A stretch of 64,000 nucleotides of DNA from Lysobacterales bacterium (GTDB lineage Bacteria; Pseudomonadota; Gammaproteobacteria; Xanthomonadales; SZUA-5): NCBI GenBank assembly GCA_022841325.1, contig JALHRS010000011.1:44791-108790 (forward strand). Direction: 5' to 3'. The position numbers were made by a program, and so were the translations under genes. The notes beneath the pieces were generated by a model. It made no database searches, was not told the DNA's origin, and saw only the letters and a list, made by a program, of their open reading frames with translations. Within the stretch, counting starts at the first letter, position 1. Each line of letters begins with the position of its first letter. Positions 1 through 64,000 of the stretch are shown in pieces.

Positions 1-31
1 CCCGGATCAAGTCCGGGGTCGCAATGACGCA
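1..31. repeat. Right end of a ~100-bp inverted-repeat element
   Basis: The first 31 bases match the right-hand end (gtccggggtcgcaatgacgc) of an interspersed element found complete at 9204-9302, 19228-19324 and 27825-27931. The rest of this copy lies left of the window. Confidence 0.75.
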
Positions 32-173
32 CTCTGTCGCTCGCGGGCAAGGTCGAGGACAGGTGAGCCGTCGGAGCGCCCCAGGCGTAGGCCGGAACCT
101 TGGCGTCGACAGACGTCAACAGAGCCACAAGCCACATGCGCGAGGCGCCCGGCACCTCGGGGTTCGCAAACTC

Positions 174-300
174 GCGGCCGCCGACGCGAATACCCGCTGG
201 TGCTCATCCAAACCCACGCGCGCCGGAGCCGCGCTACCGCTGGACGCAAAGCGGCGCCGCGGCGCGGCGCCCTCCACAACAGCGACCCGAAACCCTCGGC
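174..300. repeat. GC-rich intergenic repeat modules, copy 1
   Basis: Two modules here recur at 9435-9600 with high identity but in the opposite order. One reads gcgaatacccgct...ccggagccgcgcta, the other gcggcgccctccacaacagc followed by gacccgaaa. Together with the adjoining repeat end they fill the first 350 bases, and I see no gene there. The swapped order suggests independent mobile or recombining units rather than one duplicated block. Confidence 0.6.
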
Positions 301-353
301 CTCCGCCCGCTTCGCCGCCACGTCATGGCCTGCGCGCACCGAACCGTTGCAGC

Positions 354-629
354 TCAATCCGCCTCGACCGCATCGATGCGCTCGCGGCGGACGATGATGG
401 TCTCGTGTTCGCGGTTGCGCAGGATCACCACATCCGGGCCAATCGCGGTCACGGCGCCGCTGATGGTCTGGCCACCGACGTGCAGATAGACGCTCTTCTT
501 GGCGGCATGGGCGGCCTTGAGGGCCTTCAAGGCTTCGCGCTCGAAGCTATCGGCGCTGGCGGGATCCTGGGCTTGTGCGGTCATGGTCAGGCTCATCAGC
601 AAGAGGGAAGCGGCGGCCAGGCGATTCAT
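354..629 (-). CDS. Small exported protein of unknown function
   Basis: A 91-residue protein starting MNRLAAASLLLMSL, with a classical Sec signal peptide that probably ends at AQA-QD. The mature part is about 65 residues: a charged helix rich in Ala, Lys and Glu, then a beta-rich stretch (VYLHVGGQTISGAVTAIGPD) reminiscent of a small Sm-like or OB-like barrel, but I cannot assign a family. An upstream in-frame Met at 653 is possible; I prefer 629 because the signal peptide then begins directly. It is a single gene next to repeats, divergent from the PD40-type gene at 864. Probably periplasmic. Confidence 0.6.
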   Translation of the reverse strand: MNRLAAASLLLMSLTMTAQAQDPASADSFEREALKALKAAHAAKKSVYLHVGGQTISGAVTAIGPDVVILRNREHETIIVRRERIDAVEAD

Positions 630-863
630 CGTCGGAAATCCAGCTGGGGTCATAGGGTCCGGCGCGCCGCCTTCGGGCTGATCTGCGCCGACTGAGCGGT
701 TCAGGGGCGCTCATGGATAGGTGAAACGGAGGCGAACCGCGCTGCGGACCTACCGTCCGTCGGAAAGTCTGCGTTTTGTGAACCCACGGACCAGCGGGCA
801 CGACCCGGTTTCGCGCCCGATTGCGTGGACTAGCATGCCTTCCTGGCCAATTCTGGTGCCGCC

Positions 864-3029
864 ATGCGTGCCTCGCTGCTGTTGCCGTTGACCCTGCTCT
901 GTACCGCCCATGCAGTCTGGGCGCAGACCACTCCGAATCCGATCCTGTTTGTCACCCAGGTGCCGGTACCGGTCGATTTCGCCACCATCGGATCGACTTT
1001 CGCCAATCATCTGGCCAGCCCCGCATCGGTCTATCGCGGCGGCGATCTGTGGATCCGCTATGGCGACGGCAGCCTGCGCAATCTCACCGCCGAGGCTGGC
1101 CTGGGCATGACCGGCTTTCAGGGTGCCAATGCCATCGCCGTGCGTGATCCGGCCGTGCACTGGAACGGCAGCAAGGCGGTGTTTGCCATGGTGGTCGGTT
1201 CGCCCCCGCAGCAGTTCGTGGTGCAGAGCTATCGCTGGCAGCTCTACGAGATCACCGGCTTCGGTCAGGGCCAGACGGTGTCGATCACGCTGGTGCCCAA
1301 TCAGCCCAGTCAGTACAACAACGTGATGCCGGCCTATCTGTCCGACGGCACCCTGGTGTTCGCCTCCGATCGGCCGCGCAACGGCGCCGCTCACCTGTAT
1401 CCACAGCATGACGAGTACGAGTCGACCGCCACCGTGACCGGATTGTGGCGGCTGAATCCGGCCAACGGCGAGCTCAAGCTCCTGGATCATTCGCCGTCGG
1501 GCGACTTCGATCCGATGGTCGACAGTTTCGGCCGATTGCTGTTCACGCGCTGGGATCATCTGCAGCGCGATCAGCAGGCCGATCAGGCCGGTAATCCCTT
1601 TGGCAATTTCGACTGGCTCAGCGAAGCGGCCAATGCGCCGCTGGCGGCCGGCATCACCGAGGAGTTTCCCGAGCCGCGGGTGGCGCCGCCCGGCTCACCG
1701 GTCAACGGCCTTCGATTCAACAATTTCTTCCCCTGGCAGCTGGCGCAGGATGGCACCCAGGCCGAGTTGCTGAATCATCTGGGCCGGCACGAGCTGCACG
1801 AATACTTTGACCGCAGCTTCGCCACCGATCCCAACCTCACGGAGTTCATTTCCGCGGTGTCGGGGCGGACCAATCCCAATTCCATCGAGAACCTGTTCCA
1901 GATGGCCGAGGATCCGACCCAGCCCGGCCGCTACGTCGGCATCGATGCCCCCGAGTTTGCCACTCATGCCTCCGGCCAGCTGGTGCGCCTGGTGGCCGGG
2001 CCGGCGGTCAATCCTGACGATGTGCTCATCGAATACCTGACCCCGCGCAGCACCTTCGGCACCACCCCGGCGCCGGATCACTCCGGGCACTATCGCAACC
2101 CGATCGTGCTCGCCAACGGCAGCATCGTGGTCGCCCATACCAGCGAGCAGAACGAGCTCGCCAACCTCGGCACGGCCACCGCACCGATCCCGAACTACCG
2201 ATTCCGCCTGAAGCTGATGACGGCGGGCAGTGGCGGCTTCCAGACCGCGGGAGCCAGTCTCACCTCGGGCATCAGCAAGAACGTCAACTGGTGGAATCCG
2301 GACCAGATGGTCAGCTACAGCGGTGAGCTGTGGGAATTGAGTCCGGTCGAGGTGCGCGCCCAGGCAGCGCCCAGTCCGGTTCTGACCGCACCGCTGGCCA
2401 GCCCCGAGCAGCAGGCCTTTGCCAATGCGGCGGTGGCGGAATCGACCTTCAGGCAGTTCCTGCGGGCGCAGAACCTAGGCTTGATCGTGGTCCGCAACAA
2501 CACTTTCCGCGACGATGCCGACAAGCAGCAGCCCTACAACCTGCGGGTGCCCGGTGGCGTACAGTCCATCGGCGCCGGCGGCACCATCTACGATATCGCC
2601 CACTTCCAGCTGGTGCAGGGCGATCAGGTGCGCGGCATCGGCGGCACCAGCAACCCCAATCCCGGGCGCCGGGTGGTTCCGCGTTTTCTCCACGAGGCCG
2701 CGGCCTTGAGCCACAACCTGCCCAATGCGGCGGGTCCGGAGGGCTCCTCGCCGATCTTTGCCGACGGCTCGACGGCGATATTCGTGCCCACGCAGCGGGC
2801 ACTGAGCTGGCAGACCACGGCGCCGAACGGGACGCCGGTGGTGCGCGAGCGTTTCTGGTTGACGCTGCAGCCCGGTGAGATCCGCACCTGCGATGGCTGC
2901 CACGGCATCAACCGCAATGGTCAGGCCGGGCAGCCGGCATCCACGGCCACACCTCAGGCCCTGACGGCGTTGCTGCAGCACTGGAGCGAGCTCAAGGGCG
3001 GACTGATGTTTGCCGATGGCCTCGAATAG
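864..3029 (+). CDS. Secreted PD40/HzsA-like protein with one c-type haem site
   Basis: A 721-residue protein with a Sec signal peptide (cleavage near VWAQ-TTP). The body contains repeats of the TolB/PD40 propeller kind (for example LVFASDRPRNGAAHLYPQHD), the arrangement seen in proteins that share the middle domain of the hydrazine synthase alpha subunit. Near residue 675 is a c-type haem motif, CDGCH, in the context IRTCDGCHGINRNGQ. Family knowledge: such HzsA-like proteins are common in bacteria that do not perform anammox, and their substrate is unknown. Likely a periplasmic or outer-surface redox or binding protein. No cytochrome maturation genes are nearby. The TonB-dependent receptor gene starts 178 bases downstream on the same strand. 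Confidence 0.7.
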   Translation: MRASLLLPLTLLCTAHAVWAQTTPNPILFVTQVPVPVDFATIGSTFANHLASPASVYRGGDLWIRYGDGSLRNLTAEAGLGMTGFQGANAIAVRDPAVHWNGSKAVFAMVVGSPPQQFVVQSYRWQLYEITGFGQGQTVSITLVPNQPSQYNNVMPAYLSDGTLVFASDRPRNGAAHLYPQHDEYESTATVTGLWRLNPANGELKLLDHSPSGDFDPMVDSFGRLLFTRWDHLQRDQQADQAGNPFGNFDWLSEAANAPLAAGITEEFPEPRVAPPGSPVNGLRFNNFFPWQLAQDGTQAELLNHLGRHELHEYFDRSFATDPNLTEFISAVSGRTNPNSIENLFQMAEDPTQPGRYVGIDAPEFATHASGQLVRLVAGPAVNPDDVLIEYLTPRSTFGTTPAPDHSGHYRNPIVLANGSIVVAHTSEQNELANLGTATAPIPNYRFRLKLMTAGSGGFQTAGASLTSGISKNVNWWNPDQMVSYSGELWELSPVEVRAQAAPSPVLTAPLASPEQQAFANAAVAESTFRQFLRAQNLGLIVVRNNTFRDDADKQQPYNLRVPGGVQSIGAGGTIYDIAHFQLVQGDQVRGIGGTSNPNPGRRVVPRFLHEAAALSHNLPNAAGPEGSSPIFADGSTAIFVPTQRALSWQTTAPNGTPVVRERFWLTLQPGEIRTCDGCHGINRNGQAGQPASTATPQALTALLQHWSELKGGLMFADGLE

Positions 3030-3207
3030 CGGCTGATCGGGAACCTCGTCACGGCCGTCAGGCTGCGCGATCCTGGACGGGCAAAGCGCCCGGCCATGCA
3101 TGAAGTAATGGTGTCAATTGTGTCAAATTGTCGTTAGATTCAGCGCGCGCCAGTTGGGGGAACTGGCGACACAAAACCACCAGAACTCGAACTAGAGGGA
3201 TCGCGAT

Positions 3208-6105
3208 ATGTCGTTCAAGACTCGCCAGCCGCGCACGCGGCTCGTCGTACGCGCACTGGCTTTGGCATTGATGGGCTTCGGCGCTGCCGCCGTGGCCCAG
3301 GACGAGCAGACCATGCAGCGCATCGATGTGACCGGTTCACGCATCAAGAAGGCCGAAATTGCCGAGGCAACGCCGGTCAACGTCATCACCCGCGAACAGC
3401 TCGAAACCAGCGGCCTGCAGAGCATCGGTGATGTGCTGCAGCAGCTTTCGGGCAGTGGTTCCTCGCTCAACACCAAGTTCAATTCCAGCGGCAACTTTGG
3501 CTATCCGCCCGATGGCAGCGGCGTCGGCGCCGGCTCGACCACGGTAGACCTGCGTCACCTCGGCGCCAAGCGCGTGCTGGTGCTGGTCGACGGCATCCGC
3601 TGGGTCAATGAGTCCTCCGCGTCCGGCGTCAGTCCGTCGGTCGATCTGAACACCATCCCGCTGAGCATCGTGGAGCGCATCGAAGTGCTGGAAGACGGCG
3701 CCTCGTCGATCTACGGCTCCGACGCCATCGCTGGCGTCGTCAACGTGATCACCCGCCGCGACATGGAAGGCGGGCTGGTCAATCTCTACTACGGCCAGTG
3801 GGACGAAGGTGACGGCGAAACCGCCAGCGGCGACGTCTCCTACGGCGGCAGCACCGACCGCGCCAGCTTCTTCCTCTCGGCCAGCCGTTACGACCAGAAG
3901 ACCATCTTCTCCAGGGACCGCGAGCAATCGAGCTTCCCGGTGCCAGGCACCGGCGTCACCCGCGGCAGCTCGGCCACTCCGCGCGGCCGCTTCATCTTTG
4001 TCGATCCGAACACCAACAACCAACTCAACCTGACGCTGCGCAACGGCCTTACCGGTCGCCCGGTCTACAACCCGGCCAACCCGGCCTCCGGTGATTTCCA
4101 GAACTTCACCAATGCCGACCGTTTCAACTTCTCGCAGTTCAATCTGCTGCTGACGCCGAGCAAGCGCACCGGCCTGTTCGGTCAGGTGCGGGTGGAACTC
4201 ACCGAGAACACCACCTGGTATCTGAAGACCCTGTACAACACCCGCGAATCGACCAACCAGGCTGCGCCGGAGCCGATCTTTGTCGGACCGGGTGCAGGTA
4301 CCGGTGGGCTGGCCGACACCATTTCGATCGATCGCACCAATCCCTTCAACCCCTTCGGGTTCACCCTCGACGCCAACAGCAACTTCATCTTCCTCGGCCG
4401 TCGTCCGATCGAAGGTGGTCCGCGCATCTACCAGCAGGATGTCGATACCTGGTACCTCTCGACCGGTCTGGAGGGCAGTCTGGATGTCGGCAACGGTCTG
4501 TTCTGGGACCTCAACTACGTCAACAGCGAGAACGAAGCCGAACAGGTCTTCTACGGCAGCTACAACATCGCCCGCATCGCCCGTGCCCTGGGTCCGCTGT
4601 CCCAGTGCACCGCGCCCTGCGTGCCGCTGGACTTCTTTGGCGGTCCCGGCACCATCACGCCGGCGATGCTGAACTACATCCAGTACGTGGGCGTGGATCG
4701 CAGCGCCAACAATCTGGAGATGATCTCGGCCAATATCTCCGGCGATCTGTTCGACATGCCGGCTGGCGCCCTGGCTTTTGCTGCCGGCTACGAACATCGG
4801 GAGCAGGACGGTTTCTTCCAGCCTGATGCGGTCACCGTCGCCGGTGAAAGCAATGGCGTGCCCTCGCTGCCCACCAGCGGCGACTACGATGTCAACGAGT
4901 ACTACGCCGAACTGGCCATCCCGGTGCTCTCAGACACCGCCTTTGCCAAGGCCCTGGATTTCAGTCTGGCGGCTCGTTATTCCGACTACTCCACCTTCGG
5001 TGGCGAGAGCACCGGCAAGCTCGGCATGCGCTGGCAGGTCAATGACGATCTGACCTTCCGTGGCAGCTTTGCCGAAGGTTTCCGGGCGCCGTCAATCGGC
5101 GAGTTGTTCGGCTCGGCCTCGCGCTTCGATGCGGTGCTGAACGATCCCTGCTCGGGCTATGGCAGCAATACGGGCGTTCCGGCCAACATCGCCGCCAACT
5201 GCCGTGCGCTGGGCGTACCGGCCAGTTATCAGCAGCCCAATCCGCAGATTTCGGTGGTCACCGGTGGCAACGATGAGCTGGAGCCGGAAACCGCCGACAG
5301 CACCACGCTGGGCTTCGTCTACAGCCCGGCCTGGGCCGAGAACAGCAGCTGGTCACGGCGCTTCGACGTGGAACTGACCTGGTACCAGCACAAGCTCAAG
5401 GGCGCGATCCAGGCGCTGGATGCGCAGACCCAGCTGGATCTGTGCGTGGGCACGCTGGACGACATCTATTGCAACGGCATTGTCCGCAACCAGACCGGTA
5501 ACATCGCCGGCTTCCAGAACCGTCTGACCAACCTCGGTCGCATCGACACCGATGGCGTCGACGTCAACTTCTACTGGACCCTGCCGGAATCGGAAATGGG
5601 CGACTTCACCCTGGCCTGGCGCAACACCATCGTCAACGACTACGAGGCCGTGGGTGCGGGTGGACTGGTCGAGCCGCGCGAAGTGGGTCGTGAGCTGAAC
5701 GACAGCGGCATTCCGCGCTGGAGCAGCAATCTGCAGCTGGGTTGGACCCTGGGTTCGGTCAGCGCCGCCTGGACCATGCGCTACACCTCCAAGCTGGAAG
5801 AAAGCTGTAGCGACTTCCTGGATGGCTCGCCCAACAGCTTCACCAACCTCGGCCTGTGCTCCGATCCGAACCCGAACGACGACAGTCTGTCGATCAATCG
5901 CCTCGGCGGCACCACCTACAACGATCTGCAGCTGAGCTGGCGTCTGCCGGAAGACTTCCTGGCAGCCACCCTGTCGGCCGGTGTCAACAATGTCTTCGAC
6001 AAGGACGCACCGATCTGTCTGACCTGCTCGTTGAACGGCTACGACGCGTCGAACTATGACCTGCCGGGCCGCTTCTGGTACGCCAAGGCTGCGGTGAAGT
6101 TCTGA
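3208..6105 (+). CDS. TonB-dependent outer membrane receptor
   Basis: A 965-residue receptor. Signal peptide ([16 protein letters not shown]), a TonB-box-like stretch ([15 protein letters not shown]), a plug domain with the hallmark [16 protein letters not shown] near residues 170-186, and a beta-barrel ending in the aromatic terminus VKF. Size and the GSRI motif place it with the large Xanthomonadales/Sphingomonad receptors that import carbohydrates, peptides or chelates; the ligand cannot be read. ATG 3208 follows a purine-rich stretch (agaggga). A good rho-independent terminator lies just downstream at 6122-6157. Two Cys pairs in extracellular-type loops (QCTAPC, CLTC) may form disulfides. 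Confidence 0.92.
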
Positions 6106-6121
6106 TCATCTGAGCGCACAC

Positions 6122-6157
6122 AGGCCCGATCCGCCCTGCGCGGGGCGGGCCTTTTTC
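6122..6157 (+). terminator. Rho-independent terminator of the receptor gene
   Basis: GC-rich stem ggcccg...cgggcc with an internal cgccc/gggcg pair, followed by ctttttcttt. It lies 17 bases after the receptor stop codon. Confidence 0.8.
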
Positions 6158-6184
6158 TTTGGGTGCGTAAACCAGACGGCAGGC

Positions 6185-6216
6185 AAAAAAAACCGGCCCG
6201 CAGGGCGCGGGCCGGG
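6185..6216 (-). terminator. Rho-independent terminator for the leftward gene
   Basis: On the minus strand the stem ccggcccg...cgggccgg is followed by eight T (the a-run at 6185-6192). It closes the gene at 6237-6761, so the two convergent genes have back-to-back terminators. Confidence 0.85.
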
Positions 6217-6236
6217 CTGCTGCGTCAAGCGGTGAA

Positions 6237-6761
6237 TCAATGCTGGCGTCGCACCACGGTCATGCCGATGGCCAGCGTCAAGCCAATCAGTGCGAGCAAT
6301 CCAAACTGATTCAGACTGGGCGCCGGGACTGCGGCAGCGGGCAAGCCGCTACCACTCAGCGCCGCCGTACTGGTGATCGGATTGCTGCCGAAAACCGATG
6401 CAGTGACCTGGGCGGTGCCGTTCTGGACACCGACGGCCTGCGGTGAAAAGACCACGCCGATGGTGCATGGGTTCGGGGCCACGCCGGAACTGGGGCAGCT
6501 GCCGCCGCTGCGCTGCCAGCCAGCGGGCAGGGTGATGCTGACGTTGGCCAGGGGGTCCAGGCCTCGGAAGCCCGGAGTGCCCTGAACGGTCAGAAAGGCT
6601 GCCGCACTGCTGCCGCCCAAGCTGACATTGCCGAAGTTGAGTGCGCTGGGGGTGATTTGCAGTGTAGGCACGCCATCGGTGTCGGCCAGTGCCAGGTTTG
6701 AGCTCAGGGCGTTGATGACCAAAGCCAGGGCAAGCGCGATATTGCTTCGATTTGGAACCAT
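6237..6761 (-). CDS. Exported protein with choice-of-anchor domain and IPTL-CTERM-like tail
   Basis: A 174-residue protein with an N-terminal signal peptide (ALALVINALSSNLALA-DTDG). The middle has an Ig-like HYDIN/ASPM-type motif (LQITPSALNFGNVSLGGSS). The C-terminal tail is VPAPSLNQFGLLALIGLTL, a hydrophobic helix and then RRQH. This tripartite tail matches the general plan of IPTL-CTERM sorting signals (proline-containing motif, transmembrane helix, basic end) handled by exosortase-like systems in Gram-negative bacteria. Probably exported and processed at the inner membrane. No sorting enzyme is in the window. Three Cys in the body could form a disulfide. Confidence 0.7.
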   Translation of the reverse strand: MVPNRSNIALALALVINALSSNLALADTDGVPTLQITPSALNFGNVSLGGSSAAAFLTVQGTPGFRGLDPLANVSITLPAGWQRSGGSCPSSGVAPNPCTIGVVFSPQAVGVQNGTAQVTASVFGSNPITSTAALSGSGLPAAAVPAPSLNQFGLLALIGLTLAIGMTVVRRQH

Positions 6762-7110
6762 GTCTGCGAGATCTCGATAGTGCGAAGACGACCCGATTGG
6801 CCGCGTGGAGTCAGACTATCGGTCTCAACCCGGTGGCGAATGCCATGAATATGGCAGTCTCCGCGGGCTCGGATCCGGCGGCGCTATGCTTGCGCGCCTG
6901 AACATCACCGGGGCGTGGATTGATCGACTCTGGCTGGAATTCTGACGCAGGTGGTGCTCTGCTACGAGCTGATCGATCACCTGACCGAAGTCGGCAAGGC
7001 GGCCGGGTTTACCTGATCGATTACAGGACGCATTGCCCCAGACGAGCCTTCGAGATGGTGTCAGGGCGTCGCGGATGAATCCGCTCCCACAGCCAGGGCG
7101 CGGGCCGCGC
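6762..7110. other. Intergenic region without a supported gene
   Basis: About 350 bases between two leftward genes. A short open stretch around 6935-7015 reads like the tail of a lost gene, but has no start. A half REP-like motif (ggatgaatccgctcccacag) lies at 7073-7092. Confidence 0.4.
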
Positions 7111-7629
7111 CTAAGACTGCTCCAGCTTGGGGTAGCCGGCCGCCACCCAGGCACTGGCAACGTCATGGTTGAAGCGGAAATTGGCGGCTACCCGCTGTCG
7201 GGCCAGTTCCTCGCCAGCGTCGTCGATGGCGCTGAGTTCGGCGTAGGGCTCGTCCTCGTCGGGCACGATATCCAGCAGCACTTTGACGCGTCCATTGCGC
7301 ACCGCCACCTTGGTGCTCTTGTGCAGGGCGGCAAAGGCCTGCTGCTCGTGGCGCATGATCACTTCCGAGGCGGTCTTGACCAGCGTGGCGAAGGCGTTGG
7401 CATCCAGCGGTTTGGGGTTCTTCTTGTCCCGGCCCATGGTCCAGGGGCCGACCAGGGCCGGCTCGGTCTCGCCGTCAGGGGTCATGGCCACGGCCCAGCC
7501 CTCGTCATCCTCGTTCTTGATGACCTTGGCAGTCCAGCCCTTGTCGGCCCAGAGGCGGTCTTCCTGGATGCTGGGTGCTGCGTCCTCGTTGGCCGTATCC
7601 CCGGCCTGTACTGCTGCTGGATCAATCAA
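7111..7629 (-). CDS. Conserved-looking hypothetical protein, 172 residues
   Basis: A soluble acidic protein with no signal peptide or membrane segment. The central part (DRLWADKGWTAKVIKNEDDE, then WAVAMTPDGETEPALVGPWT) suggests a compact alpha/beta domain; the following helix (AFATLVKTASEVIMRHEQQ) is amphipathic. I do not recognise the family. The only usable start at the 5' end is TTG at 7629, without a strong ribosome site, so the true start is uncertain. It lies 200 bases downstream of the PIN-like gene on the same strand and may be a separate unit. Confidence 0.6.
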   Translation of the reverse strand: MIDPAAVQAGDTANEDAAPSIQEDRLWADKGWTAKVIKNEDDEGWAVAMTPDGETEPALVGPWTMGRDKKNPKPLDANAFATLVKTASEVIMRHEQQAFAALHKSTKVAVRNGRVKVLLDIVPDEDEPYAELSAIDDAGEELARQRVAANFRFNHDVASAWVAAGYPKLEQS

Positions 7630-7836
7630 GGTCCGGATCTCGTGGCTTGGATGGGGTCAGACTAGCAGCCTGCTCGACCACCAGGTGGTTACCGGGCTTC
7701 CAGCTCTGGCCGGGACCACCCACTCGAGTTCATGGCTGCCAGGACGGTGTACTTTCTCACCGTCATTTCTCCGGTTGGTGGCGGACGGTTACGGCACCAG
7801 GCTGCCAGCGCCATTCAGCTCGGCCGCTGCCGCCGA

Positions 7837-8421
7837 CTAGAAATCGTAGCTGACATTGCCATTGGTCTCCGAGATCAGCTTGTTGGCGAACATCGTGTCG
7901 ATGATGCGGCTGACTTCCTCCGGTGGAATCTTCTTCTGGAAGAAGGCGGCGACGGTCTGCGTCAGGGTCTTCAGCTTGCGCGGGCGGCCCTTCTTGTCGG
8001 TCTTGCCGAGCAGCTCGATCACGCGTTTGGTGTTGGCATCTTCGGTCGGTGGCGCGGTTTTCGGATCCAGCTCCAGCAGACTGTTGAGGCGCCGGCATTT
8101 CAGGCCTTCCTTGTTCAGATGGCGCAACAGTGGATCGAAACCCTTGTCCTTGCTCAGCACCAGGCACTGCTGCTGCGGCGAGCGCTCGATGATCCGGCCC
8201 AGATGGCAGGCGATGTGGAAGTCCAGCGCATTGCTGCCGACCCCGTCTACGCGCTGCCAGTCCACCCGCTGTCCCAGCCTTTGCGCCTGCGTCACCAGTT
8301 CGATGGGCACGCTCTTCTGGGTGGCGCCGACGAAGATGACCACCTCGTAGCCGTCGTCCAGTCGGCTCAGGTCCACCTGCTGGACGTTCTCGTAGTCCAC
8401 CAGCAGCAGCTTCTTGCTCAT
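7837..8421 (-). CDS. PIN-like/NYN-type domain protein
   Basis: A 194-residue protein. ATG 8421 follows GGAG eight bases upstream. The N-terminus LLLVDYENVQ, the middle segment ALDFHIACHLG and the later LVLSKDKGFDPLLRHL carry the acidic residues and spacing expected for the PIN/NYN ribonuclease fold (Asp in strand 1, Asp in helix, Asp near the last strand). The C-terminal ~80 residues are lysine-rich and helical (KKGRPRKLKTLTQTVAAFF), probably a winged-helix-like RNA-binding part. Likely a cytoplasmic RNA-processing nuclease; substrate unknown. A separate gene, with repeats and the GFA-like gene upstream. Confidence 0.7.
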   Translation of the reverse strand: MSKKLLLVDYENVQQVDLSRLDDGYEVVIFVGATQKSVPIELVTQAQRLGQRVDWQRVDGVGSNALDFHIACHLGRIIERSPQQQCLVLSKDKGFDPLLRHLNKEGLKCRRLNSLLELDPKTAPPTEDANTKRVIELLGKTDKKGRPRKLKTLTQTVAAFFQKKIPPEEVSRIIDTMFANKLISETNGNVSYDF

Positions 8422-8717
8422 CGCCTGATTCTCCTTCGTCCACCGCGGTCCCCCATTGTAGGCTGCCGTGGATGCAGGTGACGTTGGCCGCAAGGCGGTC
8501 CACGTGACCCAGGCTTCCAATGTAGGCCGGGTCCGCGCGCCGGCAGGGTTCGTCTGAGCCGGAGGCTCACCGAGCGCGCGGTGCCCGGCAGGGGCCCGTC
8601 GCTGCCGCCGGCGCGAATCTGCACCTCGCTTGCCGGCGGTCTTGCGTGCGCCAGAGCCGCGCCACCCATCGCCTGCGGCGTGATAATCGGGCGAACGTAA
8701 ACGACGGAGGCGTTGCC

Positions 8718-9140
8718 ATGGCCAAGGGCGAGTGTAACTGTGGCGGCATCCAGTTCGACATCGATCAGGATCTCAGCGAGGTCTATGTCTGCCACTGCTC
8801 GATCTGCAGGCGTTCGACCGGCAGCAATGGCATTGCCGTGGTGGTCGTTCCCACCGAGCGTCTGCGCTGGATTCGAGGCCAGGATCTGATCAGCAGCTGG
8901 ATCAAACCGGGTGCCGACTGGCAGACCTGGTTCTGTCGGATCTGTGGCTCGCCGGTCCCCGGCGACAACAACCCGGGCACCGTGTTCGTGCCCGCGGGAT
9001 CCATCACCGAAGGCGGCGAGGCGCTGCGCGTGGCGCACCACATCTGGGTCGATTCCAGAGCGGTCTGGGACCAGATCGGGGATGACGGGAAGCAGCATCC
9101 GGAGGCGTTTCGGAAGGGCCAGGCAAGATCACCCACTTGA
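8718..9140 (+). CDS. GFA/CENP-V family zinc protein
   Basis: A 140-residue protein starting at ATG 8718 after acggagg. The zinc-binding cysteines are arranged as in the Mis18/CENP-V/GFA fold: GECNCGG near the start, VCHCSICRR in the middle, and FCRICGSPVPG later. Related proteins are called glutathione-dependent formaldehyde-activating enzymes, although for most members that activity has not been shown. Cytoplasmic. No formaldehyde dehydrogenase is nearby, so I would not assign a pathway. Confidence 0.85.
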   Translation: MAKGECNCGGIQFDIDQDLSEVYVCHCSICRRSTGSNGIAVVVVPTERLRWIRGQDLISSWIKPGADWQTWFCRICGSPVPGDNNPGTVFVPAGSITEGGEALRVAHHIWVDSRAVWDQIGDDGKQHPEAFRKGQARSPT

Positions 9141-9203
9141 GGCCTGGTTTCGTGCAGGGGCAATGGTTTCGGCCCGATCCGCCCCACGGGCCATGAACCC
9201 CCG

Positions 9204-9302
9204 GCGTCATTGCGACCCCGGACCTGTTCCGGGGGAAGCAATCCAGACATACAGCCACAGAAGCACTGGATTGCTTCGTCACTGCGTTCCTCGCAATGAC
9301 GC
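9204..9302. repeat. ~100-bp inverted-repeat element, full copy
   Basis: Begins gcgtcattgcgaccccgg and ends tcctcgcaatgacgc, with internal ggaagcaatccag and ctggattgcttcgtc. The termini are inverted repeats, and the copy is reversed relative to those at 19228 and 27825. It looks like a MITE-type element with no coding capacity. Confidence 0.8.
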
Positions 9303-9434
9303 ACCAACAACTTACGATATGGGTTCATGGAGAGCCACCTGTGTGCGCCCGACACGGCGCACGGGCCCTGAACCCTGGCAGGCACGAAGCGGCTTTGAGG
9401 AGGGACGCGCGCCTGCGCGGCCGCTCTTGATCTC

Positions 9435-9600
9435 CGCGCATGGCAAAGCGGCGCCGCAGCGCGGCGCCCTCCACAACAGCGACCCGAAACTCCCGGCGCC
9501 CGGCGCCTTGCCGTCCGCAGAGCCGCGGCCGCCAGCGCGAATACCCGCTCGCGCTCTTCCGAGCTTACGCGCGCCGGAGCCGCGCTACGGCTCCCCAGGG
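9435..9600. repeat. GC-rich intergenic repeat modules, copy 2
   Basis: Shares two modules with 174-300 (gcggcgccctccacaacagc and ccggagccgcgctac), in swapped order. With the inverted-repeat element at 9204-9302 it accounts for most of the 440-base gap between the GFA-like gene and the acetyltransferase gene. Confidence 0.6.
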
Positions 9601-10115
9601 ATCAACAGTGCGTAGAGCACGCTGTCGATCAATTCACCATCCTTGCAGACACTGGCCCGCAGCAAGCCCTCGCGCTCGAATCCGAGCTTTTCCAGCACCC
9701 GCATGGATGCCGGATTCCAGGCAAATACCGGCGCCTCCAGCCGCGCAAATTCGCGGCTGAGCCGGAGCTGGGCCACCAGGGCGCGACCCGCGGCGGTGAC
9801 GATTCCCTGCCCCCAGAAGGCTTCACCCAACCAGTAGCCGAATTTTCCGGTGCGCTGGTACACACCCTCACCGGCGATCACGCCGATGGCGCCGACCGCG
9901 CGGCCCTGCAGTTCAATCGCCAGATGCAGACTGCGCGTGGGTCGGTTGGCGTGGGCGATCCAGAAATCGGCATCGGTTTCGGTATAGGGCGAGGGGAAAG
10001 TGTCCGTCAGGTTGCGCCAGATCTTTCGATTGTTGGCCTGTTCGACCAGCGACGCCTTGTCGGCGATCTGCCAGTGGCGCAGGCGCAACCCGGGCTTGTC
10101 GGTTTCAAGGATCAT
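9585..10115 (-). CDS. GNAT acetyltransferase, RimJ/RimL type
   Basis: A 176-residue protein (start ATG 10115; a GTG at 10124 abutting the previous stop is also possible). It shows the GNAT pattern: RLRHWQIADKASL in strand 1, GYWLGEAFWGQGIVTAAGRA for the acetyl-CoA loop, and FAWNPASMRVLEKLGFEREG in motif B. This is the layout of ribosomal-protein N-acetyltransferase-like enzymes, many of which act on other small molecules. It directly follows the L7/L12-domain protein gene with a gap of under 10 bases, so the two are probably cotranscribed. Substrate unknown. Confidence 0.85.
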   Translation of the reverse strand: MILETDKPGLRLRHWQIADKASLVEQANNRKIWRNLTDTFPSPYTETDADFWIAHANRPTRSLHLAIELQGRAVGAIGVIAGEGVYQRTGKFGYWLGEAFWGQGIVTAAGRALVAQLRLSREFARLEAPVFAWNPASMRVLEKLGFEREGLLRASVCKDGELIDSVLYALLIPGEP

Positions 10116-10124
10116 GGACGCCAC

Positions 10125-10571
10125 TCACAGCGGCACCTCGGCACCCGGGCCGCGCAGCAGCGCAAAGGCAGCGACCGCGGCGAGGATGACCGCGATCAGC
10201 CACCACCAGCTGGAACTGGCCTGCGCCGTTGGGGGCGGTACCGTCGAATGTTCGGGAACTGATGGGTGCTGTGCCTCGATCCAGTCCTTGGCTTCCTTCA
10301 GGCCGAGGCCGGTATGCCCGCGCAGCAGCTTGATCGCCTCGATCTTCTGCCCGCGTTCCAGCGCAGCACGGACATCGGCCGGCATGCCCGCGTCGGAGCC
10401 CCCGGGCACGGCCGGCGCGATCTGTCCCGCTCGATATTGATCGACCACATACCTGGCTTCCGCCAGCCCGAGGCCAGTGTGTCCGCGCAGTAATTTGATG
10501 GCCTCGATGGTCTCGCCGCGCCCGATCGCTTCAAGCACGTCCGAGGGCAGAACCTCGGGGGTGATCGACAT
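10125..10571 (-). CDS. Membrane protein with two ribosomal L7/L12-like domains
   Basis: A 148-residue protein starting at ATG 10571. Two near-identical modules (IEAIKLLRGHTGLGLAEAR at about 22-40 and IEAIKLLRGHTGLGLKEAK at about 77-95) match the C-terminal domain of ribosomal protein L7/L12, which binds translation GTPases. A proline-rich linker and one transmembrane helix (about 121-139) end the protein. Such duplicated L7/L12-like domains on a membrane anchor occur in many bacteria, with unknown function. The cytosolic side should carry the repeats. Together with the acetyltransferase downstream it forms a small leftward unit. Confidence 0.75.
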   Translation of the reverse strand: MSITPEVLPSDVLEAIGRGETIEAIKLLRGHTGLGLAEARYVVDQYRAGQIAPAVPGGSDAGMPADVRAALERGQKIEAIKLLRGHTGLGLKEAKDWIEAQHPSVPEHSTVPPPTAQASSSWWWLIAVILAAVAAFALLRGPGAEVPL

Positions 10572-10655
10572 GGCCAACCTTCCTCGTGCGGTGGAATGGC
10601 TCAATCCTGCGCCGCGCCCACGATCAAGTGAAGTGCCTGCGCGGGAGCAAGGCGC

Positions 10656-11039
10656 TCAGATCGGACGCAGTTGCTGTTCCAGCGTTCGCGTGTACTCGGT
10701 CTGCTCATCACCGGTGTGTCGGGTCGATTTGCGCTCGATCAGCATGATCAGGCATTCCTCGTCCGCGACCGGATTGTGGCGTACGCCCTTGGGTACCACG
10801 TACATCTGCCCGGGGCCCAGATCGACCGTCTGCGCTTCCATCTCGATCCGGAACTGGCCTCTGAGCACGTAGAACAGTTCGTCTTCGTCGGTGTGCGCGT
10901 GCCAGCCCAGCGTACCTTGCACCTTGGCCACCTTGACGTAGTTGTCGTCCAGCTCCGCCACCACCCGCGGCGACCACCTTTCCTCCAGCGCCGCCGCGAT
11001 CTGTTCCGGTGCCAGCACCTGGTCGTGGCCGCGGCTCAC
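10656..11039 (-). CDS. Cupin-domain protein
   Basis: A 127-residue single-domain cupin. Motif 1 is GWHAHTDEDELFYVLRGQF (HxH...E...), and motif 2 is GQMYVVPKGVRHNP, giving the usual 2His-Glu-His metal site. The start is GTG 11039, which overlaps the stop of the upstream exported-protein gene (GTGA), so the two are translationally coupled. Small cupins of this kind may be isomerases, dioxygenases or metal-binding sensors; the sequence does not tell which. Cytoplasmic. Confidence 0.8.
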   Translation of the reverse strand: MSRGHDQVLAPEQIAAALEERWSPRVVAELDDNYVKVAKVQGTLGWHAHTDEDELFYVLRGQFRIEMEAQTVDLGPGQMYVVPKGVRHNPVADEECLIMLIERKSTRHTGDEQTEYTRTLEQQLRPI

Positions 11040-11488
11040 GAGCAGTTCTCCTCGACGCTGCGCCAGACCACCGGATCCCAGAAATCATTCGGCGCCTTGG
11101 CGCTGATCCGGTCCGGATACAGGCGCGCGCTGATCTGGTGGTTGGTATTGGCCTGCACCTCGACCTCGATGATCTTGTAGACCAGCGGCACGGCCTTGTT
11201 GCCGAGTTTGCGCAGCTTGGTATAGCCGCGTGGGGTATCGGCGACCCGCTCCTGGATGGCGATGGCGTGCCTGCCCACCGGCAGGCGATAGCGGTTCAGC
11301 GCCCGCTTGGGCAGATCCTCGCCATCGATGCGGCGGATGTCGGCCGGGTAGAGATCCTCCGAGAGCGGCGGCTTGGCCGGCGCACTGACATAGCCACAGG
11401 CTTCGGTTTCAGCCAGCGCTGGCCAGACCAGCACCATCAACAGGCAGGCCAGTCCGGCGCGCGCGCAGTATCCGGGAAACAGGACCAT
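11036..11488 (-). CDS. Exported protein of unknown function
   Basis: A 150-residue protein with a signal peptide (ARAGLACLLMVLVWPALA-ETEA). The mature part is beta-rich (YRLPVGRHAIAIQERV, then YKIIEVEVQANTNHQISARL), resembling small periplasmic proteins that mount a PEGA-like beta domain. Two Cys could pair. Its 3' end overlaps the cupin gene by four bases. I do not recognise the family; the coupling with a cupin is the only context clue. Confidence 0.6.
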   Translation of the reverse strand: MVLFPGYCARAGLACLLMVLVWPALAETEACGYVSAPAKPPLSEDLYPADIRRIDGEDLPKRALNRYRLPVGRHAIAIQERVADTPRGYTKLRKLGNKAVPLVYKIIEVEVQANTNHQISARLYPDRISAKAPNDFWDPVVWRSVEENCS

Positions 11489-11566
11489 GGAAATCCTTGC
11501 AGAGGTGTAGACCTGCCCATCTTAGCCGGCATGGCTCGGCAAGGCTCGCCGCGTCTGCGCCAGATG

Positions 11567-11968
11567 CTACTGACCGCGGAAGGCCAGGGTCTGCTTCAGG
11601 GTGTCGGCCCGGTGTCGGAAGCGGTGGACCTGACCGGCGTCGTTGAAGCGCCAGACATGCACCTCGTCGAACTCCTGTACCCGCTTGGCGGTGGCGACCA
11701 CGGTGAAATCGATATCGATGACGCCGACCACCAACTGATCACCCTGCAGCACCGCCTTGGGGACAAAGCTGTGGATCTGCATCGCGCTGAGGCCAGCGAA
11801 GAACTCAGCCACGCCGTCGCGGCCGCGACGGGTCTGCAGCCAGCTGACCTCGGTAGGGCCGTTGTCGTATTCCCACTCCACGTCATCGGCCACCGGGGCC
11901 AGGATGGTGGGAATATCGCCGCGCGCAAAGGCGGCATAGATTTCGTGCACGGTGTCGGCATTGCTCAT
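11567..11968 (-). CDS. SnoaL-like / NTF2-fold protein
   Basis: A 133-residue protein from ATG 11968. The start TVHEIYAAFARGDIPTILAP, the VEWEYD strand, and the closing VHVWRFNDAGQVHRFRHRAD are diagnostic of the NTF2-like SnoaL fold used by ketosteroid-isomerase-like and polyketide-cyclase-like enzymes and by small ligand-binding proteins. Cytoplasmic. Isolated between the exported-protein gene and the repeat-rich gap before the efflux operon, so no pathway can be given. Confidence 0.85.
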   Translation of the reverse strand: MSNADTVHEIYAAFARGDIPTILAPVADDVEWEYDNGPTEVSWLQTRRGRDGVAEFFAGLSAMQIHSFVPKAVLQGDQLVVGVIDIDFTVVATAKRVQEFDEVHVWRFNDAGQVHRFRHRADTLKQTLAFRGQ

Positions 11969-12125
11969 GATCAGGCTCCGGTCTGGGGTCGGAAGAGAGA
12001 GCAATCCAAGGTGATGCCCTCCTGTGCAATACGCGTGAAGGCGGCGATTGGATGCAGGCAATGTGCGTACCGGCATTGGGGCCGGGATCAGGCCTTGTGG
12101 GTCCGGTTTCTGTAGGTCCAGGTCT

Positions 12126-12195
12126 TGTAGGTCCAGACTTGTCTGGATGCTTTCGCTTCGGGAGGGCAGAAGCGTCCAGACAAGTCTGGACCTAC
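12126..12195. repeat. Palindromic element gtaggtccagacttgtctgga, copy 1
   Basis: Left arm at 12126-12147 and right arm at 12174-12195 are exact inverted repeats of 22 bases around a ~26-base centre. The same family occurs at 19416-19496 (complete) and 27746-27767 (left arm with a decayed right arm). The transcribed form would make a very stable hairpin. Confidence 0.85.
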
Positions 12196-12235
12196 AGATC
12201 CCTCAGATCCGGGGCAAAAGCGGTCTAGCCTTTCC

Positions 12236-12298
12236 CGTGCCCCGTGCCCCGTGCCCCGTGCCCCGTGCCCCGTGCCCCGTGCCCCGTGCCCCGTGCCT
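12236..12298. repeat. 7-bp tandem repeat (ccccgtg)n
   Basis: About eight copies of the heptamer ccccgtg, directly abutting the 3' end of the RND pump gene on the complementary strand. One of several unrelated heptamer arrays in the chromosomal part of the window. Copy number could vary by slippage. Confidence 0.9.
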
Positions 12299-15200
12299 CA
12301 GGCCAGCGCCGGCTTCATCGCTGCCTCCGGGGCGCAGGCGCAGCTGGCATCCAGCGTCGGCGGCAGCAGCTTGTACATCACCGGCGTCACCAGACGCGCC
12401 AGCAGGGTCGACGAGATCAAGCCACCGATGATCACCCAGGCCATGGGCGAGTACATGCCGACCTGCTGCACGGCCAGTGGCAGCAGTCCGCCGATGGCCG
12501 TGGCGCTGGTCAGCAATATCGGCAGGAAGCGCACTTCACCGGCACGTTCGACGGCCTCGTCGATGCTCAAGCCGTCTTCGCGCAGCTGGTTGGTGAAATC
12601 GACCAGCAGGATGGAGTTCTTGATCTCGATGCCGATCAGGGCGATGAAGCCGATCATGGCGGTGAAGGACAGGCTGTAGCCGGTCAGGAACAGCGCCACC
12701 AGTCCGCCAAGCACGCCCAGCGGGATTACCGTGGCCACGATCAGGGTCGAGCGGAAGCTGCCGAATTCCAGCACCAGCACGGCCAGGATGCCGAATACCG
12801 CCAGCAGCATCGCTGCCCCCAGACCGGCAAAGCTCTCGGCCCGGCTCTCGACTTCGCCGGCGGCTTCGAAGCGATAGCCGCGCGGCCAGCTCATCGCTTC
12901 CAGGCGCTTGATGACCTCGGTGGTGACCTTGCCGGTGTTGTAGCCGGTTTCGGTGAAGGCACTGATGATGACGGTGCGTTCGCGGTTGTAGCGCTGGATC
13001 TGCGGTGGCGAACGCTCGAACTCCAGTTTGGCCAGCTGCGAGGCGGGCAGCAGCGCACCGCTCAGGGAGGGCACGCGCACCTGATCGAGCTGCTCCAGCG
13101 TCGGCCGACCATCGATGGCGCTGCGCACGACGATGTCGTAGCTCTCGCCGGAATCATCGCGGTAGTCGCCGGCATCGACGCCGCTGACCGCCAAGCGCAC
13201 GGCGCGGTCGAACTCGACGCTGGGCACGCCCAGCAGCGCGGCTTTTTCCGAATCCAGATTGAGCTTGAGATCGGTGCGGTCCAGGCGCAGCGGATTGTCG
13301 ACATCGCGGGTGCCCGGCACGGCCGAGATGATGCCCTCGACTTCGGCCGCCAGATCCTTGAGCGGCCCAAGTTCGCTGCCGAGCACGCGGATGGCGATGG
13401 GCGCATCGATCGGCGGTCCGTTCTCGAATTCCTTGATGACGATGTGCGCGTTCGCATAGCTGCGCAGCTGGCCGCGCAGACGATCGATGAAAGCCGGCGT
13501 CTGGTCGGGATCGTAGTGCTTCACCTGCACGTAGACCTCGGCCAGGTTCGAGGACTGCTCGGCCGGGATGATGTTGTAGTAGATCTTGGGATTGCCCTTG
13601 CCGAGATTGCTGAACCAGAAATCGATCTCCTCGTGACTGTCCAGCTCATCCTCGACAAAACGCAGGGCGCGGTCGGTCTCGCTGAGGCTGGCGCCATGCG
13701 GGGCGGTGATCGTGATCAGGAACTGCGGCGTGTCGGCCTTGGGAAACAGGCTGAAACCCACCACCGGCACCAGTGCCAGCGAGGCCACGAACAGCCCCAG
13801 TGAGGCGGCGACGGTGGTCTTCGGGCGCGCCAGCGCAAAATGCAGCAGCGGCCGATAGAAGCGATGGATGCCGGCCATCACCGCCTGGAGGACGCGATTG
13901 CCTTCGGCCGGTTCGTTGCGTGGCAGGATGCGGCTGGCGAGGAAGGGAATGATGGTGATGGCGACGATCAGCGAGGCGATCACCGTGAACACCACCGCCA
14001 TCGGCAGCACCCGGATGAACTGACCGGCGGTGCCGGGCAGCGCCAGCAGCGGCAGGAAGGCAAACAGCAGGGTGCCGGTGCAGCCGAGGATGGCCACGAA
14101 AATCTGTTGGGTGGCCTTCACCGCCGCTTCCTCGCGACTGTGGCCCTCGCGCAGGAAGCGGGCAATGTTCTCGACCACGACGATGGAGTCATCGACCAGC
14201 AGACCCAGCGCCACCACGAAGCCAGCGATCGACAGCTGATTCAGCGAATAACCGATCGCATAGAGCCCGGCCAGACCCATGGCCAGCGACAGCGGAATCG
14301 AGATCATCACCAGACTGGCGGCGCGCAGGCCCAGCGGCAGCAGGGTGATGGCCACCAGACCAATGGCGATGGCGAAGTCCAGCCCGAGCCGGTCGAGGCG
14401 GTGGCCGACATTGGCGCTTTGCTTGAAGCCGCGTTCCAGCGTCACCCGTGCCGGCAGGCCCTCCTCGAAGCGATCCAGCGCCGCATCGATGCGCTGCTGC
14501 ATGTCGAAGATGTTGACGCCGTCCTTCTGGTTGGCGGTGACGAACACCGCGCGCTGGCCGGAGTAGCGTCCGAGATAGCGCTGTTCGGCGCTATCCCAGC
14601 TGACCTCGGCGACATCGCGCACGCGCACGGTGCGGCCATCGCTGGCGCTGACCACGGTGGCGCGCACCTGATCGAGCGAGGTGTAGGCGCCGGAGGTCTT
14701 CAGCGAGAAGCTGCGGGCGCCGACGTCGATGCTGCCGGCCGGAATATTGGCGTTGTCGCTCTGCACCGCCTGCACCACCTGACCCGGGGTCAGGCCGAGT
14801 TCGGCCAGGCGTTTCAGGTCCACCGCCACGCGTAGTTCGCGATCGGGATAGGCCCAGGATTCGGCCGTGCGGATGCCCGGCAGGGTTTTCAGCGAGTCCT
14901 TCAGCGTGCGCGCCAGATCTTCCAGCTCGGCGTAGGGCGCGTCCTCGCTGACCAGCGCCATCTGCACGATGTTGACCAGACCCGGATTGACCTTGCGGAT
15001 ATCGAGCTTGACGATTTCGGCCGGCAGATCCGGGCGCAGCGCGTTGATCTCGCGCACGATCTCCTCGTACTTGCGCTCGACATCGACGCCGGCGACGAAT
15101 TCGGGGATCACCACCGCCAGCCCATCCGAGCTGGTCGAATCGATGCGCTTGATGTCATCGAGCTCAGCCAGCCGATCCTCGATCGGCTTGCTGATCAGCC

Positions 15201-15381
15201 GCTCCATTTCCACCGGATCACCACCCGGCAGAATCGCCGAGATCACGAAGGCCGGGATCGGAAAGTAGGGATCCTCCGAACGCGCGATGCTGTTGAAGGC
15301 GTACACCCCGAGCGCGATCAAGCCGAGAAAGGCGACCAGCGTGAACGGGTAACGCTTGATGGGGAATTCGAGGAAGGTCAT
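12298..15381 (-). CDS. RND-family efflux pump, inner membrane component
   Basis: A 1027-residue protein of the size and plan of HAE/AcrB-type transporters. The start MTFLEFPIKRYPFTLVAFLG begins directly with the first transmembrane helix, which is why ATG 15381 is chosen over an upstream Met. The transmembrane-4 signature GLLVDDSIVVVENIARFLR (around residue 390-408) carries the paired Asp of the proton relay. Large periplasmic loops follow TM1 and TM7. It forms a tripartite system with the adaptor (15637-16683) and the outer membrane channel (16853-18274), read in the order channel-adaptor-pump, all leftward. Probably controlled by the TetR regulator at 18511. Exported compounds unknown. Confidence 0.92.
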   Translation of the reverse strand: MTFLEFPIKRYPFTLVAFLGLIALGVYAFNSIARSEDPYFPIPAFVISAILPGGDPVEMERLISKPIEDRLAELDDIKRIDSTSSDGLAVVIPEFVAGVDVERKYEEIVREINALRPDLPAEIVKLDIRKVNPGLVNIVQMALVSEDAPYAELEDLARTLKDSLKTLPGIRTAESWAYPDRELRVAVDLKRLAELGLTPGQVVQAVQSDNANIPAGSIDVGARSFSLKTSGAYTSLDQVRATVVSASDGRTVRVRDVAEVSWDSAEQRYLGRYSGQRAVFVTANQKDGVNIFDMQQRIDAALDRFEEGLPARVTLERGFKQSANVGHRLDRLGLDFAIAIGLVAITLLPLGLRAASLVMISIPLSLAMGLAGLYAIGYSLNQLSIAGFVVALGLLVDDSIVVVENIARFLREGHSREEAAVKATQQIFVAILGCTGTLLFAFLPLLALPGTAGQFIRVLPMAVVFTVIASLIVAITIIPFLASRILPRNEPAEGNRVLQAVMAGIHRFYRPLLHFALARPKTTVAASLGLFVASLALVPVVGFSLFPKADTPQFLITITAPHGASLSETDRALRFVEDELDSHEEIDFWFSNLGKGNPKIYYNIIPAEQSSNLAEVYVQVKHYDPDQTPAFIDRLRGQLRSYANAHIVIKEFENGPPIDAPIAIRVLGSELGPLKDLAAEVEGIISAVPGTRDVDNPLRLDRTDLKLNLDSEKAALLGVPSVEFDRAVRLAVSGVDAGDYRDDSGESYDIVVRSAIDGRPTLEQLDQVRVPSLSGALLPASQLAKLEFERSPPQIQRYNRERTVIISAFTETGYNTGKVTTEVIKRLEAMSWPRGYRFEAAGEVESRAESFAGLGAAMLLAVFGILAVLVLEFGSFRSTLIVATVIPLGVLGGLVALFLTGYSLSFTAMIGFIALIGIEIKNSILLVDFTNQLREDGLSIDEAVERAGEVRFLPILLTSATAIGGLLPLAVQQVGMYSPMAWVIIGGLISSTLLARLVTPVMYKLLPPTLDASCACAPEAAMKPALA

Positions 15382-15462
15382 GGGCGGTGGCTCGGCATGT
15401 CGATGTGGTCTTGTAGGTCCTTCGGCCGCGTGGCGGACCAGGCGACGACGGGGCCGGGTAAA

Positions 15463-15482
15463 ACGTGAAACGTGAAACGTCA
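15463..15482. repeat. 7-bp tandem repeat (gtgaaac)n, short
   Basis: About two and a half copies of gtgaaac (aaaacgtgaaacgtgaaacg) between the adaptor and pump genes. A related short array (gtgaaaagtgaaac) lies at 25695-25710. Confidence 0.6.
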
Positions 15483-15526
15483 ATCTCGGAGCGGCAATGC
15501 GGCGTCACAGAGGCAGGAAAGCTCTT

Positions 15527-15619
15527 GTAGGTCACGTTGCCCGCGCCAGCGGGCTACGTGACGAAGCGATGCGGCATCACCGTGTCACGTAGCCCGCTGC
15601 TGCGGGCAACGTGACCTAC
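15527..15619. repeat. Large inverted repeat between adaptor and pump genes
   Basis: Arms of 36 bases at 15527-15562 and 15584-15619 (starting gtaggtcacgttgcccgc) are almost perfect reverse complements around a 21-base centre. In the transcript this would fold into a very long hairpin, 200 bases upstream of the pump start. It could reduce pump expression relative to the first two genes or protect the upstream mRNA; that effect is inferred. Confidence 0.85.
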
Positions 15620-15636
15620 GTTTGGCGATGCTGCGC

Positions 15637-16683
15637 TCATCCCTCCACCAGCCGCACGCGCTTGCCGTCGAGCACATAGGCGGCGCCATCGGTGACCACC
15701 TGGGCGCCGCTGTCTATGCCCTCGCTGAGGGCAACATCCGGTCCGTCGATGAAAGCGACCCTGACCGCACGCCTGGATACCGTCTGCGAGCTGCTGTCAT
15801 AGACAAAGACCGTGGCTGCATCGCCCTGGCCTTCGAGGATGGCGGCAATCGGGATATGCACCACTTCGGCGCTGCCGGCGCTGGCGGGAGTCAGCGCCAC
15901 GCGCGCCACCAGACCGCTGCGCAGGCGCGGGTCTGCCGTGGCCAGCGCCAGCTCGATGTCGAACATGCCGCTGCGCGGGTCAGCTGCTGCCGGCAGTTGC
16001 GTGACTTCGGCTTGCAGGGTTTCGCCCGGCAGAGCGTCGAACTGGACGCTGGCGCGATCACCCAGCGCCAGCTGCACCACATCGCGATCGGCCAGGCTGG
16101 CCTTCAGCACATAGCCGCTGGTGGCGCCGCCGAGCACCAGCACCGGCGTGCCCGGGGCCACGGTCTCGCGGGCCTGCGCCAGCTTGCGCAGCACGATCCC
16201 GTCCGAGGGCGCCGTGATCACCGCATATTCGCGATTGAAGCGCGTGGCCTTCAGCGTCTGCGCGGCAATATCGCGCTGGGTGCGCAGATCCTGCAGCGAC
16301 TCCAGCGGGATCACCTGCTCCTGATACAGGCGCTCGCCGCGGGCCAGGTCGCGCTCGGCCTTGCTCAGCAGCTGCCGGGTCTGTTCGACCTGACTGCCGA
16401 TCTCGGCCAGCTCCAGCTGCGCCAGCACCTGTCCGGCCTTGACCGGTGAGCCTTCGTCGACCGTGATGTCGGCGATCACGCCTCCAATCTTGAAGGCCAG
16501 ACGCATCTCGTCCTTGTGCGCCAGCACTGCACTGGAACGGATCACCGGGGCCGCCGGGCCCACTCTGGCAGCGGCCACGGCCACGGGAATGACCCGCTCG
16601 CTCTGGGTGTTCACGGCGCTGTCGCCGCTGGCGCAGGCGGCGATGCTCAGGCTGAGCGCGGCAATCAGGATGGTGCGGACCAT
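15637..16683 (-). CDS. RND efflux periplasmic adaptor (HlyD/AcrA type)
   Basis: A 348-residue membrane-fusion protein. ATG 16683 follows a strong ccggagg site. The N-terminus (LIAALSLSIAACASGDS) is a lipoprotein signal with lipobox Cys. A biotinyl-lipoyl-like half (ITVDEGSPVKAGQVLAQLEL) is followed by an alpha-helical hairpin (LLSKAERDLARGERLYQEQV), the second lipoyl half (AVITAPSDGIVLRKLAQARE) and beta-barrel domains. It bridges the pump and the TolC-like channel. 169 bases separate it from the channel gene, occupied by a ~60-base repeat (16745-16806). Confidence 0.9.
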   Translation of the reverse strand: MVRTILIAALSLSIAACASGDSAVNTQSERVIPVAVAAARVGPAAPVIRSSAVLAHKDEMRLAFKIGGVIADITVDEGSPVKAGQVLAQLELAEIGSQVEQTRQLLSKAERDLARGERLYQEQVIPLESLQDLRTQRDIAAQTLKATRFNREYAVITAPSDGIVLRKLAQARETVAPGTPVLVLGGATSGYVLKASLADRDVVQLALGDRASVQFDALPGETLQAEVTQLPAAADPRSGMFDIELALATADPRLRSGLVARVALTPASAGSAEVVHIPIAAILEGQGDAATVFVYDSSSQTVSRRAVRVAFIDGPDVALSEGIDSGAQVVTDGAAYVLDGKRVRLVEG

Positions 16684-16744
16684 GGAACCTCCGGAAAGTG
16701 GGGACTTGGACTTGCGGGTCGTGACACGGCTTGCTGGGGTTTTC

Positions 16745-16806
16745 GTCGCTCCCGCGAACGCGGGAGCCCAGACAACCACTGGATTCCCGCGTGCGCGGGA
16801 ATGACG
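16745..16806. repeat. Short inverted-repeat element (cgcgggaatgacg type)
   Basis: Arms cgctcccgcgaacgcgggag and ggattcccgcgtgcgcggga each contain a small palindrome and flank a 15-base centre. It has the form of a compact REP/BIME-type unit within the efflux operon, between channel and adaptor genes. Confidence 0.65.
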
Positions 16807-16852
16807 CCCTTTGAGGGACGGCCAATGGGCACGATGTTCTGCGTAGAGAGAC

Positions 16853-18274
16853 TTATCCACGGCGGTTCTCCAGCGCCAGAGCGGCGCGCAATTGGGCAAG
16901 GCTGACCAGCACGTCGAAACGGGTCAGATTGAGGTTGAGTTCGGCGCTGGTCTGGGCGCTGCGGGCATCGATGAACTCGACCTGGGCGATGGAGCCGGCA
17001 TCGCGCTTGCGGGCGGCAATGCGGAAGGCCTCGGTGGCGGCGTTCTGGCGCGCCTGTGCGGTGTCCAGCGAGGCCTGTGCGGTGCGCAGACGATCGGCCG
17101 CCTGACGCACTTCCAGACTGATCTGCTGGGCAACCTCGGCCTGCGCTATCTCGACCCGCTCGCGGCTGGCGCGCGCCGCCGAGACCCGGCTGCGGCGCTG
17201 GCCGAAATCGGCGATGCGCCAGTCCAGCACCAGCGAGGCCATGGCGAAGTTGCGGCCGCTGCCGAAGCCGTAGTCCTCACCCTGTATGCCGGCGTCCAGC
17301 GCGAAGGCCAAGGTCGGCAGATAGCTGGCGCGCTCGGCCTCGACCGCCGCCTGGGCGGCACGCGATTGCGCTTCCAGCTGCCGCAGTTCGAAGCGCGCAC
17401 CTTTTGCCTGCGTTTCCAGGCGCGCATCGTCATCGATGGCCTCGGCGCCGAGTGCCGCCAGCTGCTGGCGCACATGAGCCAGCGGCTCGGGCGCGGCGGC
17501 GCTGGCCACGTCCGCATCCAGCGGCCGGTTCAACAGGAAGTTCAGATAGTTTCGGGCCAGTGTCTGGCGATTGCCGGCATCCAGCAGTTGTTGCTCGACC
17601 GCCAGCTTCTCGGCCTCGGCGCGCAGCACCTGATCACGGGTGATCTTGCCGTTGTCGAAGAGCACGCGATTGACCCGCAGATTCTCGATCAGCAGATCGC
17701 GGCTGGATTCGACGATCTTGATGGCCTCGCCGGCGCGCAGGAAATCCAGATAGGCGACTTCGATATCGCGTTCCAGCGAGCGCTCGTAGGCGGCACGCGC
17801 TGCATCGCTGGCGGCGACCGTGGCTGCGGCGGCATCGATGCCGGCAGCAATGGCCGGCGCGTACAGCGGCTGCGTCAAGCTGAGCCGGGTGTCCTGCTCG
17901 CGCTCGCGCAGGAAGCGGATTTCCTGGTTGGCGATGGTGCCGAAACGCGGCGGCTGGCCCTGCGCCTGCAGCAACTCGTTGAGCGTCTGATAGGCCGGAT
18001 TGACCAGATCCCCGACCGGCAGCGACTGCGTACGCCCGCCGTCGGCGTGGCTGTACCGTGCCGACAGCGCGAGCGTCGGCCTATAGCGGGCCCGCGCCTC
18101 ATCCAGCTGCGCCTGGGCCCGACGCACATCAGTGCCGGCCGCCTGCAGCGCCAGATTCGAGGCGCGACCGGCATCGATCAGCTGCGCCACCTGCGCGCTG
18201 TAGTCGCTCTGCGCCAGCGCCGGCGACATCAGTGCCGCCAGCAGTATCGTCAGCATCCATTGTCGCGTGGTCAT
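16853..18274 (-). CDS. TolC-family outer membrane efflux channel
   Basis: A 473-residue protein beginning MTTRQWMLTILLAALMSPALAQ, a signal peptide. It has the internal duplication of the outer membrane efflux protein family: two sets of long helices with the pattern ALSARYSHADGG, TRLSLTQPLYAPAIAAGID, then LALDAGIQGEDYGFG and LVLDWRIADFGQRRSRVSAA. It forms the outer membrane exit duct for the adaptor and pump encoded downstream. First gene of the efflux operon; a TetR-type palindrome lies 25 bases upstream of its start. Confidence 0.9.
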   Translation of the reverse strand: MTTRQWMLTILLAALMSPALAQSDYSAQVAQLIDAGRASNLALQAAGTDVRRAQAQLDEARARYRPTLALSARYSHADGGRTQSLPVGDLVNPAYQTLNELLQAQGQPPRFGTIANQEIRFLREREQDTRLSLTQPLYAPAIAAGIDAAAATVAASDAARAAYERSLERDIEVAYLDFLRAGEAIKIVESSRDLLIENLRVNRVLFDNGKITRDQVLRAEAEKLAVEQQLLDAGNRQTLARNYLNFLLNRPLDADVASAAAPEPLAHVRQQLAALGAEAIDDDARLETQAKGARFELRQLEAQSRAAQAAVEAERASYLPTLAFALDAGIQGEDYGFGSGRNFAMASLVLDWRIADFGQRRSRVSAARASRERVEIAQAEVAQQISLEVRQAADRLRTAQASLDTAQARQNAATEAFRIAARKRDAGSIAQVEFIDARSAQTSAELNLNLTRFDVLVSLAQLRAALALENRRG

Positions 18275-18298
18275 GGGTTGGTAAGCCGTTGAGTGGTT

Positions 18299-18310
18299 AG
18301 ACACGTGTCA
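18299..18310. promoter_or_regulatory. Putative TetR operator in front of the efflux operon
   Basis: agacacgtgtca is a palindrome built from half-site GACAC. A matching site (tgacaccgtgtca) lies just upstream of the tetR gene at 19182-19194. Similar half-sites at both regulator and target, and nowhere else that I noticed nearby, suggest autoregulation and operon control. The two sites differ by one base in spacing. Confidence 0.6.
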
Positions 18311-18340
18311 AAATCGAGTCAAAAAAAGGGGGGCAGAAGC

Positions 18341-18500
18341 AGGAAAAAGGAAAAGGGGAAAAGGAAAAGGGAAGAGCGGGCTCGCGGCGCGGCAAATCCC
18401 TCGCTTTGCGCCATGCTGACTCGACAGCGATACACGACAGTCTCCCGGTACACCGCGCCTCTGCCTTCCCTTTTTCCTTTTTCCTTTTTCCTTTTTCCAT
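18341..18500. repeat. Purine-run inverted repeat with 7-bp pyrimidine array
   Basis: A purine run (aggaaaaaggaaaaggggaa and onward to 18375) faces a pyrimidine heptamer array (ctttttc repeated, 18468-18498) across about 90 bases. The arms are largely complementary, so the tetR-channel gap can form a long A/U-rich hairpin. It could act as a terminator or attenuator after tetR, or be a heptamer array that expanded in both arms. Confidence 0.65.
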
Positions 18501-18510
18501 TTCCCCGTTC

Positions 18511-19158
18511 CTATTCTTCCTTGGGGCTCAAGCCCAGGCTGGTCATGCGCAGCGCATGATCAATCATCTGCTGGGTGCTGATGCCGTCCTTGGCCAGCAT
18601 CTGTCCCTTGGTGGCCGCGATCTGGATGATTCCGTGCATGAAGCCCCAGAGCGTGACCGACGTGAGATAGGGATTGCCCAGATCCGGCCGGATCGAGCCA
18701 TCCTTCATGCCGGTCTCGATACAGGTCACCATGATCGAATGCACGCGGTCGCCAGCCACCATGCAGGCGGCCTCATTGCTCTCGCCGTCCACATGGGTGG
18801 GCGAATGTGCCTCGAAGCGCGCCAGTGCCTGGAAGTAGTGCGGCACTTCCTGCGAGAAAGCCACATAGCAGCGCCCCAACGCTTCGACCTGATCGCGGCC
18901 TGCCGAGTGCCGGGCTGCCGCCTGCTCGAAGCGATCGCCCAGCAGCAGCAGCGCGCGCTCGCAGATGGCGCAGTGCAGATCGAACTTGTCCTTGAAATAG
19001 ACATAGACCAGCGCCCGCGACAGCCGCGCCTTGCGGGCCACCTGATCGATGGTCAGCTCATCCCAGCCGGTATCGGCATAGACCTCTTCCGCCGCATCCA
19101 CGATCTGCTTGCGGCGTGCTTCCTTTTCTTCGAGACGGCGTTCGGCGATGTAGTTCAT
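18511..19158 (-). CDS. TetR-family transcriptional regulator
   Basis: A 215-residue regulator. The N-terminal DNA-binding domain contains the family signature: RKQIVDAAEEVYADTGWDEL, then LTIDQVARKARLSRALVYVY and FKDKFDLH. The C-terminal ligand-binding half is unlike any I can name. It is transcribed leftward, 236 bases ahead of the RND operon, and has a 13-base palindrome 24 bases upstream of its start that resembles the site before the channel gene. Most likely a repressor of the efflux operon and of itself, released by a pump substrate. Confidence 0.9.
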   Translation of the reverse strand: MNYIAERRLEEKEARRKQIVDAAEEVYADTGWDELTIDQVARKARLSRALVYVYFKDKFDLHCAICERALLLLGDRFEQAAARHSAGRDQVEALGRCYVAFSQEVPHYFQALARFEAHSPTHVDGESNEAACMVAGDRVHSIMVTCIETGMKDGSIRPDLGNPYLTSVTLWGFMHGIIQIAATKGQMLAKDGISTQQMIDHALRMTSLGLSPKEE

Positions 19159-19181
19159 GGGATGGATGATGGACTAATAGC

Positions 19182-19194
19182 TGACACCGTGTCA
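19182..19194. promoter_or_regulatory. Putative TetR operator in front of tetR
   Basis: The perfect palindrome tgacac-c-gtgtca lies 24 bases upstream of the regulator ATG. It shares half-sites with 18299-18310. Confidence 0.65.
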
Positions 19195-19227
19195 ACAGGT
19201 GGCGATATGCAAGGCGAAAGCGCCCCG

Positions 19228-19324
19228 GCGTCATTGCGAGGAACGGAGTGACGAAGCAATCCAGATGGGGTGCCGAAGAGCCTGGATTGCTTCCCCCGGA
19301 TCTAGTCCGGGGTCGCAATGACGC
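19228..19324. repeat. ~100-bp inverted-repeat element, full copy
   Basis: Starts gcgtcattgcgaggaacgga and ends ggggtcgcaatgacgc. Same family as 9204-9302 and 27825-27931; same orientation as the latter. Confidence 0.85.
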
Positions 19325-19415
19325 CGGTTTCGAAGTTTGGGTCGCGGGTCGGAAAACTGTGGGAGCGGACTCTGTTGTCGATTCTCGGTGCGCGAAGCAG
19401 GGTCTCAGGGAACTG

Positions 19416-19496
19416 CTCTTGTGGGTCCAGACTTGTCTGGACGCTTCTCCGGGCAACGGAGCCAACAGCGTCCAGACAAGTCTGGACCCACAAGAG
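19416..19496. repeat. Palindromic element, copy 2 (perfect 26-base arms)
   Basis: Left arm 19416-19441 and right arm 19471-19496 are perfect reverse complements (core gtgggtccagacttgtctgg). The best-preserved member of the family seen at 12126 and 27746. Confidence 0.9.
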
Positions 19497-19514
19497 TCTC
19501 TGGCCCACAACCCA

Positions 19515-19547
19515 AAGCCAACAACCGACAACCGACAACCGACAACC
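19515..19547. repeat. 7-bp tandem repeat (ccgacaa)n
   Basis: About four copies of the heptamer ccgacaa upstream of the FAH-type gene. The reverse complement of the ttgtcgg array at 27668-27700. Together with the other repeats it fills most of the 459-base gap between tetR and the FAH gene. Confidence 0.85.
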
Positions 19548-19617
19548 GCCCCAACCCTTGCGCCGGGCGCGCTTGCCCCCAAGACTGCACACACCCTATT
19601 TCCACGGAGTCTCCCCC

Positions 19618-20604
19618 ATGAAACTCGCATCGCTGAAACGCGGCGGCCGTGATGGCACGCTGGTCGTGGTCTCGCGTGATCTGAAGCGCGCGGTGGAAGT
19701 GGCGCCGATTGCGCGCACGCTGCAGCAGGCGCTGGATGGCTGGTCGGATATCGCGCCACGCCTGAATGCAGTGGCCGAGGCGCTGGAGGCGGGCAAGGCC
19801 CATGGCGTGTTCGAACTGGATCTGGCCGATCTGGCGGCGCCGCTGCCGCGGGCTTATGAATTCGTCGATGGCAGCGCCTACTTGCCGCATGTAGAGCGCG
19901 TGCGCAAGGCGCGCAATGCCGAGGTGCCGGAATCCTTCTACGTGGACCCGCTGATGTATCAGGCCACCAGCGCCCAGTTCCTGGGGCCGCATGATCCGGT
20001 ACAGGTGGTCAGCGAGGACTACGGCATCGATCTGGAAGCCGAAGTCATCGTCGTCACCGACGATGTGCCGATGGCAGTGACGCCGGAGCAGGCCGCCGAG
20101 CACATCCAGCTGATCGGTCTGGTCAACGATGTGTCCCTGCGCAATCTGATCCCGGCCGAACTGGCCAAGGGTTTCGGCTTTCTGCAGAGCAAGCCGCGCT
20201 CGGCGCTGTCGCCGGTGCTGGTCACGCCCGATGAACTGGAGGGTTACTGGAAGGACTCGGTGCTACATCGCAAGCTGATCACGCACATCGACGATCAGCT
20301 CTTCGGCCAGCCCGACGCCGGTACCGACATGCAGTTCAATTTCGCCCAGTTGGTGGCGCACGCGGCCAAGACCCGCAATCTCGGCGCTGGCAGTGTGGTC
20401 GGTTCGGGTACGGTCGCCAATCAGGACGAGAGCGTGGGCGCCTCCTGCCTGGCCGAGAAACGCATGCTCGAAATCATCCGCGACGGCAAACCGAGCACAC
20501 CCTTCCTGCGCTACGGCCAGCGCGTGCGCATCGAGATGTTCGACGACGAAGGAAACAGCCTGTTTGGCGCCATCGAGCAGGAGATCGTCGCCTACCAGCG
20601 CTGA
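19618..20604 (+). CDS. Fumarylacetoacetate hydrolase family protein
   Basis: A 328-residue protein; ATG 19618 follows cggagtctccccc. The C-terminal FAH catalytic domain is evident: DLEAEVIVVTDDV holds the metal-binding acidic residues, followed by LIGLVNDVSLRNLIPAEL, FLQSKPRSALSPVLVTPDEL and GSGTVANQDESVGASCLAEK. Family members hydrolyse fumarylacetoacetate (last step of tyrosine catabolism) or related acylpyruvates. The usual neighbour, maleylacetoacetate isomerase, is not present, so the exact substrate is open. Cytoplasmic. Followed by tandem REP units rather than a clear terminator. Confidence 0.88.
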   Translation: MKLASLKRGGRDGTLVVVSRDLKRAVEVAPIARTLQQALDGWSDIAPRLNAVAEALEAGKAHGVFELDLADLAAPLPRAYEFVDGSAYLPHVERVRKARNAEVPESFYVDPLMYQATSAQFLGPHDPVQVVSEDYGIDLEAEVIVVTDDVPMAVTPEQAAEHIQLIGLVNDVSLRNLIPAELAKGFGFLQSKPRSALSPVLVTPDELEGYWKDSVLHRKLITHIDDQLFGQPDAGTDMQFNFAQLVAHAAKTRNLGAGSVVGSGTVANQDESVGASCLAEKRMLEIIRDGKPSTPFLRYGQRVRIEMFDDEGNSLFGAIEQEIVAYQR

Positions 20605-20647
20605 GCTTGCGATCCTGACCTCGCCCTTGTTCTGGAGGAGGTCGGAG

Positions 20648-20862
20648 CCCTGTGGGAGCGGGCTTTGCCCGCGAACAGACTCTCATTCAGTGCCGCAGCA
20701 TTCGCGCACGAAGTGCGCTCCCACAGGGGCGGTCGAAGCCCTGTGGGAGCGGGCTCTGCCCGCGAACAGACTCTCATTCAGTGCCGCAGCATTCGCGCAC
20801 GAAGTGCGCTCCCACAGGAGTGGCCGGAGCCTTTGCGAGCAGGCTCCGCCCGCGATCAGACC
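20648..20862. repeat. Tandem REP-like units (tgtgggagcgggct)
   Basis: Two nearly identical ~81-base units at 20648-20728 and 20739-20818 each begin ccctgtgggagcgggct and end aagtgcgctcccacagg, forming hairpins. A third degenerate unit runs 20824-20862. The motif gtgggagcgggctttgcccg is the REP type known from Pseudomonas and Xanthomonadales. Confidence 0.9.
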
Positions 20863-20877
20863 TTCATCCAAAGCTTG

Positions 20878-22452
20878 CTACAAGTGCCGCTCCACCGGCA
20901 GCACCCGCGCGAGGAAGGCGAAGATGCGGCGGCTCCAGCTTGAGGTCGGTTCACGGAACTGGCGTCGGGGCTTGCCATTCTGGACATCGGTCCAGACCAG
21001 CCGATGCCGTTCCAACGACAGGCGATAGCTGTATTGCGGCAGCAGATTCTGCTCGAAGTTGCGGCGCACGCCCGCTGCGAAATCAGGATCGTCGATGCGT
21101 ACGCCCATCTCGGTATTGATCCAGGTCGAGCGCGGTGTCAGGTTGAATGAGCCTACGAACGCGCTGCGGCCATCGACGATCACGGCCTTGGTGTGCAGGC
21201 TGGCACGCGAAGAGCTGCGGAATGGAGATTCCAGCCGACCCACGGAAAAGCGTTTCAGTTCGTGGATTTCCACGCCCACGCGCAGCAGCGCGCGGCGATA
21301 GCGCGCATAGCCGCCATGCACGGCGGCCACATCGGTGGCGTTCAGCGAATTGGTCAATATCCGGATGCGCACGCCGCGGGCGCGCAGGGCCTTGAGCCAG
21401 CGCAGTCCCTGGTCGCCGGGCACGAAGTAGGGTGAGATCAGGATCACCTCGTGCCGGGCCTGGTCGATCATGCTGCGCAGATCCGCGGCCACGCCGATCA
21501 GCTGGTCATCGCGCTGCTTCCATTTGTCCGGCGGGTCAATCAGCACTGCAGCGTGCCCGCCAACAAAGCGCCGTGCGCCCGACACCACGTCGGCGCCCAG
21601 GGTGTCGACATCCAATGCCTCCCGGAAGGCGTCCTGCTCCAGCGTCGCCCTGCGGTCGGCCTCCAGCGCCTGTCGCGCCAAGTCCAGAGCCGGTGCCGGG
21701 CGCTTGTCCGGCAGCTGATCCAGGGGAATCACGATCGGGGAGTTCCAGTAGGCGTCGAATCCGGCACTGGCCTGATCTGCCGCCGTCCCAGTCAGCAGAA
21801 CACCGAGATCGCGAAAGGCAAAGGCCGCGCCCACGCCGAAATACTCATCGCCGACATTGCGGCCGCCGACGATCGCGAGCTGACCATCGGCGATCCAGGC
21901 CTTGTTGTGCATGCGGTGATTGAGCCGGAAACCACTGAAGACGAATTCGAATACATTGCCCAGACGCGATCGTCGGGTGCGGTAGGGGTTGTAGACACGC
22001 AACTCGATATCGGCATGCTGATCCAGCGCCGCCAGATCCTGGTGCAGGTGCCGCGCATAGCTGTCATCGATCAGCATGCGCACGCGCACCCCGCGGTCGG
22101 CGGCCCGCAACAGCTCGCTGGCCAGCAAGCGACCGCTGCGGTCGTTGAGCCACATGTAGTACAGCAGGTCCAGACTGGTCGAGCTCAGCTGGGCTGTGCG
22201 CAGCTGCAAGGCGAGCGCATCCTGATTGGAGTGGATCAGGCGGTAGCTGCTCTGCCCGGCTTGCAGTTGCAGTTGCGCGACGCTGTCGGCAATCGAGCCA
22301 CTGCGGGCTGCCGGCAAGGCCGCCTCGGTCGGATGTGGTTCGCGCGGCAGCAATGGAGCGCAGCCATGAAGGCCGACCAGCAGCAGGACCATCGCCACAA
22401 GCTGCAGCAGCTGCAGGGAGGGCGGAACTGGCGTTATGGACTGGCTGATCAT
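20878..22452 (-). CDS. Phospholipase D-type cardiolipin synthase (ClsC-like) lipoprotein
   Basis: A 524-residue protein with two HKD motifs: HNKAWIADGQLAIVGGRNVG (around residue 178) and HTKAVIVDGRSAFVGSFNLT (around 417). This is the phospholipase D fold used by cardiolipin synthases. The N-terminal segment LVAMVLLLVGLHGCAP has a lipobox-like Cys, as seen in many ClsC/YmdC-like members. The ClsC type makes cardiolipin from phosphatidylglycerol and phosphatidylethanolamine at the cell membrane. No ymdB-like partner is adjacent. Length fits the family (about 470-520). Confidence 0.85.
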   Translation of the reverse strand: MISQSITPVPPSLQLLQLVAMVLLLVGLHGCAPLLPREPHPTEAALPAARSGSIADSVAQLQLQAGQSSYRLIHSNQDALALQLRTAQLSSTSLDLLYYMWLNDRSGRLLASELLRAADRGVRVRMLIDDSYARHLHQDLAALDQHADIELRVYNPYRTRRSRLGNVFEFVFSGFRLNHRMHNKAWIADGQLAIVGGRNVGDEYFGVGAAFAFRDLGVLLTGTAADQASAGFDAYWNSPIVIPLDQLPDKRPAPALDLARQALEADRRATLEQDAFREALDVDTLGADVVSGARRFVGGHAAVLIDPPDKWKQRDDQLIGVAADLRSMIDQARHEVILISPYFVPGDQGLRWLKALRARGVRIRILTNSLNATDVAAVHGGYARYRRALLRVGVEIHELKRFSVGRLESPFRSSSRASLHTKAVIVDGRSAFVGSFNLTPRSTWINTEMGVRIDDPDFAAGVRRNFEQNLLPQYSYRLSLERHRLVWTDVQNGKPRRQFREPTSSWSRRIFAFLARVLPVERHL

Positions 22453-22645
22453 GCGCGGCGCTGGTTCTCCTGTACCTGCAGGCGGTGAATTCTAGGCCCT
22501 GCCGTCGAACTTGTTCCCGGCTCCCGCTTACGGAATGGCCGGGAGCAGCGGTCAGCGTTCATGGATGGGCGGGTGGTCGATGCGCACATCGGGGCCACGC
22601 TCAGCGTCGTATGCTCGGGCCAAACTGTCATCAGGAGTGATCGCC

Positions 22646-23257
22646 ATGCGCCTCAGCAGTCAGAGTTTTTCCGAGCAGGAGCGGATCCCCGGTGAATTCG
22701 CGTTTGGTGTACCCGGTCAAGGCGAGCCCATGGGCTTTGGTGCCAACCGCAACCCGCATCTGGCCTGGGACGAGGTGCCGCCGGGCACCCGTTCCTTCGC
22801 CCTGCTGTGCGTGGACGACGATGTACCCAGTGTCTTCGACGACGGCAATCAGCCCGGCCGCAGCATCGCCCACGATCTGCCGCGCATCGATTTCATCCAC
22901 TGGGTGATGGCCGACATTCCTTCCGATGTGCGCGAAATTGCCGCCGGCAGCTGCTCCGATGGCGTGGTCAAGGGCGGCAAGCGGGCGCCCGCAGGGCCCA
23001 CGGGCAGTTTCCAGGGCATCAATGACTACACCGGATTCATGGGCGATGGCGACTACTACGGCTATGACGGCCCTTGCCCGCCGTGGAATGACGAGCGTCT
23101 GCACCACTACCATTTCCGGGTCTATGCGCTGGATGTGCCAACCCTGAACCTGTCCGGACGCTTCAGCGCCACTGACCTGCAGCAGGCCATGCACGGCCAT
23201 GTACTGGCCGAGGCCGAGTTGACCGGCACCTACACGCTGAATCCGGCGGTGGCTTGA
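22646..23257 (+). CDS. YbhB/YbcL family (PEBP-like) protein
   Basis: A 203-residue protein; ATG 22646 follows tcaggag. The PEBP core is visible: HLAWDEVPPGTRSFALLCVDD, then FIHWVMADIPSDV, a glycine-rich loop, and GPCPPWNDERLHHYHFRVYA. These proteins have the ligand pocket of phosphatidylethanolamine-binding and Raf-inhibitor proteins. No signal peptide, so probably cytoplasmic. The bacterial role is unknown. It sits between the divergent cardiolipin synthase gene and the rpmH promoter. Confidence 0.85.
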   Translation: MRLSSQSFSEQERIPGEFAFGVPGQGEPMGFGANRNPHLAWDEVPPGTRSFALLCVDDDVPSVFDDGNQPGRSIAHDLPRIDFIHWVMADIPSDVREIAAGSCSDGVVKGGKRAPAGPTGSFQGINDYTGFMGDGDYYGYDGPCPPWNDERLHHYHFRVYALDVPTLNLSGRFSATDLQQAMHGHVLAEAELTGTYTLNPAVA

Positions 23258-23314
23258 GGCAGGGCGGATCCGTCATCAGGATTGCCGGGGGCTGAATTTG
23301 TCGCCTGAAGCGAC

Positions 23315-23344
23315 TTTACAACTCGATGGACTGCCGGCTACTAT
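23315..23344 (+). promoter_or_regulatory. Sigma70-type promoter of rpmH
   Basis: TTTACA at 23315-23320 and TACTAT at 23339-23344 are spaced 18 bases apart, giving a start about 30 bases before the rpmH ATG. A small hairpin (gtcgcctgaagcgac) lies just upstream. Confidence 0.6.
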
Positions 23345-23380
23345 GCCGCTCTTTTCTCAAACCGATCTCTGGAGTTCGCC

Positions 23381-23515
23381 ATGAAGCGCACTTTTCAGCC
23401 GAGCAAGCTCAAGCGCGCTCGCACTCATGGCTTCCGCGCCCGGATGGCCACCCCCTCGGGCCGAGCCATTTTGAATGCCCGCCGCGCGAAAGGCCGCAAG
23501 CGCCTGATCCCCTAA
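23381..23515 (+). CDS. rpmH: Ribosomal protein L34
   Basis: A 44-residue protein, [20 protein letters not shown] through KGRKRLIP, unmistakably L34 and of standard length. ATG 23381 follows ggag at the usual spacing. It is the first gene of the conserved block rpmH-rnpA-yidC-mnmE, which in many bacteria lies beside oriC and dnaA. The next gene, rnpA, begins 11 bases after its stop. Confidence 0.98.
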
Positions 23516-23526
23516 ATCCGCAGGCA

Positions 23527-23934
23527 ATGCCGGGATCGCGCTTTCCGCGTCGGGCCCGGCTGCTGTTGCCGCGCGAGTTCGATGCAGTATTCAAAAGCGG
23601 CCGTCGAGAACGCGGCCGCTTTTTTGTTTGTGTGGTCGCCATCGGAACTACAGATGGCGCCCGCATCGGATTTGCAGTTGGCAAGAAGCACCTGCCCGCG
23701 GCGCATGACCGCAATCTGGTCAAGCGCATGGCACGCGAGAGTTTTCGTGTCCGTCGCGGTCTGATGCCGGCAGTCGACCTGGTGCTCTCGCCTCGCAGCG
23801 AGGTGGTGCGCGGCGACCGGAAAAGTCTGCGCATGGATCTGGATGCCCTGTTCGATCGCGTGATCGCCGCTTCCACCCCTGTTTCTGCATCCGTTCGCGT
23901 GTCGGCTGAGCCCGGCAGCGAGGAGAGCCCTTGA
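23527..23934 (+). CDS. rnpA: Ribonuclease P protein component
   Basis: A 135-residue basic protein. The RnpA signature is RIGFAVGKKHLPAAHDRNLV followed by KRMARESFR, the central RNR-like motif that binds P RNA. It assists the RNase P RNA in maturing tRNA 5' ends. ATG 23527 is chosen because the homologous region starts just after it. The stop overlaps the yidC start (TGATG at 23932-23936). The yidD gene that often sits between rnpA and yidC is absent. The C-terminal ~20 residues after the fold are a low-complexity Ser/Val tail. Confidence 0.95.
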   Translation: MPGSRFPRRARLLLPREFDAVFKSGRRERGRFFVCVVAIGTTDGARIGFAVGKKHLPAAHDRNLVKRMARESFRVRRGLMPAVDLVLSPRSEVVRGDRKSLRMDLDALFDRVIAASTPVSASVRVSAEPGSEESP

Positions 23935-25652
23935 TGAGCAATTTGCGTCTGTTCCTGCTGCTCGGCATTGCCCTGGTGGGCATGCAACTGTGGACCGCCT
24001 GGCAACGCGATTACGCACCGCCGCCCGAACAGACGGCGCCTGCCGATTCCGCCGGAACTCCTGCGGTCGCGGGTGCAGGCGACGAGGTGCCTACCGTCTC
24101 CGACGTGCCCTCGGCAGGCGAAGTGCCGAGCGCCCCAGTGCCCGAAGCCAGCGCCGCACCTGAAGCCCCGGTCGCAAGCACCACCGCCGTCGAAGATGGC
24201 CGTCGCATCATCATCGCCAACGATGTGCTGCGCCTGACCGTCTCCACTCGCGGTGCCGAGATCCGCCAGGCCGAACTCAAGACCTATCCGGTCAGCCTGG
24301 AGCAGAAGGATGTACCCTTCAAGCTGCTCAGCGAAGACCTGGCGCGCTACTACGTCACCCAATCGGGTCTGGTGGCCAAGGATCAGCCTGCCCCTGACCA
24401 CACGGCGATGTACAGCGTCGAGGGCGAGGAGTTCAAGCTGGCCGACGGCAGCGATGCGCTGGAAGTGCCGCTGGTCTGGACCGATCCCTCCGGCCTCAGC
24501 GTGCGCAAGATCATGCGGCTCGAGCGCGGCAGCTTTACCGTCGACGTGCGTCACGAAATCAGCAACCAGACCGGTGCGCCCTGGCAGGGCAGCCAGTATC
24601 GGCAGATGCAGCGCGTACCCCTGCCCAAGCCGCACGCCTTTGCCTTCAACAATCCCGAGCTCTACGCCTTTGTCGGCGCAGCCGTGTACAGCCCGGACGA
24701 GAAGTTCAAGAAGCTCGCGTTCGACAATTTCGTCGAAGAACCCTACACGCGCAGTTTTGCCGGTGGCTGGTCGGCCATGCAGCAGCATTATTTTGTCGGC
24801 GCCTGGGTGCCGGATCCGGCCGAACTGACCCATTACGAGACGGCAGTGCTGCCGGCCAATGGCAATCTGCCGCAGCGCTATCTGATGCGCCAGAAATCGC
24901 CTCTGGTCGAGGTGGCGCCGGGCGCCACGCAGAGCATCGGTGCGCGGCTCTATCTCGGCCCCAAGCTGCAGAACGAGTTGCCCAAGGTGGCGCCGGGCCT
25001 GCAGTACACGGTCGACTACGGCATGGTCTCCTTCATCGCCCAGCCGCTGTTCTGGATCTTGAGCCACATCCACACGCTGGTGGGCAACTGGGGCTTGTCG
25101 ATCATCCTGCTGACGCTGCTGGTCAAGCTCGCCTTCTACCGCCTCAGCGAATCGCAGTACCGTTCGATGGCCAAGATGCGCAAGCTGCAGCCGCGACTGG
25201 AATCGCTCAAGGAACGCTTCGGTGACGACCGCCAGAAGATGGCGCAGGCGCAGATGGAGCTGTTCAAGAAGGAAAAGGTCAATCCCATCGGCGGCTGTCT
25301 GCCGATGCTGCTGCAGCTGCCGGTGTTCTTTGCGCTGTACTGGGTGATCTTCGAGGCGGTGGAACTGCGTCAGGCGCCCTTCTACCTGTGGATACACGAT
25401 CTGTCGCTGCAGGATCCGCTGTACATCCTGCCGGTGCTGAACGTGGCGGTGATGTTCTTCACCCAGAAACTGACGCCCACGCCAGGCATGGACCCGATCC
25501 AGAAGCGCGTGCTGCAGACCATGCCGCTGATCTTCGGCGTGATGTTCGCCTTCTTCCCGGCGGGTCTGGTGCTGTACTGGCTGTCGAACGGCTTGCTCGG
25601 CCTGATCCAGCAGGTGGTGATCACCAGGCGTATCGAGGCGAGCAACAAGTGA
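23934..25652 (+). CDS. yidC: Membrane protein insertase YidC
   Basis: A 572-residue protein with N-terminal anchor helix (LRLFLLLGIALVGMQLWTAW), a Pro/Ala-rich linker, the periplasmic beta-domain, and the conserved insertase core with five helices (for example FIAQPLFWILSHIHTLVGNW and GLSIILLTLLVKLAFYRLSE). The conserved core helices continue to VVITRRIEA. It inserts membrane proteins alone or with SecYEG. ATG 23934 overlaps the rnpA stop, so translation is coupled. The Gram-negative form with a large periplasmic domain is as expected. Confidence 0.97.
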   Translation: MSNLRLFLLLGIALVGMQLWTAWQRDYAPPPEQTAPADSAGTPAVAGAGDEVPTVSDVPSAGEVPSAPVPEASAAPEAPVASTTAVEDGRRIIIANDVLRLTVSTRGAEIRQAELKTYPVSLEQKDVPFKLLSEDLARYYVTQSGLVAKDQPAPDHTAMYSVEGEEFKLADGSDALEVPLVWTDPSGLSVRKIMRLERGSFTVDVRHEISNQTGAPWQGSQYRQMQRVPLPKPHAFAFNNPELYAFVGAAVYSPDEKFKKLAFDNFVEEPYTRSFAGGWSAMQQHYFVGAWVPDPAELTHYETAVLPANGNLPQRYLMRQKSPLVEVAPGATQSIGARLYLGPKLQNELPKVAPGLQYTVDYGMVSFIAQPLFWILSHIHTLVGNWGLSIILLTLLVKLAFYRLSESQYRSMAKMRKLQPRLESLKERFGDDRQKMAQAQMELFKKEKVNPIGGCLPMLLQLPVFFALYWVIFEAVELRQAPFYLWIHDLSLQDPLYILPVLNVAVMFFTQKLTPTPGMDPIQKRVLQTMPLIFGVMFAFFPAGLVLYWLSNGLLGLIQQVVITRRIEASNK

Positions 25653-25692
25653 GTCGGGGCGATGTCGCCTGGGCTCAGCCTGATCGCCATGA

Positions 25693-25712
25693 GTAAAAAG
25701 TGAAAAGTGAAA
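25693..25712. repeat. 7-bp tandem repeat (gtgaaaa/gtgaaac), short
   Basis: aaaagtgaaaagtgaaacgt in the yidC-mnmE gap. Same heptamer type as at 15463. Confidence 0.6.
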
Positions 25713-25802
25713 CGTCAACGACGGCGGCGCTTGCGCCGCCGTTTTGCGTCTAAGCTCTCACGTTTCACCCATCCTGCCCAGCATCATCAGGGAAACTCGA
25801 CC

Positions 25803-27260
25803 ATGCCAGCGTCGCCTTGCACGGACACCATCGCCGCCATTGCCACGCCGGCCGGCGCCGGGGGCATCGGTGTGATCCGGGTTTCCGGGCCGCAGGCGCT
25901 GGCCATCGCGCAGCTGTTTCTGAAGCGCGAACCCAAGCCGCGCTTCGCCCACCATTGCCGCTTTCGTGACGACCACGGCGAGCTGATCGACGAAGGTCTG
26001 CTGATCGCCTTTCCGGCACCCAGGTCCTACACCGGCGAGGATGTCATCGAACTGCAGGCGCATGGTTCGCCGGTGCTGCTGGGCGTGTTGCTGCGACGCT
26101 GCCTGGAACTCGGTGCGAGGCTGGCGCGGCCCGGGGAATTCAGCGAGCGCGCCTTCCTCAACGACAAGCTCGATCTGGCCCAGGCCGAAGCCGTGGCCGA
26201 TCTGATTGCCGCCAGTTCCGAGAGCGCCGCGCGCGCCGCGCTGCGTTCGCTGGAGGGCGAGTTCAGCCAGCGCATCAATGCTCTGGCGCGTCAGCTCATC
26301 GATCTGCGCGTCTATGTCGAAGCGGCCATCGATTTCCCGGAAGAGGAAATCGACTTCCTGCGCAGCAGCGAAGTGCGCTCGCGCTTTGCCGTCATCGACA
26401 TGGCGCTGCACGAACTGCTGGCCGGCGCCCGCCGCGGTCAGCGCCTGCGCGACGGTCTGCGCGTGGTCATCCTCGGCGCCCCCAATGTTGGCAAGTCCAG
26501 CCTGCTCAATGCCCTGGCCGGGCACGACCGCGCCATCGTCACCGCCATCCCCGGCACCACCCGCGATGTACTGCACGAAGCGCTGAATGTCGACGGCCTG
26601 CAGATCACGGTGGTCGACACTGCCGGCCTGCGCCACACCGAGGACGAGGTGGAACGCGAGGGCATCCATCGTGCAGGGCGCGAAGCCCATCGGGCCGATC
26701 TGGTGTTGTGGGTGGTGGACAGCCGGGACTCGGGACTCGGGACAGGGGACTCGGGAGAGCAGAAACGGGACCCGGGACCCGGTACCGGGGACCCGGGGAA
26801 GCAGGAGCAGGGCAGCGGGCTGGCTGGGCATGCGCCCGATCGTGCGGAGCTCGAAGCCTTGGGTCTTGCGGCCGGCATTGCCACGCTGACGGTGCATAAC
26901 AAGATCGATCTGGGCACCGAGCCGGCGCGGGTTGAGCGCCGTGCCGATGGCGTCCATCTATGGCTCTCGGCCAGGCACGGCGAGGGCCTGGAGCTGCTGC
27001 GCCGCGCGCTGCTCGATCACGCTGGCCTCGGCGAGGGCAGCAGCGGCGATTTCAGCGCCCGCCTGCGCCACGTAGCCGCACTGGAGCGCTGCCAGGCACA
27101 ACTGGCAGCCGCCCGCGGGCACGCGCTGGACTCCGGACAGGGCGAACTCGCCGCCGAGGACCTGCGCCTGGCGCACGAGGCGCTGGGAGAGATCGTCGGC
27201 CGTTTTCGCAGCGATGATCTGCTGGGAGCGATCTTCAGCTCCTTCTGCATCGGAAAGTAG
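25803..27260 (+). CDS. mnmE: tRNA modification GTPase MnmE, with a repeat-derived insert in the G domain
   Basis: A 485-residue protein. The formyl-THF-binding N-terminus (DTIAAIATPAGAGGIGVIRV), the G1 loop (GAPNVGKSS near residue 225), the G2/G3 segment (PGTTRD, DTAG), the G4 motif NKID (near 365) and the C-terminal FCIGK with the catalytic Cys are all present. With MnmG it makes the 5-carboxymethylaminomethyl group on U34 of certain tRNAs. Between LVLWVVD and the NKID motif there is an extra Gly/Asp/Ser-rich stretch (about residues 306-342) encoded by 7-bp repeats gggactc and gggaccc (26727-26803). The frame stays open. Normal members run about 450-455 residues, so the length excess equals the insert. 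Confidence 0.95.
   Translation: MPASPCTDTIAAIATPAGAGGIGVIRVSGPQALAIAQLFLKREPKPRFAHHCRFRDDHGELIDEGLLIAFPAPRSYTGEDVIELQAHGSPVLLGVLLRRCLELGARLARPGEFSERAFLNDKLDLAQAEAVADLIAASSESAARAALRSLEGEFSQRINALARQLIDLRVYVEAAIDFPEEEIDFLRSSEVRSRFAVIDMALHELLAGARRGQRLRDGLRVVILGAPNVGKSSLLNALAGHDRAIVTAIPGTTRDVLHEALNVDGLQITVVDTAGLRHTEDEVEREGIHRAGREAHRADLVLWVVDSRDSGLGTGDSGEQKRDPGPGTGDPGKQEQGSGLAGHAPDRAELEALGLAAGIATLTVHNKIDLGTEPARVERRADGVHLWLSARHGEGLELLRRALLDHAGLGEGSSGDFSARLRHVAALERCQAQLAAARGHALDSGQGELAAEDLRLAHEALGEIVGRFRSDDLLGAIFSSFCIGK
26727..26803. repeat. 7-bp tandem repeats (gggactc / gggaccc) inside mnmE
   Basis: Two imperfect arrays, gggactcgggactcgggac and gggacccgggacccggtacc, lie in coding sequence and translate as Gly/Asp/Ser/Thr repeats. 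Each unit gained or lost would shift the reading frame. Confidence 0.85.
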
Positions 27261-27421
27261 CTCGATAAGGCCGCAGGCCGAGCTTGCCGCGCAGCGGCTC
27301 CCAGACGCTCTGCACCTCCGATCGGGCAGAATTCCTACAGCCAGGTCAGAATTTTCTGACTGCGCCACCACTGCCCGCGGACTAGACTTGTCACCAATGT
27401 CTGCCCAACTAGGCTCAAGCG

Positions 27422-27664
27422 ATGATTGATGTGCGCACCCTGGAAGAACTGTCCCAGCGCCTCGGCGCCATGCTGCCGGCTTCGGTCGGCGAGGCGCGCG
27501 AGGACCTCACCCGCAATTTCCGCAGCGCGCTGCAGGCCGGCCTGTCCCGACTGGATCTGGTCACCCGCGAGGAATTCGAAGTCCAGCGCCTGGTGCTGCG
27601 CCGCACCCGCGAGAAGCTGGAAGCGCTGGAGAAGCGCCTGGCGGAGCTGGAGAGCGCCGGCTAG
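27422..27664 (+). CDS. ubiK: Ubiquinone biosynthesis accessory factor UbiK
   Basis: An 80-residue protein of the BMFP/DUF526 family: IDVRTLEELSQRLGAMLPAS, then LVTREEFEVQRLVLRRTREK and a C-terminal coiled coil LEALEKRLAELES. UbiK forms a complex with UbiJ and helps aerobic ubiquinone synthesis. Length and the VTREEFxVQ motif are typical. ATG 27422 follows caagcg, a weak site. Its position just upstream of comM is the arrangement known in Xanthomonadales. Confidence 0.88.
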   Translation: MIDVRTLEELSQRLGAMLPASVGEAREDLTRNFRSALQAGLSRLDLVTREEFEVQRLVLRRTREKLEALEKRLAELESAG

Positions 27665-27667
27665 GGT

Positions 27668-27702
27668 TCTGGTTGTCGGTTGTCGGTTGTCGGTTGTCGG
27701 TA
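27668..27702. repeat. 7-bp tandem repeat (gttgtcg)n
   Basis: About four and a half copies of gttgtcg directly after ubiK. The reverse complement of the array at 19515. Confidence 0.9.
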
Positions 27703-27745
27703 CAAGCCGCATCGCGCGGTGGCGAGGACCGCGGCGCGCTGCTTC

Positions 27746-27767
27746 TGTGGGTCCAGACTTGTCTGGA
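27746..27767. repeat. Palindromic element, left arm only (copy 3)
   Basis: tgtgggtccagacttgtctg followed by ga matches the left arms at 12126 and 19416. The expected right arm (27795-27803) keeps only tccagaca, so this copy has decayed. Confidence 0.75.
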
Positions 27768-27824
27768 CGCTTCTACCAGCACCCATCCAAAAGCATCCAG
27801 ACAAAACCGCCACGACCAGGATCG

Positions 27825-27931
27825 GCGTCATTGCGAGGAGCGCAGCGACGAAGCAATCCAGAACCCAGCCACGGCAGCGCGCCAGCGCCTGGATTGCTTC
27901 CCCCGGATCAAGTCCGGGGTCGCAATGACGC
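27825..27931. repeat. ~100-bp inverted-repeat element, full copy
   Basis: Starts gcgtcattgcgaggagcgca and ends ggggtcgcaatgacgc, with internal gaagcaatccag and ctggattgcttc. Same orientation as the copy at 19228. Confidence 0.85.
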
Positions 27932-27959
27932 CCGGCTGGGTAGCTGCCCTCAAAATGCG

Positions 27960-27988
27960 GTAACCAACAACCAACAACCAACAACCCG
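27960..27988. repeat. 7-bp tandem repeat (ccaacaa)n
   Basis: Four copies of the heptamer ccaacaa just before comM. With the three preceding repeats it fills the 339-base ubiK-comM gap. Confidence 0.85.
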
Positions 27989-28003
27989 AACAGGAGCCCG
28001 ACC

Positions 28004-29050
28004 ATGTCGCTGGCTGTGGTGTACACGCGCGCCGAAGATGGGGTCCAGGCGCCGCTGGTCACGGTGGAGGTGCACCTGTCCGGTGGTTTGCCGGGGCTGG
28101 CCATCGTTGGCCTGCCGGAAGCCGAGGTGCGGGAAAGTCGCGATCGGGTGCGGGCGGCGCTGATCAATTCGGCCTTCGAGGTGCCGCAGCAGAAGATGAC
28201 GGTGAATCTGGCGCCCGCGGATCTGCCCAAGGAGGGTGGTCGTTTCGATCTGCCCATCGCCATCGGTGTGCTGGCGGCCTCGCGCCAGTTGCCGGCTGAA
28301 GCCGTGGCGCGCTATGAATTCATTGCCGAACTGGCGCTGTCGGGCGAGCTGCGCTCGGTGCGCGGTGCGCTGCCGGCCGTGCTGCGCGCCCTGGAGCAGG
28401 GGCGCATCCCGATCGTGCCGCGCGGCAATGCCACCGAAGCCGGACTGGTGGCCAACGGTGCGGCGCTGTCGGCCAGCAGTCTGCTCGAAGTGGCGGCGCA
28501 TCTGCGCGGTCGCCACAGTTTGCCCAGTTGCCCAGCGCCTGGGCCCAGCCTCGGCGAAATCATCAACGGTCTGGATCTGGCCGATGTCCGGGGTCAGCTC
28601 GCCGCCCGGCGCGCCCTCGAAGTGGCCGCGGCCGGGGCCCACAATCTGCTGATGGTGGGGCCGCCAGGCAGCGGCAAGACCATGCTGGCCAGCCGCCTGC
28701 CGGGCGTACTGCCGCCGCTGGCCGACGATGAGGCGCTGGAAGTGGCGGCCATCAGTTCCATCACCGGCGCCGGCGTTGATCCCGTCGCCTGGCGCCAGCG
28801 CCCCTTCCGGGCGCCGCACCACACTGCTTCCAGTGTGGCTCTGGCCGGTGGCGGCGGCCATCCGCGCCCCGGAGAAGTCTCCCTGGCGCATCACGGCGTG
28901 CTGTTCCTCGATGAGTTGACCGAGTGGAACCGCAGCGTGCTCGAGGTGCTGCGCGAGCCCATGGAATCGGGCCGCATCATCATTTCCAGGGCGGCCCGAC
29001 AGTCGGAATTTCCGGCACGTTTCCAGCTGGTGGCTGCGATGAATCCCTGA
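28004..29050 (+). pseudogene. comM: 5' part of comM (YifB, MCM-like helicase), interrupted by the island
   Basis: The first 348 residues of a ComM/YifB protein (family length about 500). Seen: the start [17 protein letters not shown], the Lon-protease-like N-terminal domain with [19 protein letters not shown], the Walker [21 protein letters not shown] near residue 219, the [10 protein letters not shown] segment and Walker B LFLDEL. It stops right after FQLVAAMNP, where intact proteins continue with CPCG. ComM is a hexameric helicase needed for branch migration in natural transformation, so transformation may be impaired. The stop codon TGA at 29048-29050 is made by the incoming DNA. The 3' part is not in the window. 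Confidence 0.9.
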
Positions 29051-30573
29051 AGTTGCGTTGCTCTTTTACTACCCTTTCCGGAGGGTGGTAGGGAGGGATC
29101 GCCTCCCTGCATGGGATTGGTCGGCGGGTTGCCGGGGTTGAATAGGAGTGCAATCTCAACCTCGCCATCGCCAACTATGATTCGATCAACGATGGTTTCC
29201 ACGATCCGGCGCTTGTCGTCCGGAAGCAGGGTTGCCCAGCGATCAAACAGGTCGCGAGCCTCCCCTAACACTTCCGCTTGCGACAGTAGCGCTATCCGCA
29301 GGGCATCTCGGCGTCCTTCAATCTGCGGCAGTTCGGCGTCGATCTGCTGCAAGCGTTCGGCAAGCCCGGTGTTACGGGTGCGGAAGCCAAGTTTGTCAAT
29401 CGAGCCGCTCTGGTACAGGTCATAGAGCCGATCGGACTCTTCTGTCAGTTTCCGTTGTTCGCGGAGCAAAGTTGCCAGGAGCTTTTCCTGATCTTGCAGT
29501 CGCTCATTGCCTTGGGCGATGTGTTGGTCAATCTCCCTCGCTGAGTACACGAAGCCCCGCAACTGCTCCTGAAAGATGGCCTCCAGATCATCAGTCGGAA
29601 TCTTGTTTCGGCACTTGAAGCAGATGTACTTGGATGACGTCTGCGGCACATACATCTTATTGCCGCAGGCGCAAAACACTAAGCCGGCGAACAAGTGCAC
29701 TACGCGCTTGGTCGATCGAACGCCTTTAGATCGATTCCCGGCAATGAGCGCATTGCAGGCCTCCCAGAGGTCCACCGAGACCACTGGTTCAACCGGAACA
29801 TGAACCCATTCATCCTTGGGCTTAGTCACCCAGGCGCCGCCGTTCTTCGTCGACTTGGTGTAGTTGGCCAGTCGAACACCCTTGGCAGTTGAGTCCGTCA
29901 ACAGGCGGGAAAGGGTGGTGTCAGACCACCGTGCGCCGTTCCTGGTGCGGAAGCCCCGCTCATTCAGGATTCGCGCTACCGTCTTGAAGCGCCGGTGTTC
30001 GAGGAACAGCTCATACATCAGCTTCCGAATCGGGGCTTCAGTCGGATCGACCACCATTGCGCCGTCTTGCCACTTGTATCCAAATGGCGCGGCTCCGCCA
30101 AGAGGCTTACCCAGCTTCGCGCGGATCGGCACTGAGGCCGACACCCGCTCGGCAATCTCATCCCGTTCCCACTGCGCCATGGCGGCGATCATGGTGTAGA
30201 AAAGGCGGCCAGCAGGCGTCGACGTGTCAATTGACTCAGCTAGTGATACGAGGTCGGCGTTGTGCTCGCGAAAGACGTCAGCAAAGTCGAGCAGTTCTCG
30301 GGTGTTCCGGGCCAGCCGCGCGAGCTTGGAGAACAGCAGTCCGGATATGCGACCACTGCGCACGTCGGCCAACATCCGCTTGGTTTCCGGATGCTCCTTG
30401 ACGGTCTTGCCGGAGACAGCATCGAGCCGGTAGACATCGACCACGCGCCAGCCCTTTAGCTCGGCATACATGCGCGCTCGCGCCTCGTGGTGCTCCGGAC
30501 TTTCGCCCTTGACCTGATCTTCAGTCGAGACGCGCAGCCAAATGGCGACTTGCTTGTGTTCCTGGGGCTTCAC
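28891..30573 (-). CDS. Large serine recombinase (integrase), island left end
   Basis: A 560-residue protein. GTG 30573 follows gggagg. The resolvase domain begins [17 protein letters not shown] with catalytic Ser16 and continues with [20 protein letters not shown]. The recombinase domain ([20 protein letters not shown]) and zinc ribbon ([12 protein letters not shown]...CFKC, about 298-320) are followed by a long coiled coil. It integrates the island by a single crossover through a phosphoserine-DNA link. The last ~53 residues (from about [16 protein letters not shown]) are translated from the antisense of comM, so the protein's tail changes when the element excises. Its 3' end points toward the junction at 29050. 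Confidence 0.93.
29033..29055. other. Left attachment junction (attL) of the island
   Basis: Host sequence ggctgcgatgaatccc joins island sequence at about 29047-29050. Since intact comM must continue with a Cys codon (TGY) after CCC, the shared core may include the bases TG at 29048-29049. The recombinase gene runs leftward across this point. The partner attR would flank the remaining comM sequence beyond the right edge. Confidence 0.65.
29068..29108. other. Inverted repeats beside the attachment junction
   Basis: actaccct...agggtggt (29068-29089) and agggagg...cctccct (29090-29108) are two adjacent dyads within 60 bases of the junction, inside the recombinase's 3' coding end. Their place fits recognition sequences of a large serine recombinase, but that is inference. 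Confidence 0.4.
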
Positions 30574-30612
30574 GGCAGCCTCCCAAGTATCAATCTAGAG
30601 CGAAAGGACTAG

Positions 30613-30771
30613 CTATTTCGCGGCCAGCTTGGCCCGCAACTCCTTGATCACGGCATCGCGCGCCTTTACCTCCGCATCTTTTGCTTTCAGCTTCGCTTCG
30701 AGCACCTTTTTCTCAGCCACTAGCCGAGCTTCACGAAGCGAGTAGTTTTCATCCCCAGTCTTGCGCGGCAT
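30613..30771 (-). CDS. 52-residue coiled-coil protein beside the recombinase
   Basis: ATG 30771 to TAG 30613 encodes MPRKTGDENYSLREARLVAE and then an almost unbroken charged helix of Lys, Ala and Glu (KVLEAKLKAKDAEVKARDAV). The regular heptad pattern predicts a coiled coil. It lies 39 bases upstream of the recombinase start, on the same strand, and is likely cotranscribed. Because the recombinase has its own coiled coil, which in this family controls synapsis and directionality, a partner role is attractive but unproven. Confidence 0.6.
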   Translation of the reverse strand: MPRKTGDENYSLREARLVAEKKVLEAKLKAKDAEVKARDAVIKELRAKLAAK

Positions 30772-30926
30772 GCGAGTACACCTTACCCATATTGTGTCAC
30801 AATTCTATCTTAGCTTCGGCCATAGATGCAGACTAGTTGCGCCAAGTCGCTCGATCGCAAGCGCTCGCCTTGGCGCGATCGCGGACTCTTTCTTGCGATC
30901 AATTGCAGCACCCTGGCGCAGGCGGC

Positions 30927-31463
30927 TTAGGCGAGTTCGTCTGGCTGAAGAGGACTTGGTACGCCTCGAGTGCCGTAGTACACCAACCCCAGGGCCGCGG
31001 CATCGAAAAGACTTTGCCGCGGATCGGCCGACATCCAAGCCTTGCGCAGGCGCGGTAGCCGGTGGGCGAAGGCGGGTATCTGCTGGCTGACCGCCTTGGC
31101 AATTTCGTACTTCGTGCTGGCGCCGCAGCCATCAAAGTGATTCTTGACCGCCTCTTGCGAGAAGCGATACAGCTCAACGTATTCAGTCACCGCCAGGTGG
31201 GTCAGCATGCGATAGAGTTTCCGAATACGGGAACTGCGCCGGTAACGTCGTTCATGAGTGTCTTCGATCACCATCGCCTCGGGACGATAGCGATCGATCA
31301 GTTCCTTGATCGCTTCGAGACTGCGGACGTTGCGGTGCTTCTCTTTGATTTCTCGGACACCCCAGTCGTAGGGACTGTCCGGGCCTTCAAACAACACGAA
31401 GGCAAAGCCACGGCTGAATGGATAAACCGCCAAAACGGGGTTCTCGTAGTACTCGCCACTCAT
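30927..31463 (-). CDS. RuvC-like (RNase H fold) protein
   Basis: A 178-residue protein with the strand pattern of RuvC-like resolvases: VLAVYPFSRGFAFVLFEGP, then AMVIEDTHERR, and finally SADPRQSLFDAAALGLVYYG. The second (E67) and last (D147, D154) acidic positions are present. In the first strand, where RuvC proteins have Asp before Pro (GIDPG), this one has Tyr14 (AVYPF). It may therefore have lost nuclease activity or use another residue. The start overlaps the stop of the XRE regulator gene (ATGA), so it is translationally coupled. Confidence 0.6.
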   Translation of the reverse strand: MSGEYYENPVLAVYPFSRGFAFVLFEGPDSPYDWGVREIKEKHRNVRSLEAIKELIDRYRPEAMVIEDTHERRYRRSSRIRKLYRMLTHLAVTEYVELYRFSQEAVKNHFDGCGASTKYEIAKAVSQQIPAFAHRLPRLRKAWMSADPRQSLFDAAALGLVYYGTRGVPSPLQPDELA

Positions 31464-31828
31464 ACAGCCTTGGTTAGATGGGGTTTTCGCACGGCCCGAG
31501 CCAGAGCTAGACTAAACAGCTCACGCTTGCGAATTCCCGAAGGACTGGTAGTGTTCTTGAGCGCCTCGTCCATCCGATACATATTCCGCATGACCTCCTC
31601 CTCTGCAAGGGTATAGGCGTCTGGGAACATGGTCGAGGGGGGAACCCCAAAGATGGCTTGGCAGGCAAGCGCGACCTCAACTTTTGGGGCGCGTTTGCTG
31701 TTTTCGTAACGACTGACTTGCATGCTACTGACGGTGCCAATAATCCAAGCCAGTTCTTTTTGAGTGAGACTCCAGTTGCGCCGCAAGGTCCGCAAATAGC
31801 ACCGGTTGCGAAGAATTTGTTTTTGCAT
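31460..31828 (-). CDS. XRE-family regulator
   Basis: A 122-residue protein with an N-terminal helix-turn-helix: RTLRRNWSLTQKELAWIIGT, then VSSMQVSRYENSKRAPKVEV. The C-terminal half (TMFPDAYTLAEEEVMRNMYR and onward) is helical. First gene of a two-gene unit with the RuvC-like protein. An inverted repeat (gcttctg...cagaagc, 31839-31864) lies 11 bases before its start and could be its own operator. The ribosome site is weak. Confidence 0.85.
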   Translation of the reverse strand: MQKQILRNRCYLRTLRRNWSLTQKELAWIIGTVSSMQVSRYENSKRAPKVEVALACQAIFGVPPSTMFPDAYTLAEEEVMRNMYRMDEALKNTTSPSGIRKRELFSLALARAVRKPHLTKAV

Positions 31829-31838
31829 ATTAATTAGG

Positions 31839-31864
31839 GCTTCTGCTGGTTACTAATCAGAAGC
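31839..31864. promoter_or_regulatory. Inverted repeat before the XRE gene
   Basis: gcttctg at 31839-31845 and cagaagc at 31858-31864 are perfect 7-base arms with 12 bases between them, in the leader of the XRE gene. A candidate autoregulatory operator. The remainder of the 304-base gap up to 32132 shows no gene. Confidence 0.45.
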
Positions 31865-32100
31865 TTCTTAATTGTCCTCCCAGTGGGTCGGAATCGAAAG
31901 TGGTAAAAACGGTCCATGGTGGACAATGAAAGGGACGTGGGGAGATAGGGACGAGAAAGTGGTGCAGTCGGCGGAGGACGGAATAGAAATATCGATGCTT
32001 TCTGCGGAATCACAAGTGACGACCTGAGTGGTTCAGCTCGTCCCTAAGTCCCTACGTCCTAAACACATCCGCTTGAGGGACGGAACGAATAGTAGATAAG

Positions 32101-32127
32101 AAAAGCCCTCCCAGTTTGCGGGAGGGC
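32101..32127 (-). terminator. Rho-independent terminator of the DUF2958 unit
   Basis: Stem gccctccc/gggagggc (32105-32112, 32120-32127) followed on the minus strand by ttttctt. It lies just after the DUF2958 stop codon. Confidence 0.85.
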
Positions 32128-32132
32128 GTTGG

Positions 32133-32444
32133 TTACAGCTTGAGTTCACTGAATCGTTGAGGCTGGAAATGGCGATCGCTTTCGATATGAGGTACACGGG
32201 TCCCTCGTAGAGTAATTTCGGCAAGTTCACGGATGCTGATGTAGCCCCATTCATCACCGCCAAGGCCGGTCACATACCCGAAGGCCTGTTCGTCCTCGGG
32301 ATCGTACTCAGTCAGATACCACGTACCGGAACCGAAGGCGTTGAAGAGCTTCATCACCACAAGCTTGTCCTCAACTGGTTCTTGGCTATATATCGGATAG
32401 CAAGCCATCCGCCGCTTCACCTCATCGATAAGCTTCTGGTTCAT
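32133..32444 (-). CDS. DUF2958 domain protein
   Basis: A 103-residue protein matching the DUF2958 pattern: VVMKLFNAFGSGTWYLTEYD, then FGYVTGLGGDEWGYISIREL and the closing RVPHIESDRHF. DUF2958 proteins are small, soluble and almost always found on plasmids and integrative elements, with no known activity. Its start overlaps the stop of the upstream 67-residue ORF (ATGA). A clean terminator follows. Confidence 0.8.
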   Translation of the reverse strand: MNQKLIDEVKRRMACYPIYSQEPVEDKLVVMKLFNAFGSGTWYLTEYDPEDEQAFGYVTGLGGDEWGYISIRELAEITLRGTRVPHIESDRHFQPQRFSELKL

Positions 32445-32644
32445 AGAAGCCCCCGTCCTGCGAAGCTGACCATAGACGCTTCCGGTACCGTAGCTGCCTG
32501 ATGCAGGTCATTGGGGCACGCCGTTGACATCTCCCTGCGAGATTCGATGTCCAGATGGCGCATAGGCAACCATCTGGCATCAGCCGGGCCGGAAATAACA
32601 TGTTGGCGCACAAAGCGCCGATCACACTCTCGGAACTCACGCAT
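32441..32644 (-). CDS. Short hypothetical protein coupled to DUF2958
   Basis: A 67-residue ORF starting MREFRECDRRFVRQHVISGP; ATG 32644 has GGGAGA seven bases upstream, and its TGA overlaps the ATG of the DUF2958 gene. The start signal and overlap are the main support. The sequence (Arg-rich, one Cys) matches no family I know; the region is also open in another frame, so caution is needed. Confidence 0.45.
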   Translation of the reverse strand: MREFRECDRRFVRQHVISGPADARWLPMRHLDIESRREMSTACPNDLHQAATVPEASMVSFAGRGLL

Positions 32645-32972
32645 AGCAGTTCTCCCATTGGCGAAAAAAGCCGACGACACCTGTCGCAGGCTTCAGATCG
32701 CCATGGAGCTGCTACCTATTCGTAGCACGTCCAGGCGCTTTGTCAAAGTTCGTTGCGGACTATTCGAACGCGGTCAGTTCGAACCGGTTGCCGTTGCCGT
32801 ACGAGCCGTTGGATAGGAAGCATGGCCCATGAGTTCGGATAGGCTGCTGACGCTCCTGGGCTTGGGCGAGGGATATTGCAACGTACCTTTGCAAACGCCT
32901 ATTGATTCGGGCGAATCCGTCCCGATATTAGTCGAACGTGCGAGGGCTTCACCTCGCCTTTAGGAGCAGAAA
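32645..32972. other. Regulatory-looking gap with small dyads
   Basis: 328 bases with no supported gene. It contains ttcgaac repeated 15 bases apart (32763 and 32778, each centred on the palindrome ttcgaa) and the dyad gattcgggcgaatc (32904-32917). These may be operator sites for the divergent units on either side. Confidence 0.35.
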
Positions 32973-33153
32973 ATGCCAGATGATCTGAAGCGGAGGACCA
33001 GAAGATCCCTTAGAAATCAATCTCAAGGAGGTGTGGGAGGTACGCTACTGGACAAAAGCCCTTGACGTCACCGAGTCGACTCTCAAGAAAGCAGTGGCAG
33101 CCGTAGGTGTTCGGGTGGTGGACGTTCGTAAGTGGCTTGCCAAGCAAGAATGA
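32973..33153 (+). pseudogene. Frameshifted DUF3606 family gene
   Basis: ATG 32973, after a good taggag site, starts MPDDLKRR, but the rest of the family sequence continues in the next frame from about 32998: PEDPLEINLKEVWEVRYWTK and then LDVTESTLKKAVAAVG. This is the DUF3606 pattern (EVRYW...V....L..AV..VG). One base must be gained or lost near 32990-33000 to join them. Either a real pseudogene or a sequencing error. DUF3606 proteins are about 60 residues and of unknown function, frequent on mobile DNA. Confidence 0.6.
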
Positions 33154-33341
33154 CGGTCAAGCGGAATTCGCTAAAGGACGCGACAGAAGAACTCGCTGAC
33201 AACGGACTATTTACGAAACGTTTTCGCGGGTGCTTGACCTGTATGACCAAACCTTGCTCGTTTCGCGACTTGTGCGTCCCAATGATGACTCACTCAATTG
33301 GGTTCACGGCGTGGCCTATTTCAATGGATGTATTGCAGCCA

Positions 33342-33695
33342 TCAGGAACTCGACGCGGTACCTCCGTTGAACATTAAGTATGAAAACCCCACCTGATCAT
33401 GTTGCGGTGCGCACCAGATCAGAAGCCGTGATCGGCATGTGACAAAACCAAATTCCGGATTCCATAGGACCACAGTACGTTCGTTTCGAATGACTTCAGT
33501 GAACCGTTGTTTGGCACAGGCCGGATCCGGTAAGAGGAGACTGACCGAAAAGTGGCCTTCCTGAATGCCCTGAATGATCAATTCATGGATGAATACGGTA
33601 TCGCGCTCGGTCGCAGGGCGCACTCCGTAACGCCGCAAGCGGCGGCGGCGCCACCAGCGTGCACACTGAGCCAATATATGCCGGATACGTCGCAT
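33342..33695 (-). pseudogene. Possible truncated GNAT acetyltransferase
   Basis: A 117-residue ORF. The first half after a basic leader (GVRPATERDTVFIHELIIQG and EGHFSVSLL) resembles the first strand and helix of a GNAT domain. The expected acetyl-CoA loop (R/QxxGxG/A) is missing and the second half is unlike any GNAT. It looks like the 5' remnant of an acetyltransferase gene or a misassigned frame. The arginine-rich leader may be an upstream extension. Confidence 0.35.
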
Positions 33696-33884
33696 CTATC
33701 TACCCACAGTTATCCGCCAGTTTCGCCTGCGCGGGTCAATTTGGCAATAAGGCGGGCTCGATTTACATATGTCTTGGCCGTCGTTGAAGAATAATCATCT
33801 TCCTCTGGTATGAAAAATCAAGAGAACGAAAGGGCTGGGCTCTTCGCTTCAGCCACAAAGGTCTGGAGAGTGCAGTCTCGACGT

Positions 33885-34412
33885 CTAAACGGTTGGCATT
33901 ATTGAGATTCCCTTTCTATTTCCGATTCGCTGCAGCCATTCGTTTGATATCGAAATGTTCGAACCAGTGACACCCAGCACTCCCGCGCAGTCGTTAATTA
34001 TAATCGCATCTGGTCCATTTCCGTGCGCGAGTATTAGGTGATTTGCATCGTATCCAAAGGCCTTTAGCGAGACAGAGACAAGAGCGACCCCGCCTTCGTT
34101 TACGATCTCTATCACCCGTGCAACTTTCAGTTTTCGTTCGACTTTCGCGGCACGACCGCCAAGCGCCGCTAAATCACATAGGGGCCCATGATAGGCGCCC
34201 AAAACACGATCTTCAGCATGTCGGTACACACCGAGTTCCATCGCCTTTTGCATCCATTCCCAAGGCGTCCACGCGCGGCCTTCGCATGCCATAGCAACAC
34301 AAAGTACCCCACATGCGTGGGGTACCCATCTAGCGTAGTCATCTCTGGTGCATCCGAACGCAAGCCAGGGCGTCTTTGTTCCGTCGTGTTTTGGAATAAA
34401 TTGGACATTCAC
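33885..34412 (-). CDS. C39-like cysteine peptidase domain protein
   Basis: A 175-residue protein. Seen: HACGVLCVAMACEGRA with candidate catalytic Cys34, NHLILAHGNGPDAIIINDCA with candidate His125 and Asp141. This order and spacing (Cys in a helix, His in a strand, Asp shortly after) match the papain-like C39 fold. No signal peptide and no transporter domain, so it is a stand-alone cytoplasmic enzyme. Its ATG overlaps the TGA of the VanX/PLP fusion gene, so the two are made together. Such peptidases often trim leader peptides or act as isopeptidases; the substrate here is unknown. Confidence 0.65.
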   Translation of the reverse strand: MNVQFIPKHDGTKTPWLAFGCTRDDYARWVPHACGVLCVAMACEGRAWTPWEWMQKAMELGVYRHAEDRVLGAYHGPLCDLAALGGRAAKVERKLKVARVIEIVNEGGVALVSVSLKAFGYDANHLILAHGNGPDAIIINDCAGVLGVTGSNISISNEWLQRIGNRKGISIMPTV

Positions 34413-36142
34413 GCGGAAACCCCCAAGGACAAGATAAAACGCAACGCCGAGATTATGGATTCTACGGGCTCCGCTCCGACGCTGAGCCTCACGGCCGTGG
34501 CAGGGATCGACGATTCTCCTGTTGCATTTCGATCTGCCGCAATTCCGGAACGGAACCTCGGATTGGTGTTGAAATGCTCTATTGAACTAACTGGAGCACC
34601 GAACGTACACATTAATTTTGGCATGCCATATACCGCGGCGTTGGCGGCAACGATTGCTTCAATTTGGGCGCCATGATCGGGCGTCACATGAAGCACGATT
34701 TGCCCAGATCCCTCAGCTGTGTGGACTTCCCTCACCATGGATATTTTCTCCAAGAAGGCCGCGATGCGACGTACCTTTGGTGAGATTGCGGCCATCCGGT
34801 CACTGAGGGTCATCGTTCCCACGAGAATTCGAGACGCCGCTTCGGGGGCAAGAACGCATCCTTCGAGCAATGCGCCTTCCTGAATGGAGCGCATTATTGC
34901 CGGGTGACCGAACAAGACACCACCTGCTGTGCTACCGCCACTTGGATACTTGGAGAGACTCATTGCGAGCAAGTCGAGGCCGCTTGAGAAAAGGCGCTGA
35001 CATGGTGCCACGCTGGTATCGACTGCCAACAATGCTCCATATTCGTGCGCAATTCTAGCTAGCCCTTCGATATCTGATTCAAGTAACAACCAATTCGACG
35101 GACTGTCAACCCAAACTAGTGTGCGACAGGACTCATTTTTCTTGAGAATTTCCCTCAACTGATTATCTGACTTGGGGTGGGGCAAAGTATCAATTTGAAT
35201 ACCATGTGCCCTTGCAGCGTCTAATGCAGAGGCGCGAACTTCGTAATAGGTGTCATAGCCGATAATGATTCGTTCCAAGCCGAGGCGCCTGAAGACGTTG
35301 GAGGCTGCCGACAGGCCGGACGGGAACAGGGCACCGACATATCCCGGGGGGGCTTCGATAACCATAGCGAGTTGAGATAATAACTGTCGCTCAATCGGAG
35401 ACCCTGAACGAACATAATAGGGGTCATGAGTTTCATGCGCTAGCGCTCGTTGGCGGTCGCCCGGACTATGAAATGCTGGCGCAACTCCGGAGTCCGCGAC
35501 TGGCCAAGCCGAAAACGCGTGCAAATCGACATTTGTTGACTCGATGTTCGGGAGTGAAACGATTTGGGTAAGTACGGGCTCGACGCCGTTTGCAATACCC
35601 CAGCGTATGGTTCCAAACTCCAGGTGCCAGAACTCGGTTTCGAGAACGAGAAAGCCTGCCGATCGCGCCGCATTCACCAGTACGCCGCGAGCAGCTGCCT
35701 TTTGTTTCGCCTCACTGTCCTGAGCGGGGTAGCGTTCAAAATAATCAGGGGCTGATCGGTCTGAGAATTCATCGTAAGAGGCACCCAGATCAACTTCGAC
35801 ACCGTTTCGAAGGAGCCAAACATCGACTGCGCCCCCGGTTCCGTGCGAAAAGATGGAGTCAGGATCCGCAACAAAATCATCTAGCGCTACAGTGGATGGA
35901 TCGATGCCGTTACTTTGCAGTTCAGAGATGTAGCGTTCCCGGAGCGCTCGTTGCGTCTGGCGGCTTCGGAGGCCATCGAGAACCACCACGTCAAGATCGG
36001 CGTCAATGGCTCTTACAGTGTCGCGTAGGACAAGAAGTTTCTCTAACGCAATATCGGCCAGAAAATGATGGCGACTCGCTCCTTCGAGACCTTGTTCAAA
36101 GTAAACTGGTCGGGATGAAATTGTAACCGGGACAACACGCAT
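34409..36142 (-). CDS. Fusion of VanX-like D,D-dipeptidase and PLP-dependent Cys/Met-metabolism enzyme
   Basis: A 577-residue two-domain protein; ATG 36142 follows gaaggagagc. Residues 1 to about 190 match the M15D (VanX) family: VVLDGLRSRQTQRA with the substrate Arg, SHGTGGAVDVW with zinc ligands H100 and D107, the DLGASYDEFSDRS segment, and ETEFWHLEFG with E170 and H173. Residues about 210-577 match fold-type I PLP enzymes of the cystathionine gamma-synthase/lyase group: ALFPSGLSAASNVF, LLAVDTSVAP (D374) and SLSKYPSGGSTAGG with the PLP-lysine K398. All catalytic residues look intact in both halves. I know no described enzyme with this pairing. It may cut a dipeptide and then act on the released amino acid (elimination, replacement or racemisation). 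Confidence 0.8.
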   Translation of the reverse strand: MRVVPVTISSRPVYFEQGLEGASRHHFLADIALEKLLVLRDTVRAIDADLDVVVLDGLRSRQTQRALRERYISELQSNGIDPSTVALDDFVADPDSIFSHGTGGAVDVWLLRNGVEVDLGASYDEFSDRSAPDYFERYPAQDSEAKQKAAARGVLVNAARSAGFLVLETEFWHLEFGTIRWGIANGVEPVLTQIVSLPNIESTNVDLHAFSAWPVADSGVAPAFHSPGDRQRALAHETHDPYYVRSGSPIERQLLSQLAMVIEAPPGYVGALFPSGLSAASNVFRRLGLERIIIGYDTYYEVRASALDAARAHGIQIDTLPHPKSDNQLREILKKNESCRTLVWVDSPSNWLLLESDIEGLARIAHEYGALLAVDTSVAPCQRLFSSGLDLLAMSLSKYPSGGSTAGGVLFGHPAIMRSIQEGALLEGCVLAPEAASRILVGTMTLSDRMAAISPKVRRIAAFLEKISMVREVHTAEGSGQIVLHVTPDHGAQIEAIVAANAAVYGMPKLMCTFGAPVSSIEHFNTNPRFRSGIAADRNATGESSIPATAVRLSVGAEPVESIISALRFILSLGVSA

Positions 36143-36190
36143 GATTGCTCTCCTTCGATTCCATCTACTACGGGATCGTCCGGGGAGACA

Positions 36191-36219
36191 TTGACAAAAC
36201 GCGCCAAATTACATAGTAT
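36191..36219 (+). promoter_or_regulatory. Strong sigma70-type promoter
   Basis: TTGACA (36191-36196), 17 bases, TAGTAT (36214-36219). Near-ideal for a sigma70 promoter reading rightward, giving a start near 36226. It drives the short structured RNA and possibly the GNAT-XRE gene beyond. Confidence 0.7.
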
Positions 36220-36225
36220 CAATAC

Positions 36226-36241
36226 GTTAGGCACGCCTAAC
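36226..36241. promoter_or_regulatory. Perfect 16-base palindrome at the start site
   Basis: gttaggc-ac-gcctaac sits just after the -10 box of the promoter. As DNA it would be a good operator, possibly for the XRE domain of the neighbouring regulator; as RNA it is a small hairpin. Confidence 0.5.
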
Positions 36242-36308
36242 CGCAGGTCTACCCGCCTGTGTCGGGGCTGGTGCCCGTCCTCGAAAACTTGCACCAGCCC
36301 TACCTACC

Positions 36309-36333
36309 AACCCGCCACTTCGGCGGGTTTTTT
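36309..36333 (+). terminator. Rho-independent terminator (attenuator position)
   Basis: An 8-bp stem aacccgcc/ggcgggtt followed by t-run, about 85 bases after the promoter and 178 bases before the next gene. Confidence 0.85.
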
Positions 36334-36413
36334 GTGCACATGAAAAGTAACCGCGCCCGTTGTTTCGTGTCAACGTTAGCATGGCGCATGCCTCAGCAAA
36401 CATTGCGGTGGAG

Positions 36414-36442
36414 ATAAAACATCACGTACGGGGATGTTTTAT
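36414..36442. promoter_or_regulatory. Inverted repeat before the GNAT-XRE gene
   Basis: ataaaacatc (36414-36423) and gatgttttat (36433-36442) are perfect 10-base arms around a 9-base centre. An operator or mRNA hairpin in the leader of the regulator gene. Confidence 0.5.
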
Positions 36443-36510
36443 TCCATGCGTATTCACCGCGCCCGCGGTTGTTGCTACCATTGCCGGATGGCTGTGATGG
36501 ACCTTGGTAG

Positions 36511-37797
36511 ATGGATCGCAGGAACGAGCAGTTATCGCAAAGGGTCGTGGATCGCACGTTGCGCCTCCGTTCACAAGGCCGACGTAGCGCGGCTTTGGTA
36601 CGACGTGCGGGTCAATGTGACGCTGAAACGATTGCTGGTTGGATCGAAGGGTGGGCCTTGACGTCAGCACCGAACGTTGCCGCCTGGCTGGGTTCTCGGG
36701 GTGACTGCCCGGTCCGTGTGGAAGTGTTGGAGTGGATTGACTCTGTGTACGGCAGTTTCGTTTTGGAATCTGGAGGTGTGCCTGTTGCATTCATCAACGT
36801 GCACTCGGTAGCCGGAGAGATTGAAGTGGGGAGACTTGTCGTCGACCCAGGACATGCTCGAAAGGGATTTGGCTCTTCATTATTGATGCATGTTTCACGT
36901 TCCATCAGCTACACCGGATCCGCACAAACGACTTATGCCAGAATACTCCGGGAAAATAATGTCGCCCAGGCGATGATCGGGAAACTCCCGTTTTGCCCGG
37001 CTGAAAAACCCGTACCAGATGAGACTGCTTCTTGGTTCAAGTTTGCAGGCACTCTTCCCAAGAGCCTATTCGGTGAAGCACTGCTCCACCTTCGGACATC
37101 CAAAAGACTCAGACAAGAGGAAGTTGGATTTCTGGCTGATATAGGTCAGCCGTCCGTAGCTATGCTGGAGTCTGGTCGGCGGCCGCCTTCGCCCGAAACA
37201 ATGCTTGCGCTGTGCAATTGCCTTAATCTCTCAAGAGGTGAAAAGGCTCAGTTGCTTTTTGGGCTAGTTGGCGAGCGGCTTAGGGATGAAGTAAGGCGAG
37301 CAATCGATGGCGTTTACAAAACAACCGACGGTGTGTGGAATTCAACAGAAAGTCACTTATGGGTGATTTCTGAAAGCTTTCTCGAAGATATGAGTGAAGA
37401 CGCCGTTGCAATTTCTGCAAAATCAGTCAGCGAGGGTTACCATCGATGGTATTTTGCGCCACCTGGATATTTCGAATCCGGTAAAGGGGTGTCGCTCATC
37501 GAGCGGATCGTAGCCAAAGCAACAGATAAGAATTCCGCAAGAAATGGGCTCCGGCTGTATACCGCTCCATCGGCACTGTGCTCGATGCGACTTGTAGTGG
37601 AAAACCCGCCGCACTCGATTAACGTTGAAGAACTTAAGGAGGCCCGCGTTTCTTTCGGAGGTAGTTCCGAGGCTGATCGTGCAATTCTTCCGATCGAACG
37701 AGCGAAAGAGTTTGTGCTTTCGGTTGTAAAGGTAATCACGAGGCTTCCACACGATAAAGAGGTCGACGGTTTCCGGCTTGACATTTCTGGTAAATAA
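36511..37797 (+). CDS. GNAT acetyltransferase fused to an XRE regulator and a C-terminal domain
   Basis: A 428-residue three-part protein. About residues 20-170: a GNAT domain (VRRAGQCDAETIAGWI, VGRLVVDPGHARKGFGSSLL for acetyl-CoA binding, ARILRENNVAQAMIGKLPF). About 190-250: an XRE helix-turn-helix (LRTSKRLRQEEVGFLADIGQ, VAMLESGRRPPSPE). About 260-428: a domain with VWNSTESHLWVISESF and YHRWYFAPPGYFES that I cannot name, perhaps a sensor. The start at ATG 36511 has only a weak ribosome site; starts 30-60 bases later are possible. It is divergent from the VanX/PLP operon and probably regulates it, sensing or acetylating a metabolite. The transporter gene follows by 14 bases. Confidence 0.7.
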   Translation: MDRRNEQLSQRVVDRTLRLRSQGRRSAALVRRAGQCDAETIAGWIEGWALTSAPNVAAWLGSRGDCPVRVEVLEWIDSVYGSFVLESGGVPVAFINVHSVAGEIEVGRLVVDPGHARKGFGSSLLMHVSRSISYTGSAQTTYARILRENNVAQAMIGKLPFCPAEKPVPDETASWFKFAGTLPKSLFGEALLHLRTSKRLRQEEVGFLADIGQPSVAMLESGRRPPSPETMLALCNCLNLSRGEKAQLLFGLVGERLRDEVRRAIDGVYKTTDGVWNSTESHLWVISESFLEDMSEDAVAISAKSVSEGYHRWYFAPPGYFESGKGVSLIERIVAKATDKNSARNGLRLYTAPSALCSMRLVVENPPHSINVEELKEARVSFGGSSEADRAILPIERAKEFVLSVVKVITRLPHDKEVDGFRLDISGK

Positions 37798-37811
37798 CAG
37801 AGAATTAAGGC

Positions 37812-38480
37812 ATGAAAAACCTAAAGTACTACGATATCGTTGGAATGTCGTTTGTAGCGGTTCTCCTTGTGTCAACAGTCGCCGCGCAAAAGCTATTTGC
37901 TTTTGGTCCGTTTACCTTGACCGCCGGAATAATTGTCTTTCCGTTTGCATATATATTCGGCGATATTTTGACCGAAGTTTATGGTTACGCGAAGGCTCGG
38001 CGTGTTGTGTGGATTGGGTTTGCTGCAAACTTGTTTCTCGCGATTATATGCGTCATCGCAACCGCGCTGCCACCAGCTCCAGGATGGCCATTTCAAAACG
38101 AGTTTGCATCGGTACTGAACTTTGTGCCACGCATCGTGATTGCGTCACTTATCGCATATCTAATGGGCGAATTTGTCAATTCGTTTGTCATGGCGAAAAT
38201 GAAAGTGCGGACTCAAGGAAAACACCTGTGGGCGCGAACAATTGGTTCGACCGTGGTTGGCCAGGGGGTTGATACCGTTATTTTTGCATTGATCGCGTTT
38301 TGGGGAGTGTTGCCGGGTTCTGTTTTACTTGCGATGATGGCGTCTGGGTATCTGTTCAAAGTGGCATACGAGGTACTGGTTACACCATTTACGTATGTTA
38401 TAGTGAAGAAGCTCAAGAAGGCTGAGGGTGTGGATCATTTTGACATTGGAACCAATTTTTCACCGTTCCGTTTGGATTGA
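37812..38480 (+). CDS. YhhQ-family transporter (queuosine precursor type)
   Basis: A 222-residue integral membrane protein with about six helices. The family signature is clear: TAGIIVFPFAYIFGDILTEV, YGYAKARRVVWIGFAAN, and TIGSTVVGQGVDTVIFALIA. The YhhQ/DUF165 family moves queuosine precursors (preQ0, preQ1) across the inner membrane in bacteria that salvage them. Here it stands on a mobile island behind a regulator and no queuosine genes are near, so its cargo may be another nucleobase-like or small molecule tied to the neighbouring VanX/PLP enzyme. It lies 14 bases after the GNAT-XRE gene. Confidence 0.8.
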   Translation: MKNLKYYDIVGMSFVAVLLVSTVAAQKLFAFGPFTLTAGIIVFPFAYIFGDILTEVYGYAKARRVVWIGFAANLFLAIICVIATALPPAPGWPFQNEFASVLNFVPRIVIASLIAYLMGEFVNSFVMAKMKVRTQGKHLWARTIGSTVVGQGVDTVIFALIAFWGVLPGSVLLAMMASGYLFKVAYEVLVTPFTYVIVKKLKKAEGVDHFDIGTNFSPFRLD

Positions 38481-38926
38481 CGTGGCTTTCTGACTCCACG
38501 CAGACCTTCGGCGATCCCTCCGGCCGTATGCAGCAACGATCATACCGTCGGTTTGTAACGATGTTCAATTGTTACAAACGCACCTACGCACGCGCATCAC
38601 TGGCGTCGATATCTGAGTACCCCGGTAGCGGCCTTTGCTCGGGTGTATGTGGCAACGTAGCCATTTGCACGGACCAACCATGCGCTGAAGAACTTCATGC
38701 TCATTCCACATGACCCTACCACTCTACCACCCTACTGCTCCGCGCACACAGAGGAACCTGACGCCTGTCTACATCAACTCCAGCCGCAGCTTTGGCATCG
38801 AACCGGGCTTTTCGGCATATTACGTCCTCATACGCAACCTAACGAGACGACGGGTCCAAGAATCCCCAGGCAAGGCACACACGTGATAATGATGCTTGAC
38901 TTGTAAGTGCAGTTGAGTATCGCGAC
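38481..38926. other. Convergent intergenic region with an inverted repeat
   Basis: 446 bases between two convergent genes. gtttgtaac (38551-38559) and gttacaaac (38571-38579) are perfect 9-base arms. No T-run follows, so it is not a standard terminator; it might be a binding site. No gene is supported. Confidence 0.4.
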
Positions 38927-40237
38927 CTACTCGCCTCGACTTGCTGCATGGCCCCCGGCGTCCACTCCGTAGTGCCGACATAGCACTTCTACCTTCTCTC
39001 GTTCCGTAACTGGAAGTACGTAAACTCCGTTGCTTTTCCACGTTAGTAGTCGGAGCCGACTACGCAGGACGCCACCGACGGTTCGTGGAGTTACTGGACG
39101 TTCGTAGTCAGCGCCGAAGCGTTGGTCAACCCCCTGCGCAATCTCTCTGATCGGCACCGAAGGTCCTTGTTGGCTTGCAAAAAGATCTCGGAGTACCTCT
39201 AACACGTGTGCTTCGATCGTTGAAGCACGTTCTTGATACATTTTCTGGTCGAAGGACTGGACCGCCTGAAGAATATCAGCACGCAGCGCTCTGTCATTAA
39301 TGATGGAAAGTAGGGGCACGAGGATCTGATTCAGTCGCGGCGACAAGGTGTGGTCTGCGAGCGAATCGTCGATCTGCGCTGTCGCTAGATTTCGGAACCT
39401 ATACATCAACAACTTGTTGCGTAACTGGGTGGCCTCTTCCTTTTGAACGTCAGGTAGGTTGATGGGGATGTCTCGGCGCAGACTCCGCTGTCCCATCTCT
39501 TCGGTCAAGAAGCGGCTCTCAAGTGCTTGGTCGTCAAAGGCCTTGCGCATGGCCACGATCTTGGGACCAAAGACGTCAAAGGCGCGCGGATTGAACTGGC
39601 GGTCGTTGGTGACAGTCGTTCGGAGTATCGGAAATCCTCGCACGTTTCCGTTGTTGAAAATCTTGACCAACTCGCTCTTTTCGTCGCTGAAGCGAAAATC
39701 GGCTTCGTCGAAGACCAAAGTTCCCCTAAAGCTATCGAGGGTGTGAAAGATCGGCGAAACTGTCGAGGCTCCACTGGCGAAGAACGGCTTGTATGAAAGC
39801 GAGCCGATCACAAAAAGCGCGCGGGTCTTTCCAGACCCGTAATCACCCCTGAATCTGAGATACGGCAACTCATTGAACGCATCGTAGACCCAGGACAGCA
39901 AGATGTAGTAGCAGCAGAGCTTGCGAAAATGATCAGACAAATCGACGTATCGGTGAATGTACGCTTCGATATCCGAAACCAAGGTGGTTATGGAGTCATA
40001 CGGTTCCGCTTTCTCAGAAAAAAGCACTGCACCGTGCTTGATCAGGTTATTTCCCGGTGCCACTGGACTTAGGGTATCACCGCTAGCAGCGGAGTATCCC
40101 GGTCCGGTCGACACCACTCCGCCCTTAAACCATGTTAATTGCGTTTGTTTGGTGGTCACGCAATAGACAGTCTCGATGACTGTTCCGTCAGCACACCGTA
40201 GAGAAACCACAGTGGTCTTTTTGTTCTTGCTTACCAT
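38927..40237 (-). CDS. P-loop ATPase of mobile-element type
   Basis: A 436-residue protein. Walker A is FRGDYGSGKTRALF (about 129-142) and Walker B is LVFDEADFRF (about 174-183). A following segment with FNPRAFDVFGPKIVAMRKAF and LESRFLTEEM looks like the sensor/arginine region of a hexameric AAA+ or SF3-like helicase. The C-terminus (VPIREIAQGVDQRFG and TPRTVGGVLRSRLRL) is probably a winged helix. Such ATPases, related to DUF927/D5-type primase-helicases, occur on integrative elements and phages and act in replication. It faces the second serine recombinase unit. Confidence 0.6.
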   Translation of the reverse strand: MVSKNKKTTVVSLRCADGTVIETVYCVTTKQTQLTWFKGGVVSTGPGYSAASGDTLSPVAPGNNLIKHGAVLFSEKAEPYDSITTLVSDIEAYIHRYVDLSDHFRKLCCYYILLSWVYDAFNELPYLRFRGDYGSGKTRALFVIGSLSYKPFFASGASTVSPIFHTLDSFRGTLVFDEADFRFSDEKSELVKIFNNGNVRGFPILRTTVTNDRQFNPRAFDVFGPKIVAMRKAFDDQALESRFLTEEMGQRSLRRDIPINLPDVQKEEATQLRNKLLMYRFRNLATAQIDDSLADHTLSPRLNQILVPLLSIINDRALRADILQAVQSFDQKMYQERASTIEAHVLEVLRDLFASQQGPSVPIREIAQGVDQRFGADYERPVTPRTVGGVLRSRLRLLTWKSNGVYVLPVTEREKVEVLCRHYGVDAGGHAASRGE

Positions 40238-40344
40238 TGCTTGAACGTAACCCGGCCGTCAACTTTCCAACAGGCTGGACGAAGGTCCGCCAGGAAAAGT
40301 TTCAGATCCTTTCAGGATGCTCCTGTCAACGACATGATGCAACT

Positions 40345-40551
40345 ATGAAAAGACGCACTCAGATACCCGAGATAGCCGAGGTCGTTCAACTCTGGATGCC
40401 GGAGGCAACGGACAACGAGCTAAAGGAGGCATCCGTCAACTTGCGGCGATATTTGGCTGTGATCTATGGATCCACCCTGCGGCTCGAATCGGAGGAGAAT
40501 TTCGAACCGGCCAATGACAAATCACAACCAACTGATATAGTTAGTGGATAA
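40345..40551 (+). CDS. 68-residue protein upstream of the second recombinase
   Basis: MKRRTQIPEIAEVVQLWMPE begins a short, mostly helical, acidic protein ending in a polar tail. ATG 40345 is preferred because the upstream frame has no family-like sequence. It ends 12 bases before the recombinase ATG, so the pair is probably one transcript, reminiscent of small accessory proteins beside serine integrases. Function unknown. Confidence 0.55.
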   Translation: MKRRTQIPEIAEVVQLWMPEATDNELKEASVNLRRYLAVIYGSTLRLESEENFEPANDKSQPTDIVSG

Positions 40552-40563
40552 ACAAAATGAACT

Positions 40564-42075
40564 ATGAGGTATGTATACGCATATATCCGCGTCTCAACGC
40601 AAAAGCAGGGTCAAACAGGATCTTCTCTTGCTGAGCAGCGCCTCGCTATAGAGGTGTATGCCAAACGAAACAGTCTCATAATCGTTGAGTGGTTTGAGGA
40701 ACAGGAAACCGCCGCAAAACGAGGCCGGGCGGTATTTGCCCAGATGCTCGCTTTACTACTCAAGGGTCGAGTCAGTGGAGTTATTATCCACAAGATAGAT
40801 CGGGGCGCCCGCAACTTGCGCGACTGGGCTGACTTGGGTGCGCTCATCGACAAGGGTATCGATGTTCACTTCGCGCATGAGAGTCTCGACATGCAGTCTC
40901 GCGGTGGGCGCCTCGCAGCCGACATCCAGGCTGTCGTAGCCGCGGACTACATTCGCAATCTCAGAGACGAAGTTAAGAAGGGTTTCTACGGCAGACTACG
41001 TCAGGGGCTCTATCCATTGCCGGCACCGATTGGATACCTGGACCAAGGGAGAGGGTTGCCAAAAATCCCTGACCCGGTGATGGGGCCTTTGGTGCAAGAT
41101 GCATTCAAAGTGTATGAAACAGGGCGACTCAACTTGCGCACTCTGGGCGCCGAGATGTATCGACGCGGACTGCGGAACCGGCGCGGCGGACGAGTGACGC
41201 GCAACGGACTCTCTACCATGCTAAACAACACTTTCTATATCGGCCTGATATCCATAGGGCGCACGGGAGAGTGTTTCCCAGGGGCTCATGAGCCGTTGGT
41301 GCGCAAAAGTCAGTTTGACCGCATACAGCAGATTCTACGTGGCAGGACCAAGAACACAGGGCTCAAACACAATTTCACGTACCGCAAGGTACTACGGTGC
41401 AGCAATTGCAATTATTGTTTGGTCGCAGAGATCCAAAAGGGGATCATCTACTACCGATGCCACACATCCCTATGCCCGCGAACCTGTGTCCGCGAAGACT
41501 CGATCGATCTTCAGGTCTCGGATGCACTTCGTCAGATCACTATGTCGGAGGACGAAGCAACCGCCCTCCAGAAGGAGTTTGCGTATCTTGAGAAGGATGA
41601 CTCGATAGATCGCGAAAACTCACTCGCTTCGCTTGAACTGCGCGTCGCGAATGTTCGAGATCGGTTGGATCGCATCGCGGAGGCGTATGAGACACGCGCA
41701 CTAGATGAAGAAGTAGTTCAGCGACGCAATCGAGCCCTGCTCGGTGAGAAGCTGGCCCTAGAGGAATCTCTGAAATCGTTCAAAGGCGGCAATGACCCCT
41801 CTCGCGCTCGCCGACTCCGGTTCCTCGAACTGATTCAACGGCTTGGAACTTACTCGGATGCCACGAATTGCGAAGAGCGCCTTGATGCACTGAAAGAGGC
41901 CGCCTCGAACCTTTCAGTTGATCGAAAACTCCTTGCTTTTGAATGGCGAAAGCCCTTTGACGTGTTGGCTTCTCGGTCGAATATTCATAATGGTGCACCG
42001 CATCGGGCCAGATCTCGAACTAAATTACCCCAAGTCGCGCGTAAGCTTTTCGATCTTCTGAGTCAGGAAGAGTAG
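40564..42075 (+). CDS. Second large serine recombinase
   Basis: A 503-residue protein. Resolvase domain: YVYAYIRVSTQKQGQTGSSL with catalytic Ser11, then IIHKIDRGARNLRDWADLGA and SRGGRLAADIQAVVAADYIR. Recombinase domain: LPAPIGYLDQGRGLPKIPDP. Zinc ribbon: LRCSNCNYCLV and CHTSLCPRTC (about 276-307). A coiled coil follows. Only 26% or so of the first recombinase's motifs agree by eye, so the two are separate lineages. It could mark an element nested in the island or an older insertion. A run of eight G (42138-42145) lies 60 bases after its stop. Confidence 0.9.
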   Translation: MRYVYAYIRVSTQKQGQTGSSLAEQRLAIEVYAKRNSLIIVEWFEEQETAAKRGRAVFAQMLALLLKGRVSGVIIHKIDRGARNLRDWADLGALIDKGIDVHFAHESLDMQSRGGRLAADIQAVVAADYIRNLRDEVKKGFYGRLRQGLYPLPAPIGYLDQGRGLPKIPDPVMGPLVQDAFKVYETGRLNLRTLGAEMYRRGLRNRRGGRVTRNGLSTMLNNTFYIGLISIGRTGECFPGAHEPLVRKSQFDRIQQILRGRTKNTGLKHNFTYRKVLRCSNCNYCLVAEIQKGIIYYRCHTSLCPRTCVREDSIDLQVSDALRQITMSEDEATALQKEFAYLEKDDSIDRENSLASLELRVANVRDRLDRIAEAYETRALDEEVVQRRNRALLGEKLALEESLKSFKGGNDPSRARRLRFLELIQRLGTYSDATNCEERLDALKEAASNLSVDRKLLAFEWRKPFDVLASRSNIHNGAPHRARSRTKLPQVARKLFDLLSQEE

Positions 42076-42461
42076 TCGGGGTTTCATCAGCAGTCCCTTA
42101 GAGTACATTTAGCATATTAATGTGATGTGAATTAATAGGGGGGGGTAAGAATCATTTAAATCAACAATTTCGCACTGCACCGTATCGACGTGTACCTAGA
42201 ACCAAATTGCGACGATTGCACAGACGCCGCTCTACTTACCTTCTTCATAGTGCATATGAGTAGCTGACCTGTCATTCATATTGACGTAGCGATGCGGATG
42301 GTCTGCATTTAGGTTCGTCTCCAATGGCTATTTGCCAACTGTTGATTGGGTGCCGAGTGCTCAACAAAATCGCCTCCTGTCATAAACAGGTACATGCGAT
42401 ACAAAATCCTGCAGTCGCTACTCGCTTTGTTCAATCAGCAAAGATTGCCGCTTGTGATGGC
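42076..42461. other. A/T-rich intergenic region after the second recombinase
   Basis: 386 bases without a supported gene. It holds a run of eight G at 42138-42145 and a small dyad cctgtcataaacagg at 42376-42390. Attachment sites of serine recombinases often lie beside the gene, so part of it may be an att site; no duplicated core could be recognised. Confidence 0.35.
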
Positions 42462-44597
42462 TCAAGAAGTGCGGTCCATTTCAATTTTGGCCGTAAGCCC
42501 GGAGAGATTATATTTTAAGACTGCTTCCAAGTGACGCGAGCGCTCAGAGTCTTCGACATGACTTGAATACCTACCTGATCTTAGGTTTATTGTCCATACG
42601 TGGTCCCCTGCGGCGCAATACAATTCACCTGCGGATCTTGCTGGCTTGCCGTCGATTAATGTGGGATGCCCTTGCGACACGTTCCCACTGTTAATGTCCT
42701 CGCCTATCACAATGTCTCCTGCCGCATCGATCACCCAAATATATTTTCTTCTTGGATCAAGGAAACTCCATTGGCGCTGTTGCTCACCACGTGTAAGTTT
42801 ATAAGTGTCCCCACGGCTTTGAATGTTTTTCCCAGCATCTGTTTCGCCCAATTTTAGGGGCCTGCTTGGCAGACGGAGAGGGCCGTAAAGAATATTCAGA
42901 TTCGCGCTGTTCCTCTGCTGGCTGAAGAATTTGGTGAAGCAGCCGGAATTTTCTTGGGACATCGGGTCGCTCGAACCATAGGTTCGCCAAATCCGATTTT
43001 GTACACAATTTTCTACGTGTATCCAGACTGTCTGTGCTTCGGGCGTCCTGGATACGTAACCGACCATCATTGCGCCTTGAGGCAGTTCAGTAGCGTCGAA
43101 CAAAATCTCCGTTATCACCTCGGACGACCTAGCGTCAAATATTCGACATCGCCAAAGAAATCTCGGCATGTTTTGCATCAACATGGCCTCTTTCTCGAAT
43201 GAGCCGTTAAACGAAAAGAAGTTCTTGGAGGAAATAATTTCCTTCTTAATATCGTTGTTGACAACAAGAGAAATTTCCCAGCTTCCATCCACAAAGGAGC
43301 ACACCGCGTTTGCAAGTTTCTTTGTGTTAGTTGTCTCAGTGTCTTCGCTATCGCTCTGAAGGGTTCTAAGATGGTTCAAAATGTTGGACAAATGGAAATA
43401 GAGTGCGCTGCAGGTTTGGTAAATATGGTGATAAGGGATTCTGATCTTGTGGTAAAGCCCAACAATGGCAATATTGGGTACGAACATTTGCGTGCTATGG
43501 CCTTCAACCGTCGATTCCATACCATACAATGGCACACCATTGGAATGAGGGGAGACAAACCTCTTCATTTCAGTGCTCACTTTGAGGTACGGACCACAAC
43601 GGTCGTCATGCACGTAAATTTTGTGCATATCGTCGGAGCGGAATTTCTGACCGCTCCCACCAGAACTGCTATCAGGATTCAGGGCGTAGCCTGTAACGCA
43701 GACGAGGTGCAAGCCAAGGAGAGAGAACTCTGTCTCGTTTTCTCTTCGTTGGTATACTTTGCCGCCAAGTATTAAAGACGAATCGCTAGAAAGGTAACTG
43801 TAGACGAGGGCCTGCAACTCTCTCACCGACTGATGATCGGCCCACACAATATTAGGTTCCATTCCAAAGTGCTGAAGAGCTCTGAGTATGTGTGGCGGCG
43901 ACAATCCGTCGGTGGGGAAAGTTCGGGATGAATCAGAGCCGCCGCTTCGAGCGGCTTTGGTGATAGTACTTGACGAGGGTAGCATGTTCAGCGAGATGTC
44001 TTTGCGTGCGCCCAATGACACCCAAAGAGCGCTGGTTGCACATGCTGAGACGACTTTATCTTGCTCGATAAATGGTACAGTTTCGACGGTCAGTTTGAGT
44101 CCGAATATGGAAACATCGATCTCGCGCGTCAGAATTTTCCGTTTTGAATCTTGCTTCAGTTCTTCATAAGGCCGGAGGCAAATACGCGCAAAAACCGTAT
44201 GCGGGATCGGCCGAATGACTACGAATCCTATGTAGAGCCGAATGAGTTCATCGACCGATTTGTCCGGTTTTCCAGATACGTATTCGCGAAACTGACTCTC
44301 AGTAAATGACTGAGAGAAAAAATGCAAGCGTGAGCATTTTCTAGGGTGATCTGGAAAACATCGAGCATAATATTCTGCGTAGTCTTCTAAATAATTTCTG
44401 TCTACGTAGTCGCTTTCGACGACTATAGTTTTACAGGCAATGTGGTCAACATTAAGGTAGTTGCAAAGATATACTAATTGCGCCTTTTCTGAAACCTCAT
44501 CTCGCTCGTTCCAGCCTGTCATGTAGCGAACGAAGTCGATAATGAAGTCCGAACTATATTCAACTACGCTGAGTGGTGAGAGGCTCGAATTTGACAT
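42462..44597 (-). CDS. Large protein with a C39-like cysteine peptidase centre
   Basis: A 711-residue protein; ATG 44597 follows ggaagccc. The central part has the papain-like order: VVSACATSALWVSLGARKDI with candidate Cys186, LLGLHLVCVTGYALNP with His297, and IYVHDDRCGPYL with Asp331 or Asp332. The N-terminal ~170 residues (VVESDYVDRNYLEDYAEYYA, then FVVIRPIPHTVFARICL) and the C-terminal ~370 residues match nothing I know. No signal peptide or transmembrane segment is seen. It stands behind a terminator and a 70-residue ORF. The design (unknown flanks, peptidase core) is reminiscent of conflict-system effectors, but no such system is recognised. Confidence 0.55.
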   Translation of the reverse strand: MSNSSLSPLSVVEYSSDFIIDFVRYMTGWNERDEVSEKAQLVYLCNYLNVDHIACKTIVVESDYVDRNYLEDYAEYYARCFPDHPRKCSRLHFFSQSFTESQFREYVSGKPDKSVDELIRLYIGFVVIRPIPHTVFARICLRPYEELKQDSKRKILTREIDVSIFGLKLTVETVPFIEQDKVVSACATSALWVSLGARKDISLNMLPSSSTITKAARSGGSDSSRTFPTDGLSPPHILRALQHFGMEPNIVWADHQSVRELQALVYSYLSSDSSLILGGKVYQRRENETEFSLLGLHLVCVTGYALNPDSSSGGSGQKFRSDDMHKIYVHDDRCGPYLKVSTEMKRFVSPHSNGVPLYGMESTVEGHSTQMFVPNIAIVGLYHKIRIPYHHIYQTCSALYFHLSNILNHLRTLQSDSEDTETTNTKKLANAVCSFVDGSWEISLVVNNDIKKEIISSKNFFSFNGSFEKEAMLMQNMPRFLWRCRIFDARSSEVITEILFDATELPQGAMMVGYVSRTPEAQTVWIHVENCVQNRIWRTYGSSDPMSQENSGCFTKFFSQQRNSANLNILYGPLRLPSRPLKLGETDAGKNIQSRGDTYKLTRGEQQRQWSFLDPRRKYIWVIDAAGDIVIGEDINSGNVSQGHPTLIDGKPARSAGELYCAAGDHVWTINLRSGRYSSHVEDSERSRHLEAVLKYNLSGLTAKIEMDRTS

Positions 44598-44626
44598 AGG
44601 GCTTCCATGTGGATTGCAACCGACGC

Positions 44627-44656
44627 AAAAAAAAACCGCAGGCAGTGCTGCGGTTT
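44627..44656 (-). terminator. Terminator between the small ORF and the 711-residue gene
   Basis: On the minus strand, aaaccgcag...ctgcggttt (9-bp stem, 44633-44641 with 44648-44656) is followed by nine T. It comes 30 bases before the start of the 711-residue gene, so that gene needs read-through or its own promoter. Confidence 0.85.
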
Positions 44657-44684
44657 GAAATGCTTAGGCTTGGCTATTTGGCTT

Positions 44685-44897
44685 TTACAAGCTGTAGACC
44701 CTGAACATCAGATCCGGTGGTACGCTCTGCACCACATCTTTATCACCTCGTTCAGCAACCCATTTTTGCTGTTGCTGACGCTCAACTCTGGCGAGCTCGC
44801 CTGCAGGGATTGGCTCATAGACCGCTTTGAGATTCTGAAGCATCTCTGCGATCTCCAGCATCTTTTCAGCTCTTGCCGAGGGGTTTTCATAGTCCAT
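44685..44897 (-). CDS. 70-residue protein upstream of the C39-like gene
   Basis: ATG 44897 has agaggaag upstream. The protein, MDYENPSARAEKMLEIAEML and so on, is helical and acidic and ends PPDLMFRVYSL. Same strand as the 711-residue gene and separated from it by a strong terminator. It could be a regulator, antitoxin-like partner or leader protein; nothing specific is visible. Confidence 0.55.
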   Translation of the reverse strand: MDYENPSARAEKMLEIAEMLQNLKAVYEPIPAGELARVERQQQQKWVAERGDKDVVQSVPPDLMFRVYSL

Positions 44898-45065
44898 AGC
44901 ACTTCCTCTTGCACGCCAACGATTCAAGGTTGAGAACCAGGCTGCCTCTATAAACGAGGCAGTATAGTCCATTCTCAATGATAACACAATAGTATAAAAA
45001 TCAACAAGTTAGAGTTTGTATTGAGTGCGGCTTGTTACGAGCGTTGGCTTTCGTCAGATCTCGAT

Positions 45066-46136
45066 CTACCTTAGGTTCATCCAGCCGCTGAATGCCTTCT
45101 TTGCACTCTCGATGTCAGGTGCGACGCTGTTGGGCGACAGTCCAACCAGCCAACGCACGCGAACGTCGAAACGCACTTCATCGGCCAGCGTCGTCAATGC
45201 CTCGCCAGAGCGGGATGAGGCCAAGAAGCCCAGCCGAATCGATACGCGTTCGTCTGCGGAGAGAAACGCCCACTGTTGCTCGCGACCATCGCTTAATTCC
45301 CGCTCCAGACGCACGCGCTGCACGCGCAGTGGATCATCCGACCGCAAGACGAGTTCAGGGTCCATCATGCGCGGGTATCCGGCGATGATCGGTGGGCGGG
45401 CGGCTTTCTGATTGCGCAGCGCATAGGTGTCTTCTGCCGCATGCCCATGCGTGACCAGTGTTTCAAGCTGCGATACTACGTCAAAGGCTGACACGCCCAA
45501 CAGGCGTTCTGCCTGTTGGGTCAGGGACTCAAGCGGTGCCGAGCCGCAGGCATAGTCGTCACAGGCGACGCGCCATCGGGCGAGCGTCCGTCCAGTCAGC
45601 CGTTCGTAGCCTGCTTCCTTGGCGCGATCGAGCTGGGCGATGCCCGCAGCTGTGATAGCTACCTTTCCATCGTCAATGAACAGTAATCCAGCGTCGCTCA
45701 TTCCTTCCAGTAGCGTGGACAGGCGGTTAGGTGATGCGATCTGTAGTTCCTCCGCCCAGCCTAGTAACGCGTCGATACGACAATCTTGACTAGCAGCGTC
45801 GTTGACCACTATCGAATAAGTGCACTGTTCAACCGCGCGCACCGAACCAGGTTCGCCGACATTGCTCCGAGACGGTGTTGCGCTGGCCGCAAGCGTCGGA
45901 ACGGAGTGAACTGCCAGCCATCCAGGCGAGTCCTGAATCGCCCAATCCATTGCCACGGGATAGGCCTCATCACCGAACACGATTCGTGTGTGTCGCCAGG
46001 TCGGCGGTCCTTTGAGATATGCAAGCGTTGTATCCCAAAGAAGACGATAGAGCGCCGATGCGTCCGGCGGGTACGTCTCCGCGACGAATTCGGGCGACAT
46101 TGCCGTCAATGGTGTAATCATCGGGTGGGCGTTCAC
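45066..46136 (-). CDS. C-terminal gate part of a type IA topoisomerase, as a separate gene
   Basis: A 356-residue protein starting at GTG 46136 (overlapping the SMI1 stop, GTGA). Its first residues MNAHPMITPLTAM align with the AHHAIIPT segment that follows the active-site tyrosine domain in TopB/Top3 proteins. PPDASALYRLLWDTTLAYL matches the conserved LY.LIxxRxLA helix. LSTLLEGMSDAGLLFIDDGK, then VAITAAGIAQLDRA and LTGRTLARWRVACDD match the helix-turn and LT..G...(E)..L segments near the C-terminus of these enzymes. It lacks the TOPRIM and tyrosine parts, which are encoded by the upstream genes 47360-51550 and 46575-47363. Last gene of the four-gene overlapping unit. Confidence 0.75.
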   Translation of the reverse strand: MNAHPMITPLTAMSPEFVAETYPPDASALYRLLWDTTLAYLKGPPTWRHTRIVFGDEAYPVAMDWAIQDSPGWLAVHSVPTLAASATPSRSNVGEPGSVRAVEQCTYSIVVNDAASQDCRIDALLGWAEELQIASPNRLSTLLEGMSDAGLLFIDDGKVAITAAGIAQLDRAKEAGYERLTGRTLARWRVACDDYACGSAPLESLTQQAERLLGVSAFDVVSQLETLVTHGHAAEDTYALRNQKAARPPIIAGYPRMMDPELVLRSDDPLRVQRVRLERELSDGREQQWAFLSADERVSIRLGFLASSRSGEALTTLADEVRFDVRVRWLVGLSPNSVAPDIESAKKAFSGWMNLR

Positions 46137-46585
46137 GCAGAGTCCTCATTTCCATCGACCACACGCTGCAGCATGAAAGTAATCAGTCCCTCGGCATCAT
46201 CGAAGGTTTCCCAAACACTCAGTCCTGACATTTCCAGCGCCGCGTAGACCGCACGCTTCTGATCCAGGACAAAGACTATGTCGTCGCGTTTTCCGAAGTA
46301 CACTAACGATTCGTCAATCGTTTCGCGGAGGTCGCGATTCGCTTCGATCATCGATTCTTTGAACAACCAGTATCGGTGTGTTGGCCAAACCGTGAGTCCG
46401 TCGAACAGGATTCCATCAGATAGACGCAACACCCGCAGATAGGCATCTGGCAACGTAAGGCCGAACTCGCGTTGAAACCTCTCGGTTAGGGCCACGATAG
46501 CGGTTTCCGACGCCGGAGGCGGGACAAATTCATCGTTGTCTCGCCTTAAGCGCAAGATTGTACTGACCATTTGTTCAATCGACAT
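46133..46585 (-). CDS. SMI1/KNR4 (SUKH) family protein
   Basis: A 150-residue protein; ATG 46585 follows ggaggttttt. The SUKH pattern is clear: IVALTERFQREFGLTLPDAY, LRVLRLSDGILFDGLTVWPT, and an acidic C-terminal segment with VFVLDQKRAVYAALEM. SUKH proteins commonly act as immunity proteins beside nuclease toxins, and also as general regulators in eukaryotes. It overlaps the HNH gene by 11 bases and the topoisomerase tail gene by four. Here it likely neutralises or anchors the HNH protein; that role is inferred from family and position. Confidence 0.8.
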   Translation of the reverse strand: MSIEQMVSTILRLRRDNDEFVPPPASETAIVALTERFQREFGLTLPDAYLRVLRLSDGILFDGLTVWPTHRYWLFKESMIEANRDLRETIDESLVYFGKRDDIVFVLDQKRAVYAALEMSGLSVWETFDDAEGLITFMLQRVVDGNEDSA

Positions 46586-47363
46586 CAAAAACCTCCAGGA
46601 ACTCAGAGTAAGTCACCGACCGAGACTCGTAGCCTAAGGCTGGATTGGGGTAAATGACGGTGTCGCACGGTGGCTGTGGAAACGCGACTACCGCTTGCTC
46701 GCCTGAAGCAAGCAAGCGCACACGCAGTTCGGCCGGATTGAAGTAACCATGGAGGGCGCGGTGCTCGATATCGGACCGAAGCAATAGATAGTTGCTGGGC
46801 GTATTACTACCGCCGTCGTCCAGAGGAAGGCGGTGGTGCACGTCGTAATTGTCGGGGGTGCGCCCGTACTTGGCCATGGTGGTGATTTGGGCCTCGGTCA
46901 ATCCAGCAGCGAGTAGCTGGTCGCGGTGTGTGACGGCGATCTCTTTTACCCAGGCTTTCCGATGTTGTCGATCGAATGCGGCCCGTTCTGCTTTGTATTG
47001 TTCGCGGTTGGTCTTCTTTTCGTAATTGATAGCCACATGCGAAAACCCGTGCAATGCCCGCGCACCCGCCGGGTGATAGAGTACGATCATCGAAACGCTG
47101 CCTGGTTTCGTTGACGCGCGGTGTCGAGCGATCAGCGCCTCGCAGACCCGGTCCAAGTAGGCTGCATCGCGACGTCGATCCTTGAGTAGGGCTCGCACCA
47201 GGTTTCTAAGAAGCAGCTGACCGGAGGATGGAAGCGTGGCGACAGCGTAGCCATAAATTGTTGCCTCGTCGGGAGACAGTTCGCCGGCAGCGACCAGCGC
47301 GTCAACCAATTCTGGCGGAACATACGTTCCTCTCGTTCGTGGGTACGCGGTGACGCCACTCAT
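46575..47363 (-). CDS. HNH nuclease protein that begins with a topoisomerase IA tyrosine motif
   Basis: A 262-residue protein whose ATG overlaps the stop of the helicase/TOPRIM gene (ATGA). Its first residues MSGVTAYPRTRGTYVPPEL match the active-site motif of type IA topoisomerases (TYPRT/SD.RYLP in TopB and Top3); the nucleophile would be Tyr7, with Arg9 conserved. The C-terminal half holds an HNH nuclease domain: DNYDVHHRLPLDDGGSNTPS (H176, H177, N187, N191) and SDIEHRALHGYFN (H201, H205). The middle (LPSSGQLLLRNLVRALL, then KKTNREQYKAERAAF) is helical. So the missing tyrosine segment of the split topoisomerase is welded to a nuclease. A SMI1-type protein gene overlaps its end. Confidence 0.75.
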   Translation of the reverse strand: MSGVTAYPRTRGTYVPPELVDALVAAGELSPDEATIYGYAVATLPSSGQLLLRNLVRALLKDRRRDAAYLDRVCEALIARHRASTKPGSVSMIVLYHPAGARALHGFSHVAINYEKKTNREQYKAERAAFDRQHRKAWVKEIAVTHRDQLLAAGLTEAQITTMAKYGRTPDNYDVHHRLPLDDGGSNTPSNYLLLRSDIEHRALHGYFNPAELRVRLLASGEQAVVAFPQPPCDTVIYPNPALGYESRSVTYSEFLEVFDVD

Positions 47364-50300
47364 AGACTCGACTCATCTAGATCACCCGTGCCTCTGGCGC
47401 GGGGCTTGGCCTTGCCTTCATATAACGCCCGCAGCGCGTCCATCGTCCGCATGGGCATCCATTGCCACTGCCGATACGCATGAATCAACACCTGGGCAGT
47501 CGTGTTCGCTGGGTACCAAAGGCCGACCTGCTGCGTATCGAAGCGGAGGACGAACGGCAACCTGCTATTTTCTGACAGCTGCTCGACGGCGGCTTCGGCC
47601 AAGACGCGATCATTGAACCAACGTGGTTGGGCAGCCGTTCCAACACTATCCATTAAGTGGCCTACGACGGTCTGGGCATCGCAGTGTCCTTGGACCCGGA
47701 CACCGAACGCCAAGGGTTGTGCCGCCCGGTCGACAACTTCGCGCATGAGCGCCAGTTCGGGGCGACTGGCGGTAACTCCTTGTTGGCGGAGCGCGTCATG
47801 CAATCGCGCGTCGACCACTTTTCGCATCAAGCTCACCTTCACCCGTCGAGCATCGATCCCAGGCAAGGCCAGTTCTCTCGCCAGCCGGATTTCTCTTGGG
47901 GTCAATGCGTAAAAACGCATCCGGCGGAATTTGTTCTCAAAGTGCCGCCCAGCTTCCTGTAGTACCTGTATGACGTGCCATGCGATCTCTTCGCCATCAT
48001 CATCATCGTCGGTGGCAATATATACGGCATCGTACTGGCCCATTTCCGCGGCCACCTGACGCAGCAATTGCATCGCTCCTTCGCCGTCCTTGCTCACCTG
48101 GAACCTCACTTTTTGCGAGGAATGGACCAACTCGCGAAAGTGGCCGTGAGTCGCAATGACCTTAGCGGATAGTCCGAGGGCCGCCTCGACGACGTGTTGC
48201 TTGCCAGGCGCTTCGATGATCACGCATTCCCGTGGATACAGACGTTTGCCACGCTCGGCTAGGTAATCGACAAGTAGATCTAATGGCGCCGCCCGCTTGC
48301 CGTGGCCGGTACGCTCTAGGACGCTGGGTGCGGCAAAAAGGATAAAACTGTCCTGCGCACGACTGACCGCCACATTTAACAGATTTGGGCCGTCGCTTTC
48401 GACGAAGAAAGGCGCAACTGTTTGGGTTAGCGAGAACGCGACGATCGGCTTTTCCGCGCCCTGTAAGGCATGCACGGTATTGATCACCATATCCCGAGCC
48501 GCGTCGCCGAACTGCTCTGTTAGGGCTGTCTGCAGGGCGTTAGCCTGAGCGCGGAACGGTGCAATGACCGCCACAAGCTCGGCCAGCGTGGTCTTGTTGT
48601 AGTGCTCTAACAGCCGCGGACCTTCGTGCCGCAACCAGCGAACGATTTCCTCGACTTCGTCCTTGTTGATCCACGACCCGCTGTGGCGCCTAGCGCCGCG
48701 GACCGGTGCGACTCCGACCCAAGCCATAGGCGGATAGATAAATGGCGGCCTTTCCTTTCGGCACGGTACCAACAACTCACCATACAACAAGCGCCGGTTG
48801 TACTCGATAATGTCGGCGCGACACCGATAGTGCGCCTTAAGGCTAATACCGGCGGCACGGGCGTCCGCCGCATGATCGGTATATTGGGTGACTCTCTGGG
48901 CTGCCTGCATGATGGAGCCCAAACACGAAGTCACCGCGTCAGGCATAGCGTCGATACCCCTATCTATCGCCAAGCGAGCGCTACCCGCCGAATCGACGTT
49001 CCATATGGGCTTGAGTTGCGCGGTGTCGCCGACCACGATGGCGCGTTTGGCGAAGGCGAAGCTGGCCGCGCCAATTTCGGGCGACGCTTGACCCGATTCG
49101 TCAAAGATCAGCAAGTCCGCAAACTCGAATTTTTGATAGATACGGGGCAATGTGTAGACAGTCGAGACTATTACAGGTGCCAGCATCGCAGCTCGGCGCA
49201 AGGTGGTTAGCTCATCATCGCCGTCTGCCTGCGTGGGCGGATCCGCCAACCAGCGCGCCTCCCAGTAGCGCGCTGCCAGATGGAAGTGCAGAAAGCGGAA
49301 CTTGCTATCGATCGCCGTTTCGAACTCCAAGGCCAACTCGGTCGGCGCTGTGATTGCTTGACTGCACCAGGAATCCGCTTTCTCCGTCGCGACGACATCG
49401 GAATTGGCCACAGCCTGTACCAGCGCGAGGGCTTCGGAACGCCATGTCTCGACTTCTTGCTGTGTTCGTTGCGCAGAAATCAAGGTGGCACGCGCTGCGG
49501 TCAGCGATGTTGCACTCACAGCCAAGTGTTCAAGCTCGTCGCTCACCCGACGTTGTAGATTGGCCACTGTCAGTGATGGTGGCGTCTGCTCAGTGAAGTT
49601 TTGATGGGTGAGTACGGCCAGTGCCGAAGCACGAAACGCTGTCGCCTGTGGTCCCCAGCGATCACCAATTATTCGGCGCAGGAGTCGCGCCCACCAAGTC
49701 CTTCCTTGAGCCTCAAGGCGTTCGGCTTGGGCGACTTGTGCGAGGGACTGGCTGAACATGCCTAACGCGGCAGAATGGCGTGCGCGTTGCGTCTCAAGCT
49801 CTCTGACCTCATGAGCGGCCAAGGCTTCTATTTCGGCCCAATGAGCGGCGGGACGTTTGAACGCCTCATTTGCACCGGCTAAGGTAAGCCACTCAGTGAA
49901 TTGACGCTGCAGGGATCGCATCGCTGCGACAGAGGTTGAAAGCAATCTCTGGATTGCGACCGCCGCCCGCGCCGCGGAGATCTCGGATTGGGCCAAGCCG
50001 GCACAGCGTCGATGCAACTCGAGAAATCCCTCAAGCAGCCATGTCCGTTGCTTATCGGCGGCGGTTGCGAACTTGCTTGCAGCGCCCCGCAAGGAATAGG
50101 GCGCCACATCGTCGCTCCCGTATTGCCTTCCCCGCATCAGCATGAAGGATCCAAGGTCTTCATCACTCTTCGATCTTGCCGGAAAGAACCAGCCGTAGGA
50201 TGGCAGGTCAGGCAACCAGCGACTCGTCCATTCCGGCTGCAACGCTGGTCCTGGAATACCTGAGAACGATTCGATGATGTTGGTTACAGCCTTGTTGGTT

Positions 50301-51550
50301 GCCGCCGTCGCGAGCAAGATGGGTGGGTCCTTACCGTTCAAAGCGGCGTCGACCCAACATGTGGCAATCACGGCACGCAGAAAACTGGTCTTGCCGGTAC
50401 CCGGTGGGCCATTGATCGCTAAGATTTGTCCGGAAGCGGTCGCGGTGATGGCTGTCGCCGCCACCCGCTGCGAGCGCTCTAAGCCAAAGCCTTCTCGGCG
50501 TCCGAGATCTCGGTTGTATGTGTCTATGTGCCCGGTCAGTTGCGGTGCTCTCCCGATTGCCTGCACCTCCTCCAATGCTTCCGGTACGAATGGCGGCTTG
50601 GTCAACTGCCGAAGCAACGTGGCTGATGTTCCTGCCAGTGCCCGCTGATACACCTTGGCTATGGCGACGCCGACGCCTTGAGTCTGCCAGGGTACAACTT
50701 TCCAATATGTGTCGTTGGTACCCACTTCTTGTGCGAGGTTTAGGACGTCCAACTCCGCGTTGCCGCAAACTGTCCGGACAAACGTTTCAACGTAGCTCCA
50801 ATAATCAGGCCATGTAGCGTCACGCCGTGGCGGGTAGTCACGTACAAATTGCTCACAATCGCTGACGGACCCGAAATACGCCGGCTTCTCGCGATCCGGG
50901 TCCACCGGCTCCAACCATTCGCGACTGAAGAACGGTGCGGCACCGGCCGGCACAGGAACCAATTGTCGAGTTGCGGCATCTAAGGCCAGAGGGATAGCAA
51001 GTAGCGCAGAGGTCGATTTATTGCGGCCGGACACGATGTACGCGACCAACACCGCCACAACGTGGCGGCCATCCACGGAACCAGCATCAAGGCCGCTCGG
51101 GGGCGGCAAGAACTCTGAGAGCGTTGCAACCTTCAGTCCGGGTGCGACGTCGGACCCTTTTTCCACTAGCTTATTCATGTCGCAATACGTCAAGGCGTCC
51201 TGCCAGTACTGAAGCAGCTTGTCAGCGTCAGGAGTCCGCACATGTTCACCAATTGCGGCGATCCAAGAGACAAGATCGTCGCGCGAAAAGCTCGCTGGCG
51301 CCTCGAAACCATAGCGCTCAGCCAAAGCCGGGCAGGCTGCGCTAACCTCGTTCTTTGACTTGGTATCTGCGGCTGAATTGGGCTCCAACAGCTGCACTCC
51401 GCGGTCGATTGCGAAGGCGACGCTAAGCCATTGGCGCGCGAGGGTCCGGTCAGTCTTGATTCCGAACGGCAGGCGCCAGCCGTGCTTTTGCGCCAGCCGG
51501 TCGAGGCTCTTAAGTTGTTCTGGGGATACCGAACTATCTGGCGGTGTCAA
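47360..51550 (-). CDS. UPF1-like SF1 helicase fused to the TOPRIM part of a type IA topoisomerase
   Basis: A 1396-residue protein. Helicase motifs: Walker A NGPPGTGKTSFLRAV (about 380-394), Walker B LLIFDESGQASPE (about 817), motif III VVGDTAQLKPI, then SLKAHYRCRADIIEYN, and motifs V/VI INTVHALQGAEKPIVAF and LLNVAVSRAQDSFILFA. These define a UPF1/Dna2-type SF1B helicase. From about residue 1105 a TOPRIM follows: VIIEAPGKQHVVEAALG and YIATDDDDDGEEIAWHVI (usual DPDREGE, here DDDDDGEE). The last part (LWYPANTTAQVLIHAYRQWQ, TMDALRALYEGKAKP) matches the TT...L.Y.. and QxLYE segments just before the active-site tyrosine. The gene then stops. Only TTG 51550 can start it; no ATG or GTG is in frame upstream. 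First gene of the four-gene unit. Confidence 0.8.
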   Translation of the reverse strand: MTPPDSSVSPEQLKSLDRLAQKHGWRLPFGIKTDRTLARQWLSVAFAIDRGVQLLEPNSAADTKSKNEVSAACPALAERYGFEAPASFSRDDLVSWIAAIGEHVRTPDADKLLQYWQDALTYCDMNKLVEKGSDVAPGLKVATLSEFLPPPSGLDAGSVDGRHVVAVLVAYIVSGRNKSTSALLAIPLALDAATRQLVPVPAGAAPFFSREWLEPVDPDREKPAYFGSVSDCEQFVRDYPPRRDATWPDYWSYVETFVRTVCGNAELDVLNLAQEVGTNDTYWKVVPWQTQGVGVAIAKVYQRALAGTSATLLRQLTKPPFVPEALEEVQAIGRAPQLTGHIDTYNRDLGRREGFGLERSQRVAATAITATASGQILAINGPPGTGKTSFLRAVIATCWVDAALNGKDPPILLATAATNKAVTNIIESFSGIPGPALQPEWTSRWLPDLPSYGWFFPARSKSDEDLGSFMLMRGRQYGSDDVAPYSLRGAASKFATAADKQRTWLLEGFLELHRRCAGLAQSEISAARAAVAIQRLLSTSVAAMRSLQRQFTEWLTLAGANEAFKRPAAHWAEIEALAAHEVRELETQRARHSAALGMFSQSLAQVAQAERLEAQGRTWWARLLRRIIGDRWGPQATAFRASALAVLTHQNFTEQTPPSLTVANLQRRVSDELEHLAVSATSLTAARATLISAQRTQQEVETWRSEALALVQAVANSDVVATEKADSWCSQAITAPTELALEFETAIDSKFRFLHFHLAARYWEARWLADPPTQADGDDELTTLRRAAMLAPVIVSTVYTLPRIYQKFEFADLLIFDESGQASPEIGAASFAFAKRAIVVGDTAQLKPIWNVDSAGSARLAIDRGIDAMPDAVTSCLGSIMQAAQRVTQYTDHAADARAAGISLKAHYRCRADIIEYNRRLLYGELLVPCRKERPPFIYPPMAWVGVAPVRGARRHSGSWINKDEVEEIVRWLRHEGPRLLEHYNKTTLAELVAVIAPFRAQANALQTALTEQFGDAARDMVINTVHALQGAEKPIVAFSLTQTVAPFFVESDGPNLLNVAVSRAQDSFILFAAPSVLERTGHGKRAAPLDLLVDYLAERGKRLYPRECVIIEAPGKQHVVEAALGLSAKVIATHGHFRELVHSSQKVRFQVSKDGEGAMQLLRQVAAEMGQYDAVYIATDDDDDGEEIAWHVIQVLQEAGRHFENKFRRMRFYALTPREIRLARELALPGIDARRVKVSLMRKVVDARLHDALRQQGVTASRPELALMREVVDRAAQPLAFGVRVQGHCDAQTVVGHLMDSVGTAAQPRWFNDRVLAEAAVEQLSENSRLPFVLRFDTQQVGLWYPANTTAQVLIHAYRQWQWMPMRTMDALRALYEGKAKPRARGTGDLDESSL

Positions 51551-52081
51551 GAGACGCGTCCCGGGCGCATGTCGAACGCCATTGATGTTGATTGGTCATT
51601 TCGTTTGGGCCGTTCTCAAGCAATAGGTGACACGGTGGAATCTGGCAACTTCCTGGCTCAGTGAAGATGCATGCTCGCATGCATCGCAGTCTGCCTGACG
51701 CGGGTAAAATTGTACTTCGACAGTTCCAGCAGGGACTCGACTCACGTCAACGCCAGGGCAAAGTCGGGCGCCATCGACGCCCGAGGTGAACCCGCTACGA
51801 GGAAGTGCAGCCTTCCGGGAAGGGGTGATGGTCAATCTAGACACCGTTCATCGGAATGTTCTCGTGCAGGTGGGACAGCTGCCTCGCGACCTTCTCCTAC
51901 CAATTTTAGTACGAGGTCATACAACCCGTCGGACCCACAGAGACGATGAGCATCCAAAAGGACCCGGAACGTGACACACTGCAACTCCAACCGCAAACGC
52001 CCTTTGCTACCAAAGGTGTACAAGTTCACCTAGACGCTACGGGTTGAAACCGGTCCCTCACTCCAGACCAGGCAGCACACC
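51551..52081. other. Intergenic region between divergent units
   Basis: 531 bases upstream of both the helicase gene (leftward) and the secreted-protein gene (rightward). Presumably holds both promoters, but I see no clear -35/-10 pair, riboswitch or repeat. Confidence 0.35.
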
Positions 52082-53155
52082 ATGAAAGACCTTGGACTTC
52101 CCTTAATAGTGGTCGTAGTTTCCTGCCTCATATCCGCATCGCCGAGGGCTGGCGCTCAGGAGGTTTGCGGCCTCCAAGGCGTCACCTACAACAACATGTT
52201 TCGCAACGGCTTCGAAGCCAACACTCCTGGGAGCGCCGTACAAAAAACTGACCAGACCGAACTGCTTGGACTGTGGAATTTTGATAAACCAATTGCCATC
52301 GCGCCGATTCCAAGCGGCGGAAGCCCAGCAATCACCATCACTGAACCAGCATCGAGCGGACCAATTCCCGGCCACTTTGTGCAGCTTCGAGGAACCGTCA
52401 GCGGCCCAATAAATACCGGTGTCTCGGTCAACGGAATCCCGGCCCATGTCCAAAACAATGAGTTTGTGACGCCGATCCTCACCCTCTCGGAGAGCGGACC
52501 TACCACCTTCACGGCGACTGCAACCACGCTCGACGGTGCTACGGCAAGTGTTGGTCAGATCCATGACTCGGTTGCTGCAAATGGCGTACGTTTGACCGCA
52601 AATAAGACCGCAGAATTCCCCAATCGCCCCGTCCGCTTCTCGCTCACAGTTGATCCAGCGTTAGCTATCCAGCAAATCACCGTCGATTTCGATGGTGATG
52701 GAACGCCCGAGTTTACCGGCGCCAACCCGCTCCTTTTGCCTGCGACCTATACCTACAGCCAACCGGGAATATACACGGCGGAGGCGCGAGTCACCACGGC
52801 CTCAGCTGGAGTATTGACGTCTACGCAAACGCACGTGGCAGTCGATGTGGTTGAATTGCGGATACGCGCGTGTTCGGTATATGGCGCACTACGTACACGC
52901 CTTACCGCCAACGATGTGGCTGCCGCCATCTTGGTCTTTCCGGGAGAGCATCGCCCTCTCTACGAAGCGACGTTTAACGCCCTGGGCACTAATCGGCCAG
53001 TGTATGCAGGCCGGCTTGGCACAATTGCTACCGGCCTGTTAACACCACTAAGTGCGAGTCTAACCGTCATCACCACCGATGAAGCACCGCCCCAGGCCTA
53101 TCGAATCCGTGTCGTCCAAGCTAGCGATGGCGTTTGGCGAATAGAGGAGATGTAG
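52082..53155 (+). CDS. Secreted protein with PKD-like domain
   Basis: A 357-residue protein with a signal peptide (PLIVVVVSCLISASPRAGAQ). The mature start VCGLQGVTYNNMFRNGFEAN has the FxxGFE motif common in exported proteins of Xanthomonadales. A PKD-like beta-sandwich is suggested by ITVDFDGDGTPEFTGANPLL and YTYSQPGIYTAEARV. The C-terminal ~90 residues are unassigned. Probably an extracellular or surface protein, made from one transcript with the membrane protein and phospholipase-like protein that follow (spacings of 3 and 21 bases). Confidence 0.65.
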   Translation: MKDLGLPLIVVVVSCLISASPRAGAQEVCGLQGVTYNNMFRNGFEANTPGSAVQKTDQTELLGLWNFDKPIAIAPIPSGGSPAITITEPASSGPIPGHFVQLRGTVSGPINTGVSVNGIPAHVQNNEFVTPILTLSESGPTTFTATATTLDGATASVGQIHDSVAANGVRLTANKTAEFPNRPVRFSLTVDPALAIQQITVDFDGDGTPEFTGANPLLLPATYTYSQPGIYTAEARVTTASAGVLTSTQTHVAVDVVELRIRACSVYGALRTRLTANDVAAAILVFPGEHRPLYEATFNALGTNRPVYAGRLGTIATGLLTPLSASLTVITTDEAPPQAYRIRVVQASDGVWRIEEM

Positions 53156-53158
53156 TCC

Positions 53159-53593
53159 ATGTTTCAAGGAACGCAGTCCTGGTGGGCTCAGGTACTAAAT
53201 TATTTCATTGCTATTTGGGTCAATGGACAGGGATGGTATGCGCCGCTTTATTATGGTGCACTGTTCTCAATTGGTTATGGTCTACGCGAGCGATTCAATT
53301 GGCGCGGAAACAAGCCCATATATTACTTAATGGCAAGCATAAGCCTGCTCCATGGCGCAACCGTCGCTTTAATTTTCCTCTCAATGCAGTTGGCGATGGG
53401 TGGATGGTTAATTGCGACGCCGGCAATTGTCCTGACGATATACGGTATGCGGCTGGTTGTTCGCTCAATAAAACACAATATTAACGGTGAAACCGAGAAA
53501 GCCAAGTTCCATCTGATCAGAGGCGGAGGCTGTCTCCTGATCATCCTCGCATTTGTGGTTCTCTCAGCCTACCAACTCGCTGGTATGCATTAG
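53159..53593 (+). CDS. Four-helix membrane protein
   Basis: A 144-residue inner membrane protein with four hydrophobic segments (VLNYFIAIW, YLMASISLLHGATVALIFLS, LATPAIVLTIYGM-like and GGCLLIILAFVVLSAYQLAG). No family recognised. The start is three bases after the stop of the secreted protein gene. Might assist export or folding of its neighbours. Confidence 0.6.
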   Translation: MFQGTQSWWAQVLNYFIAIWVNGQGWYAPLYYGALFSIGYGLRERFNWRGNKPIYYLMASISLLHGATVALIFLSMQLAMGGWLIATPAIVLTIYGMRLVVRSIKHNINGETEKAKFHLIRGGGCLLIILAFVVLSAYQLAGMH

Positions 53594-53614
53594 TGCACTC
53601 ATCGGATAAATGCC

Positions 53615-56434
53615 ATGAATAGATCTGTATATCTGACGTTACTAGCAACGTTGCCTTGCACGGTGGCCAGCGGGTATGAAATAGGAACGCATGCGTTGAT
53701 CACTAAAAACGGATATGACCGTTCGGTATTGTCGCCCACAAACCCAAAATCTATCATTAGTACCCTTGGATTCGACCGCCTGGATGTAACGTTTCCTTTT
53801 TCCGGCCCCTTTCAAGGTCAGTACCTAGACGACTATCTCGACAACGCAACGCCGATCGATCCTCTGAATCCAAATCACGCATCGTTAACCTATGCGCGGA
53901 CGCCACAACAGCTAGAGCGAGGAATAATTGAGGGACTAAGGAATCGTGGTTTTGTTACTGGAACGTCGGTAGCGAGCGTCGAGCTCACTGCTCTCGGGTG
54001 GCTCATGCGCGGAGCGGTTCGCGAGGATGACAACGACGTATTTGGACTCGGAGGACTGACTCGCGACGAAGATCCTTGGGGAAACTATTTGCGCGCAACT
54101 GCGCACTTCTACGATCCAATTAACGATGCTGCCTATAACTTTCCAGTCGACTGTCTTCAGTATAACTGCGTGCGTTCGACGGAATGGGCGCTAGGACGAA
54201 CCAACCTCGGAACCGGCACCGGCGTACTCCAACTTAATAGACGGAATCACTTTACTTGGCAGGATGCTCGAAATCACTATTGGTGGGCTTTAACTCTGAG
54301 CAAGGCTGGAGCTTTTCCGACCGCCTTGGATCGAGAAAGAGATGCCTATGAGCGCCAAGTCCGCTTCGCCACGACCATAACGTCCCTTGGACACGTAATT
54401 CATTTGCTCCAGGATGCTGGGCAGCCGCAACACACGCGAAACGACGCGCATGCGCCGCCGTTTCGCAATCCGTTTGAGGGCGTGGACAGTCTTTATGAAG
54501 AATATACGGAAGCCCGTGTCTTTGGGCTTGAACCAGAAGGAGGTTCATTCGCTTTCTTTGACGGCACACTGCCATCAATTGATATCCTCCCTCCCATTAG
54601 GCTCTCTGGCAATCAAGCATACCCCATTCCTCGATTCCGTTTGCCCGTCTTCTATTTCACCACGCGAGCGGTTGACAATGACGTCTCCCAACGTCGAGGG
54701 CTTGCTGATTATTCGAACAGGGGATATTTCACTTTTGGGACACTTCCTAGATCCGGAGCATATGCCGAGCCGCCCCGGCCTAGCGTATCGCCGAGCACCT
54801 ACGCCTTAGTGAGCTTCGATTCTGGTCTAAGCAGCGGAGGCCAAGCCGTTCCCGAACAAGTGTTCGTTGCATCAGTGCCTGACGTGATCAATCCGACCTA
54901 CGATGTTCAAAGTGGATTATTCAGTGGATTTGGCGGTAAGGTGCCCGTGCTTCGACCGAGTATTACCAATCGAGCTTTCGAACTCTACACAATGCCTGGA
55001 CTTGCTCCGGCAGACATGGGCCTTGTGATTGATGAAACTGTCCTTCGCTACAATGCGGATGCCTTGATTCCTCGGGCAATTGCGTACTCCGCCGGCATGA
55101 TTGACTACTTTTTTCGGGGTCGGCTGGAAGTTACGCCAATCGAACAGAATGTGTTTGCAGTTCTGCAGCAAAATGTCCCGCATACTGTCGATGTGGATGG
55201 CTACCCGCGCAAAGCGGACAATCGCATTTTTGGATTTGAGAAGGTGCGCCTACTCGTTCGGAACGTTAGTGAGCCGATTGCGGAGTCAGGTTTTGTGGGT
55301 GCGGCATTTCCGCAAGTCGTTGGCGCTGGCGGAAAGCTTGTCGCCGTGGCGCGATATCACCGCAATGCTTGCTATAAGCCGGACTTAACTGGTGAGCGGG
55401 TCCAGAGCTATGCGCCGTCGCCGCAATTGGTAATAACCGAGCCGACTTGTGCCCCAGGTGATAAGCTCCGTACGGATTTTCAGGAAGTGTCAGTCTCGGA
55501 TCAAATTTCGGTCGCCTCGGAAGCGGACGTGCCGGGGGGAAGAGGTGAGCCATTGCCAGCAGCCGTTGAAGTGATGTTTGACTTTACCAACGACCCGATA
55601 CCAGTGAATGCCTCAGATTTATTTATTCAAGTTGTTTACCGTGGGCCGCTAGGTGAAGAGCCGGATGCAGTGGCTGTCGGGACCTATGATGTGCGTGAGC
55701 CTACGTTTTTCGGAGTTTTCAATAGCACAGATTATTTCTATAACGGTACATCGTACCTGCCACAAAATGGTACCTATCCCAGTCGCTCGGCTCTCAATTT
55801 CAACGTTTGCGCCGGTGTCCCAAGCAAGCTGATTTTCCGTTCAATCGGTAGCACTGGTGACCCAAGTTTGGGTCTGCCAACCGCGGGCGCAGAGTCGGGT
55901 GTGATCCGGCTAGCGTTGATCCTCGGGGTTCGAATTCCACCAGCGACCACCACTACCGTTCGGAGTACGCCGACCATGGCCACTGCGCCCAGTGCGCCGG
56001 TTCGCTCCGGAGTGACCAAGGGGCAGCAACGCCAAGCAACCAGGGAGCGATATGCGCCATCGGGACCCGATGCATTGCCCCCGCCGACGTTCTGTCAACT
56101 CACGCCGCCTGCGCCGGGCGTAGACGTGTGGTGCGTGGATCCAATCAAGAAGCGTCGCGGCCTGCTACTTGGAGACCTTGCCCAGCCCATTTACTACAAC
56201 TCCTCGGGTGTATTTGGTGACGGACCGGACGTAGATTCTGTTCCATTACCTGTTTTTGCGACGCCGCGATTTTCGGGAGTTGGCGAGAATAGATTCGACA
56301 ACGCAGGGACTCTGGCAAATTGTCCAGCCGCGCCGCCTTCCGTCGACGGCCAAGAAAAAATAGACGCGCGTTGGATCGAATTGCGCGAGTCCGCTTCGGA
56401 GTTAGGTGTCGATATCGAGATGCTCACCAGATGA
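53615..56434 (+). CDS. Large secreted phospholipase C-like protein
   Basis: A 939-residue protein with a signal peptide (LTLLATLPCTVASG-YEIGTHA). The N-terminal ~300 residues carry the zinc-dependent phospholipase C/S1-P1 nuclease pattern: IGTHALITKNGYD, WLMRGAVREDDND, ATAHFYDPIN, and LGHVIHLLQDAGQPQHTRND with several metal-binding His and Asp. The rest is beta-rich and of unknown fold, with repeated YPR and GxxP patches. Likely an outer-surface or extracellular lipid- or nucleic-acid-degrading enzyme. Last gene of the three-gene secreted unit; only 20 bases upstream a weak ggataaatgcc precedes the ATG. Confidence 0.65.
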   Translation: MNRSVYLTLLATLPCTVASGYEIGTHALITKNGYDRSVLSPTNPKSIISTLGFDRLDVTFPFSGPFQGQYLDDYLDNATPIDPLNPNHASLTYARTPQQLERGIIEGLRNRGFVTGTSVASVELTALGWLMRGAVREDDNDVFGLGGLTRDEDPWGNYLRATAHFYDPINDAAYNFPVDCLQYNCVRSTEWALGRTNLGTGTGVLQLNRRNHFTWQDARNHYWWALTLSKAGAFPTALDRERDAYERQVRFATTITSLGHVIHLLQDAGQPQHTRNDAHAPPFRNPFEGVDSLYEEYTEARVFGLEPEGGSFAFFDGTLPSIDILPPIRLSGNQAYPIPRFRLPVFYFTTRAVDNDVSQRRGLADYSNRGYFTFGTLPRSGAYAEPPRPSVSPSTYALVSFDSGLSSGGQAVPEQVFVASVPDVINPTYDVQSGLFSGFGGKVPVLRPSITNRAFELYTMPGLAPADMGLVIDETVLRYNADALIPRAIAYSAGMIDYFFRGRLEVTPIEQNVFAVLQQNVPHTVDVDGYPRKADNRIFGFEKVRLLVRNVSEPIAESGFVGAAFPQVVGAGGKLVAVARYHRNACYKPDLTGERVQSYAPSPQLVITEPTCAPGDKLRTDFQEVSVSDQISVASEADVPGGRGEPLPAAVEVMFDFTNDPIPVNASDLFIQVVYRGPLGEEPDAVAVGTYDVREPTFFGVFNSTDYFYNGTSYLPQNGTYPSRSALNFNVCAGVPSKLIFRSIGSTGDPSLGLPTAGAESGVIRLALILGVRIPPATTTTVRSTPTMATAPSAPVRSGVTKGQQRQATRERYAPSGPDALPPPTFCQLTPPAPGVDVWCVDPIKKRRGLLLGDLAQPIYYNSSGVFGDGPDVDSVPLPVFATPRFSGVGENRFDNAGTLANCPAAPPSVDGQEKIDARWIELRESASELGVDIEMLTR

Positions 56435-56564
56435 TTTGGTTACGTTGTTGGCCCGAGGTTGCGTTTCTCCGCGACGCACTACGCGTATAAATGCGCGATT
56501 GGTCAAACCAAGAAGGCGCGGTTCGGGCACGGCTTGGCGCGTTGTTTTAAGAGGGAGGCATAGT

Positions 56565-57982
56565 GTGCTTGAACTAAAGCATTTGAGCGAAATCCTTGGA
56601 CCGCCTGGTCGTTTCGATTTGGTTCTAGTTAATGCGCCACTGAAGGACTACTCTCTGTTTCCACGCAGCATTGATTTTACTCTTCCAACTCTCGGGTTGG
56701 CATACATTGCTACGTATGCAACTTCAAAGGGATTCCGTGTTGGAGTCCTTGACGCAGAGGCGCTCGGTTTGACGCTAAAAGAAGCGGCTGATTTGGTAAA
56801 TAGGGCGGCACCTAGATGGGTTGGAATGAATCTGCTGGCCCCAACGTACAAGCATAGTGTATCGATTCTCCGAAGCCTCTCTCCGGAGATACAAGTGATG
56901 CTCGGTGGGCATCATGCGAAAGCAATGCCGACTCGAATTCTAAATGACCATGACATACCAAGGATTGATGCCATGATTTAGGCGAGGCGGAATCAAGAGT
57001 CACCGAGATTTTAGCGAGGACAAACTCGCGAGATGAGTTGCCGTTGGTTTATTGGCGGCGTGACCGCAATGGGCAGAGCGCTCAGGGTGCTGGGCCGACG
57101 TCTTGGTTGGCTCCGAACATCAACACATTGCCCTTTGTTGATCGTAGCTTTCTCCCCAACGATCCGTATCTGGACGGTGATATACTCGAATCGGCAATGG
57201 TGGCATCTAGCGGGTGCCCGTTTGACTGCTCGTTTTGCGGGGCAGCTGCGAGTGCAAATCCCGACGTGTCAGTTAGGAGTAGAGCACCGATTAATATAGT
57301 TCAGGAAATTGTGCAGCTTCAGGAAAGATATGCTATTCGTAGAGTTCGTTTCGTTGATGATCTTTTTCTGTCAAATAGAAAAGTAATGCGGGAGACGCTG
57401 AGTACGTTCTTATCTGAGCGGGTGTCGATTAAGTGGGACGCGACGGGGAGAATAAACGTCCTGGCTTCCTGTACGGGCGACCTGATTGAATTGATGGTGA
57501 ACTCTGGATGTCGCGAAGTTGCGCTCGGTATTGAGACGGGAAGCGATCGACTCTTGGCGCATATTGACAAAAGGATCACCGTTGCTCAAACGAAATATGT
57601 CGTTGAGCGGCTGTGTAAGGCGGGCATAAATATCAAGGGATATTTTATTCTCGGCCTTCCTACCGAGACTCGCTTTGAGCATAATAGTACATTATCAATG
57701 ATTCGCAGTCTCTGGGAGATAACGGCTGGCTTGCCAGGTCGATTTCGTTGCAGCGTTTTTGAGTATCGTCCCTATCCTGGAACGCCGGATTGGAGTCGAT
57801 TGGTTCGCGCTGGCTATTCGGAGGAGGAAATGTTGATTTATGATTCGGAGTATGAGTTTGACCCCGGTATCGCCGATCGCGACGAGTTTAATTTTTCGAC
57901 AGGTCTGCAGTTCGGCGAAGTTCCCGTTAATGAGGTGCGTCACTCGGTTGCTGATATAATGAAAACTCAAAAAGCGCAATGA
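56565..57982 (+). pseudogene. B12-binding radical SAM gene with one frameshift
   Basis: GTG 56565, after agggaggcatagt, starts a B12-binding domain (FDLVLVNAPLKDYSLFPRSI, then LPTLGLAYIATYATSKGFRV and APRWVGMNLLAPTY). After DAMI at 56979-56981 the frame ends in TAG, but one missing base there restores GEAESRVTEILARTNSRDEL and then the radical SAM domain (ASSGCPFDCSFCGAAASA with CxxxCxxC, VRFVDDLFLSNRK, GIETGSDRLLAHIDKRIT). The downstream part is open to 57982. So this is one gene broken by a single-base deletion near 56980, or a sequencing error. B12-radical SAM enzymes make methyl transfers and ring rearrangements; the product is unknown. Confidence 0.8.
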
Positions 57983-58419
57983 AAATATTTATCCTAGGTC
58001 CATGCCGGAAAATTGATCGTTCGACGGGTGATCTTCACGCCCCTTTTGCTGATGGATCTAGATCGGGTAAGTTCCTGAGGAGTATCGTTTCCTCCCGGGC
58101 CAAATCGATGCGTTGCACGGTAGTGTTTGATAACATAATTGATGATTCGGTAGTTGACGCCAAAGGGTGTGAATACCTTCCGTCGCCCAAGACTCTCTCG
58201 CTCTTCCTGGGGAACCACGTCATTTGGACTGAAGCAGATGTGGTAGTTGCTTTGGGCGGGGATGTGCAAAGGGCCTTTGCAATGTATTTCGCCGGTACCT
58301 CTAGCCAGCGCTGCGCCTTCGAACTGCATTGTTTGCCCCACCCGTCGTATATCATGAGGCGTCCGGTTGGTGAACGTGAACGATTCAAAAGTTATCTCTT
58401 GGAAATTTTGAATCGATGA
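57979..58419 (+). CDS. Uracil-DNA-glycosylase-like protein
   Basis: A 146-residue protein; its ATG overlaps the radical SAM stop (ATGA), so the two are coupled. MKIFILGPCRKI resembles the first strand and water-activating region, VVALGGDVQRAFAMYF a central strand and loop, and HCLPHPSYIMRRPVGERERF the HPS motif of the UDG superfamily. The usual catalytic Asp/Asn in the first motif is not obvious. It may excise a modified base or have become a binding protein. Its coupling to a B12-radical SAM enzyme suggests a link to base modification. Confidence 0.5.
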   Translation: MKIFILGPCRKIDRSTGDLHAPFADGSRSGKFLRSIVSSRAKSMRCTVVFDNIIDDSVVDAKGCEYLPSPKTLSLFLGNHVIWTEADVVVALGGDVQRAFAMYFAGTSSQRCAFELHCLPHPSYIMRRPVGERERFKSYLLEILNR

Positions 58420-58443
58420 CTGTTTGGATCGTGCTTTCTGGGT

Positions 58444-58473
58444 AAAAAACGGCCACTCCAAATTGAGTGGCCG
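58444..58473 (-). terminator. Terminator of the RadC gene
   Basis: Minus strand: cggccactc...gagtggccg then six T. Close after the RadC stop codon at 58479. Confidence 0.88.
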
Positions 58474-58478
58474 CAGTG

Positions 58479-59042
58479 TCACAACATTCCTCGCTCTGCA
58501 AAACTAACTGATTCGTCTCTGCCAATTACGAAATGGTCTAGGACTCTAACCTCCACTGACGCCAAAGCCGCTTGAAGCTTTTTCGTCAACGTCAGATCGG
58601 CTCCGCTTGGTTCTGCGAGCCCTGAAGGATGGTTGTGGGCGAAGATGCAAGCAGCGGCATTTAGCCGCAGCACCGCCCGAACCACTTCACGGGGATGCAC
58701 TTGAGCACTGTCGATGGTGCCGCGGAACATCTCTTCGATGTCCACGACTCGGTGTCTAGTATCGAGGAAGAGGACCACGAAGGACTCGTATTCGCGGCCA
58801 ATGAAATGTGCTGTTAAATACTCTAGCACCTCGCGCGGACTGCCAAGTGGTGGTCCGCGATCCAATCTCTCTCTAAGTAATCTTTTGGTCAGCTCCACAG
58901 CTGCTGCCAGCTTCGGCGTTGGATATGAGTCTCCTTCGTTGAGCATGAGTGGCGCAAGCCGCCCGTGGTACTTTTTAGTGGTAGCGCGGCTGCCGATTAT
59001 AAGTTTGAGTAAATCTTGGTCTGACAGTGATCTCGGGTCCAT
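58479..59042 (-). CDS. RadC-family JAB protein
   Basis: A 187-residue protein; ATG 59042 follows aaggagacgaac. The JAMM/MPN motif is intact: FAHNHPSGLAEPSGAD (HxH...S...D). VLFLDTRHRVVDIEEMFRGT and VRVLDHFVIGRDESVSFAER are diagnostic of RadC/MPN+ proteins found on mobile elements. Despite the name, RadC is not needed for DNA repair; the elements' homologues are of unknown role, possibly metalloproteases. Divergent from the first VirD4-like gene, with 135 bases between them. Confidence 0.85.
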   Translation of the reverse strand: MDPRSLSDQDLLKLIIGSRATTKKYHGRLAPLMLNEGDSYPTPKLAAAVELTKRLLRERLDRGPPLGSPREVLEYLTAHFIGREYESFVVLFLDTRHRVVDIEEMFRGTIDSAQVHPREVVRAVLRLNAAACIFAHNHPSGLAEPSGADLTLTKKLQAALASVEVRVLDHFVIGRDESVSFAERGML

Positions 59043-59177
59043 GTTCGTCTCCTTAGGTAAAGAACTTCCGACGTACATGAAACCGCACTTGGGAGCAGCT
59101 GCCACGGCTGGAAAACCATTCGCTTTGGATAGTCGTGCGGCCGTGTGCCCGTATCCAATCGTCCGTAATGTGTAGGG

Positions 59178-60386
59178 ATGGAAACACACTCGGACATCAC
59201 CTTCTTCGCCACGACTAACGCGCGGTTGCCGCATCGGCGATTTGGCGTTAGGCAGTCGGATCGCTTCTCGCACCTATACATCATCGGCAAGACGGGCACT
59301 GGCAAGACCACGCTCATCGAGACACTGGCGTTGCATGACATCTATCGCGGGCACGGTGTCTGCGTGATCGATCCTCATGGCGACTTAGCTGAGCGTGTCG
59401 TCGCGAGCGTGCCGGAATCCCGTGCTGCCGACTTGCACTACTTCAATGTCCCGGATCGTCTGCAACCTTTCGGATACAACCCCGTGCGCAAGGTGCATCC
59501 GCGACACGTCCCCCTGGCGGCTTCCGGTCTCATGGAAGCGATGAAAAAACACTGGGACGACGCCTGGGGTGTTCGGATGGAACATGTGTTGCGCAATGCC
59601 CTCTATGCGCTGATCGAAGCCGGCGACGCCACCTTTCCGGACGTCTTGCGGATGCTGATCGACAAGGACTTTCGGAAGTCCGTCGCGAGTCAGATTTGCA
59701 ATGAGCAGGTAAGGGCGTTCTGGACTCAAGAGTTCAAGGCATACAACCCGCGCTACCGTCAGGAGATGATTGCTCCGATCCAGAACAAGATCGGCGCACT
59801 GCTCGCGGATCCCATCTTGAGACGCATCTTCACGGCCGCGCCCACCGAACTACACTTTCGCCATCTCATGGACGACGGCAAGATTCTGATAGTCAATCTG
59901 GCGAAAGGGCGACTCGGCGAAGACAGCGCCAATATGCTTGGCGCCCTGCTGGTCACCACGCTCGGCCTCGCTGCGCTCAGCCGCTCAGACACTACGGCGG
60001 ACAGACGCCGACCGTTCTTCGTGTACATCGATGAGTTTCAAAGCTACACGACGCTCTCTGTCGCCAACATGATCTCCGAGCTGCGTAAGTACGGCATCGC
60101 TTTGACCTTCGCTCACCAGCACCTCTATCAGTTGGAACCGGAGGTTCGTCACGCCGTCCTCGGTAACGCCGGAACCTTGGTGACCTTCCGGGTCGGTCCG
60201 GAAGATGCGCGGGTCATCAGTCGTGAACTTGAACCGGTTTGCCAACCCGTGGAGTTGATGAATTTGGCGAATCGCGACATCTACCTCAAACTGATGATTG
60301 ACGGCGCCCCCAGCCGGCCCTTTAGCGCCACCACATTGCATCCGGACGAGTTGGGCCTTGTCCGCAACTTTACCTATCCCAGCTAG
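59178..60386 (+). CDS. VirD4/HerA-type ATPase, first copy
   Basis: A 402-residue protein. Walker A GKTGTGKTTLIETL (37-50), the IDPHGDLAERVV segment typical of the TraD/VirD4 group, Walker B FFVYIDEFQSYTT (about 280) and LTFAHQHLYQLEPEVRHAVL with the glutamine-rich sensor motif. No N-terminal transmembrane helices, unlike classical VirD4. Such proteins are called type IV secretion-like DNA-binding ATPases and are frequent on integrative elements. May pump DNA in conjugation or act in restriction-like systems. First of three genes in a row (402, 126 and 908 residues). Confidence 0.85.
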   Translation: METHSDITFFATTNARLPHRRFGVRQSDRFSHLYIIGKTGTGKTTLIETLALHDIYRGHGVCVIDPHGDLAERVVASVPESRAADLHYFNVPDRLQPFGYNPVRKVHPRHVPLAASGLMEAMKKHWDDAWGVRMEHVLRNALYALIEAGDATFPDVLRMLIDKDFRKSVASQICNEQVRAFWTQEFKAYNPRYRQEMIAPIQNKIGALLADPILRRIFTAAPTELHFRHLMDDGKILIVNLAKGRLGEDSANMLGALLVTTLGLAALSRSDTTADRRRPFFVYIDEFQSYTTLSVANMISELRKYGIALTFAHQHLYQLEPEVRHAVLGNAGTLVTFRVGPEDARVISRELEPVCQPVELMNLANRDIYLKLMIDGAPSRPFSATTLHPDELGLVRNFTYPS

Positions 60387-60440
60387 ACAGCAACCGACAT
60401 ATACTTTGTTCCAGTCTTGGGGGTAGGGGACAGACGCGCT

Positions 60441-60821
60441 ATGAAACTGCTTCTGCGCCGTGACCAAAAGTCCGGCCTGTTCGGCAAAGTCAATTTCACA
60501 CTCGCTATCCGGGCCGAACTGACGCCCGAGGAAAAAGCGCACGTCAAGAAGTACAAACTTGGCGACACGATGCTCTATGAGCGCATGCAGTTGGTTGATC
60601 CCGGAAGTGGTTTGCTTGGGCTAGCGTCACGGCTGGCGCACAAAGCCTCGAACCTCACGATCTCAGTGAATGATCTTGAAAACGGCAAAACCATCGATTG
60701 CAAAGACATCATCGAGATGCTGGCGGCCGAGGAGCAGATCAAGGAAGCAGCTCAGACCTTCCGGGCTGTGCTCGGCGCGGCGGCAAGTTTTGGCGGCGAG
60801 GAGGTTGTCGAGTTCAACTAG
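60441..60821 (+). CDS. 126-residue protein between the two ATPases
   Basis: ATG 60441; MKLLLRRDQKSGLFGKVNFT is followed by AIRAELTPEEKAHVKKYKLG and a helical C-terminus (CKDIIEMLAAEEQIKEAAQT). Soluble. The stop abuts the GTG start of the next gene (TAGGTG), so it is coupled. I recognise no family by name. By position it is a partner of the ATPases. Confidence 0.65.
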   Translation: MKLLLRRDQKSGLFGKVNFTLAIRAELTPEEKAHVKKYKLGDTMLYERMQLVDPGSGLLGLASRLAHKASNLTISVNDLENGKTIDCKDIIEMLAAEEQIKEAAQTFRAVLGAAASFGGEEVVEFN

Positions 60822-63548
60822 GTGACCTGGAACTGGCTCGAATGGCTAAAGCGCTCTCCGAAAAACACTGAGCGTGAGGAAACGCTGACCCTGCTTCGCC
60901 GGTTAAAGCGGGGTACAAAGCATTCGCCGCTGGCAACCGAAGCTGCGGTCACCCGTTTTATCGTTGATATTGTCTTTGAAGCCTGTGAGCGTCGCGGCGT
61001 CACGCCAGCGGCTCCGCTGGGACAGGCGCTTGGCAGAGTGGTTCATGCACTGCTGCATGAAGACGCCATCATTGGACAGCTCCCTGATGACTCCGACCTT
61101 GAGGAACTTTCGGTCGAAGAGGGGGTGCGTCTGCGCGCCGCCTTTCGTCGGCACGAACGATTTCTCCAGGCCCCGACCCGCCTACTACCGATATGGCGCG
61201 ACAAGCTGGTCTGGCTATTCGCCGGTATGTTGGAGTACTTCCCGGACTCGGCGTTTGTCGATCTGAACGAGGATGGTAGTGCTGACGATGATTCCATCGT
61301 CCTGCCAAACGCTCCGGCCTTTTCGCTGTGCGAAAAATTGCCCGAGATCATTGAGCGCTTGATGCGCACGATGTTCGATACCGACGTGTCGGAGGCCGGG
61401 CTCTTTGAGACGGTGCGCGAGCGCTTTGACCGGAATGTTCTGCGAGCATCCGGTCACGATCCGGACGAGCATTTCAGCAAAGCACCAAAGCTTGTACTAC
61501 CTACCCAAAGCCGTGTGACTGAGCCGGCAGCGCTGGTCGATACGTACCTGGAAGGGACGCCGTTTGCTGACTTCTTCTACCGACCGTTGCCGTTTGCTAT
61601 TCCGTTTCCGGCGCGCTTTGAGCACACCCATATCGTCGGTGGTTCCGGTCATGGAAAGACGCAGTTGATGCAGTTCCTGATTCACCATGATCTGGTTCGA
61701 TCGCAAAGTGACGGACGCTCAGTAGTCGTCATCGACAGCCAGGGGGACTTGATCCGAACCATCTCGCAGCTCGGCTACTTCAGCCCCAGTCAGCACCCGG
61801 AGTTTGCCAATCGCTTCGTGCTAGTCGATCCGAATGACATCGAAAATCCGCCCTGTCTGAACATGTTCGACTTCAATCGGGATCGCTTGAGTGGCTACGC
61901 GCCGCTCGATCGAGAAAAGATTCTCAACGCTACGATTGAACTCTACGAGTATTTCTTTGGCGCGCTCCTCGGGGCGGAACTGACGCAGCGGCAAGGCCTG
62001 ATCTTTCGGTATCTAGCGCGCCTTCTGATCGAGATTCCAGACGCCACGATCCACACCCTGCGCGAGTTGATGGAGGATGGAGACCGCTTCAGGCCGCACA
62101 TGGAGCGGCTCACCGGAACGGCTCGCAGCTTCTTCGCTACGCAGTTCTTCGATCGAAAATTTGGTGAGACCAAGAAGCAAATTTTGACGCGGCTCTGGGG
62201 CGTGCTCTCGAACACCTCGCTGGAACGAATGTTTTCGCATACCCGGAACCGGATCGATCTCTTCTCGCTTCTCAATGAGGGCAAGATCATTCTGATCAAC
62301 ACGGCCAAGGACTTACTTGGGCAGGAGGGCGCGGCCATCTTTGGACGCTTTTTCATCGCCCTGATTTCGCAAGCGGCGGTGCAACGCGCCGCCTTGCCAC
62401 CACATGCTCGTCGTCCGGCCTTTGTCTATGTCGATGAGGCACAGGACTACTTCGACGACAATGTCGCGCCCATCCTCAATCAAGCCCGCAAGTACCGGGT
62501 CGGCCTCGTCTTCGCGCATCAGAACCTAGATCAGCTTGGTGCCGGGCTCCGGGCCAGTGTGCTCGCTTCCACCACCATCAAGTTTGCCGGTGGCGTCAGC
62601 GCCAAAGATGCCGCCACGTTGGACTCAGAATTTCGCTGCCGGGCCGAATTCCTTATGGAGCAGCGTAAGGGACGTGAGAACACTGAGTTCGCCTGCTACG
62701 TCAAGAACTACACGACCAAAGCACTCTCGATATCGATTCCGCTTGGATTCGTCGAGCGCCAGCCGAAGCTACAAGCCGATGAGTACGACGAACTCATCGC
62801 CGAGAACCGGCGGCTATACAGTGAGCCGCCGATGGTCCAAGCAGAACTGCCAATCGGTCCGTGCGCAAAGCAGACCACGAACACCTCCCGGCATGAAGCT
62901 GCCGGTCGAGTGCCAGTGCAACCGCCAACAAGGGGAGTGGTTGCTGCAATAGAAAATCCAACCGCCAAGCCCGTTGCGATTCGGCCAGAAGCGCTGGTCA
63001 AGGCAACGAAACCAGCGCGGACCAGTACGGTCGAGCCAGGTGGCGGCGGGCGACAACACAAGTACTTGCAGCACCTTGTCAAAGAGCTGGCAGAAGAGAG
63101 AGGCTTCCGTGCCAGCCTCGAAGAAGCGATCTTGGATGGTGCCGGCCGAGTTGATGTTTCGCTATCACGTGGACGGGCACGAATTGCGTGTCAGATCTCC
63201 GTCACCACCACCAAAGACTGGGAACTCGGTGGCGTCGAGAAGTGTTTAGCGGCCGGATATGACCAGGTCTGCCTCATCGGCCGGACCGAGCGGCACGTGA
63301 AAGCATTGGCCAAGTTCGTCGGCGAAAATGTTCCAGAGGACAGTCGCCCCAAGGTGCGCTATCTGACGCCAGACATGGTGGTGCAGTTTCTTGATGAACA
63401 AGGACCGCCAGCACCGACTGAAGGCGTGGTTCGCGGATACAAGGTCCGGACGGTTCGACAGCATGTCGATCCCGAGGACGCCAAGAACCGACGCTCAGCG
63501 ATTACCGAGGTGATCGCCCGCTCAATGCAAAGGATGGATTCAGATTAA
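60822..63548 (+). CDS. VirD4/HerA-type ATPase with a restriction-endonuclease-like C-terminal domain
   Basis: A 908-residue protein starting at GTG 60822. An N-terminal domain of about 240 residues of unknown fold precedes Walker A HIVGGSGHGKTQLMQFL (about 269-285), IDSQGDLIRTIS, Walker B FVYVDEAQDYFDD (about 534) and VFAHQNLDQLGAGLRASVL. After a Pro/Thr-rich linker the last ~120 residues (about 745-866) look like a PD-(D/E)xK domain: GFRASLEEAILDGAGRVDVS and ARIACQISVTTTKDWELGG, where the usual Glu/Asp before x-K/S is Gln. The pairing of a VirD4-like pump with such a nuclease-like tail is seen on integrative elements. Conjugation or DNA-restriction roles are both possible. Confidence 0.8.
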   Translation: MTWNWLEWLKRSPKNTEREETLTLLRRLKRGTKHSPLATEAAVTRFIVDIVFEACERRGVTPAAPLGQALGRVVHALLHEDAIIGQLPDDSDLEELSVEEGVRLRAAFRRHERFLQAPTRLLPIWRDKLVWLFAGMLEYFPDSAFVDLNEDGSADDDSIVLPNAPAFSLCEKLPEIIERLMRTMFDTDVSEAGLFETVRERFDRNVLRASGHDPDEHFSKAPKLVLPTQSRVTEPAALVDTYLEGTPFADFFYRPLPFAIPFPARFEHTHIVGGSGHGKTQLMQFLIHHDLVRSQSDGRSVVVIDSQGDLIRTISQLGYFSPSQHPEFANRFVLVDPNDIENPPCLNMFDFNRDRLSGYAPLDREKILNATIELYEYFFGALLGAELTQRQGLIFRYLARLLIEIPDATIHTLRELMEDGDRFRPHMERLTGTARSFFATQFFDRKFGETKKQILTRLWGVLSNTSLERMFSHTRNRIDLFSLLNEGKIILINTAKDLLGQEGAAIFGRFFIALISQAAVQRAALPPHARRPAFVYVDEAQDYFDDNVAPILNQARKYRVGLVFAHQNLDQLGAGLRASVLASTTIKFAGGVSAKDAATLDSEFRCRAEFLMEQRKGRENTEFACYVKNYTTKALSISIPLGFVERQPKLQADEYDELIAENRRLYSEPPMVQAELPIGPCAKQTTNTSRHEAAGRVPVQPPTRGVVAAIENPTAKPVAIRPEALVKATKPARTSTVEPGGGGRQHKYLQHLVKELAEERGFRASLEEAILDGAGRVDVSLSRGRARIACQISVTTTKDWELGGVEKCLAAGYDQVCLIGRTERHVKALAKFVGENVPEDSRPKVRYLTPDMVVQFLDEQGPPAPTEGVVRGYKVRTVRQHVDPEDAKNRRSAITEVIARSMQRMDSD

Positions 63549-63681
63549 ATGGGGAACGTGCATACACCTATATTTGAAGGATCCAACGATGTCAAAGATT
63601 CTGCAGGCATTCCGACTTGGGACTTTGAAATGACTGGCTGTATTTTGCATTGCATACGAGTGATTCTAGGGTTCCTTAGTA

Positions 63682-63999
63682 TCATTTATTCACCAGATCC
63701 AATGGAAATGATCGCAACGTCCCCAAGCATGATCCCCTGGGACCACAGACAGAGACACCGATAGACTCACAGGTTCCACCCACCGAGCCGGAGAGCTTAG
63801 AGACCGCCTCTTCCAAACTTGACTTCGGATTTCGACAATAGGCAATCGTAATATGCGGAGGCTCCTCCACAACATTCCAATCCATTGGAATAATATTATC
63901 TACAAGTACAACATCAAGCTGACGTTTGAGTTCTATAACCTCGCCGCACTCTACAAGGTCAATAAAAAGGTAGTTCTTTTTCGGCAGTTTTAAATAAGG
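63682..63999 (-). CDS. Partial protein, possible 2H phosphoesterase-like
   Basis: Open to the right window edge, leftward, ending at TAA 63682. About 105 residues are visible: PYLKLPKKNYLFIDLVECGE, then MDWNVVEEPPHITIAYCRNP and a Gly/Cys-rich end. The HIT triad (HxT) in a LigT-like setting suggests the first half of a 2H RNA ligase/phosphodiesterase fold, but the second HxT is not seen in the visible part. The start is outside the window. Confidence 0.35.
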   Translation of the reverse strand, partial: PYLKLPKKNYLFIDLVECGEVIELKRQLDVVLVDNIIPMDWNVVEEPPHITIAYCRNPKSSLEEAVSKLSGSVGGTCESIGVSVCGPRGSCLGTLRSFPLDLVNK

Positions 64000-64000
64000 C

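What the first reader, a model, noticed from the sequence alone, without database searches (positions are those of the whole stretch)
45066..51550. Type IA topoisomerase split over three genes, with an HNH nuclease and a SMI1 protein lodged at its active site, and fused to a UPF1-like helicase
Seen: four genes overlap by 4, 11 and 4 bases on the minus strand. Gene 1 has an SF1B helicase, then TOPRIM and the segment that normally precedes the catalytic tyrosine (TMDALRALYEGK), and stops. Gene 2 begins with the tyrosine motif (VTAYPRTRGTYVPPEL) and continues as an HNH nuclease. Gene 3 is a SUKH/SMI1 protein. Gene 4 opens with the sequence that follows the tyrosine domain in TopB (MNAHPMITP for AHHAIIPT) and carries the rest of the enzyme. 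Known: TopB/Top3 run TOPRIM, LYE, YPRxD, HHAIIPT in one chain; HNH-SUKH pairs are a familiar toxin-immunity combination. Inferred: the topoisomerase is reassembled in trans, and the nuclease is tied to it so that loss or disturbance of the complex, or DNA cutting by the topoisomerase, could unleash the nuclease. I know no described system of this form.
Basis: partly seen in the sequence, partly recalled or inferred. Interest (0 to 1): 0.96.

Follow-up and report, generated by a model that had tools for sequence, protein, structure and literature searches.

The report
Toxin carries a topoisomerase's catalytic tyrosine
A rare bacterial gene set encodes a DNA-untangling enzyme (a topoisomerase) in three separate proteins, and the protein that starts with the motif of its DNA-cutting amino acid goes on as a predicted nuclease toxin encoded beside a likely antidote; the pieces would assemble into one machine, probably an alarm against invading DNA, which would be a new way to arm a toxin.

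Summary
Four overlapping minus-strand genes (51550-45066) encode (1) a Mokosh-II-like SF1 helicase fused to TOPRIM and the front of a TopA-type topoisomerase, ending after LYEG; (2) a protein starting MSGVTAYPRT and continuing as an HNH nuclease; (3) a YrhA/SUKH protein; (4) the rest of the topoisomerase. Profiles place genes 1 and 4 on either side of the tyrosine segment (TopA E=3e-27 and 5e-18). All ten distinct loci found carry all four genes, in two orders: 1-2-3-4 and 1-4-2-3. Of 62 helicase-TOPRIM relatives, none has YxRT after TOPRIM; four fuse genes 1 and 4 yet skip that segment. Of 37 gene-2 relatives, 34 begin with YxRT; five related HNH-YrhA toxins lack it. So the tyrosine is very likely supplied in trans by a nuclease. 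Best reading: a mobile anti-invader system in which SUKH restrains the nuclease and topoisomerase cleavage or disassembly deploys it; no activity was tested. Against: the 40-residue N-terminus alone finds no topoisomerase, the gene-2 model has a disordered YPRT tail, and neighbours of the fused relatives could not be seen. No description was found in print.

The parts
47360..51550 (-). Gene 1 (1396 aa, TTG start): SF1 helicase + TOPRIM + front part of type IA topoisomerase, ends ...LRALYEGKAKPRARGTGDLDESSL
48251..51016 (-). Helicase region of gene 1 (residues 179-1100), MkoC-like
   Evidence: PADLOC MkoC E=1.1e-163 over 179-1100
47414..48235 (-). TOPRIM and topoisomerase front part (residues 1106-1379)
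   Evidence: TIGR01051/NF006451; family profile A3 to TopA structures E=2.9e-27; catalytic E, K and DxD kept in 10 of 10 loci
46575..47363 (-). Gene 2 (262 aa): tyrosine motif + helical domain + HNH nuclease
47334..47345 (-). YPRT (residues 7-10 of gene 2), proposed catalytic tyrosine motif supplied in trans
   Evidence: 34 of 37 homologues have YxRT in residues 1-12; matrix test
46647..47084 (-). HNH toxin-like region (residues 94-239 of gene 2)
   Evidence: tblastn to plasmid-borne HNH toxins, pairwise matches; Cas8f-HNH
46133..46585 (-). Gene 3: YrhA/SUKH immunity-like protein (ATG start; a TTG lies 3 bases upstream)
   Evidence: NCBIfam NF038335 E=4e-19; SMI1_KNR4 below cut-off
45066..46136 (-). 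Gene 4 (356 aa, GTG start): back part of the topoisomerase, starts NAHPMITP
   Evidence: Topoisom_bac 2-83 below cut-off; profile A4 to TopA E=5.2e-18
46125..46127 (-). His4 of gene 4, counterpart of the active-site His of AHEAIRP (His365 of E. coli TopA, number recalled)
   Evidence: invariant in 12 of 12 rows of A4; aligned

Best explanation
Four overlapping genes encode a helicase joined to the front of a type IA topoisomerase, an HNH-family protein that begins with the topoisomerase's tyrosine motif, a SUKH immunity-like protein and the back of the topoisomerase, and the first, second and fourth likely assemble into one composite enzyme whose catalytic tyrosine sits on the predicted nuclease, probably as an anti-invader system. 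Shown: domain content, the split on both sides of the tyrosine segment, joint presence in ten loci in two gene orders, absence of the tyrosine segment from single-chain relatives of genes 1+4, and the HNH-YrhA pair's kinship to toxin-immunity pairs. Inferred, in order: (a) the YPRT tail docks against the TOPRIM (about 0.8); (b) SUKH keeps the HNH silent (about 0.75); (c) the system defends against phages or plasmids (about 0.6); (d) the helicase brings the complex to invader DNA, the tyrosine attacks, and because it belongs to the nuclease the cut covalently puts the HNH on the 5' DNA end, or frees it from the complex, and it then destroys the DNA (about 0.35).
Against: The first 40 residues of gene 2 as a profile find no topoisomerase; the gene-2 model has residues 1-12 under pLDDT 50 and no topoisomerase-like fold among its matches. 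The aspartate and serine that follow YxRT in TopA are not kept. The third acidic TOPRIM residue is D, not E, in the window and L010. The matrix test is not clean: the window scores 5.4 (99.99% background quantile 5.2), and many relatives score 10.9, under the background maximum of 11.5. Whether the four fused relatives have a YxRT partner gene could not be looked up. No chain-chain interaction, topoisomerase, nuclease or anti-phage activity was tested. PADLOC was run on only ten neighbouring genes from four loci; a strong defence match next to the system was seen in L003 only.
Confidence: 0.55

Rival explanations
1. Guard or addiction module: the YPRT tail docks the HNH toxin on the helicase-topoisomerase only to hold it; loss or attack of the complex (for example by a phage or a rival plasmid) frees the toxin. 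The tyrosine may or may not be catalytic.
For: HNH-YrhA is a stand-alone pair elsewhere; the YPRT tail is disordered on its own, as expected of a docking peptide; D and S after YxRT are lost.
Against: The docking peptide is the tyrosine motif itself, Y, R and T are invariant in nine loci and kept in the tenth, and the rest of the catalytic set is kept, which a mere tether would not need.
Confidence: 0.25
2. Selfish cassette: an HNH-SUKH toxin pair inserted into a helicase-topoisomerase gene, like a homing element, and captured the tyrosine segment, making itself indispensable; it has no joint function with the enzyme beyond that.
For: In the 1-2-3-4 order the pair sits exactly inside the topoisomerase reading order.
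Against: In half the loci genes 1 and 4 are adjacent with genes 2 and 3 outside; 4 relatives fuse 1+4 without the segment; the four genes' distances agree.
Confidence: 0.1
3. Maintenance helper: a helicase-topoisomerase that serves replication or transfer of the mobile element that carries it, with the HNH-SUKH pair as a built-in addiction device.
For: Found on a conjugative plasmid, beside a P22-like portal gene and in a recombinase-bearing island.
Against: The carriers differ in kind, and the helicase is nearest to a defence protein. The neighbours in the ORF lists were not all annotated, so a shared replication gene is not excluded.
Confidence: 0.12
4. Chance: YPRT at the start of gene 2 is an intrinsic feature of this HNH family and the topoisomerase is simply broken.
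For: Profile and fold of the gene 2 start do not reach topoisomerases.
Against: Five HNH-YrhA toxins without topoisomerase lack YxRT; conservation and joint presence in ten loci; gene 1 and 4 catalytic residues kept.
Confidence: 0.04

Closest known systems
Mokosh type II (MkoC) anti-phage system
   Same: Helicase of gene 1, residues 179-1100, matches the PADLOC MkoC model at E=1e-163; many listed relatives without TOPRIM carry the PLD domain PF13091.
   Different: No PLD domain in gene 1; its place is taken by TOPRIM and topoisomerase, with three further genes.
Type IA topoisomerase TopA
   Same: TOPRIM, LYE, YxRT, HxxI-like and ARPSTYA motifs (the last in relatives such as L003), and the fold over 458-482 residues in a fused relative.
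   Different: Three chains; tyrosine motif on a nuclease; D and S after YxRT lost; no Topoisom_bac match above the cut-off in the window alone.
Naturally split type IA enzymes: Nanoarchaeum equitans reverse gyrase and Topo III, Methanopyrus kandleri reverse gyrase
   Same: A type IA enzyme divided into separate chains (passages in PMC4200833; PMC8185306).
   Different: Described there as two polypeptides; the passages mention no toxin or immunity gene. Which chain carries the tyrosine was not read here.
HNH-SUKH polymorphic toxin-immunity pairs (LXG, T6SS, Rhs)
   Same: HNH region and a YrhA gene directly downstream; HNH-SUKH pairing is described in PMC3482391 (passages).
   Different: The delivery domain is replaced by a helical domain with YPRT at its start, and the pair travels with topoisomerase pieces.
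Hachiman (HamAB)
   Same: Works alike in outline: a sensor helicase restrains a nuclease until DNA damage frees it (abstract start).
   Different: Neither topoisomerase nor SUKH is named in that abstract start; compared by it only, no sequence comparison made.
Reverse gyrase
   Same: Helicase joined to a type IA topoisomerase.
   Different: Reverse gyrase has an SF2-like helicase (PMC4200833 table); here it is UPF1-like SF1.

Membership tests
Type IA topoisomerase | TOPRIM with the catalytic E, K and DxDxE | tested here: met
   E, K, D, D invariant in 10 of 10 loci; third acid E in 8, D in 2 (window, L010)
Type IA topoisomerase | Catalytic Tyr-x-Arg-Thr after LYE | tested here: inconclusive
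   Absent after TOPRIM from the main chain in 62 of 62; present at the start of gene 2 in 34 of 37; that it acts there is inferred
Type IA topoisomerase | Active-site His (AHEAIRP) and following domains | tested here: met
   profile A4 to TopA E=5.2e-18; His invariant in 12 of 12
Type IA topoisomerase | Four-domain toroid fold | tested here: met
Type IA topoisomerase | DNA relaxation activity | not testable with these tools
   needs purified proteins
Mokosh type II | MkoC-like helicase | tested here: met
   PDLC03924 E=1.1e-163
Mokosh type II | C-terminal PLD nuclease domain | tested here: not met
   no PLD family in gene 1 at E up to 1
Mokosh type II | Anti-phage activity | not testable with these tools
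   needs phage assays
HNH-SUKH polymorphic toxin system | HNH toxin domain with SUKH/YrhA gene directly downstream | tested here: met
   overlap 11 bases
HNH-SUKH polymorphic toxin system | Export or delivery domain on the toxin | tested here: not met
   no LXG, RHS or similar family in gene 2 at E up to 1; the only non-HNH row is Peptidase_C58 at E=0.063, under its cut-off
Reverse gyrase | SF2 helicase fused to type IA topoisomerase | tested here: not met
   helicase is AAA_11/AAA_12, UPF1-like
Homing element or intein in a topoisomerase gene | Insert that leaves an intact host gene product | tested here: not met
   separate chains with stop codons, permuted order, and the host segment missing from fused relatives

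The most novel reading that the evidence does not exclude
A covalent-delivery immune machine: the catalytic tyrosine of a helicase-driven topoisomerase has been moved onto a nuclease toxin, so that each cleavage event covalently hooks the toxin to the invader's DNA, and topoisomerase chemistry becomes both the sensor and the delivery step while SUKH guards the cell's own DNA.
Probability: 0.35. Interest if true: 0.96.

Novelty: categorically new. Interest (0 to 1): 0.9.

Why it matters
If the composite enzyme is real, the nucleophile of a universal enzyme family has been moved to a separate, toxin-family polypeptide. That would be a new principle for arming a toxin, since its activity or release is tied to another enzyme's catalysis, a new route to protein-DNA crosslinks, and a natural three-piece topoisomerase. 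It makes direct tests possible: Tyr7 should be the residue that links to DNA, and the nuclease should become harmful when the topoisomerase or the SUKH protein is removed. It also extends Mokosh-like helicases to a new kind of effector.

Tried and rejected

A3 at 1e-25 in 398 genomes of the order was swamped by ordinary TopA (282 genomes matched); only the window's own genome stood out (1.8e-121, next 1.9e-36). A4 was used afterwards. Each set includes its centre, so the hits beyond the centre are: 1 of 397 in the genus of P. japonica (L047), 2 of 142 in the order of L003 (by their positions these are L006 and L007 again), 0 of 249 in the order of L005, 0 of 149 in the family of L004, 0 of 193 relatives of the L047 genome (overlapping), 0 of 348 across the phylum.

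Looked for in vain: further viral contigs (none but the contig of L009), phage records with the whole protein (8 records, none covering 80%; one, H84, covers the topoisomerase part without the helicase and was not followed up), plasmids with gene 4 of L008 (none), toxins other than HNH behind YxRT (none among the ten loci). The genome-contig scan found 6 loci by HNH patterns; variants such as that of L047 (HHRKPLDDSG) would be missed.

Weaknesses of my own counts: the TOPRIM motif used missed P0073, which has Toprim by Pfam and also ends after LYEG without a later YxR[ST]. The E-values are for a five-sequence database; in the plasmid collection the same five records score 3e-12 to 8e-6. Photobacterium was opened because its listing already named YrhA, so the 5 of 5 is not an unbiased sample. 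Seven gene-1 and gene-2 proteins share a longest-contig length, which suggests but does not prove a shared contig.

Considered and dropped: programmed frameshift between genes 1 and 2 (the 1-4-2-3 order makes it unnecessary); intein or homing element (see membership test); TopB kinship.

Literature: ten searches (the last two looked for precedents) listed no description of such a system; the library lacks most subscription papers. Seen: passages of PMC10952713, PMC3482391, PMC12839542, PMC4200833, PMC8185306, PMC7614492, PMC8321402 and PMC12278908; the start of the Hachiman abstract in listings. E. coli TopA residue numbers are recalled. That MkoC ends in a PLD domain is recalled; PMC10952713's table lists a PLD-like domain for Mokosh type II.
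Full report
WHAT IS THERE. The four genes are as described. On the minus strand gene 1 (51550-47360, 1396 aa), gene 2 (47363-46575, 262 aa), gene 3 (46588 or 46585 to 46133) and gene 4 (46136-45066, 356 aa) overlap by 4, 11-14 and 4 bases. Gene 1 has an SF1 helicase (AAA_12 E=7.5e-17, AAA_11 8.3e-14) whose residues 179-1100 match the Mokosh type II helicase MkoC of PADLOC (E=1.1e-163), followed by Toprim (7.1e-12) and the front of TopA (1110-1379 of the protein to 2-296 of 632 in TIGR01051, E=2.9e-16). Gene 2 starts MSGVTAYPRTRGTYVPPEL and has an HNH region. Gene 3 is a YrhA/YPO0640 protein (E=4e-19). Gene 4 starts NAHPMITPL; Pfam's Topoisom_bac finds it only weakly (18 bits, cut-off 35.1).

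THE SPLIT IS REAL AND EXACT. A profile of nine loci of the gene 1 topoisomerase part (A3) finds TopA structures at 2.9e-27; the match runs to just past LYE, in the E. coli 1cy0 chain to position 318. A profile of twelve gene 4 proteins (A4) finds Thermotoga TopA at 5.2e-18, and its match in 1cy0 starts at position 365 of the chain, at AHEAIRP. What is missing between them is the segment with the catalytic tyrosine (Tyr319 in E. coli, number recalled). The gene 4 homologue in L003 shows the classic motif as KVARPSTYADRVES.

TEN LOCI, TWO ORDERS. In L006 and L007 gene 1 is cut by the contig end. Order 1-2-3-4 occurs in five (window, L003, L006, L007, L010), order 1-4-2-3 in five (L004, L005, L008, L009, L047). 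Since the loci were fetched by gene 2 or gene 4, this says that these two did not occur without the others in what was found; it does not measure how often gene 1 occurs alone. Pairwise distances of the four genes agree (r 0.86-0.94; 0 of 2000 permutations reach it, ten loci).

THE TYROSINE MOTIF IS ON THE NUCLEASE. 34 of 37 gene-2 relatives have YxRT within residues 1-12; the three others are a 244-residue form with a later start, a 157-residue form and a 172-residue outlier. Expected from the background is about 0.04 of 37, and 1 of 124 background proteins has it there. A matrix built from 30 chromosomal TopA tyrosine sites scores this site best in 33 of those 34 proteins (scores 5.4 to 23.6, the window 5.4, many 10.9; background of 167,746 windows: 99.99% quantile 5.2, maximum 11.5). 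The divergent forms read GLISYPRT, SLITYPRT or GFITYLRT, close to the GLITYMRT of TopA. Against this, the 40-residue start alone finds no topoisomerase, and D-S after YxRT is not kept.

CATALYTIC SET. Across the ten loci the TOPRIM Glu, Lys and both Asp, three Arg equivalents and the Tyr of LYE are invariant; the third TOPRIM acid is Glu in eight and Asp in two, the window among them. Y, R and T of gene 2 are invariant in the nine loci of A5 and kept in L047; the His of gene 4 is invariant in all 12 rows of A4 and present in L047. So the pieces look like parts of a working enzyme.

THE TOXIN SIDE. The HNH part of gene 2 matches proteins of Photobacterium (T6SS/Rhs neighbourhood), Pantoea, Bacillus subtilis (LXG), Cytobacillus (beside an LXG gene) and Kosakonia (plasmid tblastn E 3e-12 to 8e-6; pairwise). 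I opened 5 of the 20 plasmid records other than Polaromonas that matched gene 2; one of them, Photobacterium, because its listing already named YrhA. In 5 of 5 a YrhA gene follows directly, and 0 of 5 HNH proteins contain YxRT. HNH toxins with SUKH immunity are a described pairing (PMC3482391, passages), and five of six LXG toxins of one B. subtilis strain act as DNases (PMC8321402, abstract passage). So genes 2 and 3 look like a toxin-immunity pair whose delivery part has been replaced by a helical domain with YPRT at its tip. In the model of gene 2 (mean pLDDT 86) residues 1-12 are disordered, 17-84 helical and about 92-230 the HNH region.

CONTEXT. The window's G+C falls from about 0.64 to about 0.53 after 30 kb and is 0.57-0.59 over most of the locus; serine recombinases lie at 28891-30573 and 40564-42075. 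L010 is a conjugative plasmid, L009 lies on a contig with a P22-like portal gene (L051), and L003 has beside it a 2073-aa protein matching PDC-S37 and Hhe defence models. PADLOC was run on ten neighbouring genes from four loci only; two ATPases 8-12 kb upstream in the window match mad8. This fits a mobile defence system but does not prove it. The system is rare: in a phylum-wide draw of 349 genomes only the window's own had it, and of 398 genomes in the genus of P. japonica two had it, one being the centre.

MECHANISM. The reading that uses all parts: translation in overlapping frames makes the chains together; chain 2 lends its tyrosine to the TOPRIM of chain 1 and the His of chain 4; SUKH holds the HNH. 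The helicase moves the complex along DNA or RNA of an invader. When the composite site cuts, the 5' end would be linked to the nuclease chain itself. A normal TopA must hold both ends for strand passage; here the bond would be to a separate chain, which can leave with the DNA. Cutting, stalling or loss of the partner would then deploy the HNH. All of this paragraph after the anatomy is inference. Hachiman, where a helicase restrains a nuclease until it meets damage (abstract start), is the nearest working analogue.

KNOWN OR NEW. Split type IA enzymes are known in archaea (PMC4200833, PMC8185306, passages), Mokosh is known, HNH-SUKH pairs are known. A topoisomerase whose tyrosine sits on a toxin-family nuclease was not found in ten literature searches. 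It fails Mokosh membership (no PLD), reverse gyrase membership (SF1, not SF2) and polymorphic toxin membership (no delivery domain), so I rate it categorically new, with the function unproven.

Noticed in passing
window 28891-30573 (-) and 40564-42075 (+): Two large serine recombinases, with a G+C drop from about 0.64 to 0.53 after 30 kb: probably an integrated island.
   Followed up: partly
window 34409-36142 (-): One protein matching both D-Ala-D-Ala dipeptidase (M15) and a Cys/Met PLP enzyme, next to a C39-like peptidase (33885-34412).
   Followed up: no
window 42462-44597 (-), 38927-40237 (-): 711 and 436 aa proteins without any convincing family, the first just downstream of the system on the same strand.
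   Followed up: no
window 59178-60386 (+) and 60822-63548 (+): Two TrwB/HerA-like ATPases, also like PADLOC mad8 (E 5e-21 and 1e-18): conjugation or defence genes.
   Followed up: no
L003 9392-15613 (-): 2073-aa protein matching PDC-S37 (E=5e-139), Hhe (4e-57) and MkoA (2e-48) beside the Tatlockia system.
   Followed up: no
L009/L051: System on a contig with a P22-like portal gene (E=7e-83): carried by a phage or prophage.
   Followed up: partly
P0103, P0106, P0110, P0130: More distant helicase-TOPRIM proteins (26-34% identity) that also end just after an LYE-like motif, so the split form may be wider than the ten loci.
   Followed up: no
phage record MT835528.1 (hit H84): A match to the topoisomerase part only, without the helicase (E=9e-10).
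   Followed up: no
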